Positions 1 to 39,886 of a stretch of DNA of 39,886 bases are shown piece after piece. Where the stretch lies: NCBI GenBank assembly GCA_017643365.1, contig JAEPNO010000024.1:1-39886 (forward strand). The letters run 5' to 3'. The notes beneath the pieces were generated by a model. It worked only from the letters and a program-made list of their open reading frames with translations. It made no database searches and was not told the origin of the DNA. Both the position numbers and the translations under genes were made by a program. Each line of letters starts with the position of its first letter. Positions within the stretch are counted from its first letter, which is position 1. This DNA is from Balneolaceae bacterium (GTDB lineage Bacteria; Bacteroidota; Rhodothermia; Balneolales; Balneolaceae).

Positions 1-313
1 GATAGATCAAAAACACTAGCCGAAGATACACTACTGAATGGGCGAAGAGCTGAAGCACTTCACTTGGGAAAGTCATTGTTGTTCAGGATTTTGTTGTCAA
101 ACACACATATTAAACCTTCTGTGTTTTCGTGTTTTAGTGGCAAATAAAGGAATCGTTCAATTATCAATTAAGAATGATTCAATTAAGAATGATTCAATTA
201 AGAATGATTCAATTAAGAATGTTGAACTACTTAAGTGATAGATCAAAAACACTAGCCGAAGATACACTACTGAATGGGCGAAGAGCTGAAGCACTTCACT
301 TGGGAAAGTCATT
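1..313. repeat. 77-bp direct repeat pair, 236 bp apart
   Basis: Positions 1-77 and 237-313 are identical over 77 bp, and similarity continues less exactly past the shared ttttgttgtcaa at about 90-100 and 326-336. The left copy begins at the window edge, so it may extend further left. In copy 1 one frame stays open from base 1 to a TAA at 145-147 (reading DRSKTLAEDTLLNGRRAEAL, then HLGKSL), while copy 2 hits TAG right after HLGKSL. This may be a duplicated 3' end of a gene lying to the left. I do not recognise the peptide. Confidence 0.85.
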
Positions 314-441
314 ATAGTTCAGAATTTTGTTGTCAAAGAACATTTTAAATTTTTTGTGCTTCCGTGTTTTAGTGGCTAAAATTTCTTGATTCCGTGGCAA
401 AAATTATATTCAATTTTTTTGTGCTTTCGTGTTTTAGTAGC
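119..441. repeat. Short dispersed repeat, three copies
   Basis: The string gtgcttTcgtgttttagtggc, with one or two changes, occurs at 121-141, 356-376 and 421-441. Each copy follows a T-rich stretch. The whole block from 1 to about 460 has no convincing gene and looks like accumulated intergenic repeat debris between a gene off the left edge and the ABC-2 permease. Confidence 0.7.
164..221. repeat. 15-bp tandem repeat, about four copies
   Basis: The unit tcaattaagaatgat is repeated head to tail at 164, 179, 194 and 209, the last copy lacking its final two bases. It lies between the two 77-bp direct repeats. A 66-codon open frame across it is only the translation of the repeat (IKNDS repeated) and is not called a gene. 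Confidence 0.9.
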
Positions 442-462
442 ATAGATGAGTAGTTAATAGAC

Positions 463-505
463 AAAAAAAGTCACCCTAATCTTGCTGTAAGTAGACTAGG
501 ATGAC
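463..505 (-). terminator. Rho-independent terminator of the ABC-2 operon
   Basis: gtcaccctaatc (470-481) can pair with gactaggatgac (494-505), a 12-bp stem with two G-T pairs. On the minus strand it is followed by a run of seven T (463-469). It lies 28 bp past the stop of the permease gene. Confidence 0.85.
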
Positions 506-533
506 GTTTAGCATTTAAATAATGTTCAGAGAG

Positions 534-1829
534 TTAGCTCTGGCGAATCCATTTTGCTAGTTCTTTGTACGATGGTTTTTTGCCGTACATCAGAATTCCA
601 ACTCGATAGATTTTTGCGGCAACCCACATCAAGCCAACAAAGGTCACAATCATAAGTAACAACGAAGCGATGATTTGAATTGCAGGCACTTCAGTTGCTG
701 CTATTCTTGAAATCATGTTGATGGGTGCCGTAAGTGGGAATAAACTTGCAACCACCGCTATAGTGGAGTCGGGATCTTCCATCACTTTTAGGTTTAAAAA
801 GTAGGCAATGAAAATTGGAATCATTACCGGCATCATAAACTGCTGGGTATCTTGCTCTGAATCTACAGCAGCTCCAATTGCTGCAAATATCCCGGCATAA
901 ATCAAGAATCCAATGATGAAGAAAACGAAGAAATAGGCAAAGATTGAAGGATCGAAAATGAACATTTCTAATTTCGATGGATCAAATGAAGCCGATGCTT
1001 CCACGGCTTCGGGAGGGAGATTACTCACCTGAGCATCTACAAACATGGTGGCAACCGGCGCCGCTGCCATCGATAATCCGATGTAAGAGGCAATCCATAT
1101 TCCAAATTGAGTAAGAGCTAACACGCAGATGCCCAATAGTTTACCTGTCATCAGTTCAATGGGTTTAACAGATGAGGCAATTACCTCAACAATACGATTC
1201 GTTTTTTCTTCAATCACACTTCGCATAAGCACAGCGCCGTAACCGAATACGCCAATGAAAATAAGTAAGCCAAGAATGAAGCCAAACACTGCGCCAAGCA
1301 CTGCATTATCTTCTTCTTCGCCTTGTTCGGTTAGTTTTAAGGAGTCGATGTTGTATCGAGCTTCAAAGATTTCTCGAACTTCTTCCGACACATTACTGCG
1401 TGCTAATCGCTCTTCTCGAAGTACCCGACGTACATCAGATTCAACAGATTCGATAAAACTTATACCGCCGGCTCCACCATAAACAAGGGTAGGGCGCTCT
1501 GTATAATTGATGTTTTCTTCGGTAAGGATAATATATCCATCTACATCACCGTCGAGCACTTGGGCACGGATACTGTCCAGTGGAATTGCACTGGCGTCGA
1601 AATATCGGGCCGGGTCTAGTTCTTCTAGTTCGTTGTAAACCGCTTCAGTTTGATCAATTACAGCAACGGTTCGGGTTACTTCACCTTCCGAAATGGACAC
1701 GTAGATCATAATCCCCATAAACACTATAAAAGCCAGGGGCGTTAATAACGTGGATAGAATAAATGATTTTGTTCGAACACGAGTGAGATATTCACGCTTT
1801 AGTACTAAAAATACTTTTGAAAAATCCAT
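534..1829 (-). CDS. ABC-2 type transporter permease (NatB/YhaP-like)
   Basis: A 431-residue integral membrane protein of the ABC-2 permease type (ABC2_membrane_3 fold). One N-terminal transmembrane helix (about 22-45) follows a basic cytoplasmic start (KREYLTRVRTKSF). A long extracytoplasmic segment runs from about 46 to 180, and several helices occupy the C-terminal half, including the AVLMRSVIEEKTNRIVEVI loop typical of the family. The gene starts 1 bp after the stop of the ATPase gene upstream, so the two are translationally coupled and should form one exporter. Family relatives are annotated as sodium, drug or peptide efflux; nothing here fixes the substrate. The length is normal for the family. 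Confidence 0.9.
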   Translation of the reverse strand: MDFSKVFLVLKREYLTRVRTKSFILSTLLTPLAFIVFMGIMIYVSISEGEVTRTVAVIDQTEAVYNELEELDPARYFDASAIPLDSIRAQVLDGDVDGYIILTEENINYTERPTLVYGGAGGISFIESVESDVRRVLREERLARSNVSEEVREIFEARYNIDSLKLTEQGEEEDNAVLGAVFGFILGLLIFIGVFGYGAVLMRSVIEEKTNRIVEVIASSVKPIELMTGKLLGICVLALTQFGIWIASYIGLSMAAAPVATMFVDAQVSNLPPEAVEASASFDPSKLEMFIFDPSIFAYFFVFFIIGFLIYAGIFAAIGAAVDSEQDTQQFMMPVMIPIFIAYFLNLKVMEDPDSTIAVVASLFPLTAPINMISRIAATEVPAIQIIASLLLMIVTFVGLMWVAAKIYRVGILMYGKKPSYKELAKWIRQS

Positions 1830-1830
1830 C

Positions 1831-2751
1831 TTACGCTACCTCCTCATTTTTAAGGTTATCTTCGCCAACGGTAGAGATAAAAATCTCATTTAGCGAAGGC
1901 TGAACCCGTTCGAATTTATGAATCTCGGCATGGTCGATGGCCAGATGGAGAATCTCCTGCATATTTTGTCCGTTTAGCACTCTTATTTCTGCAAAATTTG
2001 TAGATCGATTGTTGATACGAACGCCTTCCAGCTTGTCGAGGAAGGAACCGTCGCCCTCAAACTCTAGGTTAATGGTGTTTTTACCGAACGATGCTTTTAC
2101 TTCTCGTAGATCACCTTGAAGTACTGTTTTACCATTATTGAAAAGGCAGATATCGTCGCACATTTGTTCTACTTGCTCCATTCTGTGCGTAGAAAATAAA
2201 ATGGTTTTTCCCTGCGAACGTAAGTCAATGATCACCTCTTTCAAAGTTTCGGAATTGATGGGATCTAATCCTGAAAAAGGCTCATCGAAAATATAAATAT
2301 CAGGATCGTGAGCAATGGTAGCAATGAACTGAATCTTTTGCGACATCCCTTTTGAAAGCTCCGAAACTTCTTTCTTTTTCCAGTCGGATGCGCCAAATCG
2401 ATCGAGCCAAAAATTAATCGATTTTTTAGCCGCTTTGATATCCATACCTTTAAGTTGGGTGAGATACAATAATTGCTCGCCCACTTTCATTTTTTTGTAC
2501 AAGCCACGCTCTTCCGGCATGTAGCCAATCATTTTCTGCGTTAAAGGGCTAGCAATCTGCCCATTGATGGTGATTGTACCGGTATCAGGCGCAAGTATAT
2601 TGTTGATCATGCGAATAGTAGTGGTTTTACCTGCACCATTTGGACCAAGAAGCCCAAAAATTCGCCCTTTTTCTATAGTAAAACTTACATCACTTACTGC
2701 TTTATTCTTACCAAATGCCTTAGATACTTCATCTAGATGAATTATTCCCAT
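1831..2751 (-). CDS. ABC transporter ATP-binding protein (NatA-like)
   Basis: A 306-residue nucleotide-binding subunit. Walker A GPNGAGKTT is at residues 36-44, followed by the signature LSKGMSQK (a degenerate LSGGQ), Walker B with IFDEPFSGLD, and the switch histidine in STHRMEQ. The C-terminal 80 or so residues match the DUF4162 domain usual in NatA/YhaQ-type ATPases and end in SLNEIF. It powers the permease encoded immediately downstream. It is divergent from glgA with a 135-bp gap that must hold both promoters. The substrate is unknown. Confidence 0.93.
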   Translation of the reverse strand: MGIIHLDEVSKAFGKNKAVSDVSFTIEKGRIFGLLGPNGAGKTTTIRMINNILAPDTGTITINGQIASPLTQKMIGYMPEERGLYKKMKVGEQLLYLTQLKGMDIKAAKKSINFWLDRFGASDWKKKEVSELSKGMSQKIQFIATIAHDPDIYIFDEPFSGLDPINSETLKEVIIDLRSQGKTILFSTHRMEQVEQMCDDICLFNNGKTVLQGDLREVKASFGKNTINLEFEGDGSFLDKLEGVRINNRSTNFAEIRVLNGQNMQEILHLAIDHAEIHKFERVQPSLNEIFISTVGEDNLKNEEVA

Positions 2752-2886
2752 GTATCCTGATTTTTTATTTTAAGTTATAATAAAACTTTGCAGAAGCTAC
2801 GCATATACGTTGCAACATCAACAAAGATTTCTTATTTGTATGCCAAGCGGAATTACGAAGACTATTGAAATGGGTTACATAAATTT

Positions 2887-4329
2887 ATGCATATAATTCA
2901 TCTTAGCGCCGAATGTTATCCTGCCGCAAAAGCCGGCGGTTTAGGTGATGTAGTAGGTTCTTTACCTAAATACCTAAATCAGCATGGCGAATTTTGCGAA
3001 GTAATTATTCCAAAATATCGAACGCCGTGGCTCGACGAACAAGAGTTCGATGTTGTTTGGGAATCCAGCGCACCCTTAGGCCAAGATTATTTTGGATTTA
3101 CCATCCTAAAAGAAAAAACCAACAAATTGGGTTTTCCCTTTTATGTAATTGACATTCCAGGTCGTTTTGATCGACCGGGAGTGTACATCGATCCGTGGTC
3201 GGGGCATGGATATTGGGATGAATTTGAACGGGCACTTTCGTTTCAGATTGCTGCTTTGGAATGGATTCGAACCTTTCATAAAAAGCCGGATGTGATTCAT
3301 TGTCACGATCATCACACCGGTTTGGTACCATTTATGATCAAGCAATGTGTTCGATTTAGCGAGTTGCAGGATATGCCGTCCATTATCACGGTTCATAATG
3401 CCGAGTATCAAGGTCAGCAGAGTATGATGAATGCTGAAATGTTGCCTCCATTTATACCGCACAACTACGGTCTACTAGAATGGAATGGGCAGTTGAATTC
3501 GTTGGCCTCTGCTTTGAAATGTGCATGGCAAATCACAACGGTTTCTCAAAGTTATATGCAGGAGTTGGGTGAGTCGTCCAGTGGTTTAGAACCTCTTTTC
3601 AATCAGGAAACGGCAAAGTCGCGAGGTATAATTAATGGAATTGATACGGAGGTTTGGGATCCTTCCACCGATCCACTTCTTGAGCACAATTATACGATTA
3701 GAGGAATTAAAACCGGGAAGAAGAAAAATAAAGCAGTGTTGTGTGAGCAGTTTGGGCTTAATCCGGAGCTTCCGACCATCGCATTTATCGGTCGCCTGGT
3801 TCGTGAAAAAGGGGCGGATTTACTTCCCGATCTCATTTCACATTTTATGCACAGCGATAAAGAAGTGAATTTTATCCTTCTGGGAACCGGTGATCCAAGT
3901 CTACACGATATTTTTGCCCGCATGGAGAACGACCATTTTGGTTATTTCGATGCAACGCTAGAATACAACGAAAAACTCGCGCACCAAATGTATGCCGGGT
4001 CAGATTTTATTCTAATGCCATCACGCGTTGAGCCATGTGGCTTGAATCAAATGTTTGCAATGCGCTATGGAACTATCCCAATTGTTCGATCGATTGGTGG
4101 ATTAATTGATACCGTAAAGGACCTCAGCGATGGGGATGGTTACGGAATTCGATTTGATGATTTTACTCTGCACGAGGCAGAAGAGGCAATTAACCGAGCG
4201 ATTGATCTTTTCGCTGATAAAAAAGAGATTCAACGAGTGGTGTCAAGAATTGCAAAACTGGATTATTCTTGGAACAACTCGGCTAAGGAATATATTAACA
4301 TGTACAAAGAACTAATCAATTTAAAGTAA
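2887..4329 (+). CDS. glgA: Glycogen synthase (ADP-glucose)
   Basis: A 480-residue GT5 glycosyltransferase that adds glucose from ADP-glucose to the non-reducing end of glycogen in the cytoplasm. The N-terminal ADP-glucose motif K-x-G-G-L appears as KAGGLGD from K15. The C-terminal domain has AFIGRLVREKGADLL and PSRVEPCGLNQMFAMRYG, with the catalytic Glu of the E-x-x-x-G-L-x-x loop region, then GGLIDTV. The length is typical of bacterial GlgA. The ATG at 2887 is directly followed by the conserved start HIIHLSAECYP. glgC begins 9 bp downstream, so the two form an operon. Confidence 0.97.
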   Translation: MHIIHLSAECYPAAKAGGLGDVVGSLPKYLNQHGEFCEVIIPKYRTPWLDEQEFDVVWESSAPLGQDYFGFTILKEKTNKLGFPFYVIDIPGRFDRPGVYIDPWSGHGYWDEFERALSFQIAALEWIRTFHKKPDVIHCHDHHTGLVPFMIKQCVRFSELQDMPSIITVHNAEYQGQQSMMNAEMLPPFIPHNYGLLEWNGQLNSLASALKCAWQITTVSQSYMQELGESSSGLEPLFNQETAKSRGIINGIDTEVWDPSTDPLLEHNYTIRGIKTGKKKNKAVLCEQFGLNPELPTIAFIGRLVREKGADLLPDLISHFMHSDKEVNFILLGTGDPSLHDIFARMENDHFGYFDATLEYNEKLAHQMYAGSDFILMPSRVEPCGLNQMFAMRYGTIPIVRSIGGLIDTVKDLSDGDGYGIRFDDFTLHEAEEAINRAIDLFADKKEIQRVVSRIAKLDYSWNNSAKEYINMYKELINLK

Positions 4330-4338
4330 AGGGACAAA

Positions 4339-5613
4339 ATGAAAGACTCTGTGATTTCGATAATATTAGGAGGAGGGAGAGGAACACGATTGTTCCCGCT
4401 AACCGACCATCGTTCGAAACCGGCAGTTCCTGTTGGGGGTAAATACCGATTGGTTGATATACCGATTTCAAATTGCCTGAATTCGGATATCCGAAGAATT
4501 TATGTGCTTACGCAATTCAACTCGGCGTCGTTAAATCGGCACATCAAAAACACCTTTAACTTCGATATGTTTAGTCGAGGCTTTGTTGATATTTTGGCCG
4601 CCGAGCAAACCGCTGATAATACCGACTGGTTCCAAGGCACAGCCGATGCGGTAAGACAGTGCATTCGGCATCTCGAAAATCACAAGTTTAGTCACGTTCT
4701 CATACTTTCCGGTGATCAATTATATCAAATGGATTACCGAAAGATGCTACAGAGGCATAAGCAAAATAAATCGCACTTAACGGTTGCCACAATTCCGGTT
4801 GTTGCAAAAGACGCCACCGGATTCGGGATTATGAAAACCAATGATGATGGATTGATAGACAGCTTTGTAGAAAAGCCATCATTGGATGAGTTGGAAGATT
4901 GGGGATCGAATGTACCTGAGCCATATGCGAGCCAAGGCAAACATTATTTGGCCTCTATGGGTATTTATATTTTCAATCGTAAAACCTTGCTGGATTTACT
5001 CGAGCGCAATCCCGATGCCACCGATTTCGGTAAGGAAATCATCCCAAAAACCTTAGACGAAGGCTTTAAAGTAAGCAGCTACGAGTTCGGCGGTTATTGG
5101 ACTGACATTGGAACCATTAAGTCGTTTTTTGAAGCAAATTTGGAGCTCGCAGATACCATTCCGGCGTTCAATTTATACGATAACGATAATATGATTTTTA
5201 CTCGTGCTCGATTACTTCCTCCATCAAAAATCATGGGTACAACGCTTGAAAACTCACTAGTTGCTGAGGGTTCAATTATCGAAGCAAGTAGAATGGTTCG
5301 CTCGGTGATTGGTATTCGATCCCGAATCGGAAAGGGCACCACGGTTGAGCATTCCATTGTAATGGGTAACGATAATTATCAAAGTAAAGAGTTTATCGAC
5401 AATGCAGCGGCCGACAAACCTGCTATGGGTATTGGCCAGCGCTGTTTTATAAGCAATTGCATCATCGATAAAAATGTAAGTATCGGTAACGATGTTCGGA
5501 TTGTAGGCGGGGATCATCTCCCGGATGGTGATCATGAATATCATCACGTACGAGATGGAATTGTGATTGTGCCGAAAGGGACGGTAATTCCAAGTGGAAC
5601 TGCTATTCAGTAA
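4339..5613 (+). CDS. glgC: Glucose-1-phosphate adenylyltransferase
   Basis: A 424-residue ADP-glucose pyrophosphorylase that makes ADP-glucose from ATP and glucose 1-phosphate, the committed step of glycogen synthesis and the substrate for the GlgA encoded just upstream. The nucleotidyltransferase signature GGGRGTRLFPLT starts at residue 11 and is followed by SKPAVPVGGKYRLVDIPISN. YWTDIGTIKSFFEANL and the C-terminal left-handed beta-helix (IGIRSRIGKGTTVEHSIVMG, then ISNCIIDKNVSIG) are present. The final 11 bp overlap the 3' end of the convergent gene. No branching or debranching enzyme gene is in the window. Confidence 0.97.
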   Translation: MKDSVISIILGGGRGTRLFPLTDHRSKPAVPVGGKYRLVDIPISNCLNSDIRRIYVLTQFNSASLNRHIKNTFNFDMFSRGFVDILAAEQTADNTDWFQGTADAVRQCIRHLENHKFSHVLILSGDQLYQMDYRKMLQRHKQNKSHLTVATIPVVAKDATGFGIMKTNDDGLIDSFVEKPSLDELEDWGSNVPEPYASQGKHYLASMGIYIFNRKTLLDLLERNPDATDFGKEIIPKTLDEGFKVSSYEFGGYWTDIGTIKSFFEANLELADTIPAFNLYDNDNMIFTRARLLPPSKIMGTTLENSLVAEGSIIEASRMVRSVIGIRSRIGKGTTVEHSIVMGNDNYQSKEFIDNAAADKPAMGIGQRCFISNCIIDKNVSIGNDVRIVGGDHLPDGDHEYHHVRDGIVIVPKGTVIPSGTAIQ

Positions 5614-6361
5614 ACCGATCGAAAGGAATTACAAAGCCAAGGTGAGGCAGAATGAAATCTCTCTTGGACGATAAATTATAAAACGCAACGAAGCCGAGGT
5701 CAAACCCGGCTTTGTTGTTTAAGATTCGGTAGGTAAAGGAGCTCACAAAATCTAAAGGAGAATTAGAAGTATTAATGGGGCGACCAAACGAATAGCCATC
5801 AAGATAAACCGTGTGATCGATTAGATTTTGAAAGGTTCTATTCTCAATAAGAATTAGCGATTTTCCGGTGAGATAAAAAGCATAATTAAGCTTAAATGAG
5901 GGGGGTGAAGAAAAATCTGAAATAGTTTCAGAATATTTTTTCATCAGGCCAATACTCATCCCAACTTGAAGCAGTCCATTTTTTGTGGGTGTTGTTAAGC
6001 CAAGGTCAATCGTACGAGATGAAAATTCCCTATGATATTGTGAGAGACCAAATCCGATATCGATTTTAACCTGATCAGAAATGGGGAATTGAACACTCGG
6101 CTGAACATAATAAGCCTGCTCTCCCAAGCTTAATAATTCGATGATTCCAAAACCGGCTTTTAGAAAAGCATGTTCGCCAATGCCAATTCCAACTATGTTA
6201 TAGTTGATGTAATAATTTTTGACAAACCCCTTTCCATTTTTGATCTCATACGGAGTGCCCATCACTATTGTGGAATCTCGCAATGATTGGGAGCTAGTTG
6301 AAGTGCTGGTTACTGAAAATGTACCAATCAAAATTAACAGATAGAAAGTAATCGAACGCAT
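5603..6361 (-). CDS. Unknown exported, probably beta-rich outer-membrane protein
   Basis: I do not recognise this protein. From the ATG at 6361 it is 252 residues, with a basic-hydrophobic N-terminus (MRSITFYLLILIGTFSVTS) that looks like a Sec signal peptide. The rest alternates short beta-like stretches with glycine turns (IGIGEHAFLKAGFGIIEL, IDIGFGLSQ, LQVGMSIGLM) and ends LPHLGFVIPFDRF, as in small outer-membrane barrels. The open frame can be extended to a TTG at 6421, but that start lies inside the sucD terminator hairpin, so an ATG at 6361 or 6367 is preferred. It has no clear partner: sucD is upstream behind a terminator and glgC converges on it. Confidence 0.6.
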   Translation of the reverse strand: MRSITFYLLILIGTFSVTSTSTSSQSLRDSTIVMGTPYEIKNGKGFVKNYYINYNIVGIGIGEHAFLKAGFGIIELLSLGEQAYYVQPSVQFPISDQVKIDIGFGLSQYHREFSSRTIDLGLTTPTKNGLLQVGMSIGLMKKYSETISDFSSPPSFKLNYAFYLTGKSLILIENRTFQNLIDHTVYLDGYSFGRPINTSNSPLDFVSSFTYRILNNKAGFDLGFVAFYNLSSKRDFILPHLGFVIPFDRFTE

Positions 6362-6384
6362 ACCCATAAGTTTAACAATACTAA

Positions 6385-6418
6385 ATAAAAAAGCCTTATC
6401 CGATAACGAATAAGGCTT
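6385..6418 (-). terminator. Rho-independent terminator of sucD
   Basis: A nine-bp perfect stem, aagccttat (6391-6399) and ataaggctt (6410-6418), is followed on the minus strand by a T-rich tail (6385-6392). It sits 30 bp past the sucD stop and separates sucD from the next leftward gene. Confidence 0.9.
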
Positions 6419-6447
6419 CAAATATTGTTTACTAAGGCAAGTAAAAA

Positions 6448-7317
6448 TTAAGCAAGCACTCCCTTAAGAGTCTCGCCAATATCCGCAGGGCTTTCAACAA
6501 CAGTAATACCTGCATCAGCAAGTGCTTTCTTTTTATCCTGTGCAGTTCCTTTGCCACCAGAGATGATTGCACCGGCGTGTCCCATTCGGCGGCCCGGAGG
6601 CGCTGTAGAACCAGCGATGAAAGCAACAACAGGCTTCGTTACATGATCTTTGATGTAGGCAGCAGCCTCTTCTTCAGCAGATCCACCAATTTCACCGATT
6701 AATACGATAGATTCAGTGTCGGGATCGTCTTGGAATAACTTTACAGCATCCAAGTGAGTGGTTCCGATAACCGGATCGCCACCAATACCGATAGCCGTAC
6801 TTTGACCTAAACCAACTTTCGTTAGCTGATCAACCGCTTCGTAAGTAAGTGTTCCTGAACGGGAGATCAACCCAACATTACCCGGAGTAAAAATGTTACC
6901 CGGCATAATTCCAATTTTTGCCTCACCCGGAGTGATTACACCCGGACAGTTTGGGCCAACTAATACGGCGCCGTGGCTTTTTACAATTTGCTTAGCCACA
7001 ATCATGTCTTTTACTGGGATGCCTTCGGTGATAGCGATAATCACTTTGATGCCAGCAAAAGCAGCTTCGGTAATCGCATCTGCAGCAAAAGCCGGAGGCA
7101 CAAAAATTACAGAGGTATTAGCGCCTTCGTTTTCTACGGCATCGGCAACGGTGTTAAAAACAGGGCGATCAAGGTGTTTTTGCCCACCTTTACCCGGAGT
7201 TACGCCACCAACTACATTGGTTCCATATTCGATCATTTGTCCGGCGTGGAAGCTTCCTTCGCTACCGGTGAAGCCTTGAACTATAAGGCGAGTATCTTTT
7301 CCAACTAATACGCTCAT
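6448..7317 (-). CDS. sucD: Succinyl-CoA synthetase (ADP/GDP-forming) alpha subunit
   Basis: A 289-residue alpha subunit of the TCA-cycle enzyme that interconverts succinyl-CoA and succinate with substrate-level phosphorylation. The CoA-binding domain begins [21 protein letters not shown]. The phosphohistidine loop is [12 protein letters not shown] with the active histidine at residue 247, and [15 protein letters not shown] is the second family signature. The length and all key residues are as expected. The beta subunit gene sucC is not adjacent, which is common in this phylum. The gene ends at the terminator at 6385-6418, and its upstream side borders repeat DNA, so the promoter should lie within about 7318-7440. 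Confidence 0.97.
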
Positions 7318-7430
7318 TCTATAAGTTTTTGAAGTGTGATTTTTCGGGCAGGAATATACGGGCTGTTTGGCAAAGTAGCTAAGAGCAAGGGCTTAAATCT
7401 GGTTAAATATTTTTTTTGGGGGATGTGGGA

Positions 7431-7498
7431 AGGCAAAAGTGAAAAGGCAAAAGTGAAAAGTGAAACGGCAGACGTGAAATGGAAAACGGCTAAGGTGA
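7431..7498. repeat. Degenerate heptamer repeat (gtgaaaa-like)
   Basis: Irregular copies of gtgaaaa/ggcaaaa (ggcaaaagtgaaaaggcaaa and so on, then degenerating through gacgtgaaatgg and ctaaggtgaatg) fill this stretch. A clean version of the same heptamer occurs at 27455-27482. It is part of the 480-bp repeat-rich, gene-free block between sucD and dnaG. Confidence 0.7.
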
Positions 7499-7499
7499 A

Positions 7500-7600
7500 T
7501 GAATGTCCCACCACGATTCGACTTTCGTCGAACCACCCCTCCGGTGGAGGGGAATTATTAAATTCGTAAATCGTACATCTTATCTCGCATATTCGTATTT
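7500..7600. repeat. Intergenic palindromic repeat, left inverted copy
   Basis: It contains ccaccacgattcgactttcg, then tcgaacc, the palindrome CCCCTCCGGTGGAGGGG (7536-7552), and aattattaaattcgtaaatc. The reverse complement of this block is closely matched at 9841-9937, on the other side of dnaG. Open frames across it are translations of the repeat and are not called. Confidence 0.85.
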
Positions 7601-7612
7601 CAACACCGAACA

Positions 7613-7655
7613 CCCCTCCCCGCGCCATCCGGCGCGGTACTCCCTTCAAGGGGAG
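7613..7655. repeat. Twin-hairpin intergenic element
   Basis: CCGCGCC-atcc-GGCGCGG (7620-7637) is a perfect 7-bp stem, followed directly by CTCCCTT-c-AAGGGGAG (7640-7655), a second stem with one bulged G. Together with the flanking cccctcc and gggg it forms a compact REP-like element. The same two-hairpin plan on shorter stems is seen in the insertion at 14963-14984. Confidence 0.75.
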
Positions 7656-7804
7656 ACTTATTTGAAATCGTAATTCGTATTTCCTTATTCGCAGATTCGT
7701 AATTCTCTCGAGTTCAAAGTTCAAAGTTCGATGTTCGATGTTCAAGTGTTCAATTGTTCCTCTGATCCTTTGTGCCTTACTCACATTGTTCCTATCATTC
7801 AAAA

Positions 7805-9835
7805 ATGATCACCGATGCCAAGAAAGAAGAAGTAAAAGATGCTGCCGATATTGTAGAGGTCGTTTCAGACTATGTGAAGCTGAAGCGTTCGGGCAGTGGC
7901 TTTACCGGTTTGTGCCCATACCACAACGAAAAGACTCCTTCTTTTAACGTGAATCCTAATCTTAGGATTTATAAATGCTTTGGATGTGGGGAATCGGGCG
8001 ATGTATTCAAGTTCATCATGGATCAGGATGGGATTAGCTTTCCTGAGGCGGTTCGTGAACTTGCAGATCGATATGGCGTGTTTATCCCCGAAGACGAACC
8101 TGATCAAGAGCGTGGTGAGAACTATCAGATTAAAGAAGGGATGTATCATGCGCTCAAATTTGCAGGATATTTTTTCTATAGAAATTTGATTGAAAACCCG
8201 GAAGCTGAAAAGGCCATGGCGTACTTGCAAAAACGCGGGTACAATCGAGAGATTATTAAGCGGTTCGGATTGGGATATTCGCCCGCATCGGGCAACGAAT
8301 TATACAATGCGGCACTTGGAGCCGGTATCGAGATCGAGTATCTGGCAGAAGCCGATTTGATCAAACCAAGCAACCGAGGGGAAGGATATTACGATACTTT
8401 TCGGGGACGTTTGATGTTCCCCATCTTTTCGCCAACAAACAAAGTGATTGCTTTTGCAGGACGAGTGCTAGGCAATGAAAAAACAGCGAAGTACATCAAC
8501 TCGGCACAAACCAAAGTGTACAACAAAAGTGAGGTTGTGTACGGTGTAAATTTTGCTAAAAACGACATCCGAAAAAATAAAGAAGTCATATTGGTTGAAG
8601 GCTACACGGATGTAATTACGTTGAACGAGCATGGCGTTAAAAATGTGGTGGCAAGTTCGGGAACGGCGCTCACTCCAGGACAAATGAAGATTTTGCATCG
8701 CTATGGCGAGCGGATTGTGATGATTTACGATTCGGATAATGCCGGACAAGCAGCGATGAAGCGAGGAATAAATATCGCATTGGCTGAAGGGATGGAAGTA
8801 CAGTTGTTAGAATTGCCAGACGGGGAAGATCCCGATTCATTTGTGAAGCAATTTGGCAAAGAATCTTTTGATGAGCTAAAACAGAAAAAGGCACAGGATT
8901 TTGTTGATTTCTTGATGTTGAAAGCCGATGAAGAAGGTCGGCTCGAAAAACCTACTGAGTTAGCCAAAGTAATTTCAGAGATTCTGGAAGCCATTGCCAA
9001 TATTTCAGAGTCGATACAGCAGCAGTTGTATGTGCAACATCTGCATCAAAAAACGCAAAAATTCCGACGTGGGAGCGATCGCGATTTGTTTGAAGAACTT
9101 GAACGAGTGAAGGCGCAAAAGCAAAAAGAGCGTGACCGAGATCGTTTTCGTGCCCAAAAGCAGCAAGAGCGGCAGGTTCAGCAACGGATTCAAAACAACG
9201 ACGAACCGCCGTTGCCGGATGAAGAATTTCCGATCGATGGACCAATGATCGATGAAGTGCAATTTCAGGCTCCAACCAGGAAAAAGCCGAGTTACGAAAA
9301 AGAGCTTATCCGTCTGATGATTACCTATAAGAATCCGATGGTAGAGTACATTTGCTCGTTAACCAATGATCGTTTGTTTGAAGACGAAGAGTTAGCAGAA
9401 TTTTATCGTGATATCGTTGAGCGTTTCAAAAAGGGAGAGGAAATCAATATTGAAGTGTATTCGGAGAAAGCGAGTCCTTACCCAAGATTAATGGGAGATG
9501 TGTTATTAAAACAACACAGCGCCAGCGATCGCCATGCTGAAAAAATCGGAGTTGAGTATAAAGTTGATCGAAATCCTTATCGTACGGCAAAAAGTACGAT
9601 AAAGACTCTGGAATTGAGTTTCTTCAAAAGAAAAAGAGAAGAACTGGCTGAAAAAATGAAAACTGCCACGCCCGAAGAGAAACAAAAGATTATTAAAGTT
9701 CAGGCAGACATTCAGTCAAAAATTACCCAACGAGAGCGTGTCGATTCCGACGATTTTTATCCCGATCCCAAAGGTGAAAAAGACAATCCCCAAAGCGACA
9801 AAGTGTTTTCTTACAAGATGAAAGGGGAGAAGTGA
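7805..9835 (+). CDS. dnaG: DNA primase
   Basis: A 676-residue primase that lays down RNA primers at the replication fork. The N-terminal CHC2 zinc finger shows CPYH and CFGC flanking KTPSFNVNPNLRIYK. The catalytic core contains the TOPRIM motifs VILVEGYTDVI and VMIYDSDNAGQAA, plus the IKRFGLGYSP and GRLMFPI signatures. A charged, low-complexity KQKERDRDRFRAQKQQERQ stretch links the core to a poorly conserved helicase-binding C-terminal region. The ATG at 7805 is chosen over an in-frame GTG at 7772 because homologues start just before the VVSDYVKLKRSG region and the extra residues lie in repeat DNA. Inverted repeat copies flank the gene. Confidence 0.96.
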   Translation: MITDAKKEEVKDAADIVEVVSDYVKLKRSGSGFTGLCPYHNEKTPSFNVNPNLRIYKCFGCGESGDVFKFIMDQDGISFPEAVRELADRYGVFIPEDEPDQERGENYQIKEGMYHALKFAGYFFYRNLIENPEAEKAMAYLQKRGYNREIIKRFGLGYSPASGNELYNAALGAGIEIEYLAEADLIKPSNRGEGYYDTFRGRLMFPIFSPTNKVIAFAGRVLGNEKTAKYINSAQTKVYNKSEVVYGVNFAKNDIRKNKEVILVEGYTDVITLNEHGVKNVVASSGTALTPGQMKILHRYGERIVMIYDSDNAGQAAMKRGINIALAEGMEVQLLELPDGEDPDSFVKQFGKESFDELKQKKAQDFVDFLMLKADEEGRLEKPTELAKVISEILEAIANISESIQQQLYVQHLHQKTQKFRRGSDRDLFEELERVKAQKQKERDRDRFRAQKQQERQVQQRIQNNDEPPLPDEEFPIDGPMIDEVQFQAPTRKKPSYEKELIRLMITYKNPMVEYICSLTNDRLFEDEELAEFYRDIVERFKKGEEINIEVYSEKASPYPRLMGDVLLKQHSASDRHAEKIGVEYKVDRNPYRTAKSTIKTLELSFFKRKREELAEKMKTATPEEKQKIIKVQADIQSKITQRERVDSDDFYPDPKGEKDNPQSDKVFSYKMKGEK

Positions 9836-9840
9836 GGCTA

Positions 9841-9969
9841 AGAATTACGAATATAAGAGTTACGATTTACGAAGTACGAATTTAATAATTCCCCTCCGGT
9901 GGAGGGGTGGTTCGACGAATGTCGAATCGGGGTGGTGAAGAACTTTGACTTTTGAACTTTGAACAATTG
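9841..9969. repeat. Intergenic palindromic repeat, right inverted copy
   Basis: This block holds acgatttacg, aatttaataatt, the palindrome CCCCTCCGGTGGAGGGG (9891-9907), tggttcgacgaatgtcgaat and then gaactttgaacaattg. It is the near reverse complement of the left copy from about 7500, and the outer gaacaattg matches caattgttc at 7751. It begins 6 bp after the dnaG stop. Confidence 0.85.
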
Positions 9970-9994
9970 TTTTATTGATTTCTTAGTCCCTTTT

Positions 9995-10405
9995 TTACTC
10001 TTCTCGCTGATAATTCAGCATCCAGCGGATGCCGTATTTGTCTTCGAGTTGGCCGAATAAAGCACCCCAAAAAGTGTCTTGCAAATCCATGTGAATGGAA
10101 CCTTCTTCGGTAAGTTTACCCCAAGTTAGACGAAGTGAAGTTTCATTATCGAAAGAAAGATTGAGATGCACATTGTCGCCATTGGTAATTTCGCGATGTG
10201 GGGCACCATCCGAAAACATCATAGTAATCGAACCAATGGTTAGCTCGCCATGCATGATTTTTTCTCTATACTCGTCGGTTACAGGCATGCTAGCATCACC
10301 AAAACGTTGTAGTGAGGTAATTTCTGCGTTGAATACTTTTTTATAAAAATTCATGGCTTCTTCGCAGTTTCCGGGGAAAAACAGATAAGGAGTAATGCTT
10401 TGCAT
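9995..10405 (-). CDS. VOC-superfamily (PhnB / glyoxalase-like) protein
   Basis: A 136-residue vicinal-oxygen-chelate domain protein of the PhnB / 3-demethylubiquinone-methyltransferase-like type. It opens SITPYLFFPGNCEEAMNFYK, with YKKVFNAEI next, and carries IMHGELTIG and MMFSDGAP in the middle. It closes with WGALFGQLEDKYGIRWMLNY, the standard end of this family, whose reactions are mostly unassigned. An in-frame TTG at 10414 adds three residues; the ATG at 10405 is preferred. It follows the DUF4159 gene by about 38 bp and may share its transcript, but a functional link is not evident. Confidence 0.88.
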   Translation of the reverse strand: MQSITPYLFFPGNCEEAMNFYKKVFNAEITSLQRFGDASMPVTDEYREKIMHGELTIGSITMMFSDGAPHREITNGDNVHLNLSFDNETSLRLTWGKLTEEGSIHMDLQDTFWGALFGQLEDKYGIRWMLNYQREE

Positions 10406-10443
10406 AATCAACAAAATTAAGGTTAGCTGATTATAGCTTAAAT

Positions 10444-11121
10444 CTAAATGCGTGTCAAAGCATACACTAAAATGTTAACACCCATTTTAAGCGCCATCTC
10501 TCTTTTTTCTGGAGTATTACCGTGAACTTCAGCATCTGCCCAGCCATCGCCTAAATTTGACTCGAATGTATAGAAAACAACCAATCGGCCTTTATGAAAT
10601 ATACCATAACCTCGCGGAGCTTGATTGTCGTGTTCGTGAATTTTGGGTACGCCGTTGTTAAAGCGATATACTTGCTGATAGATTGGATGAGAGAAGGGTA
10701 ACTCTATGAATTCCTCATCAGGAAAAACCTCTTTCATGAGGCTTCTTATGTGATCGTCGAGACCATAATCGTCATCTACATATAAAAAACCGCCATTTTC
10801 TAAGTAATTTCTAAGATTGCGCACCTCAGTATTATTTGCGGTGATGGTGCCATGACCTGTAAGAAAAGCGAAAGGATAATCGTGTAAATCGGTACTGCCA
10901 AGTGCCACATCCACATATTTTTTATTGATGCTAATCGGGACATTCGCTTGTGTAAAACTAATCAAATTGGAAAGGGAAGACGGGTCGTTATACCAGTCGC
11001 CACCCCCTCGGTATTTGATGCGGGCAATTTCAAAAGCTCCATTTTGTTGAGCAAAAACTTCAACGATCTGAGGAGTAATAAAAAACGATATCAGTATTGT
11101 GAAAAGAACGGTTTTGCGCAT
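10444..11121 (-). CDS. Exported DUF4159 domain protein
   Basis: A 225-residue protein with a signal peptide (MRKTVLFTILISFFITPQI, cleaved near VFAQQ). The mature part opens FEIARIKYRGGGDWYNDPSS, and continues with DLHDYPFAFLTGHG, NYLENGGFLYVDDDYG and GYGIFHKGRLVVFYTFESNLGDGWAD. This is the pattern of DUF4159, a domain related to the flavodoxin/glutamine-amidotransferase-like folds near MoxR/BatA-type aerotolerance genes in other genomes. No such partners are present here. It lies 30 bp downstream of a DUF4249 lipoprotein gene. The biochemical role is unknown. Confidence 0.85.
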   Translation of the reverse strand: MRKTVLFTILISFFITPQIVEVFAQQNGAFEIARIKYRGGGDWYNDPSSLSNLISFTQANVPISINKKYVDVALGSTDLHDYPFAFLTGHGTITANNTEVRNLRNYLENGGFLYVDDDYGLDDHIRSLMKEVFPDEEFIELPFSHPIYQQVYRFNNGVPKIHEHDNQAPRGYGIFHKGRLVVFYTFESNLGDGWADAEVHGNTPEKREMALKMGVNILVYALTRI

Positions 11122-11151
11122 TTCGAAATCATCTTCTAAGGTTAGCCGGCA

Positions 11152-12051
11152 TTAAAATTCCATGCGTTTGATATGAGTTTGTATCGTATCGGAAGCTAAG
11201 GAACCAAAAATTCCTAAACCACCTTCCACATGAGTTATTGCATTTTGAATTTCACCGGGTGATAATGTGGAACCACCTAACTGTACCGATTCTGATCGAA
11301 CAAAGTCGTACACGTTATCATCAACCGTAGTGGCAACCAATTTATTATCCCCATAAAAGGCGACGGCAATCCATGGATAGCGGATGGTAATCGACTGATC
11401 TTGGTTGATGGTGAAATTGGCTGCATTTAGTAACCCTGAGCTGGTATTTGTTAGCTCCGACAAGTCCATTTCTTCATCATCATCAAAAAATAAATCGGCA
11501 TAGACAGGGGTTAAATTTTCGAGTGAGGGCTCAAGAGCCAACGTGTTAAAAATAAATACGTTTTGTCGGCCGGGATAAGTGCTTTCAGAAACCGTGATTT
11601 CGAGTTGCTCGGTTGATTGATACACTAAGGTATCGAGCACGGTGCTTATCACTTTAAAGGTATCCGGGACAATGGTTGTAGCAGTAATTTCTGCTGCAGA
11701 CGACGGCACATTTACATACAACTGATAGCTTCGGGCTGGTAACACGTTGTGAGCATCTACAGGTTGAAAAATACCCGCAGTATCACTCGCATAAGTAAAC
11801 ACCTCGTCGATATCGGTGCCGTTTTCGTTTAGTAATCGAATTTGAACTTCGGCATCAGCTACGGCAAATCTGCTGAAAGCGTATAAATCATCAATAGGTG
11901 CAGTGGTGGAAACACGTACTTGAGGCAATTGCCGATTGGCCACCAAATACGATTCTACCACGTAATACTCCTCGTAAGTATCCTGATTATAGACCTCGCA
12001 AGCAGCTAATAGAATAAGTAAAGCAAGAATGGTTAAAATATTGGCTTTCAT
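11152..12051 (-). CDS. DUF4249 outer-membrane lipoprotein
   Basis: A 299-residue predicted lipoprotein with lipobox LLAAC (cysteine near residue 18). DUF4249 features are the early VVESYLVANRQLPQVRVSTT, TTIVPDTFKVI in the middle and the closing IEGGLGIFG-like motif (here HVEGGLGIFGSLASDTI). In Bacteroidota these proteins are encoded next to a TonB-dependent receptor and are presumed to be its surface or periplasmic partner, like SusD for SusC. Here it starts 4 bp after the receptor stop, which supports that pairing. The substrate is not predictable. Confidence 0.9.
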   Translation of the reverse strand: MKANILTILALLILLAACEVYNQDTYEEYYVVESYLVANRQLPQVRVSTTAPIDDLYAFSRFAVADAEVQIRLLNENGTDIDEVFTYASDTAGIFQPVDAHNVLPARSYQLYVNVPSSAAEITATTIVPDTFKVISTVLDTLVYQSTEQLEITVSESTYPGRQNVFIFNTLALEPSLENLTPVYADLFFDDDEEMDLSELTNTSSGLLNAANFTINQDQSITIRYPWIAVAFYGDNKLVATTVDDNVYDFVRSESVQLGGSTLSPGEIQNAITHVEGGLGIFGSLASDTIQTHIKRMEF

Positions 12052-12055
12052 GAGA

Positions 12056-14326
12056 TTAAAACTTCACTGTGTAAGAGATTGCAGGTATAAGTGGGAGGAG
12101 GGTGACGTCGGTTCGACTGACCGGGTTTTCATCGAAATTGATTTGTGTAAACCACACATTTCTTCGGCTGTACACATTGATAACTTGAAGTTGGAGTTCA
12201 GACTCACCAAGCCCAAAGAATGTGCCACGCCTGCTAAACGAGACATCAGCCCGATGATAATGTGGCAAGCGAGAAGCATTCACATTTTCAACTACAAGCA
12301 CATTATTTTGATCGATCGCATTGTATGGCGAATCATACACCGCATATCGCCCGGTAGCCTCTGTGTACGCTTGTCCGGTTGCATACACCCAAGCGCCTGT
12401 GAACTTCCATTTACGGCTTAGATCGTAATTAAGAATGATTTTTACATCATTGCGTCGATCATATTTTGGGGGATAAAAACGAGCGGTCTGATTTTCATCG
12501 CCAATACCTACATTAAAAGTTGGCCATTTTCGCCAAGTGTAGCCAAAGGTATAGCCGATATATCCGTTTAAACGACCAACCCGTTTTTCGAACATGATTT
12601 CTGTACCATAAGCGTAGCCCTCTCCAATTCTAAATAAATCTTCGTACAGTAATCCTGCTGCATCAGGTAAAAAAGGATCTAGCTCGAATAGATCTTTCAT
12701 CGATCGGTAATAAAGCTCGATATCGAGGCCATAGTCTTTAAACGGAACTGTTTTGGCGCCAATTACAAATTGATCGCCATAAGAAGGACGAATGCCTTCG
12801 TCGGATGTTAACCATAAATCGAAACCTGAAAATGCTTCATTGGTAATCAACGTAAAGAACTGGTTATATCGCCCATAAGCCGCTTGTAAGGTGATGCGAT
12901 CGTTGGCGAAGTACTCGCCCGAAAGTCGAGGTTCCAGCCTTACGTAATCACCGTCGGAAAAGTAATTCGCTCGAACTCCTCCAATCACTTTCCATTGATC
13001 GGTGGGGCGCCAGGTGTCTTGCACATAAAAACTAGCATATCGCGCATGAATGCGAGTGCTGAAACTATCCTGATTATCAAAACGATCTTGCAATCTAAGA
13101 GTGAAAACGCCGGCCCAAATCCCACTGGCAATTTGATGTTTCTCGTTAGGGAGATACTCTAAATCTGACTTAAGTGAGAAGTCGTAAATATTGTTATCTC
13201 TTTTGAAAGGAGTTCCACCAAACTCAAATTCCGGAAAATTGAAATAACGGGAACCGGTAACAACGAAATTCGAAAATACTTTGTCGCTGAAAATATGAGT
13301 CCAGTTTCCACTTACGGTTTGATTGCCATAGTTGAGCGTGAACTCGGCGTCATCTGCAAAAGGAAAGCGCACTTTATCGGCACCGGAATAAAAAGCCAAA
13401 TGGAATTTATCGTTCAGCGATGCATCGTAATTGATTTTCCCATTAAAATCGTAGAAATAAAAGAGAGAGGGGATGTTGTCGTTTGATTGGCTAAGAGCTG
13501 ACAGCAACGGTTCCAACGTTGAGCGACGAGCAGCCAGCATGAACGATCCTTTTTTGTAGGGACCTTCGATTGCAATTCGCGAAGCCAGCATGCCTAAAGT
13601 TACCGATCCCTGATAGTTGTTCCTGTTGCCATCCTTATTATAAACTGAGAGCACTGAGCCAAGACGTCCGCCATACTCTGCGGGATAGCCTCCTTTATAC
13701 AATCGAACATCTTTGATTGCATCGGGATTAAACGTGGAGAAAAATCCAAAAAAGTGACTCGGATTATACACCGTAGTTTGATCGAGCATGATGAGTGTTT
13801 GATCTGGACTTCCGCCACGTATGTACAACCCGCTCGAGAAGTCACTTGCCGATTTTACTCCCGGTAGATATTGAATAGATCGAAAAACATCGGCCTCGAA
13901 AATAGCGGGAAGTGCTTTAATTAGCTCAGTTTTAACCTGTGCGGTTCCGATCGATTTAAGCTCTTGTAACTCGGCTTCCGATTCAACTACTATTTCCTCA
14001 CCTACTAAAACATCCGGTTCCAGGTTGATGTCAAAACGCAAGTTTTCGCCGGCTTCTAGCGTAATTTCGCGAGTAAATAATTTGTATCCGATGTAAGAAC
14101 AGGCAATGGTATAAGTGCCCGGTTCGATATTTGGAATGCCATAATACCCTTGTGCATTGGTTGCGCCACCACGGTTTATTTCGAGGAGGGCAACATTGGC
14201 GCTTATCAGTGTTTCGCCTGTGTTGGCGTCTCTCACGTATCCGGTGATGCTTACTGTTTGCCGAGCTTGTACTGCGAAAGTGCTTGCAATCAGAATCCCC
14301 GAAATCAAAAAGGATTTAAAAGTCAT
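12056..14326 (-). CDS. TonB-dependent receptor with carboxypeptidase-regulatory-like domain
   Basis: A 756-residue outer-membrane receptor. A signal peptide (ending AVQA) precedes a CarboxypepD_reg-like beta-sandwich (about 22-105; GYVRDANTGETLISANVAL, GYYGIPNIEPGTYTI, CSYIGYK). A plug domain follows, with VKSASDFSSGLYIRGGSPDQ and LDQTTVYNPSHFFGFFSTFN, then a long barrel ending ISYTVKF, with the C-terminal aromatic expected for BAM recognition. It imports a substrate with energy from TonB-ExbBD. It is the first gene of a leftward set with DUF4249, DUF4159 and VOC genes. It points away from a second receptor of the same class on the other side of the tmRNA gene. Confidence 0.94.
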   Translation of the reverse strand: MTFKSFLISGILIASTFAVQARQTVSITGYVRDANTGETLISANVALLEINRGGATNAQGYYGIPNIEPGTYTIACSYIGYKLFTREITLEAGENLRFDINLEPDVLVGEEIVVESEAELQELKSIGTAQVKTELIKALPAIFEADVFRSIQYLPGVKSASDFSSGLYIRGGSPDQTLIMLDQTTVYNPSHFFGFFSTFNPDAIKDVRLYKGGYPAEYGGRLGSVLSVYNKDGNRNNYQGSVTLGMLASRIAIEGPYKKGSFMLAARRSTLEPLLSALSQSNDNIPSLFYFYDFNGKINYDASLNDKFHLAFYSGADKVRFPFADDAEFTLNYGNQTVSGNWTHIFSDKVFSNFVVTGSRYFNFPEFEFGGTPFKRDNNIYDFSLKSDLEYLPNEKHQIASGIWAGVFTLRLQDRFDNQDSFSTRIHARYASFYVQDTWRPTDQWKVIGGVRANYFSDGDYVRLEPRLSGEYFANDRITLQAAYGRYNQFFTLITNEAFSGFDLWLTSDEGIRPSYGDQFVIGAKTVPFKDYGLDIELYYRSMKDLFELDPFLPDAAGLLYEDLFRIGEGYAYGTEIMFEKRVGRLNGYIGYTFGYTWRKWPTFNVGIGDENQTARFYPPKYDRRNDVKIILNYDLSRKWKFTGAWVYATGQAYTEATGRYAVYDSPYNAIDQNNVLVVENVNASRLPHYHRADVSFSRRGTFFGLGESELQLQVINVYSRRNVWFTQINFDENPVSRTDVTLLPLIPAISYTVKF

Positions 14327-14527
14327 GAATAGTTAGCGTATTTAAAGTTCGCCCGTCTTTAACGAAGTATTTTGCAAAAAGTTAATTACAAAATAGATCA
14401 GGTTTGTTAAGGTAATGTTGCGATGTTGAAACAATGTAACAGCGCGGGAGTTTAAATGTTTTGTGCGATACCAACATTAATTCTGATGTATATAATTCGT
14501 ATATTACGCATCGTTCTTTTATTTACT

Positions 14528-14894
14528 GGGGATGTTCTGGATTTGACGGGATGAGTAACACCGCAGGTTGCATGTCGAGGATGACCAATGGTTCTCGTAA
14601 AACACCCATTATGGACACAAAAATAATTGACAACAATTATTCATACCGCTTAGCAGCATAAACTGCTGAGCCGATCCGCTGAAAGCGTGCCTATCAGCGT
14701 CAGTTTGGATCGCCATAACAGATAGGATAGCGTAGCAGGGTTTTCTGTCTCTGGTGCGTGAAACTTTACAGAATAGTTTGGAGTCGCTTGGTTGCTAGGC
14801 TCGGCTTCAGGCGAATGTTAATTAGCAGCTAAACATGTAGATATTTGCAGGTTTGCCGTTTCGGACCGGGGTTCGACTCCCCGCATCTCCACCA
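14528..14894 (+). ncRNA. ssrA: Transfer-messenger RNA (tmRNA)
   Basis: A one-piece tmRNA of about 367 nt. The 5' end GGGGATG pairs with CATCTCC (14884-14890) just before ACCA to form a 7-bp acceptor stem with one G-T pair. The T arm ccggggttcgactcccc and the 5' element GGGGATgttctggatttgac are the classic tmRNA signatures. The tag reading frame ends DNNYSYRLAA with TAA at 14659-14661. The resume codon is not certain, since the frame is open upstream through MDTKII. tmRNA with SmpB rescues stalled ribosomes and marks the products for proteolysis. The gene stands between two divergent TonB receptor clusters. Confidence 0.96.
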
Positions 14895-14903
14895 GTATAG
14901 ATT

Positions 14904-14940
14904 AAGCCGATTAGGTGTAGTTCTGGTTGGCTTTTTTTTT
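14904..14940 (+). terminator. tmRNA terminator
   Basis: aagccga (14904-14910) pairs with ttggctt (14927-14933; one G-T pair), followed by a run of T to 14940. It starts 10 bp past the CCA end of tmRNA. Confidence 0.85.
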
Positions 14941-14949
14941 GGATAATGT

Positions 14950-15048
14950 CGAACCGGGGTTCTGCCAAAGGCACTCCGATGGAGGACTCCCCGCATCTCC
15001 ACCAGTTTAGATTAAGCCGATCAGATTCAGTTCTGGTTGGCTTTTTTT
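14950..15048 (+). pseudogene. Tandem partial duplicate of tmRNA 3' end and terminator
   Basis: gactccccgcatctccacca (14985-15004), then gtttagattaagccgat and ttctggttggcttttttt, repeat the tmRNA 3' end and terminator with an offset of 110 bp and only a few mismatches. To the left the match continues for 10 nt (accggggttc), interrupted by a 22-nt insertion at 14963-14984. It lacks the tag, the pseudoknots and the 5' acceptor half, so it cannot make a functional tmRNA. The second terminator hairpin (15014-15043 plus T-run) is intact. Confidence 0.85.
14963..14984. repeat. 22-nt double mini-hairpin inserted in duplicated T-loop
   Basis: TGCC-aaa-GGCA followed by CTCC-gat-GGAG, two perfect 4-bp stems, sits exactly where the T-loop of the duplicate tmRNA end would be. 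The bases just left of it (aatgtcgaaccggggtt) also resemble gaatgtcgaatcggggtgg in the repeat at 9918-9936, so this looks like a member of the intergenic palindrome family. Confidence 0.65.
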
Positions 15049-15072
15049 GGGTGATCAATTTTTTGAACAAAT

Positions 15073-15120
15073 GTCCCTCTGTCCCTCTGTCCCTCTGTTC
15101 CTCTGTTCCTCTGTTCCTCT
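15073..15120. repeat. 8-bp tandem repeat, six copies
   Basis: Three copies of gtccctct are followed by three of gttcctct, head to tail. The repeat lies about 180 bp upstream of the second TonB receptor. The rest of 15121-15297 is AT-rich with no gene visible and should contain that receptor's promoter. Confidence 0.92.
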
Positions 15121-15297
15121 CATTATGATAAAAGTTATAACCAATTTTCCATTTCAATATTAAATGGATGTATATTCAGGGCTTCATCAAGAAAAGTAAT
15201 ACATAAAAAAATGTAATTGAGCTTGAATTAGTATGCAATAATTTCAAATCTCAGCCTTTTCTAAATAATTGTACAAATTCTACTAACACTTCTATAA

Positions 15298-17601
15298 ATG
15301 GTCATCAAATCTGTTCGTAAACTCGTGTTATGCGGGTTCTTTTTCGGCGTGCTGTTATCGCTATTACCCACCCAGATATTCGCCCAAACCAGATCAACGC
15401 TCCGTGTACTCGTAATTTCTGAGGAAGATGGTAACCCCATCATTGGCGCAAACGTAATTCTGTTCCGCAAAAGCGGCACCATGTATAAAGCCGGTGCTAC
15501 CAATGCCGATGGATTATGGGAATTCATCAACGTAAATAATGGAACCTATGATTTAGCCATTTCATCGATTGGATTTGAATCGCACGAAGCCGAAATAACA
15601 CTGGCACCCGGCGAGACGAGAGTTTATAGAACCGAATTACCCACCGCAAATTCTGAGCTTGGCGAAGTAATTGTAAGTGGTACCCGAAGTGGTGCAGTTC
15701 AACGTGTTGCCGGTAAACAAACCATTTCCGTTTCCGATATTCAGCTTATCCCGGCACCGGGTCCAGGTGGCGATCTGAGTGTTTATTTACAAACCTTACC
15801 GGGCGTTGTTACCAGTGGTGACCGTGGCGGTGAGTTATTTATTCGAGGAGGTACGCCGGCACAAAACCTAATTTTGGTGGATAAAATGCCGGTTGTAAAA
15901 CCATTCCACATCTCTAACTTATTCTCAGCCTTCCCGCAATCAGTTATCAGTAATGTAGATTTATATGCCGGTGGCTTTGGTGCTGAATATGAAGGCGCTA
16001 CTTCTTCGGTAATGGATGTAAGTTTACGCCAAGGGAATATGCGTAAATTTCAAAGTCAGGTAGCTGCCAGCCCATATATAGTTTCAGCGATGGCTGAAGG
16101 ACCACTTCAAAAAGATAAGCAGTCGCTATTAGTAATGGGTCGATACAGCGTAATTGAGCAAGCAGGACCAAGCTTAACCGGCGAAGATGTGCCTCTAAAG
16201 TTTTCTGATATTCTTGCGCGTTACTCGATCAATTGGGATGGATTTACTTGTAATATGACAGCGCTTCACACCTACGATCGTGGTAAAATTAATCCACAAC
16301 GTGATATTAGCTTAGGTTGGGAAAACACCGCAGTTGGTGCCCGTTGTTTAGGCTATAGCGAAGAGCTTAAAAACTCAGTGGATTTCACCATCGGTTATAG
16401 TATCTACAAAAGTAGCGAAATTGGTTTCGATGATTTAGGCAGAACTTCGAATATTTCGATGGGTTATTTAAGAATGGATAACACCGGTACTGCATTTAAT
16501 CATCCATATAACTACGGTTTCCGTTGGAATCTAAATTTCTACAAAGCGAACTTAGACGAACCATTTCCGGAAATTACAGGTAAACCACAACGTTTTGGAC
16601 TGGGCGCAACCTTAGAAAAGTACACCTCTATTTTCAGTACATATTTAAGCACAGAGTTTAAACCCACAAATACTCTTTCTATCATTCCGGGTTTTACCAC
16701 ACAGATTCGACAAGAAAATGTGAGTATGACGTTCGAGCCCCGCTTAAGAATGACATGGAGACCATTGGGAACCGATAATCAAGAGATCAGCTTTGCAGTT
16801 GGTAAATATGCTCAGCTTCGAGAGGCGATTACCGACGAACGAGATGCCGGTACCGTTTTTTATGTGTACAAACCGGTTGCGGTAGATGATCCTGTGCCAA
16901 CAGCCATTCATGCAATCACGGGATATCGTCAACGTATTGGTAATTTCATCGAAGCCAACATCGAAGCATACTACAAGCATAACAGTAATGTGCCTGTAGC
17001 CGAGTGGACTCGCGAGCCGGGTAACACGATTCGAACCGCATTTGCTGAAGCTGAAACTTACGGTCTTGATCTTCAATTCCAGTTAAAAACCGATTTACTT
17101 TACGTTACCTTAGGTTATGGTTTAGCTGAAGTAGAGTACAGTGCATCAGCCGACGATCTTGTTGCATGGATCGAAACCGACGAGTTTGTTTATAACCCAA
17201 GCCATGATCGTCGCCACCAATTAAATGTGTTAGCGAGTTATAAAATTGGCAAGTTCACAGCTAATGCAATTTGGAGATACAGTAGTGGAGCGCCTTACAC
17301 TAAACTTTACGCCATCGATTTGATTGTACGTGTTCCATACCAAGATCCAATCCAAAACCAGGGTAAAGCCGTTACCTTGTATTCGGTGCCTTTCGATGGA
17401 ACACTACCTGCATTTCAGCGACTTGATGTGTCAATCGATAGAAAGTTTCAGCTTTCTCCAACCTTAGAACTGGAGACCGAAATTGGGGCTATCAACAGTT
17501 ACGATATGACCAACGTGTTCTATTTTGATGTAAATACATTACGCCAGGTTAATGAGTTACCTATGTTGCCGTATGCATCCATTAGTTTGAACATCAATTA
17601 A
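15298..17601 (+). CDS. TonB-dependent receptor with carboxypeptidase-regulatory-like domain
   Basis: A 767-residue outer-membrane receptor. The signal peptide ends at IFAQ (about residue 29). A CarboxypepD_reg-like domain follows (about 34-115; LVISEEDGNPIIGANVIL, AISSIGFESHEAEI), then the plug with GGDLSVYLQTLPGVV, GELFIRGGTPAQ and LVDKMPVVKPFHISNLFSAF, then the barrel. The plan is the same as the receptor at 12056-14326, but the sequence is clearly diverged, so it is not a recent duplicate. Two DUF4249 lipoprotein genes follow at 38 and 9 bp, giving a three-gene uptake operon. The substrate is unknown. Confidence 0.94.
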   Translation: MVIKSVRKLVLCGFFFGVLLSLLPTQIFAQTRSTLRVLVISEEDGNPIIGANVILFRKSGTMYKAGATNADGLWEFINVNNGTYDLAISSIGFESHEAEITLAPGETRVYRTELPTANSELGEVIVSGTRSGAVQRVAGKQTISVSDIQLIPAPGPGGDLSVYLQTLPGVVTSGDRGGELFIRGGTPAQNLILVDKMPVVKPFHISNLFSAFPQSVISNVDLYAGGFGAEYEGATSSVMDVSLRQGNMRKFQSQVAASPYIVSAMAEGPLQKDKQSLLVMGRYSVIEQAGPSLTGEDVPLKFSDILARYSINWDGFTCNMTALHTYDRGKINPQRDISLGWENTAVGARCLGYSEELKNSVDFTIGYSIYKSSEIGFDDLGRTSNISMGYLRMDNTGTAFNHPYNYGFRWNLNFYKANLDEPFPEITGKPQRFGLGATLEKYTSIFSTYLSTEFKPTNTLSIIPGFTTQIRQENVSMTFEPRLRMTWRPLGTDNQEISFAVGKYAQLREAITDERDAGTVFYVYKPVAVDDPVPTAIHAITGYRQRIGNFIEANIEAYYKHNSNVPVAEWTREPGNTIRTAFAEAETYGLDLQFQLKTDLLYVTLGYGLAEVEYSASADDLVAWIETDEFVYNPSHDRRHQLNVLASYKIGKFTANAIWRYSSGAPYTKLYAIDLIVRVPYQDPIQNQGKAVTLYSVPFDGTLPAFQRLDVSIDRKFQLSPTLELETEIGAINSYDMTNVFYFDVNTLRQVNELPMLPYASISLNIN

Positions 17602-17639
17602 TCGCTCCAGAAAAAAATTAAAAAAGAGATTTTTAAAAA

Positions 17640-18524
17640 ATGAAGACTATGTCTATTAAATACTTTGGAGTTCTTTTAATCGCAGTTGCCGGATTTATGG
17701 CATGTGATGAAGTTTTCATAGAGCCATTTGAAGCTGCTGACGCAGATTACTCGGTTTATGGTGCCATAGAGCTCGACTCTACCACAAATTATGTTCGAGT
17801 TAAAGACATTCAATCGCCTCTGTTAGCCAACCTCGAAGAGTTACGTAATTTCACGGTAACCTTCGAAAACATGGAAACAGGTGCCTCGAAACAACTTTCC
17901 GATTCTATAATCTACTTCAATAATAATCCTACGATGAATTTTATCATCGAAGAAGATCTTGAACCGCGAACTGCCTACAAATTAACTATTGAAGGCTCGG
18001 AAGGAGAGGTGGCAACAACTACCGCAACTACGCCGGGTGTTTCAACCCTTTCACTTACTCCTGAGGTTACTCAAGACTGTCTGGAAGACATTTTGATCGA
18101 GTTTGATAATGTTCAAGGTGATGAATTCATCCGTTTTGAACTAGGCGTTCAGTATCAAGGAAGTTTTTACTTTGGTGAGGTGAAATCGGTACGTCAGCTA
18201 CAAAAAGTTGAGGGTACCGATAAAGTTGCGGTAATACTAAACATCAAAAACATGTTGGTTGATGTATTTCCACCCGTAGCTGAAGCAACTGTAAATGTGC
18301 CACCACGTCGCTGGAATCCAACCGTAAATTGCAACCGCTTAGATAACGGTGTAATGCGCATCAGGTACACACACTTTGGCCCTGAGTTTAAAGTGATAGA
18401 AGAAAAAACCCTAGCTTTTGATGTGTTGGAATCAGGGGATGTGGACAATGGTATCGGATTTTTTGGTGCTAAAAATTCTAAGCAAATTATTTTCAGAACA
18501 AACGGAGTTCCAAATAATAACTAG
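17640..18524 (+). CDS. DUF4249 lipoprotein, first of a tandem pair
   Basis: A 294-residue predicted lipoprotein. The N-terminus MKTMSIKYFGVLLIAVAGFM leads into a cysteine preceded by GFMA (lipobox-like). An internal ATG at 17649 (MSIKYFG) is an equally good start. DUF4249 traits are DYSVYGAIELDSTTNYVRVK at the start and a C-terminal HFGPEFKVIEE, then NGIGFFGAKN. It shares VFPPVAEATVNVPPRRWNPT with the next protein (IFPPPPEATINIPPRLWLPT), so the pair arose by duplication. It probably partners the receptor encoded just upstream. Confidence 0.88.
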   Translation: MKTMSIKYFGVLLIAVAGFMACDEVFIEPFEAADADYSVYGAIELDSTTNYVRVKDIQSPLLANLEELRNFTVTFENMETGASKQLSDSIIYFNNNPTMNFIIEEDLEPRTAYKLTIEGSEGEVATTTATTPGVSTLSLTPEVTQDCLEDILIEFDNVQGDEFIRFELGVQYQGSFYFGEVKSVRQLQKVEGTDKVAVILNIKNMLVDVFPPVAEATVNVPPRRWNPTVNCNRLDNGVMRIRYTHFGPEFKVIEEKTLAFDVLESGDVDNGIGFFGAKNSKQIIFRTNGVPNNN

Positions 18525-18533
18525 ATATTTGTC

Positions 18534-19406
18534 ATGCATCTTAATCGCTTAGCTTTAGTTTGCCTTCTATTTAGTGTGCTATTGCTTTCATGCGAACGAG
18601 ATCGGGTTATTAACCCATTTGAAGACAACATTGGCACTTATTCAGCCTATGGTGCATTAGATGTAGATAAAGATCTTAATTCAATTCGCATCCGTAATGT
18701 AAGTAACCCTTTTTTGGTTGATAGCATTGTAGGCTATGAAGACGTTTCCGTGTTTTTCTCTGATTTTTCTACCAATACCGAAGTTCAGTTACAAGACACG
18801 ATCATCAATTTTAACGGTAATTACACCTACAATTATTTGATTCGGGAGGATTTGCAACCAGCATCTCAATACGGTATTACCATCCGTTTTGATGGAGATC
18901 AGGAATCAAAAGCTACTTTTACCACACCCGGCTTATCTTTCGCAGATACAACGCCTGATAAATCATCCGGTTGTTTTCAGTTAATGCGAATATCTTTTAA
19001 GAATATAAAACGTCCGGAATATGTAAGAGCGGAAGTAGGGGTTATTTATCAGGGCGAAGAACGCTGGGCAGAAATAAAAACGGTTGACCAAATCGATTAT
19101 GTAGAAGGCAGAGATGAAATGGAGGTAAAGTTAACAGTTACTAACCTTCTGGTTGATATTTTCCCACCACCTCCCGAAGCTACCATAAATATCCCGCCAC
19201 GGCTTTGGTTACCTACCGTAAGGTGCCAAGAACTGGATGTGTATACATTATTTATCCGATATATTCATTTTGGGCCGGAATGGGAGATTTTCCGGGGCAC
19301 AGACTTTCTAGATTTAACTTTTATAGATTCAGAAACCATTGAAAATGGACTCGGATTTATTGGAGCAATAAAACAGGGAGCAACACAATTTATTTTTGAA
19401 TTCTAG
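18534..19406 (+). CDS. DUF4249 lipoprotein, second of a tandem pair
   Basis: A 290-residue predicted lipoprotein with lipobox LLLSC (cysteine near residue 20). Like its upstream paralogue it begins the mature part with an INPFEDN...YSAYGALDVD segment and ends NGLGFIGAIKQGATQFIFEF. Identity with the paralogue is spread over the whole length but moderate. It starts 9 bp after that gene, so it belongs to the same transcript. Two different DUF4249 partners for one receptor could bind different ligands or form a composite lid; this is inference. Confidence 0.88.
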   Translation: MHLNRLALVCLLFSVLLLSCERDRVINPFEDNIGTYSAYGALDVDKDLNSIRIRNVSNPFLVDSIVGYEDVSVFFSDFSTNTEVQLQDTIINFNGNYTYNYLIREDLQPASQYGITIRFDGDQESKATFTTPGLSFADTTPDKSSGCFQLMRISFKNIKRPEYVRAEVGVIYQGEERWAEIKTVDQIDYVEGRDEMEVKLTVTNLLVDIFPPPPEATINIPPRLWLPTVRCQELDVYTLFIRYIHFGPEWEIFRGTDFLDLTFIDSETIENGLGFIGAIKQGATQFIFEF

Positions 19407-19542
19407 CTATAAAATATGAAGTTCGATCTCCTGCAAAATGCGATTCTATGTTAAGGCAATTTATGATTGTATAAAGGAATCTAACTCTTCTTATAGCTGT
19501 AGATTGTTACCATACAGCGGGATCAATAAAACGGTTAAGCTG

Positions 19543-22500
19543 ATGGCAAACACATACAAAGCATACATAGCTACTCTATTTTTTTGTTTGATTTTAAGCG
19601 GGTACAGTTCGGCACAAGAGATGTCGATTCGCTTCGAACAAATCACAACGCAGGATGGACTATCGCAAAGCACTATCAACGATATTTTGCAAGACAGTCG
19701 CGGTTTTTTGTGGTTTGCTACCGAAGATGGCTTGAACCGATACGACGGTTATGAATTCAAAGTATATCGCAACGATCTTTACGATCCATTTTCGATTTCA
19801 TCCAACCAGATATCGAGTATTCTGGAAGACAAAGACGGAGCAATTTGGGTGGGAACCAAAGGAGGTGGCTTAAATAAATTCGATCGAGATCAAGATCGGT
19901 TTTTACGCTTTCAGCACGATAATTCAGATGACACCTCCATCAATCACAATTACATAACAACCTTATTTCAAGATGATATTGGGGTGATTTTGGTGGGCAC
20001 CCAAAGTGGGCTTAATATTTTAAATCCTCGTACAAACACCTTCAGCGTATACAACGAGGTTGATGAACACATGAACCTCAGTACGGCCAATATTACAACC
20101 CTGTTTTTGGATTCGAACAGTTTTATCTGGGTTGGTACTGCAGATGATGGGCTATACAGTTTCGATCGAAAAACATTTGCAATTAAACACTACACCAATA
20201 TTCCAGGCGATATTACTTCGATAAGTGATAACTGGGTTGTCTCCATTTATGAGGATAGAAAACGAACGCTTTGGGTAGGTACACAATCTGGTGGGTTAAA
20301 CATGTTCGATCCAACTACTCAATCATTTAGCAGCTTAAAAGCAGATCCGAATGATCGAAATAGTATTTCGAATAATTGGGTGCTATCGATGTTTGAGGAT
20401 TCCAGAGGAACATTTTGGGTGGGTACCTTAAATGGGCTGAATATTCTTGATAGAGAAACGAATGATTTTACCAATTTCATGGAGCTGAATTATCCAATCA
20501 ACCTTAGTAATAATTCAATTACGTCACTTTTTGAAGATCGTTCGGGGGTATTTTGGGTTGGAACACAAAACGGGGCATTAAATAAATTCATTCGATCCTC
20601 ATCAGAAAGTTTTACCGTTTACCAAAATGATCCATCGAACGCCAATAGTTTGAGTAACAACTCTATTACTTCACTTTTTGAAGATGAATCCGGCGATTTT
20701 TGGGTTGGAACACAGGGTGGAGGTTTAAATCGGCAGGATGCGACTACACTTTCATTCATAAACTATGTGCACGATCCAAACGACGAAACGTCGATTAGCA
20801 GCGACTTTATAAACGCTATTTATCAAGACAGTTTTGGGGATGTATGGGTTGGTACCATCGAAGGATTAAATCTTTACGATGCCGAAAACGATGCCTTTAT
20901 TCATTTCAAGCACGATCCTGAGAACGAAAATACGATTAGTGGAAATATCATTACCACGATATTTGAGGATAGTAAAAATATAATATGGATCGGTACTCTG
21001 AATAACGGCCTAAATGCCTACGACCGTGAATCCAAAGAATTTCGACGATTCTCGCACTCACAAGAAAATCAAAATACCATCAGCCATAATAAAATTTGGT
21101 CGATGTATGAAGATGATCGAAGTGTTTTTTGGGTTGGAACGCATGGATTTGGCTTAAATCGGTATGATCGAGTTCGCGAAGAATTTACTCGATTTACGAA
21201 CGATCCGGACGATCCGACAAGCATCAGTGATAATTTCATTAATGTAATACGACAGGATAATGACGGAAATTTGTGGGTTGGTACTATTAATGGTTTGAAT
21301 AAATTTGACCCTGAAACAGAGACTTTTACGCGATATACCACTGCAAATGGATTGCCAAATAATTTTATCTATGGGATAATTGTTGATTATCGAGGACATC
21401 TCTGGCTTAGTACCAATAACGGAATTGTAGATTTCGATCCCGAAACGGAAAACATCAGAGTTTATGACCGTGGGGATGGATTACCAAGCAATGAGTATCG
21501 ATTTAATGCCTTCCATAAAGGAATCGACGGAACTATGTATTTTGGTGGGATAAATGGGATCGTGATTTTTAAACCTGATAGCATTCGTGATAATCCGTAC
21601 ATCCCGCCGGTTGTTATTACCGACTTCCAGATATTTAACGAAAATGTGCCGATATCATCGGTTGGCTCGCCATTAACAAAATCGATATCAGAAACAGACG
21701 AAATTGAGCTATCATGGCGCGAAAAAGTGTTTTCGTTCGAGTTTTCGGCATTGCACTATGCAGCACCTGAGCAAAATAAGTACATGTATAAAATGGATGG
21801 CTTCGATGCTGATTGGCAAGAAGTAGGCAGCCGAAGATATGTCTCTTATACCAATTTACCACCGGGCGAAACGTACACGTTTATGGTGCGCGCTTCCAAT
21901 AAAGATGGCTTATGGAATAATGACGGAAAATCAATTCGAATAAAAGTGCTGCCTCCGCCATGGCAAACTTGGTGGGCTTTTAGCTTGTACTTTCTATTTG
22001 GTTCCACCATCATTGTTGGTTTTATCAATCACCAGATAGGGAAAGAGCGTAAAAAGAAAGAACAGGTTCAAAAATACAACGAAGAGCTTGAAGCCCTAGT
22101 TAAAGAACGCACCCTATTGCTCGAAAACGAAAAAGAAAAGAGTGATAATCTGCTATACAATATGTTGCCAAAAGGTATTGCCGATGAGATCAAAGAAAAG
22201 GGATTTGCATCACCTCGAAGATATGAAGAAGTGAGCGTTTTGTTTACCGATTTCGAGAACTTCACTTCAACTGCGGCAACTATGTCGGCAAAGAAATTGG
22301 TTTCTGAAGTGAATGAAATATTTGAAGGCTTCGATTCCATTTGCGAACAGTTTGGACTCGAAAAAATCAAAACTATCGGCGATGCCTATTTAGCAGTTTC
22401 CGGCTTGCCCGACGATAAAGAAGATCATGCACTGCTTTGTGTGCAGGCTGCAAAAGCTATGCAAGAGTTCATCGATAAAAGAAACGAATCGGCGGCGGTA

Positions 22501-22779
22501 AAATGGAAAATGAGAATCGGTATCCACAGTGGTAGTTTGATAGCCGGTGTAGTAGGTAAAAAGAAATTCACATACGATATCTGGGGCTCTACGGTGATTT
22601 TAGCTAGCCGAATGGAGGAAGTAGGAGAGATTGGAAAAATTAATATCTCGGCAACTACCTGCGACTTTGTTCACGATTATTACAAGTGCGAATATCGTGG
22701 TAAAGTGCATGTAGAAGGGCAAGGTGATGTTGATATGTATTTTGTTGAAGAAGAGCTGACAAAGCCGATTAATAGCTGA
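19543..22779 (+). CDS. Two-propeller (Reg_prop / Y_Y_Y) sensor fused to class III adenylate cyclase
   Basis: A 1078-residue membrane sensor. The ATG at 19543 gives a signal peptide (MANTYKAYIATLFFCLILSG, cleaved near SSAQ); an ATG at 19438 would hide it. Fourteen propeller blades with W-V-G-T...G-L-N-x-[FY]-D motifs imply two seven-bladed propellers. A Y_Y_Y domain (YMYKMDGFDADWQEVG), one transmembrane helix (about 810-828), a coiled coil and the pre-cyclase LLYNMLPKGIADEIKEKG follow. The cyclase domain has both metal Asp (D903, D947) and the ATP-selecting K943/D1012 pair. At the usual Asn of the N-x-x-x-R motif it has Ile1019, while Arg1023 is kept. The propeller half is typical of hybrid two-component sensors, so the output here would be cAMP rather than phosphotransfer. 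Its stop overlaps the convergent receptor gene by 11 bp. Confidence 0.93.
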   Translation: MANTYKAYIATLFFCLILSGYSSAQEMSIRFEQITTQDGLSQSTINDILQDSRGFLWFATEDGLNRYDGYEFKVYRNDLYDPFSISSNQISSILEDKDGAIWVGTKGGGLNKFDRDQDRFLRFQHDNSDDTSINHNYITTLFQDDIGVILVGTQSGLNILNPRTNTFSVYNEVDEHMNLSTANITTLFLDSNSFIWVGTADDGLYSFDRKTFAIKHYTNIPGDITSISDNWVVSIYEDRKRTLWVGTQSGGLNMFDPTTQSFSSLKADPNDRNSISNNWVLSMFEDSRGTFWVGTLNGLNILDRETNDFTNFMELNYPINLSNNSITSLFEDRSGVFWVGTQNGALNKFIRSSSESFTVYQNDPSNANSLSNNSITSLFEDESGDFWVGTQGGGLNRQDATTLSFINYVHDPNDETSISSDFINAIYQDSFGDVWVGTIEGLNLYDAENDAFIHFKHDPENENTISGNIITTIFEDSKNIIWIGTLNNGLNAYDRESKEFRRFSHSQENQNTISHNKIWSMYEDDRSVFWVGTHGFGLNRYDRVREEFTRFTNDPDDPTSISDNFINVIRQDNDGNLWVGTINGLNKFDPETETFTRYTTANGLPNNFIYGIIVDYRGHLWLSTNNGIVDFDPETENIRVYDRGDGLPSNEYRFNAFHKGIDGTMYFGGINGIVIFKPDSIRDNPYIPPVVITDFQIFNENVPISSVGSPLTKSISETDEIELSWREKVFSFEFSALHYAAPEQNKYMYKMDGFDADWQEVGSRRYVSYTNLPPGETYTFMVRASNKDGLWNNDGKSIRIKVLPPPWQTWWAFSLYFLFGSTIIVGFINHQIGKERKKKEQVQKYNEELEALVKERTLLLENEKEKSDNLLYNMLPKGIADEIKEKGFASPRRYEEVSVLFTDFENFTSTAATMSAKKLVSEVNEIFEGFDSICEQFGLEKIKTIGDAYLAVSGLPDDKEDHALLCVQAAKAMQEFIDKRNESAAVKWKMRIGIHSGSLIAGVVGKKKFTYDIWGSTVILASRMEEVGEIGKINISATTCDFVHDYYKCEYRGKVHVEGQGDVDMYFVEEELTKPINS

Positions 22780-25384
22780 TTTTGACATTAAATGAAGGTT
22801 GAATGCCTAGATCATATACATGCGTTTGGAAGATTGCCGAGCGAGAAACATTCGTGATCGAAGTAACTGTACCAATACGTTGTTCATCGTACCAGGCATT
22901 TGCTCGATCAAACGTATTATATATCGAAAACGAAGCATCAATTTTCGATCTCTTGAATTGGTTTTTGTACGTCAGCGATACATCAAAACGAGAATAATTG
23001 GGTAAACGATTCGAGTTACCGATTCTACTTGGACTTCCTGTTCCGAAGGTCCATGCCATTAGTAGATTAAATCCTTGATTCAATTCAATATCCACAGTTG
23101 AGGTTAATTGATGTCGGCGATCCCAGCTTGGATTAAAATACTCGCCATTGTTTAACAGCTCGTTTTTTATTTCTGAAATTGAATAGGTGTAGGCATTGGA
23201 TAGTGTGACTTCTTTGTGCCAGTTTTTTACTAAAAATTCTAATCCTTTTGATCGACCATCATTTTCGTAAAACCAGGGAGTTTCTTCATTTCTAAACGAT
23301 TGTGAAATTAAACCGGTGTTCAATTCATGTAACCGTAAATTTGCAAACTGCTTGTTGAAAGCCTCCACCTGCACATAAGCCCAATTACTTGCATGATAAT
23401 ATACTCCACCTGATAAATGATTAACTGAAGAAGGAGGCTGATCCTCGTTCGAAAGAATCCAGAAGTCGTTACTGTTTATGTTATAAAAACTTAGACGATT
23501 GATAAATTGGTAGTTTCTGCTAAAACCGAAACCAATATGTAAGTTCTCATTTTCTCTAATCGATAATTTAATTCGGGGCGAGAACTTTAAATAACCACCA
23601 TTACTAAAATAGTGGAGACGGCTCCCAAGATTTAAACCAACAGTTTCGTTTGCGGCATAATCCCATTGTGAATATACATCAACAAGTTGGCTGGTTCTGC
23701 GGCTGATAAACGATTCTCTCACATCGCCTAACTCGGTGTATTGAACATCAAAATCGGTGTAGTTTACTCCAAAATTTATAGTTCCGGATTCTAGTTGTGC
23801 TTTAAAGCCTTGTTTGAGTTCAACTTGTTTTACACGGTTTTCTAAACTTAAAGGACGGATATTTACAGAATCGGTTTGAGCGCCATTGGCATTAGTTCTT
23901 ACCGGAAAAGCAAAATCTTCTTTCAGATAATCGCTGTTGAAATCGGTGTACCCAAAACTAGATTCAGAATATAAATTCGTATTTAAATTTGCATTAAACT
24001 GAGCACTTATGGTTGCGTTATTCCAATTATTCGTTGTTTGATTTGTAGTTATGATATTCTGTTCATCCCGAAAATAAGATTGTGCGGCTTCATCTTTACC
24101 AAAATAACCACTAATAATAAATTGATTTCCGTTCTCGAATTCTGAATACACCTTTCCATGTAAATCATAAAATGAAGCGTTGGTACTTTGAACATCAATT
24201 TCATCGAGTGAAATGGATCGAATAAACCGATTGTCGAAGCGAGGAGGGACTAGTATTTCCAACTCTCGGTCAACATCCAATCCGTATTCGATCATTTTAG
24301 AATTATTGAACCAATTCAATTCATCCATGTACGACCATCTGCCTGATAGGATAAAACTGGAGGCACCTTTTTTAAGCGGACCTTCGATGGTAGAGGATAC
24401 AGCTGTGTTACTTAATCCGAGTGTTGTTGAAAACTTATTTAACGATCCTGTTCGGGTTATTAACGATAGCGTGCCACCAAGAGGGGCATGAAATTGTGCA
24501 GGCGTGATATCGTAATAAAAACCGCTTGAACGCAGTACATCTGGGTTCATCGCATCGAGTAATCCAAATAAATGACTTTGGCTGTACATGGTTTGCCCAT
24601 CAAGCAGAACCTGAAATCCATCCGATGAACTGCCTCTGATGTTTATTCCATCGTTGATGGCCGTATTCATACTTACAGCCGGTAAAGTTTGCAAAGATCG
24701 TACGGCGTTACTTTCGCCAAGTGGACTAAAACTCCCAACCTTCATCAATCCATACAGCAGCGTATCGGATGGACTATAAAAATTTACGCCCTGCACAATT
24801 ATTTCTTTGCCGTCGTATTTTTTGGGGATAAGGCGAACGGTTACATCAGCTAAGTTTGTCGCTTCTTCCAATGAAACCGTTATTTGTTGACTCGCATAGC
24901 CGACATAGCTAACCAAAAGCGAAATTGATGGTTCAGAAAGCATAGCAGAAATACTAAACCTTCCCGTTGCATCGCTGTTTACGCCTTTAATTTGACCAAG
25001 CTCACGCCAAGAAATGGTAGCAAAGGGAAGACGCTCGCCTGTATAGGCATCAACAACAAAACCATGAATATTCACCTCTGAAGTTGAGCTAACTTCTCCG
25101 GTTTTATAAATGATAGCCTGATTTCGATTGTCGTTCACTTTTAATCCCAAGCCGGAACTTTGAATCGTTTGTTCTAGAATTTCAAAAAGATCAGATGGAT
25201 CGGCATCAAAACTTATGCGGATGTCGGCAATTAAGGCTTCGCGATATAAAAAACGGTATTCCGTGTGCGATTCAATATCACGGATGATCTCAAGCAGCGC
25301 TTTATTTTGATAGGAATAATCCTGCGCAGAAACCGCAGCTGTGAACATTAAAAACCACCCGATACAACTATAAAATCGCAGCAT
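22769..25384 (-). CDS. STN-domain TonB-dependent transducer/receptor
   Basis: An 871-residue outer-membrane receptor. After the signal peptide (ending AVSAQ) an STN domain covers about 22-95 (YSYQNKALLEIIRDIESHTE, IRISFDADPSDLFEILEQTI), as in FecA-type receptors that signal across the periplasm to a FecR anti-sigma. A CarboxypepD_reg-like domain (about 105-195; GFVVDAYTGERLPFATI), a plug (SMNTAINDGINIRGSSSDGF, LLDGQTMYSQSHLFGLLDAM) and the barrel follow, ending QPSFNVKISY. It begins 11 bp after the fecR-like gene, which supports co-regulation through the sigma factor at 27595. The substrate is unknown. Confidence 0.94.
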   Translation of the reverse strand: MLRFYSCIGWFLMFTAAVSAQDYSYQNKALLEIIRDIESHTEYRFLYREALIADIRISFDADPSDLFEILEQTIQSSGLGLKVNDNRNQAIIYKTGEVSSTSEVNIHGFVVDAYTGERLPFATISWRELGQIKGVNSDATGRFSISAMLSEPSISLLVSYVGYASQQITVSLEEATNLADVTVRLIPKKYDGKEIIVQGVNFYSPSDTLLYGLMKVGSFSPLGESNAVRSLQTLPAVSMNTAINDGINIRGSSSDGFQVLLDGQTMYSQSHLFGLLDAMNPDVLRSSGFYYDITPAQFHAPLGGTLSLITRTGSLNKFSTTLGLSNTAVSSTIEGPLKKGASSFILSGRWSYMDELNWFNNSKMIEYGLDVDRELEILVPPRFDNRFIRSISLDEIDVQSTNASFYDLHGKVYSEFENGNQFIISGYFGKDEAAQSYFRDEQNIITTNQTTNNWNNATISAQFNANLNTNLYSESSFGYTDFNSDYLKEDFAFPVRTNANGAQTDSVNIRPLSLENRVKQVELKQGFKAQLESGTINFGVNYTDFDVQYTELGDVRESFISRRTSQLVDVYSQWDYAANETVGLNLGSRLHYFSNGGYLKFSPRIKLSIRENENLHIGFGFSRNYQFINRLSFYNINSNDFWILSNEDQPPSSVNHLSGGVYYHASNWAYVQVEAFNKQFANLRLHELNTGLISQSFRNEETPWFYENDGRSKGLEFLVKNWHKEVTLSNAYTYSISEIKNELLNNGEYFNPSWDRRHQLTSTVDIELNQGFNLLMAWTFGTGSPSRIGNSNRLPNYSRFDVSLTYKNQFKRSKIDASFSIYNTFDRANAWYDEQRIGTVTSITNVSRSAIFQTHVYDLGIQPSFNVKISY

Positions 25385-25395
25385 TGAAATGTTGG

Positions 25396-26358
25396 CTATT
25401 CCATTGAGATAAATTCGTATTCGTTGGCATTTACAGAGCGGAAGGTTCCGCCTAAAACTAAGCCCAAATCGTCGAGGGTCTGAGTAACAGAATCTAGTAT
25501 GAGCGTACCTGTAATTTCTGAACGATCCTGAAGTTGATCAATATTTACGATAACCCCAAAATGTTGATTGATTTCGTTTATTACTTCGGCAGGATCAGAA
25601 CTATTGAACACTAAACTGTTTGATTGCCAATCGGTAAATTCTTCGGCGTTTGATTCAGAAAGTAATTGTAGCTCACTTTTGGTGATTTCAGAAGCCTGTC
25701 CGGGCTGCAAAATAACGGCTTCATCGGTCTGGTTTGATGAAAATGACACACTGCCTTCTTCAAGGTAAACAACCGCCTTGCCGCCCCAGTTGCTCAAATT
25801 AAAGCGAGTACCCAGCACAGTTACTGTACCAAAGGTTGCATCAACGGTGAACGGCGAATCAGGATTCGATACTACATCAAAGAAGGCCTCGCCTTCAATG
25901 CTGTAGCTTCGGTTGGTAGATGATCGATCAACAAAGAGTTTAGAATATGGACGAAGCGTAACTTCCGAGCCGTCTTGTAGGGTTACTTGCTCGATGGTGG
26001 ATTCACTCTGGGCCATCAATTCAAGTTGTGGCTGCATTTGCAACCAGAAGAACCCAATAAATGCGGCGATTAGCACCACAGCAGCAGAAGCCCAAGCAAA
26101 AGTAGAGGTGCGACTAAAGAGAGGAGTAACATTGGCTTTTCTCTGTGTTGTTTGTTTACTGATTTGATTCCAAATGTTATCAGAAACTGTTGCAGGTATG
26201 CTATACGTTGCCAGTTCTTTATTTTTGATGGCAATTAGCTGATCAATCAACGGATTTCCTAAATCAGCAAAAGACGAACCTGTGTTTAAGCTAGCTTCAA
26301 TTTCTTGGGCTAGCATTAAATCGGGATCGTTTGGAGGAAGTTGTTGATCAGTTGCCAT
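25396..26358 (-). CDS. FecR-type anti-sigma factor
   Basis: A 320-residue single-pass inner-membrane protein. The cytoplasmic N-terminal domain (about 1-85) would bind the sigma factor. A transmembrane helix lies at about 89-108 (FAWASAAVVLIAAFIGFFWL). The periplasmic FecR domain has QVTLQDGSEVTLRPYSKLFV, IEGEAFFDV and GTVTVLGTRFNLS, and a C-terminal DUF4974 domain (LVFNSSDPAEVINEINQHF, GTLILDSVTQTLDDLGLVLG) contacts the STN domain of its receptor. It lies directly upstream of the STN receptor. It is separated from the sigma gene by a lipoprotein gene with its own terminator, which is not the usual order. Confidence 0.93.
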   Translation of the reverse strand: MATDQQLPPNDPDLMLAQEIEASLNTGSSFADLGNPLIDQLIAIKNKELATYSIPATVSDNIWNQISKQTTQRKANVTPLFSRTSTFAWASAAVVLIAAFIGFFWLQMQPQLELMAQSESTIEQVTLQDGSEVTLRPYSKLFVDRSSTNRSYSIEGEAFFDVVSNPDSPFTVDATFGTVTVLGTRFNLSNWGGKAVVYLEEGSVSFSSNQTDEAVILQPGQASEITKSELQLLSESNAEEFTDWQSNSLVFNSSDPAEVINEINQHFGVIVNIDQLQDRSEITGTLILDSVTQTLDDLGLVLGGTFRSVNANEYEFISME

Positions 26359-26378
26359 GATGTTATCAAAAAATAGAA

Positions 26379-26402
26379 GCAGGTCGCATTATCACGACCT
26401 GC
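26379..26402 (-). terminator. Terminator between lipoprotein gene and fecR-like gene
   Basis: GCAGGTCG (26379-26386) pairs perfectly with CGACCTGC (26395-26402) around an 8-nt loop. On the minus strand the stem is followed by tctattttttg. It lies 12 bp past the stop of the unknown lipoprotein gene and 20 bp before the ATG of the anti-sigma gene, so it can end or attenuate the upstream transcript. Confidence 0.85.
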
Positions 26403-26414
26403 ATTCGAGTTTAT

Positions 26415-27350
26415 TTAGTTACCGCCTCTGCGATCAGTATTGCTGTCTCGACGCTCGCCATCACCTAGAGCAAATCGAATAGTATTAGGAAGTTTGTTGA
26501 ATCGCATTAGAGCTGTTCCATCTTCCGATAAGTCGATAGTTCCTTCCATTACGGTCTCTTCAGGAACACCATCGATGGTTTTATTCATAGTTACGCTGTA
26601 TGTGATGGTACCACTTACGGCAAATTCTAGCGAACCGTGAGCTTTAACAGTGTCTTTGTTTACTTCGATGTTTGTGAATTCTAAATCCACATTGTACGAA
26701 CGTGAAGCTTCAACTGAATCGCGTGTTACGCCTGCTGCATTTCCAGTTCCGGTGTGTGTTCCGCTAAGTGTTAAGAGAGAGCTGGTTGAATGAATACCTG
26801 CTAAGCGGAAGTCATCGGCTTTTGAAAAGCTACTGCTACGGAATTTTCCGGTATGTTGCCCTGCTTTGGTGCCAGAGTAAGCAATTGCTTCGATATTCTC
26901 CTTGTCTTGGCGTGGGAACTCGATAAATCCGCCTTCAAGATCTGTAAATATAATTGCCTGGTTCACATCAATTGATTTACTAAAGGCACCGTTTTCTACA
27001 CTGCGAGAGTAATCAAGGCTGTGGATACCTGTTTCGGGGTCGTAGCTGTAGGTATAGTTGCGCTCACGTCCGCGACCATCATTCCCACGATCAGGATCAG
27101 GTTTGAAACGTGCATCTGTACTGCCGTAGCTGATTCCTTCTGATGATACATCAGAAAAAGCGTCGTATAAACTGCTCATCATACCGGATTCATCGTCGGC
27201 GATGGAAGTAGTTACAATGTGTGCAGCCAGGTCAACGTCTTCAGCCGAAATTGCTTCAACATCGTTATTAACTGATGAACAAGCACCAAAAGTTACCAAT
27301 AAGGCAAGTGCCAGAAGAGATAGGTTGTTTAAGTTGCTTAGTTTTTTCAT
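26415..27350 (-). CDS. Unknown lipoprotein within the sigma/anti-sigma cassette
   Basis: I do not recognise this protein. It has 311 residues, with a basic N-terminus and lipobox TFGAC (cysteine at about 25). Mature features are an acidic first segment, an arginine/aspartate/glycine-rich patch (FKPDPDRGNDGRGRERNYTY), a middle with beta-like stretches (LAGIHSTSSLLTLSGTHTGT, GSLEFAVSGTITYSVTMNKT) and a charged, glycine-rich tail (DGERRDSNTDRRGGN). It sits between the ECF sigma gene and fecR. It has an SD-like agagg before its ATG and its own terminator after it. Position suggests it is a target of that sigma factor; its function cannot be read from sequence. Confidence 0.75.
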   Translation of the reverse strand: MKKLSNLNNLSLLALALLVTFGACSSVNNDVEAISAEDVDLAAHIVTTSIADDESGMMSSLYDAFSDVSSEGISYGSTDARFKPDPDRGNDGRGRERNYTYSYDPETGIHSLDYSRSVENGAFSKSIDVNQAIIFTDLEGGFIEFPRQDKENIEAIAYSGTKAGQHTGKFRSSSFSKADDFRLAGIHSTSSLLTLSGTHTGTGNAAGVTRDSVEASRSYNVDLEFTNIEVNKDTVKAHGSLEFAVSGTITYSVTMNKTIDGVPEETVMEGTIDLSEDGTALMRFNKLPNTIRFALGDGERRDSNTDRRGGN

Positions 27351-27372
27351 TTGAGTTACCTCTGATAATTAA

Positions 27373-27404
27373 TTAAGGATTTATTTTTTGTGACTCATCC
27401 TTAA
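27373..27404. promoter_or_regulatory. Inverted repeat in leader of the lipoprotein gene
   Basis: TTAAGGAT (27373-27380) and ATCCTTAA (27397-27404) are perfect inverted half-sites separated by 16 bp. They lie 23-54 bp upstream of the lipoprotein ATG. They could be an operator or a 5'-UTR hairpin. Confidence 0.4.
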
Positions 27405-27429
27405 TACACCTGAGATTAATGCTACCCCC
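27402..27429 (-). promoter_or_regulatory. Candidate ECF-type promoter for the lipoprotein gene
   Basis: On the minus strand GGGGGTA (27429-27423) and TGTATTA (27408-27402) are spaced by 14 nt, a G-rich upstream element and A/T downstream box that would suit an ECF sigma factor. It would give a leader of about 45 nt. This rests on the shape of the site only; no second copy was found in the window to compare. Confidence 0.25.
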
Positions 27430-27454
27430 AATCGAATTCAATTTTTTTTATTAA

Positions 27455-27582
27455 GTGAAAAGTGAAAAGTGAAAAGTGAAAAGGAGGGCTGTTGGTCAAT
27501 TTCGGATATTTTAACCAGAAACCAGAAACCAGAAACCAGAAACCAGAAACCAGAAACCAATAACCAAATTCCAATAACCAAT
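27455..27582. repeat. Two heptamer tandem repeats
   Basis: Four copies of gtgaaaa (27455-27482) and six of aaccaga (27513-27554), the second decaying into aaccaataaccaaattccaa up to about 27582. Both lie in the 240-bp gap between the ECF sigma gene and the lipoprotein gene, and the second ends only about 13 bp from the sigma stop. Confidence 0.9.
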
Positions 27583-27594
27583 ATCTGAAACCAG

Positions 27595-28179
27595 CTACCT
27601 AAAGCCATCGAGCTTGTTGCGTAAATCTTTCAGCGCTAATCCCATATGGTTCTCGATCGTTTTTACCGAAACCCCGAGCACTTCAGCAGCACTTTTGTAG
27701 GTGAATTCCTGAATGAAGCATAATCGAAATACTTCCTGTCGTTTTTCCGGCATTTGATTGATAGCATTAGTCAATGCCTCGGCAAGTTCCTGATTCTCGA
27801 TATTAGCGTCAGCTTTTTGGTCAGACTCTGTAGCCTCTGTTTCGGCATTTTCATCAAACTTTGAATGATCTCGAAATAAGTTCAGCATTCGCGTATAGGC
27901 AATTCTGAAAAGATAGGCCCTTAGAGACTTTTGCTCATCAATTTCTTCTCGCTTTTCCCAAATCATAACAAATGCTTGCTGAACCAGATCTTCTGCTTGC
28001 TGTTCTGAGAGTCCTTTTTTTAGCAAAAAGTGGTAGAGATAGGAGTGATGTACATCAAAAAAGAGTTTAAACGCTTTATGATCGCCAGATTTAATGGCGA
28101 GCAACAATTCAGGATTATCCTTGTTATTCTCTTTGCGGAGCGCTAAAAGAATTAATAAATAGAACATCAAAAATTTCAT
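27595..28179 (-). CDS. ECF RNA polymerase sigma factor (FecI-like)
   Basis: A sigma-70 group 4 factor of 194 residues from the ATG at 28179 (190 from 28167; an in-frame TTG exists at 28203). Region 2 has HKAFKLFFDVHHSYLYHFLL, EDLVQQAFVMIWEKREEID and SLRAYLFRIAYTRMLNLFRD. Region 4 has MPEKRQEVFRLCFIQEFTYK, SAAEVLGVSVKTIENHMGLA and LKDLR, i.e. an intact helix-turn-helix. It should act with the FecR-like protein and STN receptor encoded downstream. The first 14 residues (MKFLMFYLLILLAL) are strongly hydrophobic, which is unusual; a start closer to RKENNKDNPELL would be more normal, but no ATG, GTG or TTG is available right there. Confidence 0.9.
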   Translation of the reverse strand: MKFLMFYLLILLALRKENNKDNPELLLAIKSGDHKAFKLFFDVHHSYLYHFLLKKGLSEQQAEDLVQQAFVMIWEKREEIDEQKSLRAYLFRIAYTRMLNLFRDHSKFDENAETEATESDQKADANIENQELAEALTNAINQMPEKRQEVFRLCFIQEFTYKSAAEVLGVSVKTIENHMGLALKDLRNKLDGFR

Positions 28180-28239
28180 GCCCGAATATACAGGCAATTT
28201 CAAAACTTGTGCGTACTTTTATAGCAACTTTGCAGGCGT

Positions 28240-29040
28240 ATGATTTTTCTGATTCTCTTACTTACTCTAGGCTTTGATACAACCCAACATAAAGAGGTTG
28301 AGGTTTTTAAGCGTGAAATCAACGGTGTAATCGAAATTTGGGCGATGAACCCGAATATCTATCCTGTAACGGTAGAATTATCAGCAACGCTAACTAATCT
28401 AAATAGTGATAAACCGTTACCGCATATCGAAGTATTAACTTACGATCGCGAGGAAAAGCTTTTTACCTTGGTTCCGGTTGATCCGGCAAAAGCCTGGAAT
28501 TTTGAAACCAATTACATCACGTATACAGGAGATGTATATGCCCGCCATGACGATTCATTTCAATATCGATTTCCATTTAGAAATGGCAGCACGTTTGGTG
28601 TTTCGCAGGGTTTTGGAGGTGAGTTTTCGCATCAGGGAAATATTCAATATTCCATCGATTTTATGATGCCGGAGGGTACTCCAATCTATGCCGCTCGCGA
28701 CGGAATGGTGATAGAAGTAAAAGAAGATTCACAAAGTGGAGGCGACGACAAAAAGTATGTAGATGAAGCAAATACGATCACGATTCTACATGGCGATGGA
28801 ACCATGGCCGATTATTCGCATCTGCAATTTAATGGGGCACACGTTCGCGTAGGTCAATCGATAAAACTAGGGCAGTTTATAGGGTATTCAGGTTCAACAG
28901 GATTTGTAACCGGTCCTCATCTTCATTTTGGCGTAAAAAAGACATTGCAAGGAGGGAAGTACGAAACCATTCCCATAAAATTTGCTACGCCAAATGGCCC
29001 GGTAGTTCCTCAAGAAGGGAAGCGATACCGAGCGTATTGA
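28240..29040 (+). CDS. Extracytoplasmic M23 (LytM-type) metallopeptidase
   Basis: A 266-residue protein with a short hydrophobic N-terminus (MIFLILLLTLGF), probably an export signal. An N-terminal beta domain (about 20-105) precedes the M23 peptidase domain: FGVSQGFGGEFSHQGNIQYS with the His and following Asp of the metal site (spaced wider than H-x-x-x-D), then MPEGTPIYAARDGMV, DYSHLQ and GPHLHFGV with the other zinc ligands. Relatives cleave peptidoglycan cross-links or act as scaffolds for amidases. The metal ligands are all present, so an active enzyme is likely. It is divergent from the sigma gene and ends 2 bp before the convergent SPFH gene. Confidence 0.88.
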   Translation: MIFLILLLTLGFDTTQHKEVEVFKREINGVIEIWAMNPNIYPVTVELSATLTNLNSDKPLPHIEVLTYDREEKLFTLVPVDPAKAWNFETNYITYTGDVYARHDDSFQYRFPFRNGSTFGVSQGFGGEFSHQGNIQYSIDFMMPEGTPIYAARDGMVIEVKEDSQSGGDDKKYVDEANTITILHGDGTMADYSHLQFNGAHVRVGQSIKLGQFIGYSGSTGFVTGPHLHFGVKKTLQGGKYETIPIKFATPNGPVVPQEGKRYRAY

Positions 29041-29042
29041 GT

Positions 29043-29996
29043 TTATTTTTTAGAACTCGATTTAAGATTTAACTCATTCAGCGATAAACCTTCCATCACC
29101 GTTTCGTAGTTTGAGATATCTTTTGGCAAGATGATGTCGTTACTCTCGCGTGCCAAGCCTTTCAGCTTTCCTAAGTATTTTTCAGCAAGTCGAAGTCGCA
29201 TTGCTTCGGTTCCCATTGGTGAATTCAAAGCTTCGGCTACTTTTTCTATAGAGATCGCGGTGGCTTCAGCCAATGATTCGATTTCTTTCGCCACACCCTC
29301 AGCTTCGTTTATGCGGCTTTGCATTTCAGCTTCAGAAATATTGATGATTTCAGCTCGAATCCCTTCCGCATCGTTAATTTTCGAGCCCTTAACACCTTCA
29401 GATCGGGCGATTACTGCACGGCGATCACGTTCGGCAGTCATCTGACGTTCCATCGCTTTTTGAACCGTTCTGGGCGTGATAATATTTTTGATTTCGTAGC
29501 GATGAACTTTTATACCCCAAGGCATTTCCATTTCTGCCAATACCTTTACAACCTCTTTACTCATAAAAGCACGCTCTTCGAAGGTCTCGTCAAGATCCAT
29601 CAAACCAATTACAGAACGGGTTGTAGTTTGAGACAGTTGAATGGCAGCATTTCTGTAATCAGTCACGCCGTAACTGGCATTTACAGGATCCATTACACTC
29701 ATGTAGATCACACCATCTACCTCAACCTTAACATTGTCTTTGGTGAAGCATTCTTGAGGTTCTACTTCGATGGTTTCCTCACGCAAATCTTGTTTGTAAA
29801 CCACTTTATCAACAAAAGGGATTAAGGCATGAAATCCAGGCCCTAAGGTTTTTTGGTAATTTCCAAGTCGCTCAACGATATAGGCAAACTGATTAGGCAC
29901 CAATCGGAATGACATGATCACTTTTACCAATAGATAAACCATAAAGGCCATCACCAAAGCAAAACTTACGTTTTCTATTATTTCAAAGATCGACAT
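29043..29996 (-). CDS. SPFH/Band 7 (slipin/paraslipin) protein, second of tandem pair
   Basis: A 317-residue stomatin-like membrane scaffold. An N-terminal hydrophobic segment (about 10-28) is followed by the SPFH core: IVERLGNYQKTLGPGFHALI, PFVDKVVYKQDLREETIEVE, the DNVKVEVDGVIYMSVMDP strand and YEIKNIITPRTVQKAMERQM. A long alanine/glutamate-rich coiled coil (about 185-265) follows. Such proteins oligomerise into membrane rings and work with NfeD proteins in membrane quality control. It begins 2 bp after its paralogue, with the NfeD gene first in the operon. Confidence 0.92.
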   Translation of the reverse strand: MSIFEIIENVSFALVMAFMVYLLVKVIMSFRLVPNQFAYIVERLGNYQKTLGPGFHALIPFVDKVVYKQDLREETIEVEPQECFTKDNVKVEVDGVIYMSVMDPVNASYGVTDYRNAAIQLSQTTTRSVIGLMDLDETFEERAFMSKEVVKVLAEMEMPWGIKVHRYEIKNIITPRTVQKAMERQMTAERDRRAVIARSEGVKGSKINDAEGIRAEIINISEAEMQSRINEAEGVAKEIESLAEATAISIEKVAEALNSPMGTEAMRLRLAEKYLGKLKGLARESNDIILPKDISNYETVMEGLSLNELNLKSSSKK

Positions 29997-29998
29997 GG

Positions 29999-30922
29999 TT
30001 ACTCTCCTTTTGATTTTGTGTGATCGCTGACTTTGCTAACCCCTTCGAAAAAGGTTTTTAAATTTGCAGTTTCGGTTGGCAGTACCGAAATATTCGAGGA
30101 TTCAATAATCCGTCCAAACTCATCGATGTATTGCTCCACTAATTTGGTTTTAACAGCTAATTCGCCACCGGGGTGTTGCATTGCCTGGGCAATACGTTTG
30201 ATGCCGTTAGCCGTAGCCTCAGCCACTAATTCGATCTCTTTAGCTTTACCTAATGCTTCGTTAATACGTTTTTGACGATTGGCTTCAGAAATCAAAACCT
30301 GACTGCTTTGCTGTCCTTCCGATTCGTTAATGCGCGACTGCCGGAATCCTTCGGAATGGGTGATTTCAGCTCGTTTTTCACGTTCGGCTTCCATCTGTTT
30401 CTCCATGGTATCTACAATTTCGTTGGATGGCCGGATATTCTTGATTTCGTAGCGCAGTACTTTAATTCCCCATGGTTCGGCTGCTTTGTCGATTTCACGA
30501 ACGATATTTTCATTCATTTTTTCGCGCTCGCTAAAGGTATCGTCAAGCGTGATTTTACCAACTTCGCTACGCATGGTAGTTTGTGCAAGATTAACCGCTG
30601 CCGCCTGATAATTTGATATCCCATAACTAGCTTTGTATGCATCCATCACTTTAATGTACACAAGGCCATCAACGGCAACTTCAATGTTGTCTTTGGTGAT
30701 ACAAGTTTGGCTGGGAACATCCAGTACTTGCTCGCGCATTTCACGCCGATAAGCTGGACGATCGACGAATGGTACCAAAAAATGAAATCCCGGTGATAAA
30801 TTCTTTTTGAACTTACCTAATCGCTCCTGAATTACTTCTTCACGAAACTCAACAATGATGAAAAGTCGGGTGAAAATGAAATACATCAACAAAATGGATA
30901 AGAGTGTAAATGTCCAAAACAT
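29999..30922 (-). CDS. SPFH/Band 7 (slipin/paraslipin) protein, first of tandem pair
   Basis: A 307-residue paralogue of the next gene. An N-terminal transmembrane helix (about 3-24) is followed by EEVIQERLGKFKKNLSPGFH, FLVPFVDRPAYRREMREQVL, DNIEVAVDGLVYIKVMDAYK, RYEIKNIRPSNEIVDTMEKQ and a charged coiled coil (ESEGQQSSQVLISEANRQKR). The two are similar over the whole SPFH core but differ in the C-terminal coiled coil and tail, so they may form a hetero-oligomer. It is located between the NfeD gene (15 bp upstream) and the second SPFH gene (2 bp). Confidence 0.92.
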   Translation of the reverse strand: MFWTFTLLSILLMYFIFTRLFIIVEFREEVIQERLGKFKKNLSPGFHFLVPFVDRPAYRREMREQVLDVPSQTCITKDNIEVAVDGLVYIKVMDAYKASYGISNYQAAAVNLAQTTMRSEVGKITLDDTFSEREKMNENIVREIDKAAEPWGIKVLRYEIKNIRPSNEIVDTMEKQMEAEREKRAEITHSEGFRQSRINESEGQQSSQVLISEANRQKRINEALGKAKEIELVAEATANGIKRIAQAMQHPGGELAVKTKLVEQYIDEFGRIIESSNISVLPTETANLKTFFEGVSKVSDHTKSKGE

Positions 30923-30937
30923 AGACGATGCCCTTTG

Positions 30938-31429
30938 TTATTCTTTTAATTTCTGTTGTTGGGTTGGTGGCTCAATACTATCAACCGGTTCTACAATCCA
31001 GGTGGTATTGTCGCGGTATTTTATGCGAACTCTAGATCCTGCAGGAACATCGCCGTCAATAGTGCGTGCCTGCCAAGAAATACCCTGAAATCGAATTCTT
31101 CCTTCGTTAGTCAGATCGTTGATGTCTTCAACTACATCCACAATTTGATCCATCGCTTCAAAATCTTCATCAGCAAATTTATATGTGGCTTCTCCGCCAA
31201 AATATTTCTTGATGAAGGGTAAAGCTCCAACCGTTAACACCACTGACGTAAGGAACCATGCCAAAGTTGCAGTGGTTGGGTCAGTTAGCAATCCTAAAAA
31301 CCGTAACACACCAACCAGTAAACCGCTGAACCCTAAAATTAATGCCATGCCACTAGGTAAAGCTGCTTCCAGAGCCATAAGTATGATGCCACCGATTAGA
31401 AAAATCCAGGTAAGTGTTTCGCCGTCCAT
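30938..31429 (-). CDS. NfeD family membrane protein
   Basis: A 163-residue short-form NfeD. Three or so transmembrane helices occupy about 8-75 (LTWIFLIGGIILMALEAALP, GLLVGVLRFLGLL, AWFLTSVVLTVGALPFI). A soluble OB-fold C-terminal domain (about 105-152) has NEGRIRFQGISWQART, then VPAGSRVRIKYRDNTTWIVE. Genes of this family are almost always beside slipin/SPFH genes, as here, and the products are thought to regulate or cap the SPFH assembly. It is the first gene of the three-gene leftward operon. Confidence 0.92.
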   Translation of the reverse strand: MDGETLTWIFLIGGIILMALEAALPSGMALILGFSGLLVGVLRFLGLLTDPTTATLAWFLTSVVLTVGALPFIKKYFGGEATYKFADEDFEAMDQIVDVVEDINDLTNEGRIRFQGISWQARTIDGDVPAGSRVRIKYRDNTTWIVEPVDSIEPPTQQQKLKE

Positions 31430-31503
31430 AGGCTAGAATTCTGTTTTTATTGTGAAATAGTAGATACCAAAATGAGCACTAAAAAACCCAAATTACTTGG
31501 CAT

Positions 31504-31511
31504 TATATTTG
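31504..31511 (+). promoter_or_regulatory. Bacteroidota-type -7 element before the ABC exporter
   Basis: TATATTTG fits the TAnnTTTG -7 box of the primary sigma factor in this phylum and is 13 bp upstream of the ATG at 31525, predicting a very short leader. No clear -33 TTTG was found at the expected distance. Confidence 0.45.
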
Positions 31512-31524
31512 CCAAATTGAGCCC

Positions 31525-33309
31525 ATGAAATCATCCCCGGAAGAAAAAAATAGAGGCCTTGCAACCCTTTGGGAAACGCTGGTTAACATTTTCTCGCTAA
31601 GCAAGCCTTACCGCGTTCGGTTTTACTCTGCTACTTTTTTTGTGATCGTTGCATCCGCAATTTGGCTATCGGTGCCACTTGGTTTGCGCGAATTATTAGA
31701 TGCTGTTTTTGAACAAGGGGATGGAGATCTATTAAATATTCTTGCTATCGGATTGATGGCATTGTTTGTGGTGCAGGCCGGGTTTTCATTTGCCGGAAAT
31801 TATCATCTCGAATGGGTGGGTGAACGGGTAATCACTGATCTTCGGAAAAAAGTGTACGAGCACCTGCATCGCTTAGGCTTTCGTTTTTTTGCTGAACGGA
31901 GATTGGGCGAAATCACCTCGCGGCTAACCAATGATGTTGGCTCCATCCGCACCGCCCTTACCGATTCACTTCCACAATTACTTACTATCTCGTTTTCACT
32001 GATTGGATCGGTGACTTTGATGGTGATTTTAAACTGGCGATTGAGTGCCGTTATATTTGTCACGGTTCCGTTTGTAACCATAGCCACACGCTATTTTGGG
32101 CAGAAAATCCGCAAACTTTCGCGGAATATTCAAGATGAGCTGGCCGACTCAACCGCAGTTGCTGAAGATGCGTTAGGTGCTGTCCGATTGGTAAAAGCCT
32201 TTGTTCGGGAAGAATTTGAAGTAAGTCGATATACCGATGCCATTGAGAAACTGTTTAAAACCGCACGCAAGAAAGTAGTGCTCACCCAATTATTCTGGGC
32301 CGGTGTAGGCATCTTATTTCTAAGCACGTTGGTTATCATATTTTGGTACGGTGGGAAAGAAGTATTGGCAGATCGACTTACAGCCGGTGATCTGGTAGCC
32401 TTCATCATTTACGCCTTAAATATTTCGCGATCAATCAGCCAAACTTCGAGACTTTATACAGCAGTGAATACAGCAGCTGGTGCCTCTGAACGAATTTTTG
32501 AGTTGCTGGAAGAAATACCGGAAATCACCGATTTACCCGAAGCCACCAATCTAGACAGCATTCAAGGGACCATCGAAATTGAAAATCTAAGTTTTGCTTA
32601 CGAACAAGATCGAAAGATTTTAGACTCGATTAACGTGCAAGTTGAGGCAGGGCAAACGGTGGCTTTAGTAGGGCCAAGTGGAGCCGGAAAAACCACTTTG
32701 CTGAATTTGATTCCGCGTTTTTACGATCCCCAAGAAGGGCGGATTCTTGTGGATGGTGTTGACATCAAAAAAGTGACGCATAAATCATTGCGGAATCACA
32801 TCTCCATTGTGCCACAAGAAGTGCATTTGTTTGGAACCTCAATCAAAGAAAATATCCGATACGGAAGGCTGGATGCCACCGATGAAGAAATTATATCTGC
32901 AGCGAAAGATGCAAACGCCCATGAATTTATCATGGATACCCCGAAAGGTTACGATGCTCTGATCGGAGAAAAAGGGGTGAAGTTATCCGGTGGTCAACGA
33001 CAAAGATTAGCGATCGCTCGGGCAATCTTAAAAAACCCGGAAATCCTGTTACTTGATGAAGCTACATCCTCGCTCGATTCTGAATCGGAAGCGCAGGTAC
33101 AGGAAGCTTTATATCGGTTAATGAAAGGTCGAACTACTTTTGTGATCGCTCACCGATTATCAACCGTGCAACACGCTGATCGGATTTTGGTAATGGATAA
33201 AGGTGCGATTATCGAAGAGGGAACCCATCCAAAATTAATAGAAAAAGGCGGCTTATACAGCCACCTTTATGAGTTACAATTCCGAGATTTAGAGAATAGC
33301 GTAAACTAG
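31525..33309 (+). CDS. ABC exporter, fused permease-ATPase (MsbA-like)
   Basis: A 594-residue half-transporter. Six transmembrane helices lie within about 25-320, with the exporter signature region RFFAERRLGEITSRLTNDVG. The ATPase domain has Walker A GPSGAGKTT, the Q-loop IVPQEVHLFGTSIKENIRYG, signature LSGGQRQRLAIARAI, Walker B ILLLDEATSSLDSES and the switch His in AHRLSTV. All catalytic residues are present, and it would work as a homodimer. Relatives flip lipid A-core or export lipids and drugs; the substrate is not determined here. Its stop shares the CTAG with the stop of the convergent repeat-protein gene. Confidence 0.93.
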   Translation: MKSSPEEKNRGLATLWETLVNIFSLSKPYRVRFYSATFFVIVASAIWLSVPLGLRELLDAVFEQGDGDLLNILAIGLMALFVVQAGFSFAGNYHLEWVGERVITDLRKKVYEHLHRLGFRFFAERRLGEITSRLTNDVGSIRTALTDSLPQLLTISFSLIGSVTLMVILNWRLSAVIFVTVPFVTIATRYFGQKIRKLSRNIQDELADSTAVAEDALGAVRLVKAFVREEFEVSRYTDAIEKLFKTARKKVVLTQLFWAGVGILFLSTLVIIFWYGGKEVLADRLTAGDLVAFIIYALNISRSISQTSRLYTAVNTAAGASERIFELLEEIPEITDLPEATNLDSIQGTIEIENLSFAYEQDRKILDSINVQVEAGQTVALVGPSGAGKTTLLNLIPRFYDPQEGRILVDGVDIKKVTHKSLRNHISIVPQEVHLFGTSIKENIRYGRLDATDEEIISAAKDANAHEFIMDTPKGYDALIGEKGVKLSGGQRQRLAIARAILKNPEILLLDEATSSLDSESEAQVQEALYRLMKGRTTFVIAHRLSTVQHADRILVMDKGAIIEEGTHPKLIEKGGLYSHLYELQFRDLENSVN

Positions 33310-34355
33310 TTATCGGTTAGATAAGCGCCGATCACTTCAGAATAATTCATGTTATCGAGTAAGTTTCTCTGATCCAATTCTGCCAGAAACTCGACAGGCA
33401 CGTTGTTGCTGTACAAACCAATGATGCCCGAATATGAAAAGGTATCTAAATAACCGTTTTGCTGCAGATCGGTTAAATAGTTAATGGAAACATTGGATGA
33501 ATACAAGCCAATGATGGCAGAATAGCTGAAATCATCCAAAAAACCACGTTGCTTCATATCATTCAAATATCCAACAGTTACGTTACTATTGTACAAACCG
33601 ATGATGGCCGAATAACTGAAGTCGTCTAAAAAATCAGCTTCACGCATCTGCTGTAAATAAGTGATGGTAACATTGCTATTATATAAGCCAATGATCGCTG
33701 AATAACTGAAATCATCCAAAAAACGTGCTTCTTGCATTTCATTTAAGTAGCTCGTGGGCACGTTACTATTATATAGCCCAATGATTGCGGAGTAGCTGAA
33801 ATCATCCAAAAAACCGGCATTTTGCATTTCAACCATATAGCTAACAGGTACATTGCTGTTGTATAAGCCAATAATTGCTGAGTAACTGAAATCGTTTAGT
33901 AAACCTGCACCTTCTAAGTCTTTGATATACTGGATGGGCACTCCGGTATTATAAAAGGCTTGAATAGCACTATTTGAGAACATAGTCAGGTTCTGTTCCT
34001 GAAACTGTTGTAGATAATCGAGATAGCCGCCTTCAATATCGGGATAATTAACAGCCGGAGCGGGTGGTGCTTCGGGTACATTAACTGCCGGAGGGAGTGG
34101 AGGAATTACTTCTGAAATTTCAGCCGTTTCACTATTGCCAAATCCAAAAAAACCAAATGGACCACCAACAAACCCCCAAATTGCAGCTGCAAGCACGAAA
34201 AATCCAATTGCCAGCAGATTACGTTTCATAGTTGGTTTATGCTGCTCTTCGTTTGGTAAACCGTAATCGATGGTTTCTTCACCTGCAGCTTTTGCTTCCA
34301 GATAATCGTCCAGATCAAAATCGTCGTTTCCGGGATTGTACTTAGTGCGTTGCAT
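33306..34355 (-). CDS. Membrane-anchored 30-residue tandem-repeat protein, paralogue 4
   Basis: A 349-residue protein of unknown function; last gene of the four-gene operon. An acidic cytoplasmic tail with FDLDDYLEAK (13-22) leads to a transmembrane helix (about 45-62), a proline-rich linker (VIPPLPPAVNVPEAPPAPAV), then seven full 30-residue repeats and an eighth partial one. The commonest repeat is FSYSAIIGLYNSNV, then P/T, then S/T-Y-L/M plus a variable second helix ending GFLDD. KPTMKRN before the helix predicts a cytoplasmic N-terminus and extracytoplasmic repeats. The start at 34355 is used, not the in-frame ATG at 34388, because it follows GAGGAG at 6 bp and the preceding stop at 34357, and matches the paralogues' start. 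Family features set it beside the three preceding genes. Confidence 0.88.
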   Translation of the reverse strand: MQRTKYNPGNDDFDLDDYLEAKAAGEETIDYGLPNEEQHKPTMKRNLLAIGFFVLAAAIWGFVGGPFGFFGFGNSETAEISEVIPPLPPAVNVPEAPPAPAVNYPDIEGGYLDYLQQFQEQNLTMFSNSAIQAFYNTGVPIQYIKDLEGAGLLNDFSYSAIIGLYNSNVPVSYMVEMQNAGFLDDFSYSAIIGLYNSNVPTSYLNEMQEARFLDDFSYSAIIGLYNSNVTITYLQQMREADFLDDFSYSAIIGLYNSNVTVGYLNDMKQRGFLDDFSYSAIIGLYSSNVSINYLTDLQQNGYLDTFSYSGIIGLYSNNVPVEFLAELDQRNLLDNMNYSEVIGAYLTDN

Positions 34356-34356
34356 A

Positions 34357-35163
34357 TTACTCCTCTTCAAATAAGTCGATGATTTCATCAGCGTCCAGTC
34401 GATCTAATAAGCCAACATCATTCAACTTTGATAAGAAACTAGTAGGGATACCGGCGTTATGTAAACTTCGAAGATCTTCATCTGAAAATTGATCAATGGA
34501 TAGCTCACTTAGTTCATTTGAAAACTGCTCGAAACTTGCCACATTTGTTGCACCGGTTTCGAATTGAATTTGAGAAAAATCGATGTTTTGCAATGCATCA
34601 AGCGCTGCTTGTTCAGCTAAAACACCAAAATTTTCTAGCCCTTCTAAACCTTCAAGCCTTTCAAGACCTTCAAGTCCTTCCAGATCACCTAGACCTTCAA
34701 GATTTGAGAAGTCCATTTTTTCAAAGCTTTCTAAAGCTCTAAAAGCAGATTCCATCGCCAGGGCAACCGATTGTTCGGTTAGGCGTTCAATTTCTTCGGA
34801 ATTTGCAACTGCAACAGCGCTTCGTTCAAGCTGTGCAAGACGTGCGGCATCGGTTACAGGAGGTGCAGGCGGAGTAGGAGGCGTAACAACGTTTACGTTA
34901 CGATTTACCACTTCAGTAACCACCGGTTCACCGGAATCAGAACCAAAAATTCCGGCATAGGCTGCCCGAGGGTTCCAATCATAAAACCAAAGCACCATGC
35001 CTAAAATTGCAACTACAATAATCGAGGCATTTCGGAAAAAGTTAGAGCTTTCTCCGGGCTCCTCTTCAGGAGTAAAAGCTGATTCTTCTCCATTGGCTTT
35101 ATCCTCCAGAAATTGATCTAGATCAAAATTGTTATTGTGCTGATGTTTGTTTCTCGTTGACAT
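34357..35163 (-). CDS. Membrane-anchored repeat protein, paralogue 3 (degenerate)
   Basis: A 268-residue member of the same family; function unknown. It has FDLDQFLEDK (13-22), one transmembrane helix (about 46-61) followed by FYDWNPR, and a TPPTPPAPPV linker. It then differs from its sisters: a helical alanine/glutamate-rich stretch (105-152), a strict three-residue repeat of L-E-x (155-178, eight units), and only one complete repeat near the end (FSDEDLRSLHNAGIPTSFLS, then KLNDVGLLDR) plus a final half repeat LDADEIIDLFEEE. It starts 3 bp after the upstream paralogue's stop. It may be a linker or adaptor for the longer repeat proteins; this is inference. Confidence 0.85.
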   Translation of the reverse strand: MSTRNKHQHNNNFDLDQFLEDKANGEESAFTPEEEPGESSNFFRNASIIVVAILGMVLWFYDWNPRAAYAGIFGSDSGEPVVTEVVNRNVNVVTPPTPPAPPVTDAARLAQLERSAVAVANSEEIERLTEQSVALAMESAFRALESFEKMDFSNLEGLGDLEGLEGLERLEGLEGLENFGVLAEQAALDALQNIDFSQIQFETGATNVASFEQFSNELSELSIDQFSDEDLRSLHNAGIPTSFLSKLNDVGLLDRLDADEIIDLFEEE

Positions 35164-35166
35164 TTT

Positions 35167-36162
35167 TTAGTTACCGTCGATTTTATAAGCGTTTATTACT
35201 GATGAGGAACTCATGTTATCCAGAATTCCACGATCGTTTAGTTGTTCGATAAAAGATATAGGCACCTGATTTGAATACAGGTTCGAGATCGAGGTGCTCC
35301 CGAAATTATCGAGTAAACCTTTTTCGTTTAATTCGGAGATGTAAGAAATCGGTACCTGATTTTCGTACAATCTTGAAATGGATGTACTTCCGAAATTATC
35401 GATCAATCCATTGGGTTTAAAGGCCGCAATGTACTCTAAAGGCACTTGATTATTATACAATCGGGAAATAGATGTGCCTCCAAAATTGTCCATCATGCCT
35501 GCATCCGCAATACCTTTAATATATTCGAAAGGAACATTGTTGGTATATAAACTCACGATGGAAGAACCCCCAAAATTATCCATCAAACCGGCAGCTTGAA
35601 GATCATTTACATATTGCACCGGTACATTATTCGAATACATTGAAGCAATGGATGATCCCCCAAAATTATTCAAGGCCCCAGACTGCGCAAAGCTCTGAAT
35701 ATATTCAACAGGAACTTGCGCACGATAAAGTTCTTCTTGCGATGAACTCCCAAAGTTGTCTAACAATCCTGCATCATTTAGCTCAGCCAGATAATCAGTG
35801 AAAGATAAATTTGTAGGTGGGAGAGGGGTTTCGGGAATACTCGCGTTGTCGTTGAAATTAAAATTAAAATCAAAATCAGGCATAACTACATCAGCTTGTA
35901 CATTTGCATCGGTTTCGATACCGAAATACGCTGCATCGTTACCCATCCATGCAATGGCCATTTGTCGTGGACTCCAATCATAATACCAAAACACAGAAGT
36001 AACCAGTATTACAAGAATAAGTAGGAAGTTTTTGGCAAAATTACCTTCCGATTTAGTTTCTTCGATGGGGTCGTTTACCGAAGCTGTTTCCTCTGCTTTA
36101 TCTTCGAGGTATTGATCGAAATCAAAATCCTGATGCCCAGATTTTTGTTTTTGTCGCGACAT
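35167..36162 (-). CDS. Membrane-anchored 30-residue tandem-repeat protein, paralogue 2
   Basis: A 331-residue protein; function unknown. FDFDQYLEDK (13-22) and an acidic tail precede one transmembrane helix (about 44-60) ending WYYDWSPR. A D/F/N-rich segment (DFDFNFNFNDN) and a TPLPP linker lead to six full repeats and a partial seventh (137-331). The consensus is FG-[GS]-[ST]-S-I-x-x-L/M-Y-x-N-x-V-P-x-x-Y-I, a second helix, then G-L-[LMI]-D-N. The ATG overlaps the TAA of the upstream paralogue by 1 bp (TAATG), so translation is coupled. The repeat is similar to, but distinct from, that of paralogue 4 (FG/S versus FSYS). Confidence 0.88.
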   Translation of the reverse strand: MSRQKQKSGHQDFDFDQYLEDKAEETASVNDPIEETKSEGNFAKNFLLILVILVTSVFWYYDWSPRQMAIAWMGNDAAYFGIETDANVQADVVMPDFDFNFNFNDNASIPETPLPPTNLSFTDYLAELNDAGLLDNFGSSSQEELYRAQVPVEYIQSFAQSGALNNFGGSSIASMYSNNVPVQYVNDLQAAGLMDNFGGSSIVSLYTNNVPFEYIKGIADAGMMDNFGGTSISRLYNNQVPLEYIAAFKPNGLIDNFGSTSISRLYENQVPISYISELNEKGLLDNFGSTSISNLYSNQVPISFIEQLNDRGILDNMSSSSVINAYKIDGN

Positions 36163-36986
36163 TAATTCTCCTGTGCTTTATAAAGTTCAACAACATCAAT
36201 AAAACTCAAATTATCATACAGTTCTTTCGATTTTAAATCATCCAGAAACTCAGTTGTTACACCGTTTTTATAATATTCTGTTATATACACGAATGACAAA
36301 TCGAACAAATAACCACCTTCTTCTAACTGCTTTAAATAATCGAGAGAAACATCGTTTTTATATAATTCTACCACGCTAACAAACGAAAAATGATTTAAAT
36401 AGCCTTCGGTGTTCAAAACATCCAAATATTCCATCGGTATTTGATTCTTGTAGAACTCATTTATTTCCACAAAAGAAAACTCTGATAGATACCCGGCTTC
36501 ATTCAATGCTTCCAGATATTCTATAGGCACTCTCTCTTGATAAATCTGACGCGCTTCAAAAGCATTTAATAGGCGATCGTTCAACAATCCCCGCTGGTCA
36601 AGATTTTGCAAATAATCTGTAACTGACCCTAGATCAGAATTCGATGCAAAATTGAAAGTTGCAGTTTCGCTTGGTGGTAGTGGAGGGAGCGGAGCTGTCG
36701 GAGCTACCCTAGGAACATCCGAAATTAAAGCTGCTTCGTCGGAACCGAAAATCCCAAACCAATTGTTACTTGTGGTTACGTCGTATGACCAATAAACAGA
36801 AGCGATGAGAGCTATGGCCAACAAAAAGCCATTTAAAAGTGTATTGTTTTTTGGTTCTTCTTGAGAAGAATATTCCTCGTTCTTTGAAGCCGTGCCGCCT
36901 TTTTCTTCGAGGTAGCTGTCCAAATCGAAATCATCTTCCGAATGATTGTTATCTAGATGTTGCGAATAGCGATGCTTTTGTGACAT
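36162..36986 (-). CDS. Membrane-anchored 30-residue tandem-repeat protein, paralogue 1
   Basis: A 274-residue protein and first gene of the operon; function unknown. FDLDSYLEEK (20-29) and an acidic, serine-rich tail precede one transmembrane helix (about 50-66) followed by YWSYDV. A proline-rich linker (APTAPLPPLPPS) leads into four full repeats and a partial fifth (about 140-274). Consensus: F-S-F-V-x-[IV]-x-E-[FLY]-Y-K-N-x-[VI]-x-x-[ED]-[YF]-L, then a helix ending G-Y-L. It differs from its sisters in having a lysine in the central YKN. The 180-bp gap to the divergent GH3 gene should hold the operon promoter. Confidence 0.88.
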   Translation of the reverse strand: MSQKHRYSQHLDNNHSEDDFDLDSYLEEKGGTASKNEEYSSQEEPKNNTLLNGFLLAIALIASVYWSYDVTTSNNWFGIFGSDEAALISDVPRVAPTAPLPPLPPSETATFNFASNSDLGSVTDYLQNLDQRGLLNDRLLNAFEARQIYQERVPIEYLEALNEAGYLSEFSFVEINEFYKNQIPMEYLDVLNTEGYLNHFSFVSVVELYKNDVSLDYLKQLEEGGYLFDLSFVYITEYYKNGVTTEFLDDLKSKELYDNLSFIDVVELYKAQEN

Positions 36987-37165
36987 AGAGCAATTTTTAT
37001 TTTTTGATAAGACGAAATGTCGAGCCCCATTGTTTCAAGAGCTTTCATTTTAAGTTCATACAAAAAGTCGAATATCGAGCTTATGAATGAGAAAAAGATT
37101 TCTTAAACTTAAATGAATTAAGTGATTTATGAGAAATTTTCTCACCACCTCAAATCGAATGTACC

Positions 37166-39478
37166 ATGACTAATAAAAAGCATTTCTTATTGATAAGCTG
37201 CTTATGTCTGACCCTTATTTTTGCCTTTTCAAATGTAACGGTTGCTCAGAACCAACTCATCGATCCTGAAATTGAACAAAAAATAGACGAGCTGCTTTCG
37301 CAAATGACGCTCGAAGAAAAAGCCGGGCAGCTCAATCAGCATAACGGCAGTTGGGATGTAACCGGACCAATCCCCGAGAATAATGAATATGTAGCCGAAC
37401 GTGCCCGATTACTAAAAAATGGAGGCGTAGGCTCGTTGCTGAATGTAGTTGGTGCCGAAGCAACCTTAGCAGCCCAAAAACTAGCCGTTGAAAATAGCCG
37501 GCTGGGCATTCCTCTTATTTTTGGCTACGATGTTATCCACGGATTTAAAACGATTTTTCCGATTCCGTTGGGCGAGTCGGCCAGTTGGGATTTGGAAGCT
37601 ATTGAACAATCCGCTCGGGTTGCAGCGATCGAAGCATCCGCGGCCGGAATTAACTGGACCTTTGCTCCTATGGTCGATGTTGGTCGCGATCCACGCTGGG
37701 GACGTGTGATGGAAGGATCGGGCGAAGATCCGTTTTTAGGATCAGAGATTGCCCGAGCTCGCGTTCGAGGTTTCCAAACCGATGATTTATCAACAGATAA
37801 TTCAATTATGGCTACCGCTAAGCACTTTGCGGGTTACGGATTTTCAGAAAGCGGACGTGATTATAACACAGTTGATTTCGGTACTAATACGCTATTTAAT
37901 ATTGTGCTTCCAACTTTCGAAGCTGCCGTTGATGAAGGCGTTGGAACAATCATGAATTCGTTCAACGATTTGAATGGGATTCCTGCAAACGGAGATACCT
38001 TTTTGCAGCGAACAGTATTGAAAGAGCGTTGGGGTTTTGATGGATTTGTAATTTCTGATTGGGGATCAATCCGACAAATGATTAATCATGGATACTCGAA
38101 AGACTTGAAGCAATCTGCCTATCACGCTATCACCAGTGGCAACGATATGGATATGGAATCGGAAGCTTATCAGCGGCATTTGGTTGACTTAGTTGAATCA
38201 GGAAAAGTAGATGAAGCTATCGTTGATCAGGCCGTTCGTCGTGTTCTTAGAATGAAATTTAATCTCGGTCTTTTTGATGATCCATATCAATATTCTGATC
38301 CGGAACGAGAAGCAGAGTTAATGTTTACAGAAGAACATCGAGCGATTGCTCGCGATGTTGCTAGAAAGTCGATCGTGTTAATGAACAACGAGCGAGATTT
38401 ACTACCACTTTCGAAAGAAACTAAAAAGATTGCGGTTATCGGGCATCTTGCCGCCGAAAAAGATGCTCCACTTGGTAATTGGCGTGCACAGGGCGACAAT
38501 ACTATGACCGTTTCATTATTAGAAGGGATTAGAAACGCCGTAAGCGACGATGTTGAAATCGAATTTGTAGAAGGCTATACACTTGCCCCAAATAATGGCT
38601 CTTTCGCTCGAGCACTTAGGTTCCCTGAAGACGATGGCTCCGGCTTTGCGAATGCGATTAAAATAGCCGCTACCTCTGATGTTGTAATCATGGCAGTTGG
38701 AGAAGAAGCCCTACAAACGGGCGAAGGCCGTAGTTTGGTTGATATCAGCTTGCAGGGACGACAACTCGAGTTGTTCAACATGATTCGCGAAGCAAACGAC
38801 AACGTTGTGGTTGTATTAATGGCGGGTCGCCCAATTATTGAGCCGGAACTGTACGAAAACGCACATACTTTATTAAATACCTGGCATCTCGGTTCTGAAG
38901 CAGGAAACGCCATCGCGGATGTGATTTTTGGTGATTACAACCCATCAGGTAAACTGCCTATGTCGGTTCCACGTGCAGTTGGACAAATACCGGTGTATTA
39001 CAATTTTCTGAATCCCGGCCGCCCAAGCACAGGTCCGGGCGATGATGGTGCTGTTTTCTGGAGTCACTACAACGACATTGAAAACACACCTCAGTATCCG
39101 TTCGGGTATGGATTAAGCTACACCACCTTCGAATATTCTGCTCCTGAATTAAGCAGTTCAACCATGAATATGGACGGAAGTATTCAAGTTAGTGTAGAGG
39201 TAAGCAATACCGGAGACATGGCAGGGGAGGAAGTGGTTCAAATGTATATTCGGGATCACTTTGCCAGCGTGATGCGTCCTGTAAAAGAGCTTCGGGGATT
39301 TGAAAAAGTCATGCTCGATGCCGGCGAAACTAAAACGATCACCTTCGATGTAAACTGGAAAACACTTGGTTTCTACGGTCAGGATCAAACGTTTAGAGCA
39401 GAACCAGGAATGTTTTCAATCATGATTGGAGGAAGCTCAGATAGCGTTCAATCCGTTGATTTTGAATTGGTAGACTGA
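37166..39478 (+). CDS. bglX: Periplasmic/secreted beta-glucosidase, GH3
   Basis: A 770-residue glycoside hydrolase family 3 enzyme that releases beta-linked glucose from oligosaccharides. The signal peptide ends VTVAQ (about residue 28). The TIM-barrel domain contains GYDVIHGFKTIFPIPLG, MVDVGRDPRWGRVMEGSGED and GFDGFVISDWGSI, with nucleophile Asp298. The second domain has KKIAVIGHLA and VVVLMAGRPII, and the C-terminal fibronectin-III-like domain ends the protein (VSVEVSNTGDMAGEEVVQMY). Length and order match BglX. It stands alone, divergent from the repeat-protein operon, and ends at a strong terminator; no transporter or SusCD pair adjoins it. Confidence 0.95.
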   Translation: MTNKKHFLLISCLCLTLIFAFSNVTVAQNQLIDPEIEQKIDELLSQMTLEEKAGQLNQHNGSWDVTGPIPENNEYVAERARLLKNGGVGSLLNVVGAEATLAAQKLAVENSRLGIPLIFGYDVIHGFKTIFPIPLGESASWDLEAIEQSARVAAIEASAAGINWTFAPMVDVGRDPRWGRVMEGSGEDPFLGSEIARARVRGFQTDDLSTDNSIMATAKHFAGYGFSESGRDYNTVDFGTNTLFNIVLPTFEAAVDEGVGTIMNSFNDLNGIPANGDTFLQRTVLKERWGFDGFVISDWGSIRQMINHGYSKDLKQSAYHAITSGNDMDMESEAYQRHLVDLVESGKVDEAIVDQAVRRVLRMKFNLGLFDDPYQYSDPEREAELMFTEEHRAIARDVARKSIVLMNNERDLLPLSKETKKIAVIGHLAAEKDAPLGNWRAQGDNTMTVSLLEGIRNAVSDDVEIEFVEGYTLAPNNGSFARALRFPEDDGSGFANAIKIAATSDVVIMAVGEEALQTGEGRSLVDISLQGRQLELFNMIREANDNVVVVLMAGRPIIEPELYENAHTLLNTWHLGSEAGNAIADVIFGDYNPSGKLPMSVPRAVGQIPVYYNFLNPGRPSTGPGDDGAVFWSHYNDIENTPQYPFGYGLSYTTFEYSAPELSSSTMNMDGSIQVSVEVSNTGDMAGEEVVQMYIRDHFASVMRPVKELRGFEKVMLDAGETKTITFDVNWKTLGFYGQDQTFRAEPGMFSIMIGGSSDSVQSVDFELVD

Positions 39479-39522
39479 GACAGCTTTTAAACGAGTAAAA
39501 CTCCAAATACTTTTAGAGCTAG

Positions 39523-39560
39523 AAAAGGACGTTCAGGATTTACTTGAACGTCCTTTTTTT
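39523..39560 (+). terminator. Rho-independent terminator of bglX
   Basis: aaaaggacgttca (39523-39535) and tgaacgtcctttt (39545-39557) form a perfect 13-bp stem with a 9-nt loop and a T-run to 39560, about 45 bp after the bglX stop. Confidence 0.95.
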
Positions 39561-39623
39561 ATTTGTTGAAATTTAGGGGAGTTCAGCTTAAGGAGGTTAT
39601 TAAGAACCTTCAATTAAATAGTA

Positions 39624-39886
39624 ATGAGTAAGATAGAACATGCTGTAAAGGTATTAGAAGAGCATATTGCTGAAATATGTTCAGTTAGTGATTGGGCGCA
39701 CTTAATGGGTTTTGAGTCCGAAAATTATTTTAATAGAAAGATCAGAGGACGTTTTAACAAAAGTCCATACCAACTCATTGTTGAGAAAAAACTGGAAATA
39801 ATCACTGAAAAGCTAGAAGGTTCCACCGATGAGATACTGTTTTCTATTGCATTGGATGTTGGGTTTGTAGATAACAATGCCCTTTA
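39624..39886 (+). CDS. AraC-like HTH regulator, 5' part
   Basis: An open frame from ATG at 39624 runs off the window end (87 complete codons), and is too short for most ORF callers. It reads MSKIEHAVKVLEEHIAEICS, then VSDWAHLMGFESENYFNRKI, GRFNKSPYQLIVEKKLEII, and DEILFSIALDVGFVDNNAL. These are both helix-turn-helix units of an AraC/XylS DNA-binding domain: [WA]-x-x-x-G-[FY]-x-x-x-x-Y-F-x-R-x-[FI] and I-A-x-x-[VL]-G-F-x-x. The domain begins almost at residue 1, so no N-terminal ligand domain precedes it. It lies 63 bp after the bglX terminator, with an SD-like aaggagg further up at 39590-39596 (too distant to be its own). The target is unknown. Confidence 0.75.
   Translation, partial: MSKIEHAVKVLEEHIAEICSVSDWAHLMGFESENYFNRKIRGRFNKSPYQLIVEKKLEIITEKLEGSTDEILFSIALDVGFVDNNAL

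Follow-up and report, generated by a model that had tools for sequence, protein, structure and literature searches.

The propeller and Y_Y_Y outside sensor usually sits on sugar-sensing kinases. In the hybrid two-component systems (HTCS) of Bacteroides, for example BT4663 (PDB 4a2l/4a2m), two seven-bladed Reg_prop propellers, a Y_Y_Y domain and one transmembrane (TM) helix are combined with a histidine kinase, a receiver and an HTH_AraC domain. Class IIIa adenylate cyclases (ACs), including mycobacterial Cya (5o5k/5o5l), Rv1625c and the C1/C2 domains of mammalian ACs, possess a hexahelical membrane domain and a coiled coil preceding a catalytic domain with metal-binding Asp residues, an adenine-specifying Lys/Asp pair and a catalytic Arg. 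The receptor guanylate cyclase GC-A combines an ectodomain, one TM helix, a kinase-homology domain, a helical linker and a cyclase dimer.

In the stretch of DNA analyzed here (the window; 39,886 nucleotides, contig JAEPNO010000024.1 of a Balneolaceae bacterium), a single ORF encodes, in this order, a signal peptide, 14 propeller repeats, a Y_Y_Y domain, one TM helix, a coiled coil and a class III cyclase. The gene and its parts are the following.

19543..22779, + strand: receptor-type propeller/Y_Y_Y/class III cyclase fusion, 1078 aa (translation, Pfam, full-length orthologues)
19543..19617, + strand: signal peptide, residues 1-25 (hydropathy peak, N-terminal helix in the model, orthologue starts)
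19621..21612, + strand: sensor of two seven-bladed beta-propellers with 14 Reg_prop repeats, about residues 27-690 (Pfam, repeat count, VIA-align)
21757..21951, + strand: Y_Y_Y domain, residues 739-803 (Pfam, E = 9.5e-20)
21970..22032, + strand: single TM helix, about residues 810-830 (hydropathy; helix 810-845 in the AlphaFold2 model)
22033..22212, + strand: signaling coiled coil/cyclase-transducer region with an HNOBA-like tail, about residues 831-890 (Pfam, model helices)
22216..22749, + strand: class IIIa nucleotide cyclase domain, residues 892-1069 (Pfam, structure matches)
22249..22251, + strand: metal-binding Asp903 (cyclase alignment)
22369..22371, + strand: adenine-specifying Lys943 (cyclase alignment)
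22381..22383, + strand: metal-binding Asp947 (cyclase alignment)
22576..22578, + strand: adenine-specifying Asp1012 (cyclase alignment)
22597..22599, + strand: Ile1019 (ATT), equivalent of the ribose-binding Asn (N1025 of AC C2) (gapless alignment, orthologue codons, phylum census)
22609..22611, + strand: catalytic Arg1023 (R1029 of AC C2), intact (cyclase alignment)
22714..22716, + strand: Glu1058, equivalent of the phosphate-binding Lys (K1065 of AC C2) (alignment, orthologue codons)

The translation start at 19543 is favored over an in-frame ATG upstream, at 19438, because the N terminus resembles a signal peptide and the starts of the orthologues agree. The protein matches Reg_prop with E = 1e-66, and its 14 repeats are spaced 43 to 49 aa apart. 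In an AlphaFold2 model (mean pLDDT of 85, from 21 aligned sequences), residues 27-805 superimpose by VIA-align on 4a2l, the periplasmic part of BT4663, with Z = 46.2 over 740 residues at 34% identity. The Guanylate_cyc match (PF00211; E = 1.8e-53, residues 892-1069) covers profile positions 4 to 182 of 183 and is therefore a full-length domain; HNOBA is matched at residues 830-882. Residues 889-1072 of the model align with the class IIIa cyclases 5oyh (Z = 28.4), 5o5l (27.8) and 1cjk (26.8). Thus, the initial annotation was right in describing an HTCS-type sensor with a 14-blade periplasmic part and a Y_Y_Y domain, linked through one helix (a single strong TM peak) and a coiled coil to a class III cyclase with ATP-type specificity residues, K943 and D1012. 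The sensor is common to HTCS, yet the protein is not an HTCS because HisKA/HATPase, receiver and HTH_AraC matches are missing from the chain, and a cyclase takes their place as the output. Compared with class IIIa ACs, it shares the fold, the metal-binding Asp residues, the Lys/Asp pair, the Arg and the preceding coiled coil but has an HTCS propeller sensor in place of the hexahelical membrane domain. The layout of ectodomain, one TM helix, helical linker and cyclase is that of GC-A, which was also among the structure matches of the cyclase domain; however, the ectodomains are unrelated, and the window protein lacks the kinase-homology domain and carries adenine-type specificity residues.

The catalytic site departs from that of class IIIa cyclases at two positions that the initial annotation had passed over. 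Both metal-binding residues (D903 and D947), the ATP-type Lys/Asp pair and R1023 are present. The canonical Asn and Arg set is incomplete, however, with the Arg kept and Ile1019 in place of the Asn: without gaps, the motif YDIWGxTVN(L/I)ASRM of the AC8 and AC9 C2 domains aligns with YDIWGSTVILASRM. The second Lys of the canonical set is also missing, replaced by Glu1058. In characterized enzymes, the Asn hydrogen-bonds the ribose and the Lys lies near the phosphates (PMC3591389, PMC10553838). Mutation of the Asn in mammalian AC lowers kcat 30- to 100-fold, and in the computed mechanism a critical role falls to the Lys (PMC10553838). Because two residues that are important in characterized enzymes are missing, cAMP production is not to be taken for granted. 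Conversely, Rv1900c, which carries His instead of the Asn, is active, and several other established cyclases also lack the Asn (PMC4886424).

Both substitutions recur among the 11 Balneolaceae orthologues. Whereas D903, D947, K943, D1012 and R1023 are invariant, the Asn position is occupied by Ile in 10 orthologues and by Asn in one (G019), and the Lys position is occupied by Glu, Gln or Ser in all 11. By comparison, 25 domains from outside Balneolaceae, chosen by their similarity to the window cyclase, retain the Asn in every case and the Lys in 24. A motif census across the phylum (296 genomes) located the Ile form at seven sites, all in the propeller-cyclase orthogroup, compared with roughly 280 sites of the Asn form in 76 genomes (summed from the table). 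The catalytic-residue loss is unusual and specific to this orthogroup. In the cyclase-domain tree, G019 is nested among the Ile-bearing sequences, so the Ile would have been gained once and then reverted, or gained more than once; the Asn and Ile codons differ by one base. The cyclase segment has the lowest, or about the lowest, pN of the protein segments among the orthologues (0.04 to 0.09), whereas synonymous sites are saturated, which precludes dN/dS ratios. Judged from these alignments, the cyclase domain is under strong purifying selection and is not decaying.

Full-length orthologues were found in 11 of the 92 Balneolaceae genomes, with 54 to 88% identity in the ten others, and the full-length relatives of named origin come from metagenome-assembled genomes of Balneolaceae, Balneolales and Rhodothermia. 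The initial annotation had implied that the architecture was out of the ordinary. The architecture itself stands, but it is not singular: across a sample drawn evenly from the phylum, ORFs of about 950 to 1240 aa from further families share the span from Y_Y_Y through the TM helix to the cyclase. In members of four other Bacteroidota families (f25, f30, f49 and f51), Reg_prop, Y_Y_Y and Guanylate_cyc were all verified by Pfam, and in three more (f31, f36 and f43) the fusion is backed by a single alignment across Y_Y_Y and the cyclase, outside the Pfam-confirmed set. The fusion is therefore recurrent in Bacteroidota. The other-family proteins for which domain order was compared (L085, L087, L089, L090, L093, L095 and L099) have the same order by Pfam and, unlike the Balneolaceae orthogroup, intact catalytic Asn and Lys; they include the nearest cyclase-domain relatives outside Balneolaceae. 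In the tree, the Balneolaceae proteins form one group (support, 85/74) that adjoins some other propeller cyclases. The remaining ones are scattered in separate parts, and the starred branches force at least two label changes; the fusion has therefore likely arisen more than once. A contig scan seeded with the propeller motif and relying on simple motif matching detected a cyclase motif in five of 80 loci, all five in Balneolaceae; among its other ORFs, some had motifs of HATPase, receiver or GGDEF domains and many stayed unassigned. The scan documents the swapping of outputs but does not count how widespread the fusion is. As judged from titles and the beginnings of abstracts, no paper describing a propeller/Y_Y_Y/cyclase fusion was found in the open-access PMC literature, so that this sensor-output combination, made from known parts, is apparently undescribed.

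Class III cyclases of other kinds were also encountered. A REC-domain class III cyclase (G000:C3:126546-127826; loci L002 and L200) is missing from three of the propeller-cyclase genomes (G012, G013 and G019). Very large class III cyclase expansions, with 21 to 43 YDxWG-motif sites per genome, were detected in genomes G229, G314, G148, G318 and G310 of families f30, f52, f31 and f51.

The genomic context of the gene was compared with that in ten other genomes. The initial annotation had placed two DUF4249 lipoproteins directly upstream, next to a TonB receptor, and had proposed a common substrate with this operon. The two lipoprotein-like genes at that location (17640-18524 and 18534-19406) have no DUF4249 match in Pfam even at E ≤ 1, and the DUF4249 gene of the window lies at 11152-12051 on the reverse strand. 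Furthermore, the upstream operon (15298-19406) adjoins the cyclase gene solely in the window genome and its congener G002. Given this narrow adjacency and the missing DUF4249 match, the shared-substrate idea is weak and draws no support from synteny. On the other side, the cyclase gene adjoins a convergent FecIR-like envelope signaling set on the reverse strand (22769-28203).

22769..25384, - strand: convergent TonB-dependent receptor-like gene whose 3' end overlaps the 3' end of the cyclase gene (Plug/CarboxypepD_reg in Pfam, Plug below the cutoff)
25396..26358, - strand: FecR-like regulator (Pfam)
26415-27350, - strand: lipoprotein-like gene (no Pfam match)
27595-28203, - strand: ECF sigma factor, part of the FecIR-like block

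An orthologue of the TonB-type gene lies beside the cyclase in seven of the ten other genomes, and a FecR gene is nearby in eight. This synteny alone suggests a functional link between the cyclase and the FecR/TonB block, and the region may instead simply have been inherited vertically. Farther downstream are a pair of SPFH/Band 7 proteins and an NfeD-like gene (29043-31429, - strand), the SPFH pair being found also near the cyclase orthologue in G012 (L108), and a glycoside hydrolase family 3 gene (37166-39478, + strand) about 14 kb from the cyclase gene. No SusD-like gene or adjacent polysaccharide utilization locus was found among the window ORFs scanned.

We favor, with a probability of roughly 0.55, a ligand-gated, single-pass receptor adenylate cyclase that is most likely slow or tightly gated rather than high-output; the slowness or tight gating is deduced from the replacement of Asn by Ile1019 and of Lys by Glu1058 in the orthogroup. 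By analogy with HTCS sensors and receptor cyclases, the periplasmic double propeller and Y_Y_Y domain, probably dimeric, would bind an extracellular ligand, presumably a glycan as in the HTCS relatives. The signal would be relayed via Y_Y_Y, the TM helix and the coiled coil and would govern the geometry of the cytoplasmic part, a class IIIa cyclase homodimer that would convert ATP to cAMP. This reading is favored by the domains and fold of the protein, by the full catalytic set that its near relatives of like architecture keep in other families of Bacteroidota, by the invariant metal-binding Asp residues, Lys/Asp pair and Arg, and by the strong conservation of the cyclase segment; the example of Rv1900c (PMC4886424) indicates that Asn loss alone need not abolish activity. 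The genome encodes seven cNMP_binding proteins, which are candidate cAMP receptors and also favor this reading. None of those scanned shows a canonical CRP HTH in Pfam, which counts against it, as does the change of both Asn and Lys, the latter to an acidic residue.

The serious rival is a receptor pseudocyclase that binds ATP and metal and dimerizes but makes little or no cAMP, signaling instead through a binding partner or the bound nucleotide. The confinement of both substitutions to one orthogroup, with all seven Ile motifs there against roughly 280 Asn motifs in the 296 genomes and the Lys replaced in every orthologue, fits such a protein, and the strong conservation argues for retained function of some kind. 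Yet a dead enzyme need not keep the metal-binding Asp residues, the Lys/Asp pair and the Arg, all invariant here, and Ile or His occupies the Asn position in other bacterial cyclase families, one of them active (PMC4886424). Mutation of the Asn costs mammalian AC 30- to 100-fold in kcat, but Rv1900c is active with His; we therefore rank the gated, slow cyclase above a pseudocyclase, which is the less likely of the two. Loss of the ribose contact might also alter or relax nucleotide choice in an active cyclase, toward both ATP and GTP or another NTP. The dual ATP/GTP use of Rv1900c has been tied to its missing Asn (PMC4886424), but the adenine-specifying pair is intact and invariant in the orthogroup, which makes this improbable. 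Least probable is a heterodimer to which the REC-domain paralogue contributes the Asn, as in the C1/C2 pairing of mammalian ACs. The paralogue keeps the Asn and Arg and is present in all eight genomes with the GSTVIL motif; however, its second Lys is an Arg, it is absent from the Ile-bearing G012 and G013, and REC-cyclase hits of the same length occur in Balneolaceae genomes without the propeller cyclase. This pairing was mostly rejected on distribution, given the two Ile-bearing genomes that lack the paralogue. For the lineage as a whole, loss of the ribose-binding Asn and phosphate-binding Lys under strong purifying selection may, as a tentative and rather doubtful proposal, point to HTCS-sensor-driven pseudocyclase signaling without cAMP or to a cyclase with changed chemistry.

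These findings show that, in several families of Bacteroidota, the large glycan-type sensor has been transferred to cyclic-nucleotide signaling. The Balneolaceae orthogroup provides a natural test of the need of class III cyclases for the Asn and Lys, with intact near relatives of the same architecture as controls, and the cAMP output of its strongly conserved, residue-depleted cyclase is a sharp, testable question.
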